NCBI RefSeq assembly: GCF_937129525.1
Contig: NZ_CAKZNK010000075.1
Coordinates: forward strand, 1-46,244
Direction: 5' to 3'
Length of the DNA: 46,244 nucleotides
Source of the DNA: an uncultured Chloroflexus sp.
GTDB lineage: Bacteria; Chloroflexota; Chloroflexia; Chloroflexales; Chloroflexaceae
This document shows, piece after piece, positions 1 to 46,244 of this stretch (position 1 is its first letter; each line of letters opens with the position of its first letter). The notes beneath the pieces were generated by a model. It was not told the origin of the DNA. It was given only the letters and a program-made list of their open reading frames with translations, and ran no database searches. The translations under genes were made by a program, and so were the position numbers.

Positions 1-165
1 CGATAGCCGATAGCCGATAGCTGATAGCCGATAGGCCCTCTGCGACCTCCGCGACCTCTGCGGTAGGATCAATAGCCGATAGGCGATAGCTGATAGCCGA
101 TTGCCGATTGCCGATTGCCGATAGGCCCTCTGCGGCCTCGGCGGCCTCTGCGGTCGGATCAAGAG
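1..165. repeat. Heptamer repeats with two CTCTGCG-rich blocks
   Basis: Seven-base units of the form YGATAGS (CGATAGC, TGATAGC, CGATAGG, and the variant CGATTGC) run in tandem at 1-35 and 72-127. Each run is followed by a GC-rich block beginning CCCTCTGCG and ending GGATCAA (36-71 and 127-162), so the whole arrangement is duplicated with a period of about 91 bases. The same heptamers fill the other end of the window. No gene is visible here, and the array sits just beyond the 3' end of the methylase gene. Confidence 0.9.
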
Positions 166-217
166 TCACTCGACGCCACTATCGCCAACGTCAACAATCA
201 TCACGCTATCACGTTCT

Positions 218-3200
218 TTAATCGACCGCCTCCCTTGCCACCTTCTCATTCAATTCCATCAGCCGGAATATCAACTCTCGCCGCGCCTCCGCTGCCGGCA
301 TGAAGCGCGTTTGCCCGCGTTCGTTCTGGTGGAAGTCGTGACCCAGGTCCACATCCTGCCAGCCGTAGCAGGCCAGGATGGCATTGTCCAGCGCGACGTG
401 CAGCTCGCGCAGGCGGGCGATGTCGGCATCCTGACAGGCCGGATTGTGGAAGAGGTTGTAGATTTTGGTCAGGCCCAGTTGCCGCGCCAGCATGGTCTGC
501 CGCCGGTGTTCGTGGTAGTCGGCGTCGATTTGCGCGGCGCGGGCAAAGACCGGCTGTGTCAGCAGTTCCGCCAGACCGGGCGCGGCGTATTCTGCCGGCG
601 GGAAGGGGAAGGTGTCGAAGCAGTCGGTGGGGGTGTAGCGGATGTCGGTGCGCAGGCTGGAGGCCTGTTTGCGCAACCAGGTTTCATGCACGGCAGATTG
701 GAGCAGGGCGAAGTGGTAGTCGTCATCGAAGGCGAAGACGATGGTTTGCTCATTATACACCCAGCCTTGTGATACGAAAACGGGCATGTGCATTTCACTC
801 ACCCGACTCCGCGCCAGCACCCGTCGCAGAGGGGCGATGGCGCGATAAAGTTGAGATGCTGCTGAACCATACTGCCACCAAAACTTTTTGCGCTTTGCCT
901 GAATAGGAATGTTATCGCGTAACTTCTCGCGTTCTGGTTTGACGCGCTCTTCCACAATTTTGATCAGCTCAGGATATTTGCGCGCCCGTTCTAAATCCCA
1001 ATCAAAGAAATTAACCACCCAACGGCTAGGTTGCTGTTCAGGATGACTGTTCAGGTCTTCGCCGTTCAGATAGGGGAAGAGGCAATCAGCATTGCGAGCG
1101 TCCCGTGTTAGCAATTGTTGGGCCTCCTCAGGTTGCAGAACAAAACCCATCCCAAGCACAATACTGCCCTGAAACGCCTTCCCCGCATTCTGCTGCAGGC
1201 GTTGCGGTTCGCGTTCGGGCTGATCGTCGAGGCGGGAGGAGATGAAGGGGACGGGGGTGTTGTCGAGCAGGGGCAAACGCGCGGGCGCTTGAGCGCGCGC
1301 CGGCGCGCGGGTGAGCGCGACGAGATTGACTTCGACGCTGGCCTGGCCGGGCCATTTGACGAAGCGCCGGGCAAAGTCGATGACGCCACCCTGCTTGAGG
1401 ATGACCGCCAGGCCGCTTTCGCGGGTGTCGCCCTGGCCGAGGGTGTTGGTCGCGATCATGCCCAGCCGTCCACCGGGTTTGAGCAGACTGAAGGCGCGGC
1501 GAAAGAAGGCGGCGCAGAGATCGGCTGTGCCGCCGAAGGGTTGCAGCGCGTATTCCAGCCATTTCCGGTACGCCTCGCCAAAGGCGCCGCTGACGCGCAA
1601 CCCGCCCATAAACGGCGGATTGCCCAGGATCACATCAAAGCCGGCGGTATATACCGCAAAGGCACAAAGGTCTCGAAGATCAGAAGAATCAGAACCCTTT
1701 GTGGCCTTTGTGTCCTGGTGGTGAAACACCTCAGGAAACTCCAGCTCCCAGTGGAAGAAGGCGCGGTCGGCGCGGATGGCCAGCACGGCGGCGGCCTGTC
1801 GGGCATCGGTCAGACTGCCGCGCGATAGCGCCTCGTGAATGGCGGCGGTGGTGGGAACGAGGCCGGCAGCGGCAAACGATGGCAGGAAGAAGGCGGCGGT
1901 ATAGACATCGCAGGCCAGTTGCAGGCGTTGGAAGTCGGGGCTGTTTTGCGCCTGCTCATAGGCGGCGCGCTTGGCCCGCACCTGCTCGATGGTCGCTTCG
2001 GGCAGCGCGGCCAGCCGGCCCATGGTGGCGGCAAAATCGGCCAGCGGCTGCGAGATGAAACCGTGTCGAAAGAGCGCGGCATCGCGCTCGCGGGCATTGC
2101 GCTTGCGCGCCTCGGCCAGGCGCTTGCGGTCGGCATTGCCCTGCGCTTTGTAGGCTTCATCGGGAATGCCGTCTTCGAGCGCGGTCAGATCGCGCAGCCC
2201 AACCAGCGAATCGCCGTGCCGGATGCGATGTTCCAGAAACGTGAGCGGCTTGCCGGTCGCGTGGCTCTCCAGCCAGAGCGCCACCCGACACAGTTCCACC
2301 GCCAGCGGGTTCTTGTCTACGCCGTAGAGACAATGAGTGATCGCATCGCGCACACCCTGACGCAGCGCCTCAGGGGCCGGCTCGTCTTCGCCGGTGCGCA
2401 GGCGGGCCAGCTCTTTCCCCAGCCGCCGCGCCGCCGCGAGCAGGAAATGCCCGGAACCACAGGCCGGATCGAGCACCTTCAGGTTCAGGATGGCTGCCTC
2501 TCGTTCCTCATTCGTCCGGCAGGCGGCCAGCCGTTCCTGCAAGACCGGTTCGAGCGCGTGCTGAATGAGCGGAGTCACCAGATCGGGCGGGGTGTAGTGC
2601 GAACCGGTCGAGCGGCGTTCTTGACCGCTCGTTTCCATCTGAAACCACGGCAGCGCATCGTTCCAATCGATGACCGGATGCAAATCGAGCAGACTCTCGT
2701 AGACCGAGCCGAGTTCTTCGGTGTCAAGCGCAGCGTAGTTAACCAGGCGCGGCAGATCACTGTCGCGCTCTTGATAGCGGGTCAAATGCCACATAGCGGC
2801 GAGCAGGTCGCGGTTGCCGATCACGCACTCATCCAGCGGTTGCCAGGCAAACAACTCACCGTTGAGCGGCGCGACGGCGAGCAGCTCCGCCAGCCGCTCA
2901 TCGGCAAACACCATCCAGAGCGCGCGCAGGCTGTGCCAGAGGTCTTCGTGGTCGTCTGCCCACCGTCGCCATCGCCCGTACACACTCTCTGCGCCGGCGG
3001 GATCGAAGGGTGTATCTGATGCCAGCCGGCGCAGACGCGATACGCTATAGTGCTCCTGGTAGACGGGATTCGCGCCGATCAGACCGCGTTCCTCAGAAAC
3101 GAGCAGGAAGAGCAGGCGATAGACCAGCCGCAACAACTGCCGGTAGAACACAACGGCAGCGTCGGCAGTCTGCCGCAGCGAGTTGCGCAGGTCGGTATTG

Positions 3201-4045
3201 GCCGGGTGACGGAGAAAACCATTCGCGAGGATCTTCATCGCCTGTTCCACGCTATCGCGCAGGCGGTCACGCGCGCGGCCTCCCTGCTCGAGCGCATACT
3301 GGTAGTAGCGTTCGAGCAAACATTCGTGGGCATCGGCGCTGCTCTGCGGCAGGCGCGAGCGATGGAGCAAGCGGTAGAGCGCGGCAAACTCGGGGAAACG
3401 CTGTTCGGCAATAATAACCGCGAGGTCGAACTCAAGGTACGACTGGCGACGAATATAGGTCGAATTGCGCAGCACGCGCAAGACGCGACCGTTGGTCACA
3501 ATCCCCCACAGATGATCGCTACGGTTCAGAAACTCTTGCATCAGCGCGTGCGGCGACAGGCGCGATCTGCCGCCGGCGGGTCGCCCCCGCTCGCCACTCC
3601 CGGTAGCGCGACCGTCACCCGTCGCCGGGAGCGATGGCGCAGTGCGCCCCAGCTCGTGGTAGAAGCCGACAATGTGAACGGGGGGCGCATCGTCGCCGGC
3701 ACCGGCCCGATGCGAAATGGGGAAGAGCATACCACCCAGCTCGACGGCGCCGGGCTGGCGCGTCAGCTCATAGCCGAGCAGACTGAGAAACGGAATAACC
3801 CAGCCATCGCGGGTAAGTGAGGTTGCGGGATCGGTCGCCGGCAACCGGGTCAATCGGCGACGAAACACTTCCCACATCGCGGAGGCATCCGTCAACACCG
3901 CAGCGATCTCGTCGGTGAGGGAACGGCCCGCCTCGAGGCCGAAATCGGCGACGCGCTGACCGGGCAATTCTTCCGCCAGAAGCTGATCGACCAGGTCGGG
4001 GCTAAACAGGCCGCCTTCGATTCGGATCGGCAAGGAAACGGTCAT
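218..4045 (-). CDS. Eco57I-type (type IIG-like) N6-adenine DNA methylase / restriction protein
   Basis: A 1275-residue protein of the large Eco57I/PglX-like class. It would methylate adenine in a DNA recognition site and, in type IIG enzymes, also cut. The SAM-binding motif I (LDPACGSGHF) lies near residue 550, preceded by GSHYTPPDLV. The catalytic motif IV (GNPPF) lies near residue 820. The C-terminal third matches the target-recognition part of such enzymes. I see no clear PD-(D/E)XK nuclease motif at the N terminus, so restriction activity is unproven. DISARM-type and BREX-type methylases share this architecture, and a partner helicase could lie beyond the left window edge. The ATG at 4045 has no good Shine-Dalgarno. 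A palindromic element encodes an in-frame insert between LEFPEVF and the GNPPF motif (see separate entry). Confidence 0.85.
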   Translation of the reverse strand: MTVSLPIRIEGGLFSPDLVDQLLAEELPGQRVADFGLEAGRSLTDEIAAVLTDASAMWEVFRRRLTRLPATDPATSLTRDGWVIPFLSLLGYELTRQPGAVELGGMLFPISHRAGAGDDAPPVHIVGFYHELGRTAPSLPATGDGRATGSGERGRPAGGRSRLSPHALMQEFLNRSDHLWGIVTNGRVLRVLRNSTYIRRQSYLEFDLAVIIAEQRFPEFAALYRLLHRSRLPQSSADAHECLLERYYQYALEQGGRARDRLRDSVEQAMKILANGFLRHPANTDLRNSLRQTADAAVVFYRQLLRLVYRLLFLLVSEERGLIGANPVYQEHYSVSRLRRLASDTPFDPAGAESVYGRWRRWADDHEDLWHSLRALWMVFADERLAELLAVAPLNGELFAWQPLDECVIGNRDLLAAMWHLTRYQERDSDLPRLVNYAALDTEELGSVYESLLDLHPVIDWNDALPWFQMETSGQERRSTGSHYTPPDLVTPLIQHALEPVLQERLAACRTNEEREAAILNLKVLDPACGSGHFLLAAARRLGKELARLRTGEDEPAPEALRQGVRDAITHCLYGVDKNPLAVELCRVALWLESHATGKPLTFLEHRIRHGDSLVGLRDLTALEDGIPDEAYKAQGNADRKRLAEARKRNARERDAALFRHGFISQPLADFAATMGRLAALPEATIEQVRAKRAAYEQAQNSPDFQRLQLACDVYTAAFFLPSFAAAGLVPTTAAIHEALSRGSLTDARQAAAVLAIRADRAFFHWELEFPEVFHHQDTKATKGSDSSDLRDLCAFAVYTAGFDVILGNPPFMGGLRVSGAFGEAYRKWLEYALQPFGGTADLCAAFFRRAFSLLKPGGRLGMIATNTLGQGDTRESGLAVILKQGGVIDFARRFVKWPGQASVEVNLVALTRAPARAQAPARLPLLDNTPVPFISSRLDDQPEREPQRLQQNAGKAFQGSIVLGMGFVLQPEEAQQLLTRDARNADCLFPYLNGEDLNSHPEQQPSRWVVNFFDWDLERARKYPELIKIVEERVKPEREKLRDNIPIQAKRKKFWWQYGSAASQLYRAIAPLRRVLARSRVSEMHMPVFVSQGWVYNEQTIVFAFDDDYHFALLQSAVHETWLRKQASSLRTDIRYTPTDCFDTFPFPPAEYAAPGLAELLTQPVFARAAQIDADYHEHRRQTMLARQLGLTKIYNLFHNPACQDADIARLRELHVALDNAILACYGWQDVDLGHDFHQNERGQTRFMPAAEARRELIFRLMELNEKVAREAVD
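1645..1723. repeat. Palindromic dispersed-type element inserted in frame in the methylase gene
   Basis: Imperfect inverted repeats rich in CACAAAGG/CCTTTGTG (arms about 1653-1670 and 1696-1715) flank a short core that contains two GATTCTTCTGAT-like stretches. Read on the minus strand it stays open and adds about 25 residues (HHQDTKATKG...LCAFAVYT) between the LEFPEVF segment and the GFDVILGNPPF motif. In relatives, as far as I know the family, these two segments are joined by a short variable loop. The base composition and palindromic form look like a small non-autonomous repeat, not coding sequence. Confidence 0.6.
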
Positions 4046-4175
4046 AGGAGTGTGTCTTCAGGCGCAAACACCGGCTCCACTGACGGCACGCGGGTCTGAC
4101 GCTGCTTGCGCAGAACATGCCGGCAGGCGTGAGCAGGATGGCTTCCCCACAGATGGCGCAACGCTGGCGCGCCAT
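4002..4175 (-). CDS. Possible small Cys-rich (zinc-ribbon-like) protein, 57 aa
   Basis: This small reading frame starts at the ATG at 4175 and overlaps the start of the methylase gene by 44 bases in another frame. Its N terminus is MARQRCAICGEAILL, with further cysteines about 16 and 25 residues after the CxxC, which resembles a zinc ribbon. There is no Shine-Dalgarno, but TACAAT (4185-4190 on the minus strand) ends nine bases before the ATG, as expected for a leaderless or near-leaderless transcript. I do not recognise the protein. It could be a non-coding stretch in the methylase leader, and the overlap argues for caution. Confidence 0.35.
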   Translation of the reverse strand: MARQRCAICGEAILLTPAGMFCASSVRPACRQWSRCLRLKTHSYDRFLADPNRRRPV

Positions 4176-4257
4176 GACTAGGATATTGTACCTGACATCG
4201 AGCAAAAAAAGATCATAGCACCTGACCGGCCACGAGCGCCAGACGCTGCGGCAAATA

Positions 4258-4443
4258 GAACACCGCGCCACCGGCTGAGGCCACCACCCGCAGATTCCAG
4301 AAAACATAGCCGGCGAATGGAATGCCGCGCCACCGGCTGAGGCCACCACCCGCAGATGCCAGAAAACATAGTCGGCTAATGGAACACCGCGTCACCGGCT
4401 GAGGCCACCACCCGCAGATGCCAGAAAACATAGCCGGCGAATG
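4258..4443. repeat. 62-bp tandem repeat, three copies
   Basis: Three near-identical units with a 62-base period; the marker CCGGCTGAGG begins at 4271, 4333 and 4395. Copies differ at a handful of positions (for example TTCC versus TGCC, and GCC versus GTC). All frames through it stay open only by chance of the repeat. It lies in the noncoding stretch between the end of the chlorosome cluster and the methylase gene. Confidence 0.9.
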
Positions 4444-4630
4444 AAAGAAGGAAGGCACAAAAACCTGCCGCATCAAGCCAGAATTGCCCGCCATACGGCA
4501 GCGCAGATCGGAAACAGCTCACACCGGCAGCGCGTCGGCGCCAGGCGTTGCCCACTCTACCCCGGCAGATACCGGGGCGGGTATTGATATTGTTCGCGGC
4601 ACTGCTGGACTGGCCGGATTGAGCAAACAC

Positions 4631-4674
4631 CCAAAAGCAAACGACGCAAGCGCGCAAACGCTTGCGTCGTTTGC
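4631..4674 (-). terminator. Rho-independent terminator for the chlorosome cluster
   Basis: A perfect 16-base-pair stem (4637-4652 with 4659-4674) closes a six-base loop. Reading on the minus strand, the stem is followed at once by TTTTGGGTGTTTG, a U-rich tail. It lies about 100 bases after the stop codon of the last minus-strand gene (4776) and before the promoter region of the methylase gene, so it is the natural end of the chlorosome transcription unit. Confidence 0.8.
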
Positions 4675-4775
4675 CGGGGAGAGCGAGGAGAGAGGCTCAG
4701 GAAACGACTGGCGCCAAACCGACTATGGCGGCATCTTGTATCCCAACCCCAACGTCATCTGGCCGCGCGCTGCGG

Positions 4776-5060
4776 CTAATCGCCGCGTGGCAGGCGGTTT
4801 TTCGCGGCATACTCCGCTTCGAGTTCGGCCAGCTTGCGTTTATGCTCACGTTTTGACAGCCGGTAGAGCGTAATTGCGCCGGCAATGACCGAAACTACCA
4901 GCGCCGGCCACACCAGCCACGCCATACCGATTTTGATACTAATTGCAAAAAACAGGCCAAACAGACCAATGAAGACCCCGCCGGCAACCATATACACTTC
5001 AAAGCTGGTACTGGCAAGATAGACTTCATCGCGTGGGCTAAACCGTTGCTGTCGAGCCAT
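4776..5060 (-). CDS. Small two-TM membrane protein of unknown function
   Basis: A 94-residue protein with a charged N terminus (MARQQRFSPRDE), two hydrophobic segments (about residues 20-42 and 45-68) and a highly charged, probably helical C terminus (SKREHKRKLAELEAEY). It should sit in the cytoplasmic membrane with its tail in the cytoplasm. The ATG at 5060 follows AGAGG with suitable spacing. It is the last gene of the minus-strand cluster and is separated from the SRPBCC gene by a 255-base stretch with a direct repeat, so it may have its own transcript. I do not recognise the family. Confidence 0.7.
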   Translation of the reverse strand: MARQQRFSPRDEVYLASTSFEVYMVAGGVFIGLFGLFFAISIKIGMAWLVWPALVVSVIAGAITLYRLSKREHKRKLAELEAEYAAKNRLPRGD

Positions 5061-5142
5061 AGCTAACCTCTTTGCGCGCGAACCACAACCGATAGAAGTA
5101 TGCTAGCACAGTGAGCGGGCAGATTGTAGAGGCTGAAACGAT

Positions 5143-5300
5143 GCACTTTTTGTGCAATATCTGTGCTTTTATGCAAAACCACTACAAAACGGAAAGCGGC
5201 GAGTTGCGCGCTTGCGCTAAGTGCCCGCCGCCTGCACAGTATCTGCGCTTTGCTGCAACACGACCGCGAAACGGAAAGCGGCGAGTTGCGCACCCGCCGC
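5143..5300. repeat. 82-bp direct repeat in intergenic region
   Basis: A 23-base identical stretch (containing ACGGAAAGCGGCGAGTTGCG) occurs at 5187-5209 and 5269-5291, 82 bases apart, with looser similarity for about 35 bases upstream of each copy (TGCA...ATCTG.GCTT). It fills the gap between two minus-strand genes. No coding function is apparent. Confidence 0.8.
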
Positions 5301-5315
5301 CACATGTTATTACCG

Positions 5316-5771
5316 CTACGACCGGGCAGTTACCGGCTGGCTACGCCCCTCCAGGATCATGCGCAGCCGGTCAAGTTCAACCCGCATATCGAGCGACACA
5401 AAGAGCTGTCCGATTCCGGCCACAAAGACGCGCAAACCTGGATCAGTCACCTCGTATTCAACCCGATGTTGCACAATAGTGCGGTCGCCATCGGCAAACC
5501 AGCGCCAGAGTTCCTGGCCGCGCCAGAGACCATCGATGGTAAGCAGGATGTGGCTGCTATCGCGTTCGGTAACCATATAGGTTGCGCCAGCCAGCGCCAG
5601 CGACTTCAAGCGCAGCTTATGCTTGCTGCCCAGGGTCATCAAATCGCCCTCTATCGGCTCAAATACGACCAGCGGCGAACGCCACTCAGCCAGCAACTGC
5701 GGATCGGTCAGATACCGCTCGACGGTGGCAGGCGGCGCTTTGATCGAGACGAACTGTTCCTGCACCAACAT
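5316..5771 (-). CDS. SRPBCC/START-like protein, probable chlorosome protein CsmP
   Basis: A 151-residue protein with the helix-grip pattern of the SRPBCC/polyketide-cyclase superfamily: N-terminal VSIKAPPATVERYLTDPQLLAEWRSP, a beta-sheet core, and a long C-terminal helix (SLDMRVELDRLRMILEG). Such folds form a deep hydrophobic cavity for lipids, quinones or pigments. The ATG at 5771 has AGGAG upstream and starts 17 bases after the flavoprotein gene. From memory, the Chloroflexus aurantiacus chlorosome protein CsmP is encoded two genes beyond csmN, which is this position; that identification needs a sequence match. A cavity-forming protein at this place could bind BChl, carotenoid or quinone (inference). 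Confidence 0.7.
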   Translation of the reverse strand: MLVQEQFVSIKAPPATVERYLTDPQLLAEWRSPLVVFEPIEGDLMTLGSKHKLRLKSLALAGATYMVTERDSSHILLTIDGLWRGQELWRWFADGDRTIVQHRVEYEVTDPGLRVFVAGIGQLFVSLDMRVELDRLRMILEGRSQPVTARS

Positions 5772-5788
5772 ACTTGCACTCCTGTTGC

Positions 5789-6958
5789 TTAAGCGCTCTC
5801 AATCGTTGCGCGGTAGTACTCTTCAATACCCCGTTTCAGCATCACCGCCGGATAACCCAGCACCGGCACACCCAGGGCATTCCCGATGGCGTCATTCGGC
5901 CCCAGCGAGACCACTTCACCGAGTTCAACCGGCTCGTAAGGACGAGGCGCCACCCCACGCGCTTCGTCGGCCAGCGCCTGCGCCAGATGCGCGCCCTGGC
6001 GAACCGCATACGACGCCGTTGGCGGCAGAAAACCGCCGCGACCATTGGCAACTGCGGCGCAATCACCGATAGCGAACACCACTGCCTGCCCACTCACGCG
6101 CAGATAGCGATCAACCAGCACGCGACCGATGCGGTCGGTGGGAAAACCGGCTTCAGCCAGCAGGGCCGGCGCGCGCACGCCAGCGCCCCAGACAATCGTG
6201 CCGGCGCGGAGAATTCGCCCGTCGCCGAAGCGCAACAGACAAGGTTCAACCTGCGTCACCGGTGTATTGAGAAAGATATTCACCCCCAGCCGTTCCAATC
6301 GGCGCACCGCTTCGTGGCTGGCCCACGGGCCAAGGTGAGGCAACAGATGACCTTCACGTTCAATCAGCGCGATCCGCACCTCTTTGCGAGGCGCGCCCGT
6401 CTGCCGACAGAGATCATCGGCCCAATCCGCCAGCTCGCCAGCCAGTTCACAGCCGGTATAGCCGCCGCCGACAATCGCGGTCGTCATCGTGATGCGCAGC
6501 TCGGTCGGATCGGTGATGGAAGCTGCGCGGGTAAACTGGCTCACGATATGTTTACGCAGCGCAATCGCGTGCGAGAAGTTATGCAAGGGAAAGGCATGCT
6601 CACGCGCGCCGGGGGCATTAAACGCCGTCTCGCTGCCCAGGGCCAGCACCAGGCGATCATACGTCAGCGCGCGCCCATCAGCCAGCCTGACCACTCGCTC
6701 AAGCGGCTGAATAGCCGTCACCCGGCCTTCCACCCGCTCAATGTCACGTCCCTGCAACAGTTGATCGAGCTGATAAATCGACTTCTGATCGGTAATCCCG
6801 GCAGTTGCCGTCAGGTGCAACAACTGGATCAATTGATGATACGGATACTGGTCAACCAGTTGAACAGTCACATCGAGCTGCTGTTCGCGACGAAAACGGG
6901 CCAGATCAAGCGCCGCGCGCAAACCGGCATAGCCGGCGCCGAGAATAACGATCCGCAT
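5789..6958 (-). CDS. Type II NADH:quinone oxidoreductase-like FAD protein
   Basis: A 389-residue flavoprotein of the NDH-2/SQR-like pyridine nucleotide-disulfide family. The N terminus carries the FAD-binding GAGYAG (residues 7-12), a second Rossmann motif GGGYTG near residue 160 binds NAD(P)H, and FAIGDCAAV near residue 300 is the conserved FAD-contact segment. The paired cysteines of sulfide:quinone reductases are not seen, so NADH to quinone electron transfer is more likely. I chose the ATG at 6958 because it begins directly before the Rossmann strand and has GGAG upstream; the open frame runs 31 codons further without support. Its place between csmN and the SRPBCC gene suggests redox control of chlorosome quinones (inference). 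Confidence 0.85.
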   Translation of the reverse strand: MRIVILGAGYAGLRAALDLARFRREQQLDVTVQLVDQYPYHQLIQLLHLTATAGITDQKSIYQLDQLLQGRDIERVEGRVTAIQPLERVVRLADGRALTYDRLVLALGSETAFNAPGAREHAFPLHNFSHAIALRKHIVSQFTRAASITDPTELRITMTTAIVGGGYTGCELAGELADWADDLCRQTGAPRKEVRIALIEREGHLLPHLGPWASHEAVRRLERLGVNIFLNTPVTQVEPCLLRFGDGRILRAGTIVWGAGVRAPALLAEAGFPTDRIGRVLVDRYLRVSGQAVVFAIGDCAAVANGRGGFLPPTASYAVRQGAHLAQALADEARGVAPRPYEPVELGEVVSLGPNDAIGNALGVPVLGYPAVMLKRGIEEYYRATIESA

Positions 6959-7092
6959 AGTAACGATGCTCCGTGGACTGAACGCGCCAATGGGTGCAAC
7001 ATCCTGCACCATCTCCTCTTTACAGCATACCACGGCTCGGTTGCCGGTCAACCGCGCAACAGACCCAATCTTGCTTCACAATTACAGAGACA

Positions 7093-7149
7093 GACGCAGA
7101 GGGAGGGACGTTTGCGATCACATCCCCCGCCTCTGCGTCAACTCCGCAG
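7093..7149. repeat. Inverted repeat after csmN
   Basis: Perfect ten-base arms GACGCAGAGG (7093-7102) and CCTCTGCGTC (7140-7149) enclose a 37-base loop in the csmN to flavoprotein gap. The arm sequence belongs to the same CTCTGCG-rich family seen at the left window edge. On the minus strand it would form a stem-loop after csmN, with only a weak T-rich tail, so it may slow or trim the transcript more than end it. Confidence 0.65.
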
Positions 7150-7161
7150 CGCCACACCGGA

Positions 7162-7599
7162 TCAGGGAGCGGGTGGCGTCTTGGGAGGCGACTCAACCCA
7201 CTCGTCAACCTTGGCCGCGCCCTGCTCGACCGCATCAGCGGCCCGGCTGGCGGCCCGGCTAAAGCTGGTGCCAAGCTCTTCTGCGGCGCGCGACAGCCGC
7301 TCAGTAAACGAGCGCACCTGCTCACCGACCTGCCTGGGGCTGGGCAACGAGATCTGCGGTGGCTCAGCCGCAACGATGTCATCGACTATCCGCTCGGAGA
7401 TATTGGCCAGCTCCTTGGGGAAAGCGACGACGGCCAGCGCCACTTCAGCCATCGCCCGGCGGACGCGGCGGCGCGAATTGCGCGGCAGCAACACCAGCGG
7501 CACCGACGCTACAGTCAGACCGATCCGGGTAGCGCCACCCACAAAACCTGCCGCCATCTCAAACAAGCCGTCACGCTCGTTCGTCGTTTCATTGCTCAT
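7162..7599 (-). CDS. Chlorosome envelope protein CsmN
   Basis: A 145-residue protein. Residues 12-75 form a hydrophobic, glycine-containing module (AAGFVGGATRIGLTVASVPLVLLP, then a basic helix and a second apolar helix). The rest is an amphipathic, Ala/Ser-rich helix region (FTERLSRAAEELGTSFSRAASRAADAVEQ) with a Pro-rich end. The apolar module aligns with CsmM encoded just upstream, which shows the two are paralogues, as known for the chlorosome envelope proteins CsmM and CsmN of Chloroflexus. These proteins lie in the chlorosome lipid monolayer. The ATG at 7599 follows AGAGGAGG at good spacing, a strong site suited to an abundant protein. Confidence 0.85.
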   Translation of the reverse strand: MSNETTNERDGLFEMAAGFVGGATRIGLTVASVPLVLLPRNSRRRVRRAMAEVALAVVAFPKELANISERIVDDIVAAEPPQISLPSPRQVGEQVRSFTERLSRAAEELGTSFSRAASRAADAVEQGAAKVDEWVESPPKTPPAP

Positions 7600-7637
7600 A
7601 CTACATTACCTCCTCTGCTCACAGCGAGCAATCGGCG

Positions 7638-7925
7638 CTACTTCGCCTCAGTCTTCTCTTCGCCCTCAGCCGCCCACTTCTCGATGCTCTTGCCGGCAAT
7701 CTCGGCGAAATCGCGCGGCAGCGAAGCGAAAGCGTACAACAGCTCCTTGGTCGCATTGCGCATATGCTGGCGCGACTCCGGCGGCAGCAGCGCAAACGGC
7801 AGGGTGAAGACCGAGAAACCAAGGCGAGCGACTCCGCCGCCAAACTCCATTGCCGACTCGACAAAGCTGTCGCTGCGCCGCACCGGGACGCTGCGCACTC
7901 GCACCTCACCTTCAGTCTCCGTCAT
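7638..7925 (-). CDS. Chlorosome envelope protein CsmM
   Basis: A 95-residue protein (about 11 kDa, the size known for CsmM). After a short charged N terminus containing VPVRRS (residues 13-18) comes the apolar module AMEFGGGVARLGFSVFTLPF ending in ALLPPESR, a helix, and an acidic/basic tail. The module aligns with CsmN, encoded 38 bases downstream. The protein should be embedded in the monolayer envelope around the BChl c aggregate. The start at 7925 has a textbook AAGGAGG. The VPVRR motif resembles arginine motifs in other proteins of the cluster (see findings). Confidence 0.85.
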   Translation of the reverse strand: MTETEGEVRVRSVPVRRSDSFVESAMEFGGGVARLGFSVFTLPFALLPPESRQHMRNATKELLYAFASLPRDFAEIAGKSIEKWAAEGEEKTEAK

Positions 7926-7945
7926 GTTCGCACCTCCTTAAACGG

Positions 7946-8863
7946 TCAGCCAAAATAGCCGCCCACGAGAAAACCCGAGACAATCTGGATCAACGCAACG
8001 AACGGATTGGAGGCCAGCAGGTAGCGCACATAGTTTTGCTGGGTAGGCTCTTGATAGAGCTTGATCTGATTGTAGATCGGCGCTACCAGAGCCAGCAGCA
8101 TAAACGCCGCCACCCAGTACTGTCCCCAGATCAACGCCAGTATCATCAGCATTGCCTCGAAGCCATTAATCGTCAGATAGGCGACGATCAGGGTACGTTT
8201 CACCCCGATCGCAACCGTGAGCGATTGCAAGCCCAGTTTGCGATCGCCCTCAACGCTCTTGATGTCATTGAGAAAGAGCAGACCGGCAGCCAGGCCGCCA
8301 TTGATCAGCGCCACCAGCACACTCTCCCAGGTCAACGGCGCGAAGATGAGATGGCCGGCCATCCAGCTCATACTGACATAACCGAGACCGACTGCCGGCG
8401 GCCCTAACCAGAACCGCTTCTTGAGCTTGATCGGCGGCATGCTGTAGATCACCGACAGCACGATCCCGACGAAGGCGAAGAAGACAATGAGCGGGTTGGC
8501 GAAGACGAGCGAGACCAGCATCGTCGCCGTACCGAGGACGATCCAGTTCCAGCGCGCCTCGTTCAGGGTCACGATACCAGCCGGAATCGGGCGTTGCGGA
8601 TCGTTAATCGCGTCGAGATCGCGGTCGAAATAGTCATTAATACTCTGGCTGAAGCCGGTGCCGAGCGGCCCGGTCATCAGAGCGCCGAGCAGCATGAGCC
8701 ACCAGTGATCGGGCCGCGCCCAATTGAAGCCTTGCTCGTAACCGGAGGCCAGCGCTCCACAGAAGCAGACCAGCACCGGTGAAATCCAGGTCACCGGGTC
8801 GGCAAGCTCAATGTGGGCCCGAATTTTTCGGCTGAGCGAGACGCGCTGTTCAGTCGAAATCAT
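7946..8863 (-). CDS. Bacteriochlorophyll c synthase BchK
   Basis: A 305-residue polytopic membrane prenyltransferase of the UbiA/chlorophyll synthase family. It esterifies bacteriochlorophyllide c with a long-chain alcohol diphosphate, the last step of BChl c synthesis. The first Asp-rich motif NDYFDRDLDAIND is at residues 76-88 and the second (LNDIKSVEGDR) near residue 210; about eight apolar segments follow the usual pattern. BchG (BChl a synthase) is the alternative, but the direct pairing with bchU and with csmM/csmN favours BchK. The gene ends 20 bases before csmM. The ATG at 8863 has only a weak ribosome site. Confidence 0.85.
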   Translation of the reverse strand: MISTEQRVSLSRKIRAHIELADPVTWISPVLVCFCGALASGYEQGFNWARPDHWWLMLLGALMTGPLGTGFSQSINDYFDRDLDAINDPQRPIPAGIVTLNEARWNWIVLGTATMLVSLVFANPLIVFFAFVGIVLSVIYSMPPIKLKKRFWLGPPAVGLGYVSMSWMAGHLIFAPLTWESVLVALINGGLAAGLLFLNDIKSVEGDRKLGLQSLTVAIGVKRTLIVAYLTINGFEAMLMILALIWGQYWVAAFMLLALVAPIYNQIKLYQEPTQQNYVRYLLASNPFVALIQIVSGFLVGGYFG

Positions 8864-8924
8864 AGTTGCTTACCGCATCGCCGGGCAGAAGCTGCGCCGG
8901 TCACAAGAGAACGACTGCCTGATG

Positions 8925-9989
8925 TTACGGTTTCACAGCCTGATACAGAACGTGATCGTACCCTTCGTCGAAGGTGATGTCGGTAAAACCGATCTGACGC
9001 AACAAATCAGGGTAGATGGCGTGATCCTTGAACTCAAGCACCGAGAAGCTCATTCCAATCGCGCAGAGATAGTGAGTCAGGTAATCATAATTGGGATGCT
9101 GCGGATCGCTGATCACCATATCAAGGATGAGCACCTTCCCGCCGCTGGGCAGCGCATCGTAAGCCTTCTTGAGCAACATCGCGCAGAACTGCGCATTCAT
9201 CGGATAGAGAATGCGCGAGAAGAGCACCGCATCACCGGGCGGATACGGCTCGCGATACATATCGACTGCCACGGGCGTAATACGGTCGCTCAAGCCTTTT
9301 GCTGCCACATTTTCGCGCACCAGATCGAGTGCGCTGGGCAGATTGATCAACGTCACCTTGAGATTGGGGAAAGCCTGACAGAGCGCAGCGGCAATATCGC
9401 CAATCCCGCCACCGACATCGACCAGCGTTTGCACATCGGCCAGGCGAGCGCGCTTGACCAGCAACTCGACGAAGAGCTGAATGTTCGAGCGGTGCAACGT
9501 CTCATAGAAGAGACTATCTTCGCGCGTGCGCGGCGGATGCGGCACGATGCTGGTGAAATCAACCTTCCCCCGCACCACATCGGCCAGGCGCAGATAGTAA
9601 TTTTCGATCAGATCGGAAATGTAATCAACGAACGGCACCATCGTCATATTGCGATGGCGTTCGGGATCGGCAAAGAACTGATCGGCGAAAGGGGTCAACT
9701 GCCAGCGATCATCTTGCCGGGTCACCAGCCCCACCTGTTCGAGAGTAATCAAGAACTTCTCAAGCCGTGGCGGAACCGTCTCGGTCAAGGCAGCCAGATC
9801 GGCCAGCGCGCGCGGTTCGGCAGCCAGCAGGTCGAACAGCCCCAGATCTTTGGCCGCCTTGATCACAAAGAAATCGACCGTGCCTTTGAACACCATGTCG
9901 TAGGCGCGGTTGGTCGCAGCAAACAGCTCTTGTTGTTCGAGCGCTGCCGCGCCTGTTGTCGTCGGATCAACCGAAGGTGCAGTTGTCAT
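8925..9989 (-). CDS. Bacteriochlorophyllide C-20 methyltransferase BchU
   Basis: A 354-residue SAM-dependent methyltransferase of the O-methyltransferase-like fold used by BchU: an N-terminal helical dimerisation and winged-helix part, then the SAM-binding VDVGGGIGD near residue 185 and LPSGGKVLILDMV in the catalytic domain. BchU methylates C-20 of the chlorin ring, the step that separates BChl c from BChl d. The ATG at 9989 follows GAGGGGGA. It is read from the internal promoter at 10532-10559 through the membrane protein gene and into bchK, csmM and csmN. Confidence 0.9.
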   Translation of the reverse strand: MTTAPSVDPTTTGAAALEQQELFAATNRAYDMVFKGTVDFFVIKAAKDLGLFDLLAAEPRALADLAALTETVPPRLEKFLITLEQVGLVTRQDDRWQLTPFADQFFADPERHRNMTMVPFVDYISDLIENYYLRLADVVRGKVDFTSIVPHPPRTREDSLFYETLHRSNIQLFVELLVKRARLADVQTLVDVGGGIGDIAAALCQAFPNLKVTLINLPSALDLVRENVAAKGLSDRITPVAVDMYREPYPPGDAVLFSRILYPMNAQFCAMLLKKAYDALPSGGKVLILDMVISDPQHPNYDYLTHYLCAIGMSFSVLEFKDHAIYPDLLRQIGFTDITFDEGYDHVLYQAVKP

Positions 9990-10021
9990 GCATTCCCCCT
10001 CGCGCCTGAAGGCGATTCAGC

Positions 10022-10522
10022 TTAAGCCACTACTGATGTCGTATCTTCCGTTTTCGCCGCCTGCCGGTTTAGCCACGGCTGAAAGAAGATCGGGATGAAA
10101 CTGAGCCACCAGCTCACGTACCCCAGCCAGGCAAAGAAGCGATGCCATCGCCGCCGATGTGGATGGTCACGCATCGTTGTACCCCAGCGATGACCGGTAA
10201 TCATTGCCCCCACCATGCCAATCGTTGGCAACGGGCCGGTAATCATAAAGTAGACCTTCAACCAGCGCGGCTGGTACTGCCCGCCAAAATCCTCTTCGCG
10301 GAAGAGCCGGCCAATGCCGACCAGCGCAACCATCGCGTTCATCAGCCAGTCGAGCGCGTGCGCCACGTTCGCCAGCCGGTTGCGCAAAGCAGCGCGTTGC
10401 GGCTGATGGGCAACAGCCTCTTGCCGACAGAGGTAGAGCACTGCGGTATAACACGCCAGTGACAGACTCGACACAGCCGCCATTGCGTACAGAATGAACC
10501 GGTCAAAGTGCGATTGTTTCAT
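10022..10522 (-). CDS. Membrane protein of unknown function, first gene of the bchU sub-operon
   Basis: A 166-residue protein with four likely membrane segments (FILYAMAAVSSLSLACYTAVLYL; LMNAMVALVGIGRLF; VYFMITGPLPTIGMVGAMI; FFAWLGYVSWWLSFIPIFF). It has a His/Arg-rich cytoplasmic loop (HRWGTTMRDHPHRRRWHR). I chose the ATG at 10522: a longer frame from 10543 would begin inside the promoter. TATAAT ends nine bases before this ATG, so the mRNA is leaderless or nearly so. The position directly ahead of bchU suggests a role in chlorosome or BChl c formation. The family is not recognised. Confidence 0.7.
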   Translation of the reverse strand: MKQSHFDRFILYAMAAVSSLSLACYTAVLYLCRQEAVAHQPQRAALRNRLANVAHALDWLMNAMVALVGIGRLFREEDFGGQYQPRWLKVYFMITGPLPTIGMVGAMITGHRWGTTMRDHPHRRRWHRFFAWLGYVSWWLSFIPIFFQPWLNRQAAKTEDTTSVVA

Positions 10523-10531
10523 GCAATTTGT

Positions 10532-10559
10532 ATTATAGTACAAATCAGCGACATTTCAA
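10532..10559 (-). promoter_or_regulatory. Internal sigma-70-type promoter for membrane protein-bchU-bchK-csmM-csmN
   Basis: On the minus strand TTGAAA (10554-10559) and TATAAT (10532-10537) are separated by 16 bases. The -35 box overlaps the stop codon of the lipase-like gene at 10556. Matches are 5/6 and 6/6 to the sigma-70 consensus. Transcription would begin just before the ATG at 10522. Confidence 0.75.
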
Positions 10560-11269
10560 ACAACAACCGATGCCGAACCTGACAACACTCGTTGCCAGTG
10601 TCTTAACCCTGCTGGGTCGCCGTACCACGGTCGGCCATGCAATGACGAGTGGTGCAACCCGGGCACAACCAGATACTCGGCGCCGGGCAGGGCGGCGCAG
10701 GTCAGCGTGGTAATACCGTCACCCCATGCCTGCGCGCCAGCCGGCCCATCGATCAGCACATAGCTGTTGTACGCCATTCGCTCGATCCAGCGGCCATGCC
10801 GGTTAGCCTGAATACTGCGCCCGATGATCGAGGTATAGCGTATATGTGTATAATACGCACCCGGATAACAACGATTGGTGAAACCGACGGTTTGCCGCGT
10901 CCAGAATTCCTGACTATGATGAGGCGTGCCGAGCATGATCAGGTGATGGACAAACCGATGACCACCGTAGATCTCACCCTTGTACGGCTGATCGCCGAGG
11001 TACATCCGCGCCACCGTGCCACCGACACTATGCGCCACAATGGTGACCGTCTCAGCGCCGGTTTCGCGCAGCGCGCGCGCTACCGTGTCACGCACAATCC
11101 GCAACACAGGGCGGAAATCCCAATCGCGGGTCAAGGCCCAACGCAGCCGACCGATTGGCGTTATAAAGACGCGAAAATCAAACGGCGGTTGTTCCAGAGT
11201 CTGGGCAAGGGCCGCAAAATCGCGTGGGCTGGTCAGATACCCACCGATGATCACAAGCGGGCGAGGCAT
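10556..11269 (-). CDS. Lipase-like alpha/beta hydrolase (second of a tandem pair)
   Basis: A 237-residue alpha/beta hydrolase. The nucleophile elbow is AHSVGG (Ser near residue 87) followed by LGTPHHS, as in PGAP1-like esterases and triacylglycerol lipases; WGDGI and GLHHSSLH near the end carry the likely acid and His. It is about 40 percent alike by eye to the hydrolase encoded just upstream (same GGYLTSP/GGWLSSP start, same order of motifs). It starts at 11269 with AGGAG. No signal peptide, so cytoplasmic. Within this cluster it may act on chlorosome envelope glycolipids or wax esters (inference). Confidence 0.75.
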   Translation of the reverse strand: MPRPLVIIGGYLTSPRDFAALAQTLEQPPFDFRVFITPIGRLRWALTRDWDFRPVLRIVRDTVARALRETGAETVTIVAHSVGGTVARMYLGDQPYKGEIYGGHRFVHHLIMLGTPHHSQEFWTRQTVGFTNRCYPGAYYTHIRYTSIIGRSIQANRHGRWIERMAYNSYVLIDGPAGAQAWGDGITTLTCAALPGAEYLVVPGLHHSSLHGRPWYGDPAGLRHWQRVLSGSASVVV

Positions 11270-11280
11270 AGCGCTCCTGA

Positions 11281-11964
11281 CTACGCATCAAACCAGAGCG
11301 GCACCACATCGCGGGCGCCGTACCACGTTGCGGGAGCGTTATACGGCGCGTGGCGCGCGCCTTCCAGGATCAGGTTATCGGCGCCGGCCAGATAGCAGGC
11401 CGCTGTGGGCACAATTCCGTCACCGATCAGATTCCCGTTGCCAAACGAGACTTCGTAAGAGCGATAGGCAACCATCTCTTCCGGCGAGCCAAACCGGCGT
11501 CCACGCACGCTACGTCCGGCCACAGCGCGATACTTCACGTGGGGAAACGCTGCGCCGGGATAGCGCGCCTCCAGCCAGTCGGCAAACTGTTTCACCCAGA
11601 TTTCAGAGGTAGCATGCGCTGTGCCCAATGTCGTCAGGCTGGCAACGACTTCGTGGCCGGCGTAGCGCACCCCCTGATACGGTTCATCAGCCAGATACGC
11701 GCGCGCAATCCGTCCTCCTGCGCTGTGGCCGATCAGATCGACCTTATCGGCGCCGGTTTCGGCCAGGGCAATTTTGACCGTTGCCGCCAGCGCATCGAGC
11801 GCCGGCCCAAAATCGGGATCGCGTAGCCTGGCCCAGGCTAACCGGCCAAAATCGACCACATAGACGATCCGATTGTATGGCGGCGACGCCAGAATGCGCG
11901 CCATCCCGAAATAGTCGGCGGGTGATGACAACCACCCGCCCATAATGACCACTGGACGAGCCAT
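11281..11964 (-). CDS. Lipase-like alpha/beta hydrolase (first of a tandem pair)
   Basis: A 227-residue cytoplasmic alpha/beta hydrolase with the canonical GHSAGG elbow (Ser near residue 85), LGTAHATSE, an acid in GDGIVP and the terminal His in GARHAPY. It begins three bases after the stop codon of the Pro-rich protein gene and has no Shine-Dalgarno of its own, so translation is probably coupled. The next gene is its paralogue. A role on lipids or esters of the chlorosome envelope is suggested only by context. Confidence 0.75.
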   Translation of the reverse strand: MARPVVIMGGWLSSPADYFGMARILASPPYNRIVYVVDFGRLAWARLRDPDFGPALDALAATVKIALAETGADKVDLIGHSAGGRIARAYLADEPYQGVRYAGHEVVASLTTLGTAHATSEIWVKQFADWLEARYPGAAFPHVKYRAVAGRSVRGRRFGSPEEMVAYRSYEVSFGNGNLIGDGIVPTAACYLAGADNLILEGARHAPYNAPATWYGARDVVPLWFDA

Positions 11965-11967
11965 AGG

Positions 11968-12741
11968 TTACTCATTGCGTTCAGGTTCAGTGGATGCTGG
12001 CGAAGAGTCTGCCGGTGTCCCGGTTGCTCCTTCTGGAGCCACCTCTGGCGCAGCGACAGCCGCTGCCGGCTGTGGCGATACCGATGCGCTACGCTCGGCC
12101 TGCGGTCCATTGCCATTGTCAGCAACGACCTTGATTCGGCGAATTGTCGGCGACGACGGCTTCGGATTTTCACCGGGCAAGGCTTCAACGACGGCCTTAC
12201 CCAGATCGCCAGCGATCCGCAACAGCTCCTCGGTCTGGAAGCGGAGCCAGTGACCGTAGAAGTTGAACACCTTTTCAGTCGTCGTCCGCACCTCGCGGGT
12301 AAAGGCTTCGAGACCCTGCGGCGGCAAAGCGCCACGCGCATACGAGTGCAGCAGATAGCCGATGGGCTGAACATCAGCGGGCAATTCATCGCCGGACAGG
12401 CTCGAGCGGGCCGGCGATGAAGGCGCGGTTTCGCTGGCTGGCTGATAGCTCGAGGGGTTAAAGCTCCGCGACGTGGGCGTAAAGGTGGCCGGGCCAGGCG
12501 TATACGAACGCGGTGGCGGCGTATACGTCGGGCGCGACGGCGCTGCCGCCGGCGGCGCTCCTGGTTCTGCGGGGTACGGAGTCGGCTCATCGAGATTCAA
12601 CAACTGCTTCAACCAACCAGGCATCCATTGATACTGTGAACCGGCACGCGCGCGCGGATTCTCGTTAGTCAGACCAAACCAGCGGCGAACAAATCCGGGT
12701 AACCAGTTAACAGTCGGATTTTCTTCCTCGAAGCGATTCAT
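11968..12741 (-). CDS. Pro-rich protein with duplicated Trp-containing motif, unknown function
   Basis: A 257-residue protein. The N terminus holds two copies of an amphipathic motif (WLPGFVRRWFGLTNENP at about 13-29 and WMPGWLKQLLNLDEPTP at about 39-55). A Pro/Ser/Thr-rich linker follows (about 56-110), then a helical region (YLLHSYARGALPPQGLEAFTREVRTTTEKVFNFYG). The tail is Ala/Pro-rich and disordered, with SPTIRRIKV near residue 198. The amphipathic motifs could bind a membrane surface. ATG at 12741 after GAGAGGAG. No family recognised; the arginine motif in the tail recalls the two PH-like proteins of the same cluster. Confidence 0.65.
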   Translation of the reverse strand: MNRFEEENPTVNWLPGFVRRWFGLTNENPRARAGSQYQWMPGWLKQLLNLDEPTPYPAEPGAPPAAAPSRPTYTPPPRSYTPGPATFTPTSRSFNPSSYQPASETAPSSPARSSLSGDELPADVQPIGYLLHSYARGALPPQGLEAFTREVRTTTEKVFNFYGHWLRFQTEELLRIAGDLGKAVVEALPGENPKPSSPTIRRIKVVADNGNGPQAERSASVSPQPAAAVAAPEVAPEGATGTPADSSPASTEPERNE

Positions 12742-12753
12742 ACGCGCTCCTCT

Positions 12754-13638
12754 CTATTGCGAGCCAAAGGCGAAGAGACGACGACGCTGCGGCACATACG
12801 GCGAAAAACAGAAATCGATAATCCGCTCCAGATCATCATTTGGATAGCGCCGGTCGAGGGTCGCAATCGAATCAAGCACATAAAGCAACTGATCGACCGG
12901 TGTTTCAGGTTTGCAGCGCACCAGTTTCTTGATCAAGTGACGGCGCAGATCGAGGCTATAGCGCAGCGACGTATTGGCCAGCCGGGCCAGCAACTGATCA
13001 CGGACTTCCACATTCTTCGTCAGTCGATCAAGCCAACGGGCTAAACCCAGGCGTTCGCTACGATCCAGGTAGTAATGGATCAGATCGGCCAGGCCGGTTG
13101 CCGAGGTCACGCTCACCACTTCGGCCCAGCGCTTGCTAAACGACATTCGATTAAAGGCCGGCAACTCTTCGAGCTGTTCGATCAACTGGCAGGCCGAATA
13201 GTACGGTTCCCGTTCAAAGGAGCGGCGGAGGCCGGCTTCGCGCTCGGCCAGCATTGCCAGCGCTTCGCGCACCACACCATCGCTCTCATCGTAACCACCG
13301 TGACGCAAATGCATCTCGTGAGCCAGTTCGTGCAGGGCGATGGCCACGCTCCCATCCTCATCCCAGCGACCAAGCAGCACGGTCGAGCCGGCGCGCGGCG
13401 AAAAGCTCCCGCTATCACCCCAGGCGGTATCGCGTCCGTTATCAATCGCCTCAAAGGTCAGGCGCTCATCGAGCACCGATGATGGCAGATCGGGCCACAT
13501 CTTTGCCACCAACCGACGCACTTTGCCGGCCATCCGCCGAGGCCGATAGGTGTATTGTCCGACCGACAAGGGGCGGTCATCAGACCGTTCCATATCAATC
13601 AGGATTTGTTGGCCGCCGGAACGAAGCAACAATTGCAT
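12754..13638 (-). CDS. HExxH zinc metallopeptidase-like protein
   Basis: A 294-residue protein with HELAHEMHLRH at residues 103-113, a zincin active site (zinc ligands His103 and His107, base Glu104). Glu125 in VVREALAMLAE, 18 residues after His107, could be the third ligand, a gluzincin-like arrangement. The C-terminal half is helical and charged. No signal peptide, so it acts in the cytoplasm. The ATG at 13638 has GGGAGG, and the gene lies 12 bases from its downstream neighbour. I do not recognise a named family. Because CsmA loses a C-terminal extension and is encoded in the same cluster, this is a candidate CsmA-processing protease (inference). Confidence 0.7.
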   Translation of the reverse strand: MQLLLRSGGQQILIDMERSDDRPLSVGQYTYRPRRMAGKVRRLVAKMWPDLPSSVLDERLTFEAIDNGRDTAWGDSGSFSPRAGSTVLLGRWDEDGSVAIALHELAHEMHLRHGGYDESDGVVREALAMLAEREAGLRRSFEREPYYSACQLIEQLEELPAFNRMSFSKRWAEVVSVTSATGLADLIHYYLDRSERLGLARWLDRLTKNVEVRDQLLARLANTSLRYSLDLRRHLIKKLVRCKPETPVDQLLYVLDSIATLDRRYPNDDLERIIDFCFSPYVPQRRRLFAFGSQ

Positions 13639-13651
13639 AGTGCCGACCTCC

Positions 13652-14659
13652 CTAGCGAACGCCCTTCAAGAAGAGGCGCATAATCTGAATGACGTGCTCG
13701 GGCAACTCAAACAAGATCAGATGGCCACACTTTGGCACTTCCAGAAACGACCCATTCGGCGTCAACGCCACCAGTTTGCGACCATCTGCCGGGCGCATAA
13801 TCGGGTCGTTGGCGCCAGCCACCAGCAATAGCGGCTGCCGGATGGCTTTAGCCTGTTCGGCGACGGCCTGCAAGATTTCGGGTCGCGACAACTCGGTGGC
13901 AGAAACGCGCACCGCAGCCGGATCGCAATAGCGCAGACCGAGCGTGCCCAGGCGAATATCGCTAATCGAGGGTGTATGTTGCGCCATCACCAGCCGGGCA
14001 TAGATGAACGGCAGCCACCAGAGATTACGCCGTTCGATTGGGCGGAGCACGCGATTGAAGACCGTATCAAGCAGACGCGGCACGAAGGCCGAAGCAAATT
14101 TGTTGTAAGGTAGCAAGCTAAAGTTGAAAAAGATGAGCGAACGCGCGCGTTCAGGATGGCGCGCGGCCACGTGCAACCCGATAAACGCGCCGAGCGAGAA
14201 AGCGGCTAGATGCGCCGGGCCAAGGTCAAGCGCGCGCATAAGCGCCAGCAAATCGGCGCTAAACCCGGCGACGGTGTAATCCTGGCGCGGGTCGCTATCA
14301 GAAAAGCCATGACCTTTCAAATCGTAGCTGATCACGCGATAACCGGCCTGAGCCAGTGGATCGATCACGTGATGCCACCAGAACGACGAACAATCCCAGC
14401 CGTGGATGAGCAGCAACGGCTCGCCATCGAGCGGGCCTACATCTTGATAGTGATGGACGACGCCATTCAGCTCCACAAAGCGCGCGCGCGCGAGCAATGC
14501 CCGTTCACCCTCAAGCCGCCGTCGTTCGCGCGCGCTGAGCTTACCGGCGAGACGTGTGGCCACCTCATTGGCGTATTCCAGATACTTGGCCGTCGGCGGC
14601 GCGTCAATCGGGCGCGCCGGTGGGCGCTCGATCGCGATCGTCTGGGCAAGCACTGACAT
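13652..14659 (-). CDS. Alpha/beta hydrolase
   Basis: A 335-residue hydrolase. After a 55-residue N-terminal extension come LLLIHGWDCSS (oxyanion HG), the DLKGHGFSD segment, the nucleophile elbow AFSLGAF (Ser flanked by Phe and Leu), NDPIMRP with the acid, and KCGHLILFE with the catalytic His. The ATG at 14659 (AAGGAAA upstream) is preferred over 14686, which would overlap the upstream gene. Substrates are unknown. It resembles the magnesium-chelatase-accessory (BchO-like) and haloalkane/epoxide-type hydrolases in general layout, so a pigment-related or lipid-ester role is possible. Confidence 0.75.
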   Translation of the reverse strand: MSVLAQTIAIERPPARPIDAPPTAKYLEYANEVATRLAGKLSARERRRLEGERALLARARFVELNGVVHHYQDVGPLDGEPLLLIHGWDCSSFWWHHVIDPLAQAGYRVISYDLKGHGFSDSDPRQDYTVAGFSADLLALMRALDLGPAHLAAFSLGAFIGLHVAARHPERARSLIFFNFSLLPYNKFASAFVPRLLDTVFNRVLRPIERRNLWWLPFIYARLVMAQHTPSISDIRLGTLGLRYCDPAAVRVSATELSRPEILQAVAEQAKAIRQPLLLVAGANDPIMRPADGRKLVALTPNGSFLEVPKCGHLILFELPEHVIQIMRLFLKGVR

Positions 14660-14673
14660 AGGCGTTTCCTTCA

Positions 14674-15777
14674 CTACTCTACCCACAACCGCAGCAATTC
14701 ACCCTCTACCCGCGCCCTGAGGCGACCACCGTCAACGAGGCCGGGCAACAACACATGGCGGCGCAACTGACCGAGCTGAACGACCACCTCTTCGCTAGCC
14801 ACGGCAATATCAAGCGCCTTCGGATCGATAAAGGGTATCAGCAGTCGCAGATCGCGCTCGGTGCTGGTTGGGCGCGGCGGTTCAGCGACGAAAATATCGC
14901 CATCGCGATAAAGCGCCGCGCCGCGCAAAGCCCATGTATCGCGATCAGTCGGCGTCAGATCGAGCTGCCCGATGCGCAGCAATGGCCGCGCGCGACTGGT
15001 TTCATGGCTAAAGTCGTGACGGCTCTCGGCATCAACCTGTTCAGGCAAACCGTTGACGATCACCTCATCGCTGGCCAGGCCAAACAGCCCAAAAGCGGTG
15101 AGCGCGGTACGCAAAGGCGGCAGACGCAACTCAGGCGGCAACACAACCATACGCACCCGCGCCCCGCTGTCGGTCTCAAGCCGGGCGCGCTGTTGTTCAA
15201 GCTCAATCCGCAATTCCTGAAGCGGAGCGGTAGCGCTAGGAGCAACAATCGCCGCCGGGATCATTGCCTGTTCCTGCGAAGCGCGCGACTTGCCAGGACC
15301 GCGATCAAGGCCAAAAATCAACCGCACTGCCCAGCGCAACACATCAGGCAGAGTCAGAGCGCGGATCAACGAATCGGGAGAGGGGCCATCCAGAATAAGC
15401 AGGTCAAACCGTCCCGACTGGCGAGCGCGTTCGGCCACCAGCATTGCCGCCACCGCATCAATGCCAGGAAAAGCGGGCAACTCATCGGCGCCAAGATCGC
15501 GCAGGCGGGCAACCAGCCCGCTCCGCAGAGATGGTCGCACCTGCTCCCAACGGCGCGCCACCTCTTCGTGAGGATGGATCTCCATTGCGGCGAGGTTCGG
15601 CTCAAGTTCAAGCGGGCGCGAACCGAGCGTCTGATGGAGCAAATGACCGATCAGATGGCCGGGGCCACTCGAAGCCAGCAGAGTGCGATAGCCGCGACGA
15701 GCGGCGTGACAGGCTGTTGCGAGCGCAGTCGCACTCTGTTGCAATTGATGATGGGCAGAGAAGATTAGTGTGCGCAT
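14674..15777 (-). CDS. ArsA/Get3-like pseudo-ATPase (P-loop lost)
   Basis: A 367-residue protein that aligns from its first residue (MRTLIF) with the ArsA-type ATPase at 20013-21212, but the key motifs are gone. The Walker A GKGGVGKT is AHHQLQQS (8-15), the DPAHS switch is GPGHL, and the D-x-APTG-x-T segment is DGPSPDSL. The C-terminal crystallin/HSP20-like domain (RLLIPFIDPKALDIAVASEE) is kept. It should not bind or split ATP and may act as a structural partner of the two intact paralogues. The start at 15777 has a poor ribosome site. It lies 72 bases after the active paralogue, so the three share one transcript. Confidence 0.8.
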   Translation of the reverse strand: MRTLIFSAHHQLQQSATALATACHAARRGYRTLLASSGPGHLIGHLLHQTLGSRPLELEPNLAAMEIHPHEEVARRWEQVRPSLRSGLVARLRDLGADELPAFPGIDAVAAMLVAERARQSGRFDLLILDGPSPDSLIRALTLPDVLRWAVRLIFGLDRGPGKSRASQEQAMIPAAIVAPSATAPLQELRIELEQQRARLETDSGARVRMVVLPPELRLPPLRTALTAFGLFGLASDEVIVNGLPEQVDAESRHDFSHETSRARPLLRIGQLDLTPTDRDTWALRGAALYRDGDIFVAEPPRPTSTERDLRLLIPFIDPKALDIAVASEEVVVQLGQLRRHVLLPGLVDGGRLRARVEGELLRLWVE

Positions 15778-15849
15778 GCAGCATGCTCGCAGCCGGCGCG
15801 TAATGCCACCGGAATAGACAACGGAACGGCGACAACATACACTGATCGG

Positions 15850-17073
15850 TCAGGCCGCCTCGACCTGCTGTTTGCCATTCGCGCGCGCGGCGCTTGCCTC
15901 ATAGAAAGCGAGGCGCAAGATACCATCTTCGTAGCGATGCTCACCGAGCGCGCAATCGTACAACACCCGCGGCAAAGCGATAGTGCGTTCGAGTCGACCA
16001 ATCGTAATTGTCAGATCTGGCCCGCTATGGTTAATCTCAATCGCCTCATCAAGTTCGAGGAAGGGCAAGCGCAAGCAGAGGTCATACTGACCAGGCTCAC
16101 CATCTTCACTCCACTGTTCCAGCCAGATTGGTCGCTCATCGTACAAGAGCGCACCCGGATCAACATCGCCAAACGTTAATCGACCGACGTGCGCAAGCGC
16201 CTCGACGCCAATCGGTTCACCACCCTGGAGCACAGTGCGGAAGATCGGCGTTGGCGCAAAACTGGCCTCAATCTCAGCCAGGTACTGCTGTTGCAGATTC
16301 ACCCAGTAATCGAAATAGGGGCCCAGGTCGGTGCGGCGGGGCAAGATCTTATTGACCAGCACCGCATCGAGCTGCAAACCATACAGACTGAGGAACGTAT
16401 AGGCGCGGCGCGTCTCGAGCAGCGGCAGGCGTTCCGGATTCAAGACCAGCCGCACCGACACTGCCGAGCTAACCAGGAAATTGGCCAGTTGATCCATCCG
16501 TTCGAGCAGCTTACCGACCTCTTCAAAAAAGCGATCATCGGGCAAATCGCGCCGGAACGGACGGGCCACATTGGCAATCCCGCGGTAGACGCGGAAGAGA
16601 CGCTTACCGGCTTCACCGCCAATGATCATCTCAGGGTAGGCCAGCAGGCGCAGCGTATTGCCGGTCGGCGCGGTATCGAGCACAATCGCGTCCCACCGTC
16701 CGCTTTGCGCTTCATCCATAACCCGTTGCAGAGCCAGGATTTCATCAAGGCCGGGCTGATTTGCCAGTTCCGCGGCGGTCGAGCGCTCGATACCGCGGGC
16801 GGAATAGGTTGCCGTAACGAACTGCTGAAACCCACCCAGGTTCTGCCGCCACTCATAAATCGTATCTACTTCCAGCCCATAGAGATGAGGCGCGAGTGGC
16901 GTTGGCCGGTCGCGGCTGATCGAGATCCCCATCACATCAGCCAGCGAGTGAGCAGGATCGCTCGACAACACCAGCGTGCGGCGACCAGACTGGGCCAGCA
17001 TCACTGCGGTTGCGGCTGAGAGCGTCGTCTTGCCGGTGCCACCTTTACCGGAATAGATAATGACTCGCGTCAT
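15850..17073 (-). CDS. ArsA/Get3-type ATPase with C-terminal crystallin-like domain
   Basis: A 407-residue soluble ATPase. Intact motifs: GKGGTGKTT (residues 8-16), SSDPAHSLAD, and LDTAPTGNTLRLL for switch II. The last 90 residues (LRLPFLELDEAIEINHSGPD...) form an HSP20/alpha-crystallin-like beta domain, the layout of Get3d-type homologues known in plants and cyanobacteria. The Cys set that binds arsenite in ArsA is absent, so arsenic export is unlikely; handling of membrane or hydrophobic client proteins is the more likely job. The start at 17073 has GAGGGAG. It sits between the PH-like proteins and the pseudo-ATPase. Confidence 0.85.
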   Translation of the reverse strand: MTRVIIYSGKGGTGKTTLSAATAVMLAQSGRRTLVLSSDPAHSLADVMGISISRDRPTPLAPHLYGLEVDTIYEWRQNLGGFQQFVTATYSARGIERSTAAELANQPGLDEILALQRVMDEAQSGRWDAIVLDTAPTGNTLRLLAYPEMIIGGEAGKRLFRVYRGIANVARPFRRDLPDDRFFEEVGKLLERMDQLANFLVSSAVSVRLVLNPERLPLLETRRAYTFLSLYGLQLDAVLVNKILPRRTDLGPYFDYWVNLQQQYLAEIEASFAPTPIFRTVLQGGEPIGVEALAHVGRLTFGDVDPGALLYDERPIWLEQWSEDGEPGQYDLCLRLPFLELDEAIEINHSGPDLTITIGRLERTIALPRVLYDCALGEHRYEDGILRLAFYEASAARANGKQQVEAA

Positions 17074-17123
17074 ACTCCCTCGTTCGCCTGCTGAAACCCG
17101 ATACCCCCGCCAGAATCTGCCTG

Positions 17124-18464
17124 CTACGCTGTCGATTCATCCTCATTATGGCCATTGAGTGGCTCACGCGCCACCGAACCAGCGCCACTGCCACTCACCG
17201 GCGCCGGACGATCGGCACGATTAACGACTACCCGGCGAACCGGCATTGACGAACCATTCTCTTCAGCAGGCGGCTCTACCCGGCGCACGCTGATGGCGCG
17301 ACGCACCGGTTGCGGCCCAGGCGACGCAGTCGGCGGCGTAGCGGTAGCCTCGGCTGATGGCGTTTCGGCTGGCGGCGGTGGCGGCGTTGCCTGACGGACG
17401 GTAGCGCGCACCGCGATTCGGCGTTGCACCGGCTCGGTGCCCGACTGTTGCTCAGGCGGTTCGGCAAAGCGGACAGCCGCGCGCACAACCGGGCCGACGG
17501 GTGCCAGCGGCCCGCCTTCGGCCTCTTGCTGCGCGGCGGCATAGTAGAGACCGCGCATCGCGTTACGCCGCACCCGCGGATCCTGCATATTGTTAAGCAG
17601 CTCGGTTGCGCCACTCAAAATCTCGCTGGCGCGGCGCATCCCACGGGCCAAACCGCGCGGCACTTCCAGCATCAGGCGCAACGAACGGCTCACTTCGTAC
17701 ATATTGGGCTGCTCGGGCAACGTTGGGATGGGCCCGACCGGAGTAGCCGAGGCCGAACCAGCCGGCGCCCCGCCCCGCTGTCGCTCATAAGCAGCAATCA
17801 GGTTACCAGGCGACGCAGGTATTGGCTCTTCGTCTTCGGTCGCGCCAAACTTCCACCATGGCTTCTTCGCCGGCTTCTTTGGCTCAGGCTCTGGCGGCGG
17901 CGGCGCCGGTTCACTAACGAAGAAGGGTGGCAACGGTTTCCGCTCAACCGGCGGAAACTCTGTTTCGAAAGCCTTCACCAGTTCTTCGCCGGCGAGACCG
18001 GCCAGCACCTGATCGCCGACCCAGGCCACCATTTTAGCCAGGACATCAACATCTTCAGCGGGCATATAATCGAGCGTATTGACGATCACCCGCTCAGGTT
18101 GACCGGGATCCTGCACTTCACCGAGGGCAACACGGCGCTTGCGCGGCGGTGTGGCCGGCAGGCGCAACGCCAGGCTCACGCGCCCGTGCCAGGGATCCCA
18201 GGTTTCGGCGCGCACCACATCGACATCGCTCCAGGGGAAACCATCGACGGTATCATTGAAAAAGCCGCGCGCCCACAGGATCAGCCGGCGGTCGGTCAAC
18301 GCGACAAAATCGGCGAGAGCCAGACCACCGACGCGACGGCCATTCTCATCAAGCAGCGTACCATCGAACAGGGCAAGCAGCGTCTCACCTTCATCCAGCA
18401 ACTCACGCTGGCGCAGTTCTTCAACGCTGGCCATGCTCACATTGACACCGAGAAATGGACTCAT
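17124..18464 (-). CDS. PH-like domain protein with arginine-motif disordered tail (paralogue 1)
   Basis: A 446-residue protein. Residues about 15-150 form a beta-rich module (LLALFDGTLLDENGRRVGGL, then LTDRRLILWARG) that looks like a bacterial PH-like domain. A Pro-rich linker with KKPAKKPWWKFG follows (about 180-215), then helices (about 255-310), and a Pro/Ala-rich tail with three arginine motifs: PVQRRIAV (345), PVRRAISV (386), PVRRVVVN (408). The module is clearly homologous to the next gene's product. Start at 18464 after AAGGAG. Cytoplasmic, perhaps membrane-surface bound. No named family; context suggests chlorosome assembly. Confidence 0.65.
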   Translation of the reverse strand: MSPFLGVNVSMASVEELRQRELLDEGETLLALFDGTLLDENGRRVGGLALADFVALTDRRLILWARGFFNDTVDGFPWSDVDVVRAETWDPWHGRVSLALRLPATPPRKRRVALGEVQDPGQPERVIVNTLDYMPAEDVDVLAKMVAWVGDQVLAGLAGEELVKAFETEFPPVERKPLPPFFVSEPAPPPPEPEPKKPAKKPWWKFGATEDEEPIPASPGNLIAAYERQRGGAPAGSASATPVGPIPTLPEQPNMYEVSRSLRLMLEVPRGLARGMRRASEILSGATELLNNMQDPRVRRNAMRGLYYAAAQQEAEGGPLAPVGPVVRAAVRFAEPPEQQSGTEPVQRRIAVRATVRQATPPPPPAETPSAEATATPPTASPGPQPVRRAISVRRVEPPAEENGSSMPVRRVVVNRADRPAPVSGSGAGSVAREPLNGHNEDESTA

Positions 18465-18510
18465 ACCTGCTCCTTAGGGCGGTTGCGGCCGCCAATCCAA
18501 ACCACAACAA

Positions 18511-19629
18511 TCATGCTTGTTCGTGATCGGCATCACCCGAGCCACTCAACGCGGCCAGTGGCGCCCGACGCGCGGGCGCGCTGCGCCGACGGAGCGGAAT
18601 CTCGCGCCGATCAGGCATTTCAACTGATGACACACGCGCTGCCGGCATTGGCGCCGGCGAGGGTGATGGCGCCTCCGGTGGGGGCGCGGTACGACGACGC
18701 AATGGAATCTCGTGATAACGCGATCCAGCCGATGGTGGTGGCGGCGCTTCGGCAGCCGATGGCTCAGAAACCGGCGGTTTGGCGCCCGCAGCTCCTGCCG
18801 GATCAGCCTGGCGAGCCGCTTGCCGATTCAAAAACGCCATTGCTATCTGTTGAGCAGCCGGATTGCTAGAAACCGTCTGCACCAGCTCATTGACGGCTCG
18901 AATCGCTTCGGTCAACTCACGAATACTGGCCGGACTCAAATCAAATGGCAAATCGGCCTCGCGCAGAGCGCGGCGTAGGGTATCCCAGGCCGAGCGAGCG
19001 AGGCGACCGGCAGTAAAAATCTGATTGGGCGGCAACGTTGTCGGATCAACGACAAACGGCGCATTGGGCGTTGCCGGCGCACGTGGCGCGCCACCGGGCC
19101 AGCGATAAGGCGTCTCATCAGGCCGCAGCGCATCTTCCGAGCCATAAATTGCCGCTCCGAGCGCAGTCATCACATCAGGCGCGGCCTGGCGCGCATCCAT
19201 TCCGGCAGCGAGCGCCGCGCGCGCTGTTTCGGCAGCGGTGCGCAAAAGAATCATCAACGCCGGCACATACGCTTGCGGCACCAGCGTCAACGTAAAGATC
19301 TGATCATCCGCATCAGGCGCGCTAAAGCCCATGGTCACCATACCGTGGATCGGATCGACGCCGCGGCCATCGATCAGCGCCAACTCGGCCAGTGGAAAGG
19401 CATAGCACAGGTGGCGTCCGTAATCACGCGCCCACAGAATGACCCGCAAATCGGTAATCAGACAATAATCGTGCAGGGTCGGGCCACTCAAGCGCCGCCC
19501 CTGTTGATCAAGCAACACGCCATCAATCGCGACCAGCACCTGCTCATCGTGATCGAGCACATCAAGCCGCGTAATCTCTTCGAGGTGAGCTGGAACGATA
19601 GTATGACTGTGATAGAGCAGGTTAATCAT
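18511..19629 (-). CDS. PH-like domain protein with arginine-motif disordered tail (paralogue 2)
   Basis: A 372-residue protein directly downstream of csmA. The N-terminal module (EQVLVAIDGVLLDQQGRRLSG, then ITDLRVILWARDYG, then DPIHGMVTMGFSAP) aligns with the 446-residue paralogue. A helical middle region (SPASIRELTEAIRAVNELVQ) precedes a Pro-rich tail with two near-identical repeats, EIPLRRRTAP (307) and EIPLRRRSAP (343), 36 residues apart. Start at 19629 after GGAGAG, with a stem-loop between it and csmA. Function unknown. Repeated basic motifs in a disordered tail suggest docking on an acidic surface or on a partner protein. Confidence 0.65.
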   Translation of the reverse strand: MINLLYHSHTIVPAHLEEITRLDVLDHDEQVLVAIDGVLLDQQGRRLSGPTLHDYCLITDLRVILWARDYGRHLCYAFPLAELALIDGRGVDPIHGMVTMGFSAPDADDQIFTLTLVPQAYVPALMILLRTAAETARAALAAGMDARQAAPDVMTALGAAIYGSEDALRPDETPYRWPGGAPRAPATPNAPFVVDPTTLPPNQIFTAGRLARSAWDTLRRALREADLPFDLSPASIRELTEAIRAVNELVQTVSSNPAAQQIAMAFLNRQAARQADPAGAAGAKPPVSEPSAAEAPPPPSAGSRYHEIPLRRRTAPPPEAPSPSPAPMPAARVSSVEMPDRREIPLRRRSAPARRAPLAALSGSGDADHEQA

Positions 19630-19646
19630 AACGCTCTCCGGGGATC

Positions 19647-19678
19647 GGCGTGAGGCGGCGAGCAGCGCGCCTCACGCC
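19647..19678 (-). terminator. Stem-loop directly after csmA
   Basis: An 11-base-pair perfect stem (GGCGTGAGGCG at 19647-19657 with 19668-19678) with a ten-base loop lies 12 bases beyond the csmA stop. There is no T-run, so it is more likely a 3' stabiliser or partial terminator that lets csmA mRNA accumulate above downstream genes than a full stop. Confidence 0.6.
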
Positions 19679-19689
19679 TGCCCGCCAAC

Positions 19690-19929
19690 CTAGCGGTTGA
19701 AGCGCGAGCGGATGCGCTTCGGACGGAAGCCGTTGCTCGAGCTGCTGAATGCGCCCTCGCCCGAGCCGCTCCGGGACACGCCCGGGTAAGCATTGCGGTT
19801 GATGTTGTCAACCGCTGCCGCGGTGGCCTGCAGCGCATTCGAGACCCACTGCCAGTGGCCCTGGAACATGATGTCGCCGATTTGCGCCACTTGCGCCGAC
19901 GACTCCGAGAACCAGCCTCTCGTCGCCAT
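19690..19929 (-). CDS. Chlorosome baseplate protein CsmA (BChl a-binding), precursor
   Basis: A 79-residue precursor. Without the initiator Met the mature protein is 51 residues (ATRGWFSESS... to ...NAYPGVS), with one His (in FQGHWQW) as the likely BChl a ligand. The 27-residue C-terminal extension (RSGSGEGAFSSSSNG... to ...RSRFNR) is removed on maturation, as known for Chloroflexus. CsmA forms the paracrystalline baseplate through which chlorosome energy passes to the membrane. The start is the ATG at 19929, seven bases after AGGAGG; the GTG at 19935 is too close to that site. Two stem-loops bracket the gene. Confidence 0.97.
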   Translation of the reverse strand: MATRGWFSESSAQVAQIGDIMFQGHWQWVSNALQATAAAVDNINRNAYPGVSRSGSGEGAFSSSSNGFRPKRIRSRFNR

Positions 19930-19973
19930 GCACACACCTCCTTAAGTATACGGACTCCCCATATTCAGGTCAC

Positions 19974-19989
19974 CGGAGGCAAGCCTCCG
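19974..19989 (-). promoter_or_regulatory. Small hairpin in the csmA leader
   Basis: CGGAGGC (19974-19980) and GCCTCCG (19983-19989) form a seven-base stem between the ATPase stop codon and the csmA ribosome site. It could protect the 5' end of a processed csmA mRNA. No promoter-like pair is obvious in this 83-base gap. Confidence 0.5.
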
Positions 19990-20012
19990 AGAAACCCCAT
20001 CATCAGGCTGCC

Positions 20013-21212
20013 TTAGCGCGACACCATCTGTGGCGCCATGAAGGGCACGATCAACCAGTCACCCTCCATCTCGGCCTGACCGGCCTCAAGACCGGCCAGA
20101 CTGGTCGGCAGCGTAATCACTCGCCGGAAATCGCCGATCTGCACCACCAGTTCATCACCGTTCTGATACAGATCGAGTTGCGAAACATCGGCGAAGGGCA
20201 ACCGAATCTTCACGCGATAGTGCTTATCGCCAACTTTGGAAATATCGAGCGGCGCGCGATCGTAAAGCACCGCCGTCGGATCCATATCGCCGTAGATATC
20301 GTCACCCATCTGGCGCAACTTGGCAAGACCAACCACCTCTTCGGGGTAGTAGGGAACACGCCGGATCGGCAGCGGCACAAAGGCATGTTCAACATCTTGC
20401 AGATAGCGCTGCTGAACATCGCGCCAGTGGTTAAGATACCCGCTATCCTGATCGATTGGCAGGATCTTGTTGACTACCACCATATCGACGGTCATGCCGT
20501 ACATCGACAGGTACGTCAACGCGCGCTGACTCTCTTTAATAACCATCTTTTCGGGGTTCATAACCAGCCGAATCGAGGTTTCACGCGGATTAGCCAGCGT
20601 CGCCGTGACGCCTTCGAGCTGGCGGAACATATCGTCTACAGCTTCGTAAACCTCAGGTGGCGCGACCATCTTGCCCAGGGTCGAATTAATCTTGCTCATA
20701 GGGCGCAGAATCGGCTTGATAACAAACCGTTCGGCCCCACGCAGCATATTAATCGCCCACTTGAATGTCTCAGGAGCAGACAGCAGTCGCAGCGTCTCGC
20801 CGGTCGGCGCGCAGTCAATGACCAGTAGATCGTAATCGCCACGCTCCTTGTGCTTTTTGATCCGAATAAGGGGAAACGCCTCTTCCATGCCGGGCAAGAC
20901 GCTCATCTCATCAGCCAAAACGCCCTGCACGCCCTGCTCGGCCATGAGCTGGGCAAAGTGTTCGCGCACGATGCCCCAGTTGGTCTCGATGTCGTGGTAA
21001 ATGCTCACTTCGAGCGCGTCAAGATTGTCGGTAATCCGAACAGGTTCGGGGCCAAGCGGCCCTTCAAGATCGAGTGAATCGGCCAACGAGTGGGCCGGAT
21101 CGGTACTCATTACCAGTGTCTTGAGACCACGATCTGCGGCCCGGAGGGCTGTTGCTGCGGCGACGCTCGTTTTGCCGACGCCGCCTTTTCCGGTGAAGAT
21201 CAGAGTGCGCAT
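20013..21212 (-). CDS. ArsA/Get3-type ATPase with C-terminal crystallin-like domain, first gene of the cluster
   Basis: A 399-residue ATPase: GKGGVGKT at residues 8-15, STDPAHSLAD at 36-45, VIDCAPTGETL with switch II Asp at 133, and a C-terminal HSP20-like beta domain (VKIRLPFADVSQLDLYQNGDELVVQIGDFRR, split here only in thought into two strands) from about 315. It matches the Get3d-type layout, not arsenite pumps: the metal-binding Cys triplet is missing. As the gene directly ahead of csmA it is a good candidate to escort CsmA or envelope proteins to the membrane. Start at 21212, with GGAAAGG upstream and a 138-base leader from the promoter. Confidence 0.85.
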   Translation of the reverse strand: MRTLIFTGKGGVGKTSVAAATALRAADRGLKTLVMSTDPAHSLADSLDLEGPLGPEPVRITDNLDALEVSIYHDIETNWGIVREHFAQLMAEQGVQGVLADEMSVLPGMEEAFPLIRIKKHKERGDYDLLVIDCAPTGETLRLLSAPETFKWAINMLRGAERFVIKPILRPMSKINSTLGKMVAPPEVYEAVDDMFRQLEGVTATLANPRETSIRLVMNPEKMVIKESQRALTYLSMYGMTVDMVVVNKILPIDQDSGYLNHWRDVQQRYLQDVEHAFVPLPIRRVPYYPEEVVGLAKLRQMGDDIYGDMDPTAVLYDRAPLDISKVGDKHYRVKIRLPFADVSQLDLYQNGDELVVQIGDFRRVITLPTSLAGLEAGQAEMEGDWLIVPFMAPQMVSR

Positions 21213-21251
21213 CAGGGCCTTTCCAGGAGCTTACTGCTCAGATGCTGTCGA

Positions 21252-21266
21252 CCGCCGCTGCGGCGG
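21252..21266 (-). promoter_or_regulatory. GC-rich hairpin in the cluster's 5' leader
   Basis: CCGCCG and CGGCGG flank CTG, giving a compact six-base GC stem about 40 bases ahead of the first ATPase start codon, inside the leader made by the promoter at 21357-21385. It may affect initiation or mRNA life. Confidence 0.4.
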
Positions 21267-21356
21267 CGCACAGAGGCTTACGATCGAACACCACATGAAG
21301 TTTTTGCTTAAAAGCCAAAACCGGCATACCATCCACGACCTTTGGCTTGTACCGCA

Positions 21357-21385
21357 ATAGTAGCACGAATATCGGCATGTGTCAA
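21357..21385 (-). promoter_or_regulatory. Main promoter of the chlorosome cluster
   Basis: On the minus strand a perfect TTGACA (21380-21385) is followed after 17 bases by TACTAT (21357-21362). Transcription should begin near 21350, giving a leader of about 138 bases. The surrounding 21386-21651 stretch holds no gene; a short AGGCA-ATGA-TGCCT inverted repeat (21496-21509) is the only operator-like element seen there. Confidence 0.75.
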
Positions 21386-21651
21386 TAAATGTTGCTCATA
21401 TGCACATTCCCACGCAAGAACGACATGGCATTCTGTTGATGTAGAAGCGGTTATCCTTTTGGTTAAGCGATGATGGATTGCGATTCAGCTACGCAAGGCA
21501 ATGATGCCTGACCTGAGTCGGCCAAGCAGTTGTGTGCGCAAGGCTTATAGTATGATTTGCAACGAACCGATCAACCACCTCATCTGGAAGAGGTTCATGC
21601 TGTTCAGTCAACCTGCTGCTATATCCGTATAACTCCGCCTGTGCGCTGCTA

Positions 21652-22536
21652 TTATACCAGTTCTGCCACCACTTTGGCGAGCGTTTTGAATAGATCTCTC
21701 TGATCTATCACTGCCGACCAGGGGACGAGATACCAGGTTTCATCGTGGGTTACGGTATCCCCAGGCGCAAGCCGACCGAGCGGCGCCAGCGTCTCCAGTT
21801 CGGTACACCCTTGATCGTAGTAGATTTCGAGATTGCAATTGTGATCGGGATAACAACCACCGGCGATAAAGGCGACTCGCTTGACAAACAGCACATCATC
21901 ACGCAGGTAGGCCAACCAGCCCGCCGGACTGCGCGCGCCGACTTTGGCCGGCGGGCCACTCTGCGCGGTATCAATCAAGATGCAGTCACCGGTCAGGTGC
22001 AGTCGTGGATCGGGGAGGGGAGTGTATGGCCAGAAGGCAATCTGGCGATTGGGGGTGAGCGGGTTGACCGGCGGACAATCATCGTGCAAAGGCAGGATGG
22101 CCAATCCACCCGGCGCCAGTTGCGTGATCGCCCACGGCGCTAACTCTACTGGCCACAACCCTTGGTTGGTCAGCGCATGCCGAAGATGCACACGCGGTTT
22201 ATCTGGCTCAATGGTCACGGTGATCGTTTTGGCAATGCCACCCGGATCGGTGGCGCTGCGCAACACCAATCCATTGGCAATCGGCTCGGCAGTCGGACCG
22301 GTCAGATCGGGCCAGTAGCTGCGCGGAAAGGCTTCGGGCGCATGCCAGAGCCGATGGCCGCCGATCAGGGCAAACTCACCCCAAGGAGTTTCCCAGCGCG
22401 CGTTTGGTGTTTCGGCCAACAGATTGGGACCATGATCGAGTTGCAGGCCCAGGATACGCGGCCCGCCGGCAGCCAGCGCGGTAAGACGCAGCCGTCCAAC
22501 AGTAATGGTGAGGGTTGGGTAGGTCATTGCCGTCAT
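21652..22536 (-). CDS. Galactose mutarotase-like (aldose epimerase-like) protein
   Basis: A protein of about 294 residues with the beta-sandwich pattern of mutarotase-like proteins: LTALAAGGPRILGLQL, NLLAETPNARWETPWGEF, GGHRLWHAPE, the paired His in VHLRHALTNQGLWPVELAPWA, and DHNCNLEIYYDQGCTELETLAPLGRL near the end. It probably binds a sugar, though the exact substrate and whether it is catalytic cannot be said. I take the ATG at 22536 (22527 is possible); the frame runs on upstream only as a shadow of the truncated haemoglobin gene on the other strand. It is divergent from that gene. Confidence 0.7.
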   Translation of the reverse strand: MTAMTYPTLTITVGRLRLTALAAGGPRILGLQLDHGPNLLAETPNARWETPWGEFALIGGHRLWHAPEAFPRSYWPDLTGPTAEPIANGLVLRSATDPGGIAKTITVTIEPDKPRVHLRHALTNQGLWPVELAPWAITQLAPGGLAILPLHDDCPPVNPLTPNRQIAFWPYTPLPDPRLHLTGDCILIDTAQSGPPAKVGARSPAGWLAYLRDDVLFVKRVAFIAGGCYPDHNCNLEIYYDQGCTELETLAPLGRLAPGDTVTHDETWYLVPWSAVIDQRDLFKTLAKVVAELV

Positions 22537-22602
22537 CACATACAATTTCAGAATGAAGGCGCGCAGAGGGTAAGATAATGCCGAAGATGAACGTGCCGCC
22601 AG

Positions 22603-22620
22603 TTTTATGGTAGCATAAAA
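22603..22620. promoter_or_regulatory. Perfect palindrome in the divergent intergenic region
   Basis: TTTTATG-GTAG-CATAAAA lies between the mutarotase-like gene and the truncated haemoglobin gene, about 45 bases ahead of the haemoglobin start. The symmetric AT-rich form suits an operator or a pair of overlapping -10 regions. Confidence 0.4.
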
Positions 22621-22664
22621 AAGGCGGCATCTCTCGTCAGAAAAGACCGAATCTAGACAGCCGT

Positions 22665-23039
22665 ATGAGAGAACCAACCATTTATGAGCAGATCGGCGGC
22701 GAAGCGACCTTTCGCCGAATTGTCGATATTTTCTACGCCCGGGTCGAAGCTGATCCGCGGCTTCGCCACCTCTTTCCCGCCGACCTTGAACCGGGAAAAG
22801 AGCATCAGCGCCTCTTTCTGATGCAGTATTTCGGCGGACCGCGCACCTATAGCGAACGGCGCGGCCATCCGCGTTTGCGTATGCGGCACGCGCCGTTTCC
22901 GATCGGGCCAGTTGAGCGTGACGCCTGGCTGGAACATATGCTGGCAGCCGTTGACGAAGCTGGCGTGCCCGAACCGGCCCGAAGTGTGATGATTGAGTAT
23001 TTTCGCCACGCGGCGCAGGCGATGATGAACCGCCTGTAG
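22665..23039 (+). CDS. Truncated haemoglobin, group II (GlbO-like)
   Basis: A 124-residue haem protein with the 2-on-2 globin pattern: IYEQIGGEATFRRIVDIFYARV at the N terminus, FGGPRTYSERRGHPRLRMRH with the proximal His, and DAWLEHMLAAV with the Trp G8 typical of group II. Roles in this group are oxygen or nitric oxide/peroxide chemistry in the cytoplasm. It stands alone between convergent and divergent minus-strand genes; start at 22665 has a weak ribosome site. Confidence 0.93.
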   Translation: MREPTIYEQIGGEATFRRIVDIFYARVEADPRLRHLFPADLEPGKEHQRLFLMQYFGGPRTYSERRGHPRLRMRHAPFPIGPVERDAWLEHMLAAVDEAGVPEPARSVMIEYFRHAAQAMMNRL

Positions 23040-23071
23040 CTATCGCTCGTTCGCGCAATCAGGCGCTGGCA

Positions 23072-23968
23072 TCAGGCCACCTGTGCCGCCGGCAGTTGCC
23101 GCAACCACGGCAACAGAATGTCGAGAAACGCCTGCGGTGTCTCGTCGAATGGGCAGTGGCCGCTGTCAGGGATGAGTCTGATCTCCGCATGCGGGATCAT
23201 GCGTTGTTTGATGATCTCGGCGTGGGCAGGTGGGATGGACTGATCCTCAGTGCCCCAGATCAAAAGCGTCGGCGCCTGTATCTCACCCGGCTTGAGATCG
23301 AGCACCAGGTTGGCAAATTCACGGCTCACCTTGAGGTATGAACCGGCGCCGTACCGGCGCAGCGGGCCACTAAATGTCTCAACCAGCTCCGGGGTAACGC
23401 ATTCCTTGCGATGATACGCCGATAGTAAACCCTGCCGCACTCCCCAGCGATTGCCAAAGACGCCAGCCAACGCCTCGCCGATCAGCGGCGCGCCAATCGC
23501 GTCAAGCATCAAGCGATCGACCGGGCTGAGTGGTCGGGCCTGCAATTGCGCGCCTGAGCTGTTGACCAGCACTAGCGCCTTGACCTGGTCGGGATAAGCG
23601 CGGGCCAGTTCGGCGCTAACAACGCCACCCATCGAGTGACCGACCACTACTGCCGGCTGGCCAATCACGTCGCGAATGAACGCCGCTGCCTGCGCTGCCC
23701 AGCGTTCTCGACTGGGGCGACCTGCCGGACGAGCCGAATAGCCGAAGTAGTAGAGATCAATTGCGTAGAGGGTGTGTTCGCTGGCAAGCGGACGCATCAC
23801 CGGACGCCAGTGTTCGATCAAGGCGCCATAACCATGGATCAAGAGCACTGGCAAACCCTGCGCTGGCGATGAGATCCAGGCCCGCATCAAGCCATCGGGT
23901 CCGCTGCGGTATTCTTCCCGGATTTCAAACCGGCGTTCGGTGCCGGTAGGGATACTTGTGGTCATCAT
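23072..23968 (-). CDS. Alpha/beta hydrolase
   Basis: A 298-residue hydrolase: LLIHGYGALIEHW (oxyanion), the GHSMGG elbow, IWGTEDQSIPP with the acid, and DSGHCPFDE with the catalytic His. The layout is that of plant-chloroplast-like and BchO-like hydrolases; the substrate is unknown. The ATG at 23968 follows GGAG; the longer frame upstream has no support. It ends 32 bases from the truncated haemoglobin stop, in convergent orientation. Confidence 0.8.
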   Translation of the reverse strand: MMTTSIPTGTERRFEIREEYRSGPDGLMRAWISSPAQGLPVLLIHGYGALIEHWRPVMRPLASEHTLYAIDLYYFGYSARPAGRPSRERWAAQAAAFIRDVIGQPAVVVGHSMGGVVSAELARAYPDQVKALVLVNSSGAQLQARPLSPVDRLMLDAIGAPLIGEALAGVFGNRWGVRQGLLSAYHRKECVTPELVETFSGPLRRYGAGSYLKVSREFANLVLDLKPGEIQAPTLLIWGTEDQSIPPAHAEIIKQRMIPHAEIRLIPDSGHCPFDETPQAFLDILLPWLRQLPAAQVA

Positions 23969-24305
23969 TATGGTTGCTCCGTTAATCGGGATCGAAAATA
24001 GACATAACAGATTTATGATCAGCATACCATGTTTGCAATGATTTTGCACAGAGTTTGTCGAACTTTTTTGACGCAGAGCAACTCATCTCGCTCCTTCCGG
24101 ATGAGTGAGCGAGTCACTCAACAAACCCGACTCGTGGTTGGGCGAGAGCGACCGGTCAACCGGCGTGAACTGACCTCAGCGCGGCATGAGTAATCTTGCG
24201 GCGCGCAGCTATCGACGCAAGGTTATCCACTCAACACGCCATTCCTGACCGGATAAGGGAGCTTGCTAGTCTCTGCCGCTCAACGCGCATTGCAGTGCGT
24301 GAAGA

Positions 24306-25376
24306 TCAGGTTTCCAACGCCAATGTGATATTCCCAGCAGTCGATGACGCCTGTACCTGCGCTCCACCTTCACCGAGAGTCGCGGTTAATGAGCGTCGGT
24401 TGACAACCTGCGCAGCCAGCGCATCGGGCACGGTGATCTGGCCGCTCACTGTGCTGAAGGCAAGGTCAACATCGGGCTGGCGCAGGGTGATCGCAATGTC
24501 GCCGGAAATAGTCTGAATGCGGTGTTGGCCGGCGGCAAGCTGGCCGATAAAGGTTATGGCGCCGCTTCCTGAATCGAGCGCAAGCTGCCTTGTGATCGCC
24601 GTATCTACCACAATCTGCCCGGAGACGGTCTTGATTTGCGCCACATTTGCTGCGCCACGCACCGTCACATCGCCACTGGTTGTTTGCGCGATCAGGTTAT
24701 CAAGCTGGCCGGTGAGAAACAGATCGCCACTCACAGTTGTACACTGGAGCGAACCGCGCTGATCGCGGAGTTCAATCGCGCCGCTGGTAGTGTTGATCGT
24801 CAGATCGCCGCCGGCGCCATCGGCATTGACCCGACCACTGACTGTTGTCACGGTGCCGCTGGCGACAGTCTGGCGGAGCGAAACCTCACCTGACCCCAGC
24901 GACACGTCAAAGGTAACGTCGGGTGGCAGAGCCAGTTCCAGCCGGGCATACGGATTGCGTCCAAAACTCCATGGCGCCCATGACTGGCGCCTGACATCGA
25001 TATAGAGTGTATCGCCACGCTGCTCAGCGACCACCTGGATCTGAGCCGCTGCGCTCGCCGCCGCATTGGCCGCCCAACCAAACCCGCGCCGTTCACCGCT
25101 CAGCACAACCTCTTCACCAGAGGCGCCATTCAATACCACCTGATCGTTTACGCCAGTCACTTCGACCCGCGTCACGGTAAAGCGTTGCACAGGAATGGCC
25201 TGCGCGCTATCTACCCGCGCCACCTGCACATCGATCCCGGCAATGGTGCCACGACTGAAGAGTTCAAACAACAACCAGCCAATTCCACCCAGGATGAGCG
25301 CGATGCCCAGCAGGCGCCGGCCAACCGATTGCGCAACCAGGCGTGACGAGGACGTGGGTGGTTCAGTGCTTTTCAT
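24306..25376 (-). CDS. DUF4097-type beta-repeat membrane-anchored protein
   Basis: A 356-residue protein: short cytoplasmic N terminus, one membrane segment (LLGIALILGGIGWLLFELF, about 22-40), then an extracytoplasmic region whose second half is built of repeated strands ending in TVSG, TTSG or GSGAI (about eight units from residue 165). This is the solenoid pattern of DUF4097 (adhesin-like) proteins, often partners of envelope stress systems. Start at 25376, 38 bases after the phosphatase gene, so the two may be cotranscribed. Function unknown. Confidence 0.8.
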   Translation of the reverse strand: MKSTEPPTSSSRLVAQSVGRRLLGIALILGGIGWLLFELFSRGTIAGIDVQVARVDSAQAIPVQRFTVTRVEVTGVNDQVVLNGASGEEVVLSGERRGFGWAANAAASAAAQIQVVAEQRGDTLYIDVRRQSWAPWSFGRNPYARLELALPPDVTFDVSLGSGEVSLRQTVASGTVTTVSGRVNADGAGGDLTINTTSGAIELRDQRGSLQCTTVSGDLFLTGQLDNLIAQTTSGDVTVRGAANVAQIKTVSGQIVVDTAITRQLALDSGSGAITFIGQLAAGQHRIQTISGDIAITLRQPDVDLAFSTVSGQITVPDALAAQVVNRRSLTATLGEGGAQVQASSTAGNITLALET

Positions 25377-25414
25377 ACGTCAATCCTTAATCCTTACAAT
25401 ATGGTTTATGTCTT

Positions 25415-25936
25415 TCATTCCATCTGACGATGCGCCACCGGTGTCGGTTGCAACGTTGCCCAGGCGCGCGCGTAAGCCTCCTGCGCCGGTGTCTCTGGAC
25501 TGTGGGGGTAGCGCGCTGCTTTGGCAACGGTTTGCCAGAGACGCGCGACTGTTGCCAGGGCCGCATCGCCGGTCGCGCCGTGGCGCACCAGCCAGCAACC
25601 AACGACCATGCCAGTGCGACCAATGCCACCGCGACAATGCAGGTAGACGGTCGCGCCCTGTTCGCGCGCCTGATCGATGGCGGCCAGGATCGCCTGCATC
25701 ACCGCCGGCGATTCCGGCACCCCAAAATCGGGGATGGGAAAGCGCAGATGAGCGATTGTCGGCGGCAACGCAGTTGCGTAATCCCAGGCTTCACCGGGCG
25801 CCGTCAGATCGATAAAGCAGGTAACTCCGGCGGCGACATACCAATTTAGCCGTTCGACATCAGCCGCAGTCGGGAACGGATACTCTCCGGCCAGGAACCG
25901 TTCGGCAACGCGATACGAATTAGCATGGGGAAGCAT
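25415..25936 (-). CDS. Dual-specificity / tyrosine protein phosphatase
   Basis: A 173-residue cytoplasmic enzyme with the P-loop HCRGGIGRTG (catalytic Cys and Arg) and a likely general acid in FIDLTAPGEAWDY. The family removes phosphate from Tyr/Ser/Thr or from small phospho-metabolites. Start at 25936 has no Shine-Dalgarno; TACCCT eight bases ahead may be a -10 of a leaderless transcript. Divergent from the NYN gene. Confidence 0.85.
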   Translation of the reverse strand: MLPHANSYRVAERFLAGEYPFPTAADVERLNWYVAAGVTCFIDLTAPGEAWDYATALPPTIAHLRFPIPDFGVPESPAVMQAILAAIDQAREQGATVYLHCRGGIGRTGMVVGCWLVRHGATGDAALATVARLWQTVAKAARYPHSPETPAQEAYARAWATLQPTPVAHRQME

Positions 25937-26070
25937 AAGGATACAGGGTAGCAGGTCGGCGCAGATAAAACCATCGGCATCATGGTACGATACTCTTGGA
26001 AGCTTGCTGCAACCCGCCGGGATCGCAGCCTTTATGTCGCATTGGGCAACATCTTCAGGTACAATACGTT

Positions 26071-26565
26071 ATGCCGATACTCATTGACGGTCACAACCTG
26101 ATCGGCCAGCTCCCCGACATCGATCTCAGCGATCCCGATGACGAAGCGAAACTTGTGGCCAAATTGCGCCGCTATGCAGCGCGGAAACGGGGACGCCGCA
26201 TCGTGGTCATCTTTGACGGTGGCGTCTACGGCCATCCCCAAAATCTAAACGGTTATGGTGTTGAGGTTCGTTTTGTTAAGCCGCCACGGGATGCCGACCA
26301 GGAACTTATCCGACAGATTCGAACGATCCGCCGCTGCGAAGAGTGGCAGGTTGTCTCTTCAGACCGGGCTGTAGCGGGTGAAGCGCAGGCGCGCGGCATC
26401 CGGGTTATCCCGGCGCAAGAGTTTGCCCGTCGCCTGCAACAGCTCGATCAGCCACGAATCAACGCCAACGACAAACGGGCCGATCGCCCATTGAGCAAAG
26501 CCGAAGTGGAAGAATGGCTACGCTTCTTCGGCGTGGATGAAGATGAAGACGCGCTGTACTACTGA
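26071..26565 (+). CDS. NYN-domain (YacP/Rae1-like) RNase-like protein
   Basis: A 164-residue protein starting MPILIDGHNLIG, with acidic residues of the PIN/NYN active site (Asp in IDGHN, DGG in VVIFDGG, DADQELIRQI, and SSDRAVAGEA). Relatives such as YacP/Rae1 act on ribosome-linked mRNA. I take the ATG at 26071: the open frame from 25996 has no support, and TACAAT (26060-26065) ends five bases before this ATG, fitting a leaderless transcript. It is the first of a row of close plus-strand genes. Confidence 0.85.
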   Translation: MPILIDGHNLIGQLPDIDLSDPDDEAKLVAKLRRYAARKRGRRIVVIFDGGVYGHPQNLNGYGVEVRFVKPPRDADQELIRQIRTIRRCEEWQVVSSDRAVAGEAQARGIRVIPAQEFARRLQQLDQPRINANDKRADRPLSKAEVEEWLRFFGVDEDEDALYY

Positions 26566-26621
26566 AACAACCGGGTGCTATCCGTTCTGCCAATCCCAAC
26601 TCAAACGAACACCAGATTGCT

Positions 26622-27485
26622 ATGCCTGACCCGATCACCGAACAGAATCGCCGCTCGTGGAATGCCGTCGTGCCGGCGCATATCAGTCATCGCGCTGATG
26701 AAGCCGCCTTTCTACGCAACGGCGGCTCGACCCTCTTCCCCGAAGAGATTGCGCTGCTCGGCGAGATACGGGGTTGTCGATTACTGCATCTCCTCTGCAA
26801 TACCGGCGCCGATAGTCTATCGCTCGCGGCGCGCGGCGCGGTCGTCACCGGCGTCGATCTGAGCGATGCCGCAATTGCCTATGCCCGGGCCTTGAGCGCA
26901 GCCAGTGGCATCCCGGCGACATTCGCGCAGGCTGATGTTTACGAGTATCTGGCCGCCGCCCGGGCAGATGGATACCGCTTCGAGCGCATCTATGCCGGCT
27001 ATGGCGTGATCTGCTGGCTGCGCGACTTGCGCGCTTTCGCCGCCGGTGTTGCCGGTCTGCTTGCGCCGGGCGGGCGATTCGTGTTGATAGAATTCCACCC
27101 TGCCTCAAATATGTTCACTGCCGACTGGCGGCTGGCATACGATTACCCGCGCGGCGGAAATCGATTGGAACTGCCCGGCGTGGGCGATTATGTTGGCGCG
27201 GCGGCAGGCGGGCTATCACCTTCGGGATTCTTGCCCGGTGTGCGTGAGTTTACTAATCCAGAACCATGCACACTTTACCGCTGGGGGATTGGTGAGGTGG
27301 TGACGGCCCTGGCTCAGGCCGAATTGCGCCTGCGCGAACTCCACGAGTACTGTTATGTCAATGGAGAACGCCCATTCGAGCGCATGACTCCGGCCCCTGG
27401 CCGTCGAATGTTGCCACCGCCTGACGTGCCGGCGATCCCACTGATGTACGGTCTCGCTGTAGAAAAGGATGGCGATGATGAGTGA
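26622..27485 (+). CDS. Class I SAM-dependent methyltransferase
   Basis: A 287-residue methyltransferase: HLLCNTGADSLSLAARGA (motif I, with LLCNTG in place of the usual xxGxG), TGVDLSDAAIAYAR (motif II acid), and GGRFVLIEFHP. It matches the ubiquinone/menaquinone-type class in fold, substrate unknown. It ends inside the next gene (folB), so it is part of the same operon and may modify the product of the pterin-type genes. Confidence 0.8.
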   Translation: MPDPITEQNRRSWNAVVPAHISHRADEAAFLRNGGSTLFPEEIALLGEIRGCRLLHLLCNTGADSLSLAARGAVVTGVDLSDAAIAYARALSAASGIPATFAQADVYEYLAAARADGYRFERIYAGYGVICWLRDLRAFAAGVAGLLAPGGRFVLIEFHPASNMFTADWRLAYDYPRGGNRLELPGVGDYVGAAAGGLSPSGFLPGVREFTNPEPCTLYRWGIGEVVTALAQAELRLRELHEYCYVNGERPFERMTPAPGRRMLPPPDVPAIPLMYGLAVEKDGDDE

Positions 27486-27861
27486 TTGGGGTATCGGGCA
27501 CGACCGCATCATCTTGAGCGGGATGCAATTCATCGGCTACCACGGCACCCGTCCGGAAGAGAATCGGCTCGGTCAACGATTTGTGGTTGATGTGGCAATC
27601 GAGCTTGATCTGCGCGCTGCCGGCTCAAGTGACGATCTAAGCCAGACGGTTGATTACAATCAGATTCACGACCGGGCGCGCGCAATTGTGTGCGGGCCGC
27701 CGCTCAAGCTGACCGAAGCGGTAGCCGAGCAGATTGCCACTGCGGTGCTAGTGGATCATCCCCAGGTTCGAGCAGTTGCTGTGCGAGTGACGAAACCGGG
27801 AGTGCGACTCGGCGAAACGATCCTTGCCGGCTCGATAGTTGAAATTGTGCGCCGACGATGA
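27475..27861 (+). CDS. Dihydroneopterin aldolase FolB
   Basis: A 128-residue enzyme with the family hallmarks: GMQFIGYHGTRPEENRLGQRF (with the conserved Glu in YHG-x3-EE), a TVDYNQIHD segment, LTEAVAEQIA, and VRVTKPGVRLG with the catalytic Lys. It cleaves or epimerises 7,8-dihydroneopterin. The start overlaps the methyltransferase by 11 bases (the ATG at 27478 is equally possible; AGGA lies ahead). Its stop overlaps the next ATG (ATGATG). Confidence 0.88.
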   Translation: MMSDWGIGHDRIILSGMQFIGYHGTRPEENRLGQRFVVDVAIELDLRAAGSSDDLSQTVDYNQIHDRARAIVCGPPLKLTEAVAEQIATAVLVDHPQVRAVAVRVTKPGVRLGETILAGSIVEIVRRR

Positions 27862-28526
27862 TGCGACCATGGGTAACGCTCAGTTTTGCGCAAACCCTCG
27901 ATGGACGGGTAGCGGCGCTTGACGGCAGCTCGCAGTGGATCAGCGGGCCGGAATCGCTCCATTTTTGCCATCGGCTACGCGCAGCTCACGCCGCGATCAT
28001 GGTTGGCGTTGGCACCGTTTTGCGTGACGATCCACGCCTGACAGTGCGTCTCGTGGCAGGACGCGATCCGCTACGGGTGATCGTGGATACAACGCTACGA
28101 GCGCCACTCACGGCGGCAGTTATCCGCGACGGCGCGGCAGGTGGCACCATTCTGGCCTGCACGGCTGCCGCGCCCGATGTTCGCCGGAAAGCCTTGCAGG
28201 ACTGCGGCGCAACCGTTCTAACCTTGCCGGAAGCGGTGGCTGGCGGGGTTGATCTGGCAGCGCTGCTCGATGCGCTGGGTGAACGCGGCATCGATAGTGT
28301 GATGGTTGAAGGAGGCGCGCGACTGATCACCAGTCTGTTGCGTGAACGACTGGTCGATGCGGTGGCGATCACCATCGCGCCAATCATCCTTGGCGCCGGC
28401 CCAATTGCGATTGGCGATATTGGAATTACTACCCTCACGCAGGCGATCAGACTGCGCAATGCGACCTGGACAAACTACGGCGCCGATGTGGTCGTCGAGG
28501 GGGTCATTGACTATGAATCAGGATAA
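27858..28526 (+). CDS. RibD C-terminal-type reductase (stand-alone)
   Basis: A 222-residue NADPH-dependent reductase of the RibD_C/DHFR-like fold: FAQTLDGRVAALDGSSQWISG, the VGVGTVLRDDPRLTVR signature, LRVIVDT, and VMVEGGARLITSLL. It lacks the N-terminal deaminase half of RibD, so it is either the stand-alone riboflavin reductase or a pterin/dihydrofolate reductase. In this operon with folB and a PTPS homologue a pterin substrate is plausible. ATGA coupling to folB. Confidence 0.85.
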   Translation: MMRPWVTLSFAQTLDGRVAALDGSSQWISGPESLHFCHRLRAAHAAIMVGVGTVLRDDPRLTVRLVAGRDPLRVIVDTTLRAPLTAAVIRDGAAGGTILACTAAAPDVRRKALQDCGATVLTLPEAVAGGVDLAALLDALGERGIDSVMVEGGARLITSLLRERLVDAVAITIAPIILGAGPIAIGDIGITTLTQAIRLRNATWTNYGADVVVEGVIDYESG

Positions 28527-28610
28527 AAATGATTGCGCCAGCGGCTGGCTGTGATCGCGCAGCAATCAGCCCGAATCGCGCAATCTGACAATGAAAAGCC
28601 GACACACCGT

Positions 28611-29642
28611 ATGACAGCAGCTATCCCGGCGCAGGCGATCTGGTTTACCGCGCCGCGCGCAGTCACAATCCAGCGCGAAGAAGCGCCGCCGCCGAACAGG
28701 AATGAAGTGCGTATCGCGGCAATTTCCTCATTGATTAGCCACGGCACTGAACGGCTGGTCTATCGCGGCGAGGTTGATCCCACCTTGCCGCTTGACCTGC
28801 CCACGTTGCGCGGTAGCTTTGCCTTTCCGCTCAAATATGGCTACGCGATTGCCGGACGGGTGATCGATGTTGGCGCCGATGTAACCGGATTGCAGGTCGG
28901 TGATCTGGTGGCAGCCCTGCATCCCCATCAGAGCGTCTTTACGATTGCGGCGCACCTGGTCAAGCGCCTCCCGGACAATTTCGATCCGGCGTTGGGTGGA
29001 TTTTATGCCAACGTGGAAACGGCGCTGACGATTTGTCACGACGCCGCGCCCCGCCTGGGCGAGACAGTGCTGGTATGCGGGCAAGGTGTGGTCGGGTTGC
29101 TGGTCACCCAATTGCTGCGCATGGCCGGCGCACAGGTCATCGCGGTAGATCCCGTGCCGCAACGGCGAGCGCTGGCTACGCAGTTCGGCGCGATCGCGCT
29201 GGCGCAGGCCGATCCGGCAGCAATCGCCTGCCTGACCGAGGGGCGCGGGGCCGACATTGCCATTGAAGTCAGCGGCGCGCCGACGGCGCTGCAACAAACT
29301 ATCGATGCGGTAGCGGTGGAAGGGTTGGTGGTCGTTGCGTCGTGGTACGGCCAAAAACCGGTGACGCTTTCGCTCGGCAGCCACTTTCACCGGGGAAGAG
29401 TGCGCCTCCGTTCGTCGCAGGTAGGTCGGCTGGCGCCGGAAATGTTGCCGCGCTGGGATTATGAACGTCGCGCGGCGATGGTGATGAACCTGTTGCCGCG
29501 CTTACGGCTTGAGGAACTGGTCAGTCACCGCTTTCCCATCACGCGGGCGGCTGAGGCGTATGCCTTGCTAGATGCGGCGACACCCGAAGTGACACAGGTG
29601 ATGTTTGTCTATCAGGATGAAGCTCTGAAGCGAAACGAGTGA
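28611..29642 (+). CDS. MDR-family dehydrogenase without zinc ligands
   Basis: A 343-residue medium-chain dehydrogenase/reductase. The Rossmann part (VLVCGQGVVGLLVTQLLRMAGAQVIAVDP) is intact. The catalytic zinc Cys and the Glu of GHE are replaced (ISHGTERLVY and KYGYAIAGRV), and the structural four-Cys lobe is absent, so it should work without zinc. The SHGTERL segment recalls BchC, a related dehydrogenase, but the neighbours point to another substrate. Start at 28611, 84 bases after the reductase gene; an upstream extension to 28533 has no support. It overlaps the next gene's possible GTG start. Confidence 0.75.
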   Translation: MTAAIPAQAIWFTAPRAVTIQREEAPPPNRNEVRIAAISSLISHGTERLVYRGEVDPTLPLDLPTLRGSFAFPLKYGYAIAGRVIDVGADVTGLQVGDLVAALHPHQSVFTIAAHLVKRLPDNFDPALGGFYANVETALTICHDAAPRLGETVLVCGQGVVGLLVTQLLRMAGAQVIAVDPVPQRRALATQFGAIALAQADPAAIACLTEGRGADIAIEVSGAPTALQQTIDAVAVEGLVVVASWYGQKPVTLSLGSHFHRGRVRLRSSQVGRLAPEMLPRWDYERRAAMVMNLLPRLRLEELVSHRFPITRAAEAYALLDAATPEVTQVMFVYQDEALKRNE

Positions 29643-29647
29643 CCATT

Positions 29648-30031
29648 ATGTACGAAATCGGTGTTACTGCTCAGTTTGAAGCCGCTCACCGGCTCGAAGG
29701 CGATTTCGGCCCGGCCACCCGCATGCACGGTCACACCTACCGGCTGGAAGCTATCGTGACCGGCAACAACTTGCGCGCCGACGGCACGCTGTTCGACATC
29801 ACCGCGTTACATGGAGCGGTCAATGCCATCGTTGCCGACCTGCACTACCGCGATCTCGGCACTGTCGAAGGGTTACACCATCTCAATACCACGGCTGAAA
29901 ACGTCGCGCGCTACTGTTGGGAACGGATCGCCGCTGCGCTGCGCGGATCCGGTCTGACCACGCTGACCGTGCGCATCTGGGAAAATCCGCAGGCCTACGC
30001 GGCGTATAGCCATCGGTTAGACAGCGCTTAA
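29648..30031 (+). CDS. 6-pyruvoyltetrahydropterin synthase / QueD homologue lacking the catalytic Cys
   Basis: A 127-residue T-fold protein with the three zinc His (AAHRL and MHGHTY) and the C-terminal RIWENP (conserved Glu that anchors the pterin ring). The motif Cys-x3-HGH of QueD and PTPS is here Ala-Thr-Arg-Met-HGH, so the catalytic Cys is Ala and no Glu replaces it as in PTPS-III. It should still bind pterin, but the usual reaction is doubtful. The ATG at 29648 is preferred; a GTG at 29639 overlaps the upstream stop. Confidence 0.8.
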   Translation: MYEIGVTAQFEAAHRLEGDFGPATRMHGHTYRLEAIVTGNNLRADGTLFDITALHGAVNAIVADLHYRDLGTVEGLHHLNTTAENVARYCWERIAAALRGSGLTTLTVRIWENPQAYAAYSHRLDSA

Positions 30032-30087
30032 ATGCCCGATGCAGATCGACGCGCCCAACCGGTTCTTACGACCAGGACTGAGAAGCA

Positions 30088-31125
30088 ATGCTCAACCTCG
30101 CTTTCCTCACGGTTGGCGATCCCAACCGGCTTACCGGCGGTTACCTCTACCATCGCGAAGTGTTTCGACGCTGGCGAGCACAGGGGCATCGCGTTGACGA
30201 AATCGTGCTGGGGCCAGCGGATGTTGATGGGCAACTCACCGCCGCGTCACAGGCAAGCGTCAGAGTGGATGTAGAGCGTTATGACGCGCTATTAATCGAT
30301 GCGCTGGCGCGCGCCGTGGTTGCGCCGTGGATCGATCGGTGGCGCGCGCAGCGTCCGCTTATCGCGTTGATTCACGAACTACCGGCAGTGGCCGGCGCGC
30401 GCGATCCGCGTGAGCAAGAATGGGAACAGGCGCTGCTACGCGCCGATGTTCTGGTAGCGGTTAGCGACGATGGCGCTGCCACCCTCACGGCGCGCGGCGC
30501 TGACTCGGCGCGCATTTGGGTGGTCTCAGGCGGGTGCGACCGCTTGCTGGCGCGCCTTCCAGCCAATATTCCCCGCGAGCCACTCGTCATCGCAGTTGGG
30601 CAATGGATTCCGCGCAAAAACCAGGCCCGGCTGGCGCGAGCATGGGCGCAGTCAGCCGTGAATGGCTGGCGACTTGAGCTGATCGGCGACATTGCGGCTG
30701 ATCCGGTTTATGCCGCTGAGGTTTGGCAAGCCGCGCGTGACTGCGGGTCTACTGTAACCGTGTGCGGCCCGCTCAGCGATGATGAACTGGCCGAACGATA
30801 CGCTCGCGCCAGTGTCTTTGCGCTACCCACACGCTTTGAGGGGTATGGTCTGGTCTTTGCCGAGGCGCTGGCCTGCGGCCTGCCGGTTATCGCCGGCGCG
30901 GTCGGGCCAATACCGGCGCTGGTCGGTAGCGCCGGGTTGCTGGTATCACCTGACGATGAACAGGCGCTGACCACCGCATTACACACCATCGTCACCAACA
31001 ATACCCTTCGCGCTCGCCTCAGTGACGCAGCATATCAACGGGCTGCCACGCTGCCACGCTGGGATGACACTGCGCAACAACTGCTCTCCGCAGTAGCATG
31101 GGCACTCCAGACGGCATCGCGCTGA
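30088..31125 (+). CDS. Glycosyltransferase family 4 protein
   Basis: A 345-residue GT-B enzyme: N-terminal LTVGDPNRLTGGYLYHREVF, linker VISD-like VAVSDDGAATL, donor-domain VIAVGQWIPRKNQARL, and the EGYGLVFAEAL E-x7-E motif, followed by GLPVIAGAVGPIPALV. It should transfer a sugar from a nucleotide-sugar or similar donor. It closes the pterin-type operon (56 bases from the PTPS homologue), so a pterin glycoside is a reasonable product. GGA lies ahead of the ATG at 30088. Confidence 0.85.
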   Translation: MLNLAFLTVGDPNRLTGGYLYHREVFRRWRAQGHRVDEIVLGPADVDGQLTAASQASVRVDVERYDALLIDALARAVVAPWIDRWRAQRPLIALIHELPAVAGARDPREQEWEQALLRADVLVAVSDDGAATLTARGADSARIWVVSGGCDRLLARLPANIPREPLVIAVGQWIPRKNQARLARAWAQSAVNGWRLELIGDIAADPVYAAEVWQAARDCGSTVTVCGPLSDDELAERYARASVFALPTRFEGYGLVFAEALACGLPVIAGAVGPIPALVGSAGLLVSPDDEQALTTALHTIVTNNTLRARLSDAAYQRAATLPRWDDTAQQLLSAVAWALQTASR

Positions 31126-31222
31126 TCAGCAAGTCTGGCGCAAGCGGCAGTCAAGCCGGCTGACTACAACTTCTTCGCAGAGCGTATCAGAATAACAAAA
31201 TTGTCATCTCTGCCGCGCGGTC

Positions 31223-31251
31223 TTGTGACGGCGACTAGCAAGTGTTACAGT
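31223..31251 (+). promoter_or_regulatory. Promoter of the lipoprotein gene
   Basis: TTGTGA (31223-31228) and TACAGT (31246-31251) with a 17-base spacer, 4/6 and 4/6 matches. It would give a leader of about 120 bases ahead of the ATG at 31381. Confidence 0.5.
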
Positions 31252-31314
31252 AATGGGGAGCGCGCAAGTGATCCGGTGAGGGTTACCTGAACGCCACAGC
31301 GCATGGAGGGTTCC

Positions 31315-31364
31315 TTAGAGCCGGCATCGCAGAGAGCGCGTAAGTAAACCGGCAATGGCTCTAA
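31315..31364 (+). promoter_or_regulatory. Long stem-loop in the lipoprotein leader
   Basis: TTAGAGCC-GGC (31315-31325) pairs with ACCGGC (31348-31353) and GGCTCTAA (31357-31364), which ends just before the AAGGGA ribosome site. The fold could hide or expose that site; I cannot match it to a known riboswitch. Confidence 0.45.
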
Positions 31365-31380
31365 CCAAGGGACTTTTATC

Positions 31381-32526
31381 ATGCGCAGTCTTCGATTAAC
31401 CCTGACCGTTTTCAGCCTGGCAATCGCATTCTTGCTCACAGCCTGCGGCAGCACAGCCAGCAATCCGACTCCAACCCCAACCACCGAAGCGCGACCAACG
31501 CGAACGCCGCGTCCGGCAGCGACCGAAGCGGCCCCCACAACCGCCGCGCCAACCGTTGCCAGCGGCGCAACGACTCAACCACCGGCCACGACCCCTGCTA
31601 CCGGCGGCGCAACCGAACGACCACCGATCGCCAGCACCGACATCGACCTGACGGCGCTGGGTAACGTGCAAATCGAGATGAAGCTGGACGGTGTGATCAA
31701 ATCAGAAGGTCAGGCTGATGAACCGATCAAAATAACCTTCCTGGAAATCCACCTGCAAAACGGTGATCGCAGCCTGACGCTGGAATCTGACTCAGCCGAT
31801 GGCAGACGGACACGCATCGTCTACCTCGACATCGACGATCAGATGTACCAGTATTTCGAGGATGGCAATGACCGGAATTGTCTGAGCATCAGCGACACGG
31901 ATCCGTTTAGCGGCAACATGTTGACACCTGACGCCCTGATCGGCAACCTCAACGATGCCATGCTGGTCGAGCGTAGTGTCCAAATGAATGGCTTCACGAC
32001 TGACCGCTACAGCTTCAATCTCACCGAGCAGACACTCGGATACCAGGGACAGGCGCAGGGCGAGATCTGGGTTTCGTCGAATCCGGCGGTTGTTGTTCGC
32101 CACATCGGGGAACTGACCGGATCGCTCACCGATACGGTGCTGGAAGATAGTGGCGAGCTGTTGCCAGGCGCGTTAGGGAATCTGCGCTGGGAGTACAACG
32201 TCACCCGGCTTGCCAACACCACCACGATCACGCTACCGGAATTGTGCGCCCAACAACAGGCTGCCAGCGCCGACATCCCGCTCCCGCCCAATATCAGCAA
32301 CCAGGTGCAGATGGGTTCGCTGATCAGTTTCGAAACCACTGCGTCAGCGGCAGATATGGCCACCTTCTACCGCGCCGAGATGGTTGCGCGGGGCTGGCAG
32401 GCGGGTGAAAGCACGCAATACGGCGACACATACCAGTTAAGCTTCAGCAAAGATAGCCGCACCGCAACGGTGAACATATCGACGGCAAACAACAAGACGA
32501 TGGTGATCATTTTGCTCGAGCCTTGA
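31381..32526 (+). CDS. Secreted lipoprotein of unknown function
   Basis: A 381-residue protein with a signal peptide ending in LLTAC (lipobox, Cys22), a Thr/Pro/Ala-rich linker (about 28-78), and a folded part from about residue 85 with a LppX/LolA-like feel in its beta-rich first half (IEMKLDGVIKSEGQADEPIKI) and a short C-terminal domain (MATFYRAEMVARGWQ... SFSKDSRTATVNI) common at the end of Chloroflexota lipoproteins. It is anchored on the outer face of the membrane. Start at 31381 after AAGGGA. No specific function can be given. Confidence 0.8.
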   Translation: MRSLRLTLTVFSLAIAFLLTACGSTASNPTPTPTTEARPTRTPRPAATEAAPTTAAPTVASGATTQPPATTPATGGATERPPIASTDIDLTALGNVQIEMKLDGVIKSEGQADEPIKITFLEIHLQNGDRSLTLESDSADGRRTRIVYLDIDDQMYQYFEDGNDRNCLSISDTDPFSGNMLTPDALIGNLNDAMLVERSVQMNGFTTDRYSFNLTEQTLGYQGQAQGEIWVSSNPAVVVRHIGELTGSLTDTVLEDSGELLPGALGNLRWEYNVTRLANTTTITLPELCAQQQAASADIPLPPNISNQVQMGSLISFETTASAADMATFYRAEMVARGWQAGESTQYGDTYQLSFSKDSRTATVNISTANNKTMVIILLEP

Positions 32527-32557
32527 CAACCTGATCGATACTAATGGGCCACTCACT

Positions 32558-32590
32558 GCATCCCGGCCACAATCATGGTAGCCGGGATGC
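32558..32590 (+). terminator. Stem-loop after the lipoprotein gene
   Basis: Ten perfect base pairs GCATCCCGGC / GCCGGGATGC (32558-32567, 32581-32590) around a 13-base loop, 31 bases after the stop codon. No T-run follows, but its place between this gene and the ilv promoter fits a transcription end. Confidence 0.55.
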
Positions 32591-32614
32591 GCCGCTCTCC
32601 TCATCGGAAGGTTA

Positions 32615-32643
32615 TTGACAAACTGTGTACGGTGTGGTATCCT
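32615..32643 (+). promoter_or_regulatory. Promoter of the ilv-leu operon
   Basis: A perfect TTGACA (32615-32620) and TATCCT (32638-32643) with an exact 17-base spacer. Transcription should begin near 32650, about 30 bases ahead of the leader peptide. Confidence 0.8.
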
Positions 32644-32680
32644 CTTCGCGGATCAGTATTCAGACAAAACGCACAAATCT

Positions 32681-32764
32681 ATGGCCGCTCACTTTGTAAG
32701 CCTTATTCTCCTCGTACTCGTACTCCTCCTTAGCCTTATTGGCGGGTGGAGAAAACGCGCTTAG
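32681..32764 (+). CDS. ilv leader peptide (attenuation)
   Basis: A 27-residue reading frame whose residues 6-20 are almost only Leu, Val and Ile (VSLILLVLVLLLSLI): eight Leu, three Val and two Ile in total. This is the classic composition of branched-chain amino acid leader peptides. When these charged tRNAs are scarce the ribosome should stall here and change the fold of the RNA downstream, keeping the attenuator at 32807-32833 from forming. It lies between the promoter and the terminator ahead of ilvB. The Shine-Dalgarno is weak. Confidence 0.85.
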   Translation: MAAHFVSLILLVLVLLLSLIGGWRKRA

Positions 32765-32833
32765 GGAGGGGAAGGATACAAAGCCCCGGCTCAGGATGTA
32801 AGACTGAACCTCCCGCTGCGCGGGAGGTTTTTT
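32763..32833 (+). terminator. ilv attenuator (terminator with competing antiterminator)
   Basis: The terminator stem AACCTCCCGC / GCGGGAGGTT (32807-32816, 32820-32829) has a three-base loop and six T (32828-32833). GGGAGG at 32764-32769, right at the leader stop codon, can pair with CCTCCC (32809-32814) and so break the terminator. In turn AGGGAGGGG (32763-32771) can pair over nine positions with CTCCTCCTT (32723-32731) inside the Leu codon run, the protector of the terminated state. This gives the full three-way switch expected of translational attenuation control. Confidence 0.8.
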
Positions 32834-32854
32834 AGTACGCTGTGAGGAGACGCG

Positions 32855-32950
32855 ATGCGGCTCATCAACATCATCATCAGTTATCGGCACTACCTGACGT
32901 TACAGCCGCAATTCGCCCTGGCGCCAGTCAGACTGCGCTGGCGTCGCTAG
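32855..32950 (+). CDS. Possible second small upstream reading frame, 31 aa
   Basis: An ATG at 32855 sits seven bases after a strong GAGGAG, 22 bases past the attenuator. The frame encodes 31 residues beginning MRLINIIISYRHYL, with four Ile in positions 4-8. It could be a second, isoleucine-sensing leader or a chance frame. The 214 bases from here to ilvB hold no other gene. Confidence 0.4.
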   Translation: MRLINIIISYRHYLTLQPQFALAPVRLRWRR

Positions 32951-33164
32951 CGTACATTCCAGTTCACCGCCGCCTTGCCAGGGCACTGCCCCGCGCCTGG
33001 CCGCTCACATCGGGGTGAGCAGCGGCGATTTGCCCCACTGCTGTGGCTCGTCGGTTATTGGATCGGTCGTCGTCAACGGCGGAGCGCATTGAGGCGCGCA
33101 ACCGTTGGGTACGACTATGCAACATCAATGCGGTTCCAGTCTCAACAACAACAGGAGTAGTTCG

Positions 33165-34907
33165 ATGACCAAACCACTCACCGGCGCCCAGATTATGTGT
33201 GAGGCCCTCATCCGCGAAGGGGTCGAAGTGATGTTCGGGATCCCCGGCGGCGCAATCATGCCCTTCTACTACGCCATGTGGGATTACCGCGACCGGCTGC
33301 GCCACGTGCTCTGCCGCCACGAACAGGGAGCCGGCCACGCCGCCGAAGGCTACGCTCGCGCCACCGGCAGAATTGGCGTGTGCATCGGCACCAGCGGCCC
33401 CGGCGCAACCAATCTCGTCACCCCGATTGCCGACGCAATGATGGATAGCACGCCACTGCTGGCGATTACCGGCCAGGTCGGTAGCCATGTCCTCGGCAAG
33501 GATGCGTTTCAAGAGACCGACATCACCGGTATCACGATGCCGATCACCAAGCACAACTATCTGGTGAAGAATGTTGACGAGCTGGCCTATGTCTTCAAGG
33601 AAGCGATCTATATCGCGACCACTGGCCGGCCCGGCCCGGTGCTGATCGACATCACCAAAGATGCAATGCAGAAGACGACGGTGCCGAACTGGGACATCAA
33701 GCTCAATCTGCCGGGATACAAGCCGACTTATCAGGGCAATCGACGCCAGATCCGCGAAGCGATCAAACTGTTGATCAGCGCGAAGAAACCGCTGATCATT
33801 GCCGGCCACGGTATCATTATGTCAGGTGCGCATCGCGAACTGCAAGAGTTCGCCGAGCGCCTGCGCATCCCGGTGGTGACTACCCTGCACGGCATCGGCT
33901 CTATCCCCGAGAATCACCCACTCTGTATTGGCATGCCGGGCATGCACGGCTGGGTCCACGTTAACCGCGCCATCCAGGAATGCGATGTTTTGTTCAACAT
34001 TGGTGGCCGCTTTGACGACCGCGTGACCGGCAAGGCCAGCACCTTCGCGCCCCATGCGCGCATCATTCACGTCGATATCGATCCATCGGAGATCGGCAAG
34101 AACGTGCGTGTCGATGTGCCTATCGTTGGCGACGCGCGCCTCGTATTGCAGGCGCTGCTCGAAGATTTGCCGCCGCCGAGCGAGCTGGCCGAACTGCATA
34201 CCCACGCCTCGGATTGGATGGAGCACATCCGCGAGATGCAGGATAAGCACCAAGGCAAACAGCAGTACAAGAATCGGGCCGCGATGGCCAACATGGCACT
34301 ACCGCCACACGATGTCTACGAGGCGCTCAGCCGCACGCTCAACGCTCGCGGCAACTATCGCGTGGTTACCGACGTTGGTCAGCATCAGATGTGGGCCGCG
34401 CAATTGATCGACTGGAACCACGGACCACGCACCCACATTACCTCAGGCGGCGCCGGGACGATGGGCTTTGCCGTGCCTGCGGCGCTCGGTGTCGCGATTG
34501 CCTGTCCGAACGAGACGGTCTGGGCAATCGTGGGTGATGGTGGCTTCCAGATGACCAACCAGGAGATGGCGACAATCGTGCAAGAAGGGCTGAAGAACGT
34601 CAAGGTGGCAGTGATCAACAACGGCTATCTTGGCATGGTGCGCCAGTGGCAAGAGTTGTTTGAAAACAAGCGCTACAGCGGCACGCCGCTCTCAGGCCCC
34701 GATTTCGCCAAACTGGCCGAAGCCTACGGCTGGAAAGGCATCACAGTTGAACGCAGCGAAGACGTGCAAGATGCGATTGATGAGGCGCACGCCACTGATG
34801 GCCCGGTGTTGATTGATTTTCGGGTGGAACGCGAAGTCAACGTCTTCCCGATGGTGCCGCAGAACAAGTCAATCGGCGAGATGATCCTCTCGGAGACGCA
34901 GGCGTAG
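33165..34907 (+). CDS. Acetolactate synthase large subunit IlvB
   Basis: A 580-residue TPP- and FAD-dependent enzyme that joins two pyruvates, or pyruvate and 2-ketobutyrate, in Val/Leu/Ile synthesis. Seen: RHEQGAGHAAEGYARATG with the catalytic Glu, IGTSGPGATNLVT, the KDAFQETDITG region, and the TPP/Mg motif GDGGFQMTNQEMATIVQ with NNGYLGMVRQWQ. The ATG at 33165 follows AGGAG; the longer frame from 33105 is unsupported. First structural gene after the attenuator. Confidence 0.96.
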   Translation: MTKPLTGAQIMCEALIREGVEVMFGIPGGAIMPFYYAMWDYRDRLRHVLCRHEQGAGHAAEGYARATGRIGVCIGTSGPGATNLVTPIADAMMDSTPLLAITGQVGSHVLGKDAFQETDITGITMPITKHNYLVKNVDELAYVFKEAIYIATTGRPGPVLIDITKDAMQKTTVPNWDIKLNLPGYKPTYQGNRRQIREAIKLLISAKKPLIIAGHGIIMSGAHRELQEFAERLRIPVVTTLHGIGSIPENHPLCIGMPGMHGWVHVNRAIQECDVLFNIGGRFDDRVTGKASTFAPHARIIHVDIDPSEIGKNVRVDVPIVGDARLVLQALLEDLPPPSELAELHTHASDWMEHIREMQDKHQGKQQYKNRAAMANMALPPHDVYEALSRTLNARGNYRVVTDVGQHQMWAAQLIDWNHGPRTHITSGGAGTMGFAVPAALGVAIACPNETVWAIVGDGGFQMTNQEMATIVQEGLKNVKVAVINNGYLGMVRQWQELFENKRYSGTPLSGPDFAKLAEAYGWKGITVERSEDVQDAIDEAHATDGPVLIDFRVEREVNVFPMVPQNKSIGEMILSETQA

Positions 34908-34942
34908 GGCGCAGTTACCATATTTTTAAGGAGTCACACACC

Positions 34943-35482
34943 ATGAAAAAGCATACCATCGTCGCCCTGTTGCAAGATCGGCCCGGCGTGTTGAGCCGTG
35001 TGATCGGGCTGATCCGCCGCCGCGGCTACAACATCGAGAGTCTGGCCGTTGGTCACAGCGAAACACCCGGCGTCAGCCGCATCACCATTGTGGTCGAGTC
35101 GGAAGATGTTGAGCAGGTGGTCAAGCAACTTTACCGCCTGATCGAAGTACTCAAGGTCAGTGATGTTACCGATGACCCGACGGTCGAGCGGGAAATGACC
35201 ATGATCAAGCTGCACGCGCCGCCGGCGGCCCGGCACGAAATCATCTCGATGTGTAGCGTTTTCGGCGCGCGGATCGTTGATGTTGGCTCGAACACGATGA
35301 TTATCGAGATGACCGGCACTCCGGCCAAGGTCGAAAATTTCATTGAAGTCGTGCGCCCCTACGGCATCAAAGAGATGATGCGCACCGGACGGATCGCCAT
35401 GGTACGCGGCGCGCGCGGGCATAATGCCGGCGAGTATGTCGAGCCGGCCACGAATGGCGTGGCAGTACCGGCGCTTAACTAA
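34943..35482 (+). CDS. Acetolactate synthase small (regulatory) subunit IlvN
   Basis: A 179-residue regulatory subunit. The N-terminal ACT domain (HTIVALLQDRPGVLSRVIGL, RRRGYNIESLAVG) binds valine for feedback control; the second half (FGARIVDVGSNTMIIEMTG) contacts the large subunit. AAGGAG precedes the ATG at 34943, 35 bases after ilvB. Confidence 0.95.
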   Translation: MKKHTIVALLQDRPGVLSRVIGLIRRRGYNIESLAVGHSETPGVSRITIVVESEDVEQVVKQLYRLIEVLKVSDVTDDPTVEREMTMIKLHAPPAARHEIISMCSVFGARIVDVGSNTMIIEMTGTPAKVENFIEVVRPYGIKEMMRTGRIAMVRGARGHNAGEYVEPATNGVAVPALN

Positions 35483-35495
35483 CTTTCGTCATCCC

Positions 35496-35520
35496 TGAGA
35501 CGCCCACGGTGGGCGTCTCA
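35496..35520 (+). repeat. Intercistronic stem-loop between ilvN and ilvC
   Basis: TGAGACGCCC-ACGGT-GGGCGTCTCA: a perfect ten-base stem directly after ilvN. Only a weak T-rich tail follows, so it is more likely an mRNA stabiliser, processing site or partial terminator than a full stop. Confidence 0.65.
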
Positions 35521-35582
35521 GTGGTTCTTTGCTACCGTTTGCGGCAATTCAACGCCGCATCAGCGTGAGGAATGAAACGATT

Positions 35583-36605
35583 ATGGCAGAGCTGTACTAC
35601 GACAATCAGGCCGATCTCAACCGCTTGAAGCACAAACCGATTGCCATCATTGGCTTCGGCAGTCAGGGCCATGCCCATGCCCGCAACCTCGCCGATAGCG
35701 GTCTCGATGTGCGGGTCGGTCTGTACCCTGGTTCGAAGAGCTGGGCAAAGGTGGAAGAGGCGGGGCTGAAGGCGATGACGGTGGCCGAAGCGGCGCGCGA
35801 AGCGCAGATTGTGATGATTTTGACCCCCGACATTGGCCAGGCCGATCTCTACCGCGATCATATCGCGCCAGCAATGGAACCGGGCAAGACATTGATGTTC
35901 GCCCATGGTTTTAACATCCGCTTCGGTCAGATTGTGCCACCCAAGGGGATCGATGTCAGCATGGTTGCGCCGAAGGCGCCCGGTCATCGCGTGCGCGAAG
36001 TGTTTGTGCAAGGCGGTGGCGTGCCGGCATTGATTGCGGTTGAGCAGGATGCCACCGGCGGCGCGTTCGAGGATGCGCTGGCGTATGCCAAGGGGTTGGG
36101 CTGCACCCGCGCCGGTGTCCTGCGCACGACGTTCGCCGAAGAGACCGAAACCGATCTGTTTGGCGAGCAGGTCGTGCTTTGCGGTGGCGTGAGCGCGCTG
36201 GTCAAGGCCGCCTTCGAAACGCTGGTCGAGGCCGGTTATCAGCCCGAAGTAGCCTACTTTGAGTGTATGCACGAGCTGAAGCTGATCGTCGATCTCTTCT
36301 ACCAGGGTGGCCTGAACTACATGCGCTATTCGGTGAGCGATACCGCCGAATGGGGCGACTATACCGCCGGCCCCAAGATCATTACCGATCAGACGCGGGC
36401 CGCGATGCGCCAGATCCTGGCCGACATCCAGAGCGGCGCCTTCGCCGAAGACTGGATTGACGAAAACCACAATGGCCGACCGCGCTTCAATGCGTATCGC
36501 CAGGCCGACATTAACCACCCAATCGAGCAGATTGGCCGTGAGTTGCGGCGAATGATGCCCTTTGTGAACCCGCGTGAAGTCAAGCCGGGTGAGGGCGGAG
36601 CGTAA
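35583..36605 (+). CDS. Ketol-acid reductoisomerase IlvC
   Basis: A 340-residue class I enzyme (second step of the Val/Leu/Ile pathway, Mg and NADPH). The N-terminal Rossmann fold has [17 protein letters not shown] and LYPGSKSW, whose Ser and Lys suit NADPH. The C-terminal knotted domain carries the metal ligands in [12 protein letters not shown] and [18 protein letters not shown]. Start at 35583 after GAGGAA; the upstream part of the frame is noncoding. Confidence 0.96.
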
Positions 36606-36619
36606 GATGGCTGCGGGAA

Positions 36620-36651
36620 GAGAACAGGGTACCAATCAATGCCCTGTTCTC
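36620..36651 (+). repeat. Intercistronic stem-loop between ilvC and leuA
   Basis: GAGAACAGGG (36620-36629) and CCCTGTTCTC (36642-36651), ten perfect base pairs with a 12-base loop, without T-run. The third such hairpin in gaps of this operon lies after leuA. Confidence 0.65.
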
Positions 36652-36685
36652 ACTCCCTCTATCTCAATTGCGACAGGAGCGAGCT

Positions 36686-38392
36686 ATGACTAATACCACC
36701 GAACCGAGCGTAGAATACGTCCGTATTTTCGACACCACTCTGCGCGATGGCGAACAGGCCCCCGGTTGTACGATGACGCTGGAAGAGAAGCTGGAGGTTG
36801 CCCGCCAGTTGGCCCGTCTGAACGTGGATATTATCGAGGCCGGTTTCCCCGCCGCTTCACCCGGCGACTGGGCTGCGGTGCATGAAATCGCGCGCGAAAT
36901 CGGCACGCCCGATGGCCCGATCATTGCTGCGCTGGCCCGCGCCAATCGCGATGACATCGATAAGGCTTGGAGCGCGATCCAGCCTGCCGCGAAGAAGCGC
37001 ATTCACACCTTTATGTCCACTTCAGACATTCATCTCGAGTACCAGTTCCGCAAGACCCGCGCCGAGGCGCTGGAACTGATCCACGAGATGGTGAGCTATG
37101 CTCGTTCGTTGTGCGAGGATGTTGAATTTTCGCCGATGGATGCCGGTCGCACCGATCCGCTCTTTTTGCGCGAGGCGGTGGCAGTGGCAGTCGCGGCTGG
37201 CGCTACCACGCTCAATATCCCCGATACGGTCGGTTATCTGACTCCCGATGAATACGGCGCAATGATCCGCGATCTGCGCGAACATGTGCCGGGGATCGAG
37301 CGTTGCATCCTCTCGACTCATTGTCACGACGATCTGGGCATGGCAGTCGCTAATTCACTGGCCGGAGTGCGGGCCGGCGCGCGACAGGTGGAGTGTACGA
37401 TTAACGGTATCGGCGAACGGGCCGGTAACGCTTCGCTCGAAGAGGTGGTGATGGCGCTCCACACCCGCCAGCAGTACTATGGCTTGCGCACCCGGATTCA
37501 GACGCGCGAAATTGCCCGCACATCACGGCTGGTCAGCAGCTTTATCGGCGTACCGGTGCCGCCAAACAAGGCTATTGTCGGCGCAAACGCCTTCGCCCAC
37601 GAATCAGGCATTCACCAGGACGGTGTGTTGAAGTATCGCCAGACTTACGAAATTATGAGCGCCGAGACGGTTGGCCTCGATAGCAATACCCTGGTGTTGG
37701 GCAAGCATTCGGGCCGTCACGCCTTCCGCAAATACCTCGAAGAGAAGGGCTACAGGCTGAATGAAGAAGAATTTCAGCATGTCTTTGCCCGCTTCAAGGA
37801 TCTGTGTGACCGCAAGAAGAAGGTTGATGACCGTGACATCGAGGCGCTGATCGCTGGCGAGATGCAGCATACGCCAGAGCTGTATAAGCTCGATCACGTG
37901 CAATACGCTTCCGGCGTGGGGATGATCCCGACGGCAACCGTGCGCCTGATCGGCCCGGATGGTCAGGCCAAAGTTGATAGCGCGCAGGGCACCGGCCCGG
38001 TCGATGCGGTCTACCAGGCGATCAATCGGATCATTCAGCGCCCGAACGAGTTGATTGAGTTTTCGATCAATGCCATTACTGAAGGGCTTGACGCCGTTGC
38101 CGAGGTGACGGTACGCATCCGTGAGCAAGGCGCATCAACCCGGTTGAGCGAAAGCAGCAGCACCGCAACCAGTCTGACCGGACGCCGCCAGGCACAGCAG
38201 ATTTTCAGCGGTTACGGCGTGCATACCGACACGATTGTTGCCGCAGCGCAGGCATATATGGCCGCGCTAAACAAGATGCTGGCTGCCCGCCAGGAGCGCA
38301 TCAAGGCCGAAGCGATGGCCTATTCGGCTGGCTACAGCGGTGAATCTGGCTCGTTGCCGGTTGACATCTTTGGCGGGAGCACGCTCGGCTAG
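36686..38392 (+). CDS. 2-isopropylmalate synthase LeuA
   Basis: A 568-residue enzyme: IFDTTLRDGEQAPGCTMT opens the TIM barrel, STHCHDDLGMAVANSLAG and NGIGERAGNASLEEV are the metal and catalytic signatures, and the C-terminal LeuA dimer domain (from about residue 420) is the leucine feedback site. It condenses acetyl-CoA with 2-ketoisovalerate. Start at 36686 after AGGAG. Confidence 0.95.
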   Translation: MTNTTEPSVEYVRIFDTTLRDGEQAPGCTMTLEEKLEVARQLARLNVDIIEAGFPAASPGDWAAVHEIAREIGTPDGPIIAALARANRDDIDKAWSAIQPAAKKRIHTFMSTSDIHLEYQFRKTRAEALELIHEMVSYARSLCEDVEFSPMDAGRTDPLFLREAVAVAVAAGATTLNIPDTVGYLTPDEYGAMIRDLREHVPGIERCILSTHCHDDLGMAVANSLAGVRAGARQVECTINGIGERAGNASLEEVVMALHTRQQYYGLRTRIQTREIARTSRLVSSFIGVPVPPNKAIVGANAFAHESGIHQDGVLKYRQTYEIMSAETVGLDSNTLVLGKHSGRHAFRKYLEEKGYRLNEEEFQHVFARFKDLCDRKKKVDDRDIEALIAGEMQHTPELYKLDHVQYASGVGMIPTATVRLIGPDGQAKVDSAQGTGPVDAVYQAINRIIQRPNELIEFSINAITEGLDAVAEVTVRIREQGASTRLSESSSTATSLTGRRQAQQIFSGYGVHTDTIVAAAQAYMAALNKMLAARQERIKAEAMAYSAGYSGESGSLPVDIFGGSTLG

Positions 38393-38405
38393 CAGCATTG
38401 CCTGT

Positions 38406-38426
38406 GGGGCGACTCCACATCGCCCC
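38406..38426 (+). repeat. Intercistronic stem-loop between leuA and pheA
   Basis: GGGGCGA-CTCCACA-TCGCCCC, seven GC-rich pairs, 14 bases after leuA and 44 bases ahead of pheA. No T-run. Confidence 0.55.
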
Positions 38427-38469
38427 CTCCCGCAGGTATCCATTTTAGATTCGGATTGTACTATCATCC

Positions 38470-39348
38470 ATGATGCACACGATTGCCTACCTTGGCCCAC
38501 CGGGAACTTTCAGCGAAGAAGCGGCGCTGGCCTACGCTGCCGGGCGCGAGGCGCGCCTGTTGCCATTGGCCAGCATTCCGGCGGTAGTGACCGCAATCGA
38601 AACCGAAGCGGCAACTGTTGGCATTCTTCCGATTGAAAATCTATTGGAAGGTAGTGTCAGCTATACGCTTGACCTGCTCATCCACGAAACTGACTTGCAG
38701 ATTGCTGGTGAGATTGTCGTGCCGATCCGACAGTATTTGCTGGCCCGACCCGGCTTACAACTGAGCGATATTAAAGTGTTGTATGCTCACCCGCAATCAC
38801 TGGCCCAATGTCGGCGCTTCGTCGAACGTTGCCTGCCGGGTGTGGCAACGGTGGCATCGCTGAGCAATTCAGCCGCGCCTGCCGAGGCGCTGGCCGATGA
38901 GCGACCAGCCGCCGCAATCGGCACGTTGCGCGCCGCCGAACTGGTGGGGGCCGCCATTCTGGCCCGCGATATTGCCGATAGTCCGCATAACGTTACTCGT
39001 TTTATCGCGCTGGCGCGAGAAGACGCGCCGCCGACCGGCGATGATAAAACCAGTTTCTGCTTTGGTTTCACCCGCGAAGACCGACCCGGTAGTCTGGTCA
39101 GCGCATTGCAAGAGCTGGCCATCGAAAATATCAATATGACCAAACTGGAATCGCGTCCAACCCGCGCAATTCTGGGGCAGTATATCTTTTTGGTCGATAT
39201 TAATGGGCATCGCCGCGAACCACATGTTGCCCGGGCGCTAGAGCGGATCCGCCAGCATACCGGTATGTTGAAGATTTTTGGCAGTTATCCGCGCTGGCAA
39301 GGCAGCAACGGCAACCATCGCAATGCGCGGCAAGGAGAGGAGAGATGA
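38470..39348 (+). CDS. Prephenate dehydratase PheA
   Basis: A 292-residue enzyme that makes phenylpyruvate for Phe synthesis. [16 protein letters not shown] opens the catalytic domain, [12 protein letters not shown] and the [13 protein letters not shown] segment (TRF) are hallmark sites, and a C-terminal ACT domain ([27 protein letters not shown]) senses Phe. It lacks a chorismate mutase part. No Shine-Dalgarno; TACTAT (38459-38464) ends five bases before the ATG, so a leaderless internal start is possible. Its stop overlaps the leuC ATG. Confidence 0.94.
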
Positions 39349-40769
39349 GCAAACCGCGAACACTGTTTGAAAAGGTCTGGGACGCGCATCTGGTGCGTCC
39401 GGAAACCCCGGAAACCCCGGCAGTGCTCTACATTGACCTGCACCTGATCCACGAAGTGACCTCGCCGCAGGCCTTCACTGAGTTGCGTCAGCGCGGGCTG
39501 CGTGTGCGCCGGCCCGATAAGACCCTGGGCACGATGGATCACAGCACTCCAACGACGCCACGCAACCATCTCGGTGTCATTCCGGTACTCGATCCAATGG
39601 CAATCAGTCAGCTTGAACAACTGCGCAAGAACTGCGCTGAGTTTGGCATTCCTTTATTTGAACTTGGTCACGAGAATCAGGGTATCGTCCACGTGATCGG
39701 GCCGGAACAGGGATTGACGCAACCGGGGATGACGATTGTCTGCGGTGACAGCCATACCAGCACGCACGGAGCATTTGGCGCGCTCGCCTTTGGCATCGGC
39801 ACGTCTGAAGTGGGTCACGTGCTGGCAACCCAATGTCTCTTGCAGCGAAAACCAAAAACCTGTGCCGTGCGGATTGATGGGCGACTCGGTCCTGGCGTTA
39901 CAGCGAAAGATATTATTCTGGCTTTGATTGCCAAATACGGTGTTGGTGGCGGCACCGGCTACGTGTTTGAATATATGGGTGAAGCGATCCGCTCGCTCTC
40001 AATGGAAGAGCGGATGACGATCTGCAATATGAGCATCGAAGGTGGCGCGCGCGCGGGAATGGTTGCGCCTGATGATACCACTTTCGAGTATATTGCCGGA
40101 CGACCGTTCGCGCCCAAAGGGGCCGACTTCGAGGCCGCCGTAGCGCGCTGGCGCACACTGCCTACCGATGAGGGGGCTACGTTCGATCATGAGTTAACCC
40201 TCTCGGCGAGCGAGTTGAAGCCGATGATTACCTACGGCACCAATCCTGGTATGGGCATTCCAATCGACGCGCCAGTGCCGCGGCCAGAGGACATGCCCGA
40301 TGCGCGCAGCCGCGCCGCGCTCGACAAGGCGCTGGCATATATGGGCCTGGAACCGGGCAAACCATTGCTTGGCCACCCGGTGGATGTGGTCTTCATCGGT
40401 TCTTGCACTAACTCGCGGCTGTCAGATCTGCGTCAGGCCGCTCAATTCTTCCGTGGGCGGAAAGTAGCCCCTGGAGTGCGTGTGATGGTGGTGCCTGGCT
40501 CGCAGCAGGTCAAACGCGCTGCCGAAGCCGAAGGGTTGGATCGGATCTTTAAAGAGGCCGGCGCGGAATGGCGCGAAGCCGGATGTAGCGCATGTCTGGG
40601 CATGAACGACGACAAGGTCCCGCCGGGCAAATACGCCGTGAGCACCTCGAACCGCAATTTCGAGGGCCGGCAGGGTCCGGGAGCGCGCACAATGCTGGCC
40701 AGTCCCTTGACTGCCGCCGCCGCCGCTATCACCGGCGTTGTCACCGATCCGCGCACCTTGCTAAACTAG
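39345..40769 (+). CDS. 3-isopropylmalate dehydratase large subunit LeuC
   Basis: A 474-residue aconitase-family subunit with a 4Fe-4S cluster: [20 protein letters not shown], the cluster Cys in [18 protein letters not shown], and [16 protein letters not shown]. It isomerises 2-isopropylmalate to 3-isopropylmalate with LeuD. AAGGAGAGGAG precedes the ATG, which overlaps the pheA stop by four bases. Confidence 0.96.
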
Positions 40770-40800
40770 ACGCAAAGCTGCCGATGCTCAGGAGACCAGT

Positions 40801-41415
40801 ATGGAACCCATTTCAATCATTGCCGGCAAAGCAGTCGTTTTGCCGGTAGAGAATATCGATACGGATCAGATTATTCCGGCCCGTTTCCTCAAAGTTACCG
40901 ACAAGAGTGGACTGGCTGCCGGCCTGTTTGAAGCCTGGCGCTATCTGCCCGATGGCTCGCCTAACCCCGACTTTCCGCTCAATCGACCGGAAGCTGCTGG
41001 CGCAACGATACTGATCAGCGGGCGCAACTTTGGGTGTGGTAGCTCGCGCGAACATGCGCCGTGGGCGTTACAAGATTACGGCTTCCGCGCGGTGATTGCG
41101 CCATCGTTTGCCGACATCTTCCGCAGCAATGCGCTCAAGATCGGGTTGCTGCCGGTTGCCATCGAACAGTCAATGTACGATGAGCTGGTGGCTTTGTATG
41201 CCAGCGATCCCCAGATGACGCTAACGATCGATCTGGCAGCACAGACGGTTACGTTGCCTGATGGTCGCCAGATCAGCTTTCCCATCGATGCGTTCAGCAA
41301 ATATTGCCTGCTCCACGGCGTTGATCAGCTTGGCTTTTTACTCAACCAGGAAGCAGCGATTGCTGAATACGAGGCAAGCCATCCGCAACCGGTGAAGACA
41401 ACCGCTGCTGACTAA
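40801..41415 (+). CDS. 3-isopropylmalate dehydratase small subunit LeuD
   Basis: A 204-residue swivel-domain partner of Leu[17 protein letters not shown] at the N terminus and [17 protein letters not shown] with the conserved Arg. AGGAG precedes the ATG at 40801. Last gene of the operon; leuB, ilvD and a transaminase are not in this window. Confidence 0.95.
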
Positions 41416-41463
41416 CGCGAAGACGGATCTCGCGCTGAATAATCGCCATCCGGCACAAGACAA

Positions 41464-41492
41464 GGGCGGGGGATGCCCCGCCCCGTTTTATT
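41464..41492 (+). terminator. Rho-independent terminator of the ilv-leu operon
   Basis: GGGCGGGG-GATG-CCCCGCCC (41464-41471, 41476-41483), then CGTTTTATT. It lies 48 bases after leuD and is the strongest terminator of the plus strand in the window. The rest of the gap to 41725 shows no gene. Confidence 0.85.
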
Positions 41493-41725
41493 CCCGCTTG
41501 CGCGCATGACCCCCAGACTCGGCGCGTGGCCTGCTCTGTCCGCCTGCCGTCCAATCCTCAGACTGTAGCAACTCTCCCGTGATTGCACAGGCGAGGATGG
41601 ATGAACGAACGCGCCGCGATCTATCCGTTATGCTGTTGGCCTGAAATCGCTCACAAATTTGCCCTGTTTGTCAGCGAATGCGCAACCAACTGGCTGCGTA
41701 TGCGTTATTATTACTAGGAGCAGCA

Positions 41726-41776
41726 ATGCAGGCTGCGCTTGTATTCGACAGTGATCGTCATCATGCTTCGACTTAG
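41726..41776 (+). CDS. Possible 16-aa upstream frame overlapping the M23 gene start
   Basis: An ATG at 41726 has a strong AGGAG (from 41716) at good spacing, yet its frame ends after 16 codons at 41776. It overlaps the ATG of the peptidase gene (41763) in another frame, and that ATG has no ribosome site of its own. This suggests translational coupling through a short leader frame. A sequencing frameshift at the start is the main alternative. Confidence 0.4.
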   Translation: MQAALVFDSDRHHAST

Positions 41777-44141
41777 CCGCTGGATCTTCATTCTTTTCCT
41801 CATCTTTGCCGCAACCCCCTTATCGGCACAACCGGCGGGTGGGTGGAGCGTGGCAGAGTTTCTGAACAGACAACCAGGCCCATTGAAAGACCTGATTATC
41901 GCCGGGCGCAGCGCAGCCGACATTATTGAAGAGCAGAGTAGTTACTTCGGTGTTAGCCCCTTTCTGAGCCTGGCCTTGCTCGAAGCAACGGCAGGCTTGC
42001 TAAGCAATCCCTCGCCACCATCGGAAGCGATCTCGCATCCTTTTGGCCTCCACGGCCCGGCTGGTTTCGACGAGCAGATAGCCTGGGTTAATCGTGAATT
42101 GCGCGCCGGATTGGGTCCGTATCAACAACCACCGGTGATCCGGTTGAGCGACGGGTTGAGCCTTACGCTCTCCCTCGCTGAGCCAGCGGAATGGATTGCG
42201 ATGAAGCGTTTCCTGGCTCAGGGGCGCGACTCGGCGACCTGGTTAGCCGCAGTAAAAGCCACCCATACCGCCCTGAAAACCTACTTCGATGGTGAGCTTG
42301 CGCCACCTGCCGCTGCGCCCGCCGGCAACGTTGGCTGGTTGCGAGCACCCTGGCCGCCAGGGACACGTGTCATTCACCTCGCCTATTTTGATCACATGTA
42401 CCCGATGGTTGATCTCGGCGGCGATGGAAACGGCGAGATGGTCGATTATCTCGGTCGTCGCAATGTTCAATACAACAGTCACGATGGGCACGATTATGTC
42501 TTTCCAGAAGCGCCATTCGCTACACCGATTCTGGCGGCAGCGGCTGGAACCGCATATGCCTTTAACGAAGCGCGCGGCCTGGGGGTGGTGATCGTTCATC
42601 CGAACGGGTACGAGACGGTATACTGGCATCTGAGCGCACTCGATCCGATCTTCAGCAACGGTAACGGTATCCCGGTTGTCACGGGGCAGCGGATTGGGGT
42701 GAGTGGCGCGAGTGGCGTAAGTGGTACGCCACACCTGCACTTTGAGGTGCGCCGCTGGGAAGGCGGCATTCGCAAGCAGGTTGATCCGTATGGCTGGCAC
42801 GGCCCCGGCCCCGATCCATGCCCGAACTACGCCGGTTGCGCTGCCAGTGAGTGGCTGTGGCATCCTGATCTGATCGGAACGTATGACTTTACCCCACCCG
42901 ATTACCCGGCACAACCGGTTGATACAACTCCACCAATCGGAACACTGTGGGTCTCACCTCCAGATGATCTGTTGCTGGCAGTCACGTTCGATGGTCATCC
43001 GGCGCAGACGGTTGGACAAGGGCTACCTCAGGTGAGCGGAACGTTGCGCTTCGCGCCAGGACGTTTTGGTCAGGCACTGATCAGCGACGACGCCGAGATT
43101 GCGTTCCCAACCACCGGTAATTTCAATCCCGACCAGGGCACTATTAGTCTGTGGGTGGAAGTTCCGACAAGCTGGTCGGCCAACAGTCTCAACCGCCATT
43201 ATCTCTGGGCAACCAGCGCCGAACCGACAGGGGCGCCGGTCTATACCGGCACATTGGCGCTGCGTCGCGACCGGCTCGGTCCAAACAACAGCGCCCAATG
43301 GACATTCTGGACAGTCGGTGATGTGACGAGCGGCGAAGATCTGCTGAGTGTGCCGGATACGTTGCCCGCAGGATGGCACCATTTTGCGGTAATCTGGGAC
43401 GCAACTAGCGGCACGAAAGTGTTGTACATCGACGGCGAGCGCGTGGCCGAGCGCAACAATGCGGTCTTGCCTGTTATGACCGGCGGCCTCATACATCTTG
43501 GTCGATTTAGCAGCGGCGGCGCCGCAGCAGGAGTCAAGCTTGATGAGCTGGCCGCGTTTGATCGCCCGCTCACAGAAGAAGAAATTGCCGTTCTGGCGAG
43601 CGCGCCACCATTGACCCTGGAACAGCGCCAGCTCAACGGGCAAGGTATTCGTATTGATACCAACGCCATCGATGACAATGGCAGCATTGCCGCTGTCATT
43701 CTCGGTATTAACGGTGAGCTGAGCGATCCATTGCCTTATTACGATAGTTATCGCTGGAGTCTGCCACCGATTGAGGGTAGCCACGTGGTCGAGGTGCATT
43801 ACCTGGATCGGGCCGGCAACACGACCATCGTCACTCAAACTGTGCAACTCAATTTGCCGCCACAGGTCGAAGTACACACAGCCCAGATCGAAGACGATTT
43901 GATCAGCATTCAGATCACAGCCTTCGATCAGCATCAGCCATTAGAGATGCAATTTAGCGCAACGCCAGATTTTGCCGATGCGACCTGGATACCATTCCTG
44001 CCGGAAGTGCGTTGGCGGTGGGGGGAAACGGAAACACGCCGGCTGTTTGTCCGCTTGCGCGACGCGACCGGCCTCGTTACCGAACCGATTGCCATTAATG
44101 CGCCGACCCATGCGGTATTCGTGCCGTTCCTGGCTCGTTGA
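41763..44141 (+). CDS. Secreted M23-type metallopeptidase with LamG-like domain
   Basis: A 792-residue exported protein. A signal peptide (LRLSRWIFILFLIFAATPLSA) is followed by a helical region (about 25-190) and an M23/LytM peptidase domain (about 230-330) with all zinc ligands: SHDGHD (H-x-G-x-D, near 239) and HLHFEV (H-x-H, near 323), plus YWHLS. A LamG/concanavalin-like domain follows (about 405-620, with WHHFAVIWDATSG...KVLYIDGERV), then Ig-like strands. It should cut cell-wall peptide cross-links outside the membrane. I choose the ATG at 41763 since it opens the signal peptide. Confidence 0.88.
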   Translation: MLRLSRWIFILFLIFAATPLSAQPAGGWSVAEFLNRQPGPLKDLIIAGRSAADIIEEQSSYFGVSPFLSLALLEATAGLLSNPSPPSEAISHPFGLHGPAGFDEQIAWVNRELRAGLGPYQQPPVIRLSDGLSLTLSLAEPAEWIAMKRFLAQGRDSATWLAAVKATHTALKTYFDGELAPPAAAPAGNVGWLRAPWPPGTRVIHLAYFDHMYPMVDLGGDGNGEMVDYLGRRNVQYNSHDGHDYVFPEAPFATPILAAAAGTAYAFNEARGLGVVIVHPNGYETVYWHLSALDPIFSNGNGIPVVTGQRIGVSGASGVSGTPHLHFEVRRWEGGIRKQVDPYGWHGPGPDPCPNYAGCAASEWLWHPDLIGTYDFTPPDYPAQPVDTTPPIGTLWVSPPDDLLLAVTFDGHPAQTVGQGLPQVSGTLRFAPGRFGQALISDDAEIAFPTTGNFNPDQGTISLWVEVPTSWSANSLNRHYLWATSAEPTGAPVYTGTLALRRDRLGPNNSAQWTFWTVGDVTSGEDLLSVPDTLPAGWHHFAVIWDATSGTKVLYIDGERVAERNNAVLPVMTGGLIHLGRFSSGGAAAGVKLDELAAFDRPLTEEEIAVLASAPPLTLEQRQLNGQGIRIDTNAIDDNGSIAAVILGINGELSDPLPYYDSYRWSLPPIEGSHVVEVHYLDRAGNTTIVTQTVQLNLPPQVEVHTAQIEDDLISIQITAFDQHQPLEMQFSATPDFADATWIPFLPEVRWRWGETETRRLFVRLRDATGLVTEPIAINAPTHAVFVPFLAR

Positions 44142-44502
44142 GCATTATGGGGCGCGGTAGCTTCCTGCAATAAGGCGCAACATTCCTCTGTTTACGCTGC
44201 ACACCGCATGGCTTGATCGCGCTCTGCCTGACCGGATTGAAGTTCGGATAGTGAGCAGTTGAGCCAATCAACGGTCATCACCGCTTGTTGCGGGTAACCA
44301 GAACCGAGCCGATACCGGCATCATCGCCGAACAAGCCATTCGATATTTTCCGGGAGACTGTTAACTTTGGCGAATGATCGAGGTTACCCCTCATAACCGT
44401 TCGCTGTGATCATACACCGGCTTAATCTCGCCATCATCTTTGCTTAACAACCATCATCTATATTAGTAGATGCAAGTGTCCGCTTTGAGGAGGAATAGCA
44501 CT
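44142..44502 (+). other. Intergenic region with small hairpin
   Basis: No gene seen in these 361 bases. A short inverted repeat CATCTA (44455-44460) / TAGATG (44467-44472) lies 30 bases ahead of the next start, with TATATT (44459-44464) inside it as a possible -10. No convincing -35 was found at the right distance. Confidence 0.5.
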
Positions 44503-46089
44503 ATGCATCTTCGGGTATTGACCATGATCGTCGCCATCGCACTCTTAGTCAGTGCGATCAGTCCCGTATCTGCGCTGGCCACGTCCGCTGCGCCGGTTTT
44601 TACGCTGCGCGCCACGTACACAACCGGACTGGGTAGCCTTTCTGGAGAAACCGTTGCCTTTGGCCGCAATCGGATGTACGTTACCAACAGTGTTGGAAAT
44701 TCGCTCGATATTGTTGATCTCAGTAACATCGATGCTCCGAGTCGCATTACCCGGATCGACCTTTCACCATATGGCGCCGGGCCGAACAGTGTGGCCGCGC
44801 GCGGCAATCTGGTCGCGGTTGCGGTTGAAGCCGATCCGAAGACTGATCCAGGCAGCGTAGTCTTTTTCAATCCGGATGGCAGGTATCTCAACCACGTTCG
44901 AGTCGGTGCGCTGCCTGACATGCTCACCTTTTCCCCCAATGGTCGCCTGTTGCTGGTCGCCAACGAGGGCGAACCGAACGATACCTATACTATCGACCCG
45001 TATGGCACGATCAGCATTATTCCGGTCAGTGGCAACATTCGCCGTCTGCGTGACCACGATGTCATCCACATCGGTTTTAGTGAATTTGAAGTTGGCGGTG
45101 CGTACCGTGATCAATTCGATCCGGCAACTCGCATCTTTGGGCCAACCGCCAACGATCCCGATGCAGTGCAGAAGAATCTCGAGCCGGAATACATCACAGT
45201 GACTGCGGATAATCAGTTTGCATATGTAACGCTGCAAGAGAACAATGCGATCGCGAAGATCGATCTGCGCTTCTTCTGCGTTGAATGGGTGCGGTCGCTG
45301 GGTTTGAAGGATCACAGCATCGCCGGTCACGGATTAGATGCCAGCGATCGCGATAGCGCTATCAACATCACTACCTGGCCGGTCTTTGGTATGTATCAAC
45401 CGGATGCAATTGCCACGTACAAAGTGCGTGGACAGACCTATCTGGTCACGGCCAACGAGGGTGATGCGCGCGAGTACAGTGGCTTTAATGAAGAGATTCG
45501 CGTGGGATCGAGTCGGTATCAGCTCGACCCGACGGTATTTCCGAATGCAACATCATTGAAAGTGAATGCAGCGCTGGGTCGTCTTACCGTGAGCAACGCG
45601 AGTGGCGATATTGACGGCGATGGTGACTTTGATCAGATTCACGTCTTTGGTGGCCGTTCGTTCTCGATCTGGGATGCTGAAGGGCGCCTGGTTTTCGACA
45701 GCGGCGATCAGATCGAGCAGATTGTGGCAACGACCTATCCGACGTTCTTTAACAGCAATAACGATGAGAACAATTTCGATAGTCGAAGCGATAACAAGGG
45801 GCCTGAACCGGAAGGGCTGGCGATCGGCAGAATCGGTCAGCGCGCGTATGCGTTTGTTGGGCTTGAACGCCAAGGCGGCGTGATGATTTTTGACATCAGC
45901 ACGCCCAATGCGCCGGTTTTTGTGCAATACATCAATAATCGTGACTTTGGTGGCGCGAGCGTTGGTCCAGATAGCGGGCCAGAGATTGTGACGTTCGTTC
46001 CGGCCAATCGTAGCCCAAGCGGAAGGGCGCTGGTGCTGGTGGCTAACGAGGTTAGTGGTACGGTTAGTGTGTATGAAGCTGATCGGTGA
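44503..46089 (+). CDS. Secreted choice-of-anchor-I beta-propeller protein
   Basis: A 528-residue exported protein: signal peptide (LTMIVAIALLVSAISPVSALA), then a seven-bladed propeller-like chain with the family phrases YVTNSVGNSLDIVDLSN, MLTFSPNGRLLLVANEGEPND, YLVTANEGDAREYSGF, DIDGDGDFDQIHVFGGRSF and DNKGPEPEGLAIG. Related domains occur in extracellular phosphatase or phytase-like proteins; the role here is unknown. GAGGAGGA precedes the ATG at 44503. The stop codon TGA is formed by the first heptamer repeat unit. Confidence 0.88.
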   Translation: MHLRVLTMIVAIALLVSAISPVSALATSAAPVFTLRATYTTGLGSLSGETVAFGRNRMYVTNSVGNSLDIVDLSNIDAPSRITRIDLSPYGAGPNSVAARGNLVAVAVEADPKTDPGSVVFFNPDGRYLNHVRVGALPDMLTFSPNGRLLLVANEGEPNDTYTIDPYGTISIIPVSGNIRRLRDHDVIHIGFSEFEVGGAYRDQFDPATRIFGPTANDPDAVQKNLEPEYITVTADNQFAYVTLQENNAIAKIDLRFFCVEWVRSLGLKDHSIAGHGLDASDRDSAINITTWPVFGMYQPDAIATYKVRGQTYLVTANEGDAREYSGFNEEIRVGSSRYQLDPTVFPNATSLKVNAALGRLTVSNASGDIDGDGDFDQIHVFGGRSFSIWDAEGRLVFDSGDQIEQIVATTYPTFFNSNNDENNFDSRSDNKGPEPEGLAIGRIGQRAYAFVGLERQGGVMIFDISTPNAPVFVQYINNRDFGGASVGPDSGPEIVTFVPANRSPSGRALVLVANEVSGTVSVYEADR

Positions 46090-46244
46090 TAGGCGATAGG
46101 CGATAGCCGATAGGCGATAGTTGATAGGCGATAGCCGATAGGCGATAGCTGATAGGCGATAGCCGATAGGCGATAGCTGATAGGCGATAGCCGATAGGCG
46201 ATAGCTGATAGGCGATAGCCGATAGGCGATAGCTGATAGGCGAT
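46087..46244. repeat. Heptamer repeat array at the right window end
   Basis: About 22 units of YGATAGS run without interruption from the stop codon of the last gene to the window end. In most of the array they form a 28-base higher-order unit (CGATAGC, CGATAGG, CGATAGC, TGATAGG). The same heptamers open the window at base 1. Confidence 0.95.

Follow-up and report, generated by a model that had tools for sequence, protein, structure and literature searches.

The locus analysed here raises the question of why csmA, the gene of the chlorosome baseplate protein, is surrounded by three ArsA/Get3-type paralogues, one of which appears to have no ATP site. In the window, i.e., the whole 46,244-nucleotide stretch of Chloroflexus DNA that was analysed, all genes of the block lie on the minus strand. 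The block starts with A (20013..21212, 399 aa), an intact Get3d-type ATPase carrying TGKGGVGKT and assigned by PF02374 and by trees, and csmA (19690..19935, 81 aa; PF02043, E 1.4e-30), followed by the genes of the PH-like proteins 1 (18511..19629, 372 aa) and 2 (17124..18464, 446 aa). These are followed by B (15850..17073, 407 aa), a second intact Get3d-type ATPase (SGKGGTGKT; PF02374 and PF17886), which leaves csmA between A and B, by C (14674..15777, 367 aa), a Get3d/ArsA-fold paralogue without P-loop that is predicted to be catalytically dead, and by an alpha/beta hydrolase (13652..14686; PF00561, E 1e-31, and synteny), whose gene shares 13 bases with the end of C.

The original prediction had placed three such paralogues around csmA, each with a crystallin-like C-terminal domain, and both points are borne out by the profile searches. 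A, B, and C score above the curated cut-offs of ArsA_ATPase (PF02374; E 1.3e-92, 3.1e-67, and 2.1e-25, respectively) and of ArsA_HSP20 (PF17886; E 1.3e-23, 5e-16, and 2.2e-7), the latter domain corresponding to residues 307-362 in C (14692..14859). The alignments of C with A (26% identity, E 2e-31) and with B (26% identity, E 3e-18) begin at residue 1 and extend almost to its end; A and B are 33% identical.

With regard to the ATP site, A and B exhibit the intact Walker A (GKGGVGKT and GKGGTGKT) and switch (DCAPTG/DTAPTG) motifs that had been ascribed to them. The residues of C aligned with GKGGVGKT of A are AHHQLQQS (residues 8-15, 15733..15756), and DPAHS is replaced by GPGHL, so the losses described previously are reproduced by alignment; at switch II, C exhibits DGPSPD. 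An intact P-loop is found in none of the 32 readable C orthologues (28 full-length and four more). Both P-loop lysines are missing in 28/28 C sequences and in 36/36 sequences of D, a fourth relative, also dead, that is encoded elsewhere in the genome (G000:C144:52605-53726). The switch-I aspartate is a glycine in 28/28 C and 28/36 D. The P-loop lysines (K9 and K14 in B) are kept in 27/27 A, 27/27 B, 17/17 other Chloroflexales copies, and all 44 green sulfur and f5 rows (38 distinct), and the deviant Walker A P-loop, a feature of Get3d, is present in 27/27 A and 27/27 B and missing in C. The lost lysine alone is no proof of inactivity, because NosGet3d is a working ATPase with an arginine in place of the Walker lysine (PMC10248533). 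At least four of the 32 C orthologues exhibit an arginine at this position, and the glycine loop is missing there too. A Walker-like reading of GLDRGPGKS, found further along in C, was rejected, as this stretch does not fit [AG]x4GK[ST] and its lysine is an arginine or a glutamine in many orthologues. C and D form one clade in the tree (100/100), and the ATP site was lost long ago, in C together with its sister D. As judged from the sequences, C is a pseudo-ATPase and, within the Get3/ArsA family, belongs to the Get3d branch; this dead branch shows that a Get3d fold has its uses even without ATP.

The AF2 model of C (pLDDT 86, pTM 0.86) exhibits the fold expected for such a paralogue. Its best PDB match is NosGet3d, both by structure (Z 26.4 over 321 residues, 22% identity) and by sequence (E 1.2e-17), and the best PDB sequence match of D is Get3d too. 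Like Get3d (NosGet3d, PDB 3IGF/8EGK; AtGet3d, PDB 8ELF), C combines a Get3 fold with a crystallin-like C-terminus and has no CXXC zinc motif, its single cysteine being residue 23. In contrast to C and D, which are fully devoid of a P-loop, the Get3d proteins described in PMC10248533 keep it and are ATPases. In the tree, the NosGet3d fragment is found beside C and D (SH-aLRT 98), on a very long branch (3.29) that makes this placement unsure, in a tree that included NosGet3d but not AtGet3d. C, B, and A score 83.9, 79.7, and 147 bits against Get3_fold_NosAFP (NF050088), below its equivalog cut-off of 325 bits. The eukaryotic Get3/TRC40 proteins exhibit the same nucleotide-domain and helical client-domain fold (Z ~16-19), whereas C lacks their CXXC motif and ATP site and has an additional crystallin-like domain. 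The ArsA arsenite-pump ATPase shares PF02374 with C, but C has a single nucleotide domain and no arsenic genes among the scanned neighbours, and scores 18.8 and 27.3 bits against TIGR04291 and NF041417 (cut-offs 650 and 800), which A and B also miss.

BagA and BagB form a heterodimer in solution. These Get3-like proteins A and B of Mycobacterium tuberculosis share one solved complex entry (PDB 6BS3), whose chain A is matched by C with a Z of 18.9 (rmsd 3.2, 243 aligned). Unlike them, C scores below both family cut-offs (NF053622, 400; NF053621, 521), with no BagA/BagB match among its NCBIfam hits; B reaches 61.2 and 60.8, and A 51.3 and 74.2.

The dead copy could be a lone decaying gene. This was ruled out by the codon substitutions: among eight Chloroflexus genomes, taking only pairs with pS <0.55 (6/28 pairs unsaturated), the median dN/dS of C is 0.036, there are no stops, and the 32 orthologues without P-loop persist, as expected for a copy kept by selection. 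The corresponding values are 0.026 for A, 0.012 for B, 0.034 for bchU, and 0.036 for a UbiA-family (bchK-like) gene, while D, at 0.092, is under looser constraint than C. These ratios indicate strong purifying selection on C, the target of which appears to have shifted. Residues 8-13, at the place of the P-loop, are among the least conserved (mean 1.99 bits vs 1.13 overall) and are free to vary, whereas conservation peaks in helix 1 (residues 14-27), in GLDRGPG, in the crystallin-like domain, and at the C-terminus. The top-conserved stretch, GLDRGPGKS (residues 156-164, 15286..15312), is located in the client domain and recurs in most D copies; residues 156-165 exhibit the lowest value of C, 0.34 bits. 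The motif D[RK]GxG is present in 29/29 C and 27/36 D sequences and in 0/115 intact rows.

The gene order A-csmA-PH-PH-B-C-hydrolase is conserved on one contig in 26 genomes and over two contigs in one more. C itself is a member of the csmA operon. Among the csmA operons of the family long enough to include this position, all but one have C beside B, and the hydrolase comes next every time, wherever the contig extends. In G014, A, csmA, both PH-like genes, B, and the hydrolase are in order and C is missing; in G023, C is frameshifted in an assembly that is 71% complete. The lack of C in G009 and G019 is not established, because csmA lies on broken contigs there.

The link between Get3d genes and csmA proved wider than originally noted, as they also flank csmA in green sulfur bacteria. 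The csmA pattern returned 97 stretches, of which 80 were read; these include many near relatives, the 24 Chloroflexota loci overlap the genomes of the gene-order survey, and no locus of Chloracidobacterium, which represents the third phylum with chlorosomes, is among them. In loci of the green sulfur type, a Get3d is upstream of csmA in 44/44, a PH-like gene downstream in 40/40, and a second Get3d further on in 26/26 (12, 16, and 30 of the 56 loci being left out for poor flanks). The corresponding counts in Chloroflexaceae are 20/20, 15/15, and 9/9 (4, 9, and 15 of the 24 Chloroflexota loci left out). Overall, a Get3d ATPase lies upstream of csmA on the same strand in 64/64 loci with enough upstream sequence. 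Two further Chloroflexota genomes (f5) exhibit the order ATPase-csmA-PH-PH. The core of the csmA operon, i.e., a Get3d ATPase, csmA, and one or two PH-like proteins, therefore recurs across two phyla; two of the three lineages have a second Get3d ATPase as well. One of the 56 green sulfur-type loci carries the title Latescibacterota, probably because the contig was misbinned.

In the 32-row tree, the ATPases upstream of csmA from the three lineages fall into one subfamily (100/100). Their grouping as direct orthologues, at 97/93 in the 61-row tree, was not retained, as U+GX receives 43/40 in the 32-row tree, where p-AU is 0.556 for the csmA-linked ATPases as direct orthologues and 0.295 for the rival grouping of A, f5, and unlinked green sulfur copies; for this reason, only the subfamily is claimed. 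In the 66-row tree, for which the F group served as root, the clade of C and D adjoins A (100/100); its position relative to A and B is no longer resolved after the addition of green sulfur and f5 rows.

Among the lineages examined, dead copies occur only in Chloroflexales. C or D is present in 41/41 examined genomes of the family, with or without csmA; D is found in 36 of these 41 and in 6/8 reaction-centre-bearing f4 genomes. D-type copies also occur in family genomes lacking csmA and B, and G024 has a C-type gene with neither csmA nor B; both observations exclude a strict tie to chlorosomes. D is absent from three genomes with a type II reaction centre, two of f4 and one of f2, and a strict tie of D to phototrophy is inexact (G039, G058, and G040 have reaction-centre genes without D). 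No dead copy was found in the csmA-bearing green sulfur bacteria and two f5 genomes; a P-loop is present in 30/30 green sulfur loci read, out of 34 matches in six genomes. Given G014, G024, the green sulfur bacteria, the f5 genomes, and the csmA-less genomes with D, the dead copy goes with phototrophic Chloroflexales rather than strictly with chlorosomes. As D is dead and occurs without csmA, the loss of the ATPase did not arise for chlorosomes.

The PH-like proteins 1 and 2 share 28% identity over the N-terminal 190 residues and the same profile, and protein 2 has a homologue in green sulfur bacteria, encoded by the gene that follows csmA. Protein 2 comprises an N-terminal PH-like domain and a long low-complexity tail. 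In the AF2 model of residues 1-190 (pLDDT 90.7), strands spanning 29-135 are followed by a helix at 136-154, as in a PH-type beta barrel with its C-terminal helix cap, and the top structural matches are PH, EVH1, and Ran-binding domains (Z up to 11.5). With 12.8 bits, the PH-like protein misses the Pfam bPH_3 gathering cut-off of 23. The models suggest that both proteins adopt a fold of the PH-domain superfamily.

According to a 2022 paper, in which budding and aggregation models of chlorosome formation were still being compared, CsmA is the one chlorosome protein that all three phyla with chlorosomes share (PMC9316378). The viability of a green sulfur bacterium requires CsmA, and Chlorobaculum tepidum, of the same group, can be transformed naturally (PMC12214013). 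Get3d, which contains a hydrophobic chamber, is able to bind tail-anchored proteins, and AtGet3d co-purified with a phospholipid-sized ligand (PMC10248533). In the open-licence literature, no link of Get3/ArsA to csmA or chlorosomes was found, the sole exception being a signature indel in ArsA that serves as a taxonomic marker (PMC6180586); subscription papers about csm operons may mention one.

From these gene facts, we infer a function. The escort of CsmA by the Get3d copies, as originally proposed, is a good idea and a candidate function. The A- and B-type ATPases would capture amphipathic CsmA or other envelope proteins post-translationally, and the PH-like proteins would mark the chlorosome envelope or dock there. 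As this envelope is a lipid monolayer, ordinary bilayer insertion machinery would not serve. That the Get3d/PH core is a targeting module delivering CsmA or envelope proteins to the monolayer has, in our view, an even chance of being correct. C could perform the ATP-independent part as a holdase buffering clients or, alternatively, act as a regulatory partner on the dimer face of A or B, to which it would offer no catalytic lysine; either specific role is doubtful. The best explanation as a whole, a pseudo-ATPase C within a Get3d/PH module targeting CsmA, is one that we hold in equal balance with its being wrong. Get3d, which occurs from bacteria to plants, would gain a concrete candidate client in CsmA, and the blocks beside csmA in two phyla provide named candidates for the missing monolayer-delivery machinery. 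The core in a distant phylum points to an unstudied route of antenna assembly. More tentatively, and with somewhat less than even confidence, the chlorosome bacteria of two phyla may share a dedicated monolayer-targeting module, in which Get3d captures CsmA or its partners and the PH-like proteins provide docking or envelope recognition, and whose place next to csmA would predate the exchange or inheritance of chlorosomes by these phyla. Chloroflexales phototrophs would have added the ATP-free Get3d proteins C and D, with selection moving from the ATP site to the new client-side motif GLDRGPG and the crystallin-like domain.

A rather unlikely alternative, although the strongest one, is that C and D are general ATP-independent chaperones or lipid or pigment carriers of phototrophic Chloroflexales, C being in the csmA operon merely through co-expression with pigment and antenna genes and not acting with A or B. 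The wide occurrence of D with or without csmA agrees with this, as do the retention of the crystallin-like domain and chamber fold despite the lost ATP site, the ligand of AtGet3d (PMC10248533), and the absence of rate covariation of C with A and B. However, a separate copy, C, is fixed beside B in all far-reaching csmA operons but one and is more constrained than D, and D is missing from three genomes with a type II reaction centre.

An obligate hetero-oligomer of C with A and/or B, in line with the original prediction and like the mycobacterial pair, is improbable. The gene is adjacent to B, a heterodimer has been solved in the family (6BS3) and is matched by C, and the conserved helix after the P-loop and the switch glycines would, by analogy, lie on the dimer face as placed from the family. 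Nevertheless, G014 and G024 break the gene set, dead D exists without A or B, and the residual evolutionary rates of C covary negatively with those of A (-0.58), B (-0.37), and csmA (-0.12; 18 genomes, uncontrolled), favouring neither A nor B as partner. That these genes are arsenite pumps or ordinary remnants beside csmA by accident is scarcely credible: the Pfam and NCBIfam names (ArsA, anion-transporting ATPase) suggest it, but an arsenic operon is ruled out by the missed ArsA equivalog cut-offs and by the neighbours, no arsenic-resistance pump, regulator, or reductase being present among the 19 scanned proteins of the block and its surroundings, and the csmA linkage is without exception.

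In C. aurantiacus, csmA is Caur_0126 and bchU is Caur_0137 (PMC3150298). Counting genes from these numbers and following the gene order, C probably corresponds to Caur_0130.

The csmA operon lies on the minus strand and is transcribed in the order A (an intact Get3d-type ATPase, 20013-21212), csmA (encoding the chlorosome baseplate protein, 19690-19935), two PH-like proteins (18511-19629 and 17124-18464), B (a second intact ATPase, 15850-17073), C (the dead copy, 14674-15777) and an alpha/beta hydrolase whose gene shares 13 bases with C, followed by further genes. These include, on the same strand in the downstream part of the gene run, bchU (8925-9989) and a UbiA-family gene that is bchK-like by position (7946-8863). 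According to Pfam, A, B and C all combine an ArsA_ATPase domain with an ArsA_HSP20 crystallin-like tail. C is 26% identical to A and to B across nearly its full length, with AHHQLQQS at the P-loop position and GPGHL at the DPAHS position. This confirms the observation made in the original prediction, namely that three ArsA/Get3-type paralogues surround csmA and that one of them has no ATP site.

The gene block around csmA is of greater importance than the dead copy. When tried on the csmA loci already identified, a CsmA DNA pattern matched every one; in named genomes it retrieved 97 stretches, 80 of which were read (56 of green sulfur type and 24 from Chloroflexota). Among the loci with enough flanking sequence, an ATPase of this family is encoded upstream of csmA, in the same orientation, at 44/44 green sulfur type and 20/20 Chloroflexota loci. 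A relative of the PH-like proteins follows csmA (40/40 and 15/15), and beyond the PH-like gene lies another ATPase of this family (26/26 and 9/9). No ATPase or PH-like gene of the block was found on the opposite strand at the csmA loci counted. Green sulfur bacteria exhibit an ORF between the first ATPase and csmA, which is named csmC by its position. In green sulfur bacteria, Chloroflexaceae and a third lineage described next, the ATPases upstream of csmA belong to one subfamily (support 100/100), which also holds unlinked green sulfur copies; the csmA-linked ATPases form one clade in one tree (97/93), and another tree does not resolve this grouping. The downstream ATPase is of B type in Chloroflexaceae and of F type in green sulfur bacteria. 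Two genomes from another family of the class, the third lineage, exhibit the order ATPase-csmA-PH-PH; their ATPase shares 61-62% identity with A, and the matches found include no ATPase-dead copy. As they show a type-I reaction-centre match, they are probably Ca. Chloroheliales (compare PMC10972752). A short contig with the title Candidatus Latescibacterota (L134), probably misbinned, also carries a green-sulfur-type csmA.

The PH-like paralogues (17124-19629) match no library family above its cut-off. The families of the two phyla, in both of which these proteins follow csmA, are 20-25% identical and are linked through a Chloroflexota protein profile (E about 1e-19 to 5e-22). The domain model (pLDDT 90.7) has PH-superfamily domains as its top structural matches, with Z of 11.5 and below.

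C is an old gene that has been maintained. A search of 61 relatives, 37 of them from the window's family, yielded 29 C-type genes, every one in a genome of that family; four further family genomes added four more. Both P-loop lysines are absent from all 28 aligned full-length orthologues and from the four added ones. The Walker lysine is replaced by Gln in 27 of the 28 and by Arg in one, as in three of the four additions; the switch-I Asp is Gly in 28/28, and the switch-II Asp is retained in 26/28. The former P-loop ranks among the most variable stretches of C, and conservation is highest in helix 1, the GLDRGPG motif, the crystallin-like domain and the C-terminus. In eight Chloroflexus genomes, C has no stops and a dN/dS of 0.036 (6 of 28 pairs are unsaturated, and the value is their median); the values for comparison are 0.026 (A), 0.012 (B), 0.034 (bchU), 0.036 (the UbiA-family gene) and 0.092 (D, a second dead paralogue). 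With 32 orthologues checked, C is not the lone decaying copy that had been named beforehand as contrary evidence. The objection of an unshared fold is likewise excluded, since the AlphaFold2 model (28-sequence input, pLDDT 86, pTM 0.86) has NosGet3d as its closest structural match (Z 26.4, rmsd 4.5 over 321 residues, 22% identity). In one assembly that is 71% complete (G023, L039), C shows frame breaks, which may be sequencing error or real decay.

D (G000:C144:52605-53726; L006:1447-2571) adjoins folD-like and SDR-like genes and, in the source genome, has lost the same residues as C. At E 1e-50 it was found in 32/37 family genomes and 4/24 others. Of the four family genomes added later, two gave matches scoring like a D gene, and two additional genomes of the f4 group carry D at 36-37% identity, which brings the totals to 34/41 family genomes and 6/9 in f4. 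This group is probably Roseiflexaceae, because a single open frame holds both of its reaction-centre genes, L and M, a mark of Roseiflexus. Both P-loop lysines are absent from 36/36 D sequences, the f4 copies retaining the glycines (TGSPGVGIS). The motif D[RK]GxG is carried by 29 of 29 C and 27 of 36 D sequences and by none of the 115 intact ones. C and D form a single clade (100/100), which most simply suggests that the loss of the ATP site predates the csmA operon copy.

The accompanying interpretation, in which the active pair and the dead partner might form a hetero-oligomer that escorts CsmA or other envelope proteins, is partly supported: the selection on C, the shared fold and the csmA linkage bear it out, but not the hetero-oligomer. 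C or D is present in 41/41 family genomes examined, and csmA in 33, of which 30 have C; the others are G009 and G019, where contigs are broken, and G014. A fixed complex of A, B and C is at odds with G014, in which only C is gone from an intact csmA operon (L070; B ends at 8622 and the hydrolase starts at 8732), and with G024, which carries a C-type gene (L068:8093-9196) outside such an operon and has no csmA, B or D. Moreover, D stands free of the csmA operon, and the residual rate correlation of C is negative with both A (-0.58) and B (-0.37) over 18 genomes.

PMC10248533 describes Get3d as an ATPase that has a hydrophobic chamber and binds tail-anchored proteins, and PMC9316378 places CsmA in the lipid monolayer of the chlorosome. 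Judging from the linkage to csmA, A and the second ATPase could handle CsmA or its partners, and the PH-like proteins would recognise the chlorosome envelope or dock the carrier. C might take an ATP-independent part, holding the client or adjusting A or B. In this scheme the sequences, their linkage, the selection and the fold are observed, and the client, the docking and the role of each subunit are inferred. The open-licence literature searched yielded nothing on Get3d or ArsA linked with csmA; subscription papers on csm operons may mention it. Through the block, chlorosome assembly becomes a question that can be put to the test.

Elsewhere in the window, two adjoining alpha/beta hydrolase genes of similar type (10556-11964, PGAP1/palmitoyl-thioesterase-like) accompany bchU in most relatives, and a tie to lipid or pigment esterification is possible. 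The gene at 11968-12741, which has no Pfam match, shows the highest dN/dS in the block (0.136). Finally, 218-4045 encodes an MmeI-like restriction-modification protein with Eco57I/MmeI methylase and target-recognition domains.
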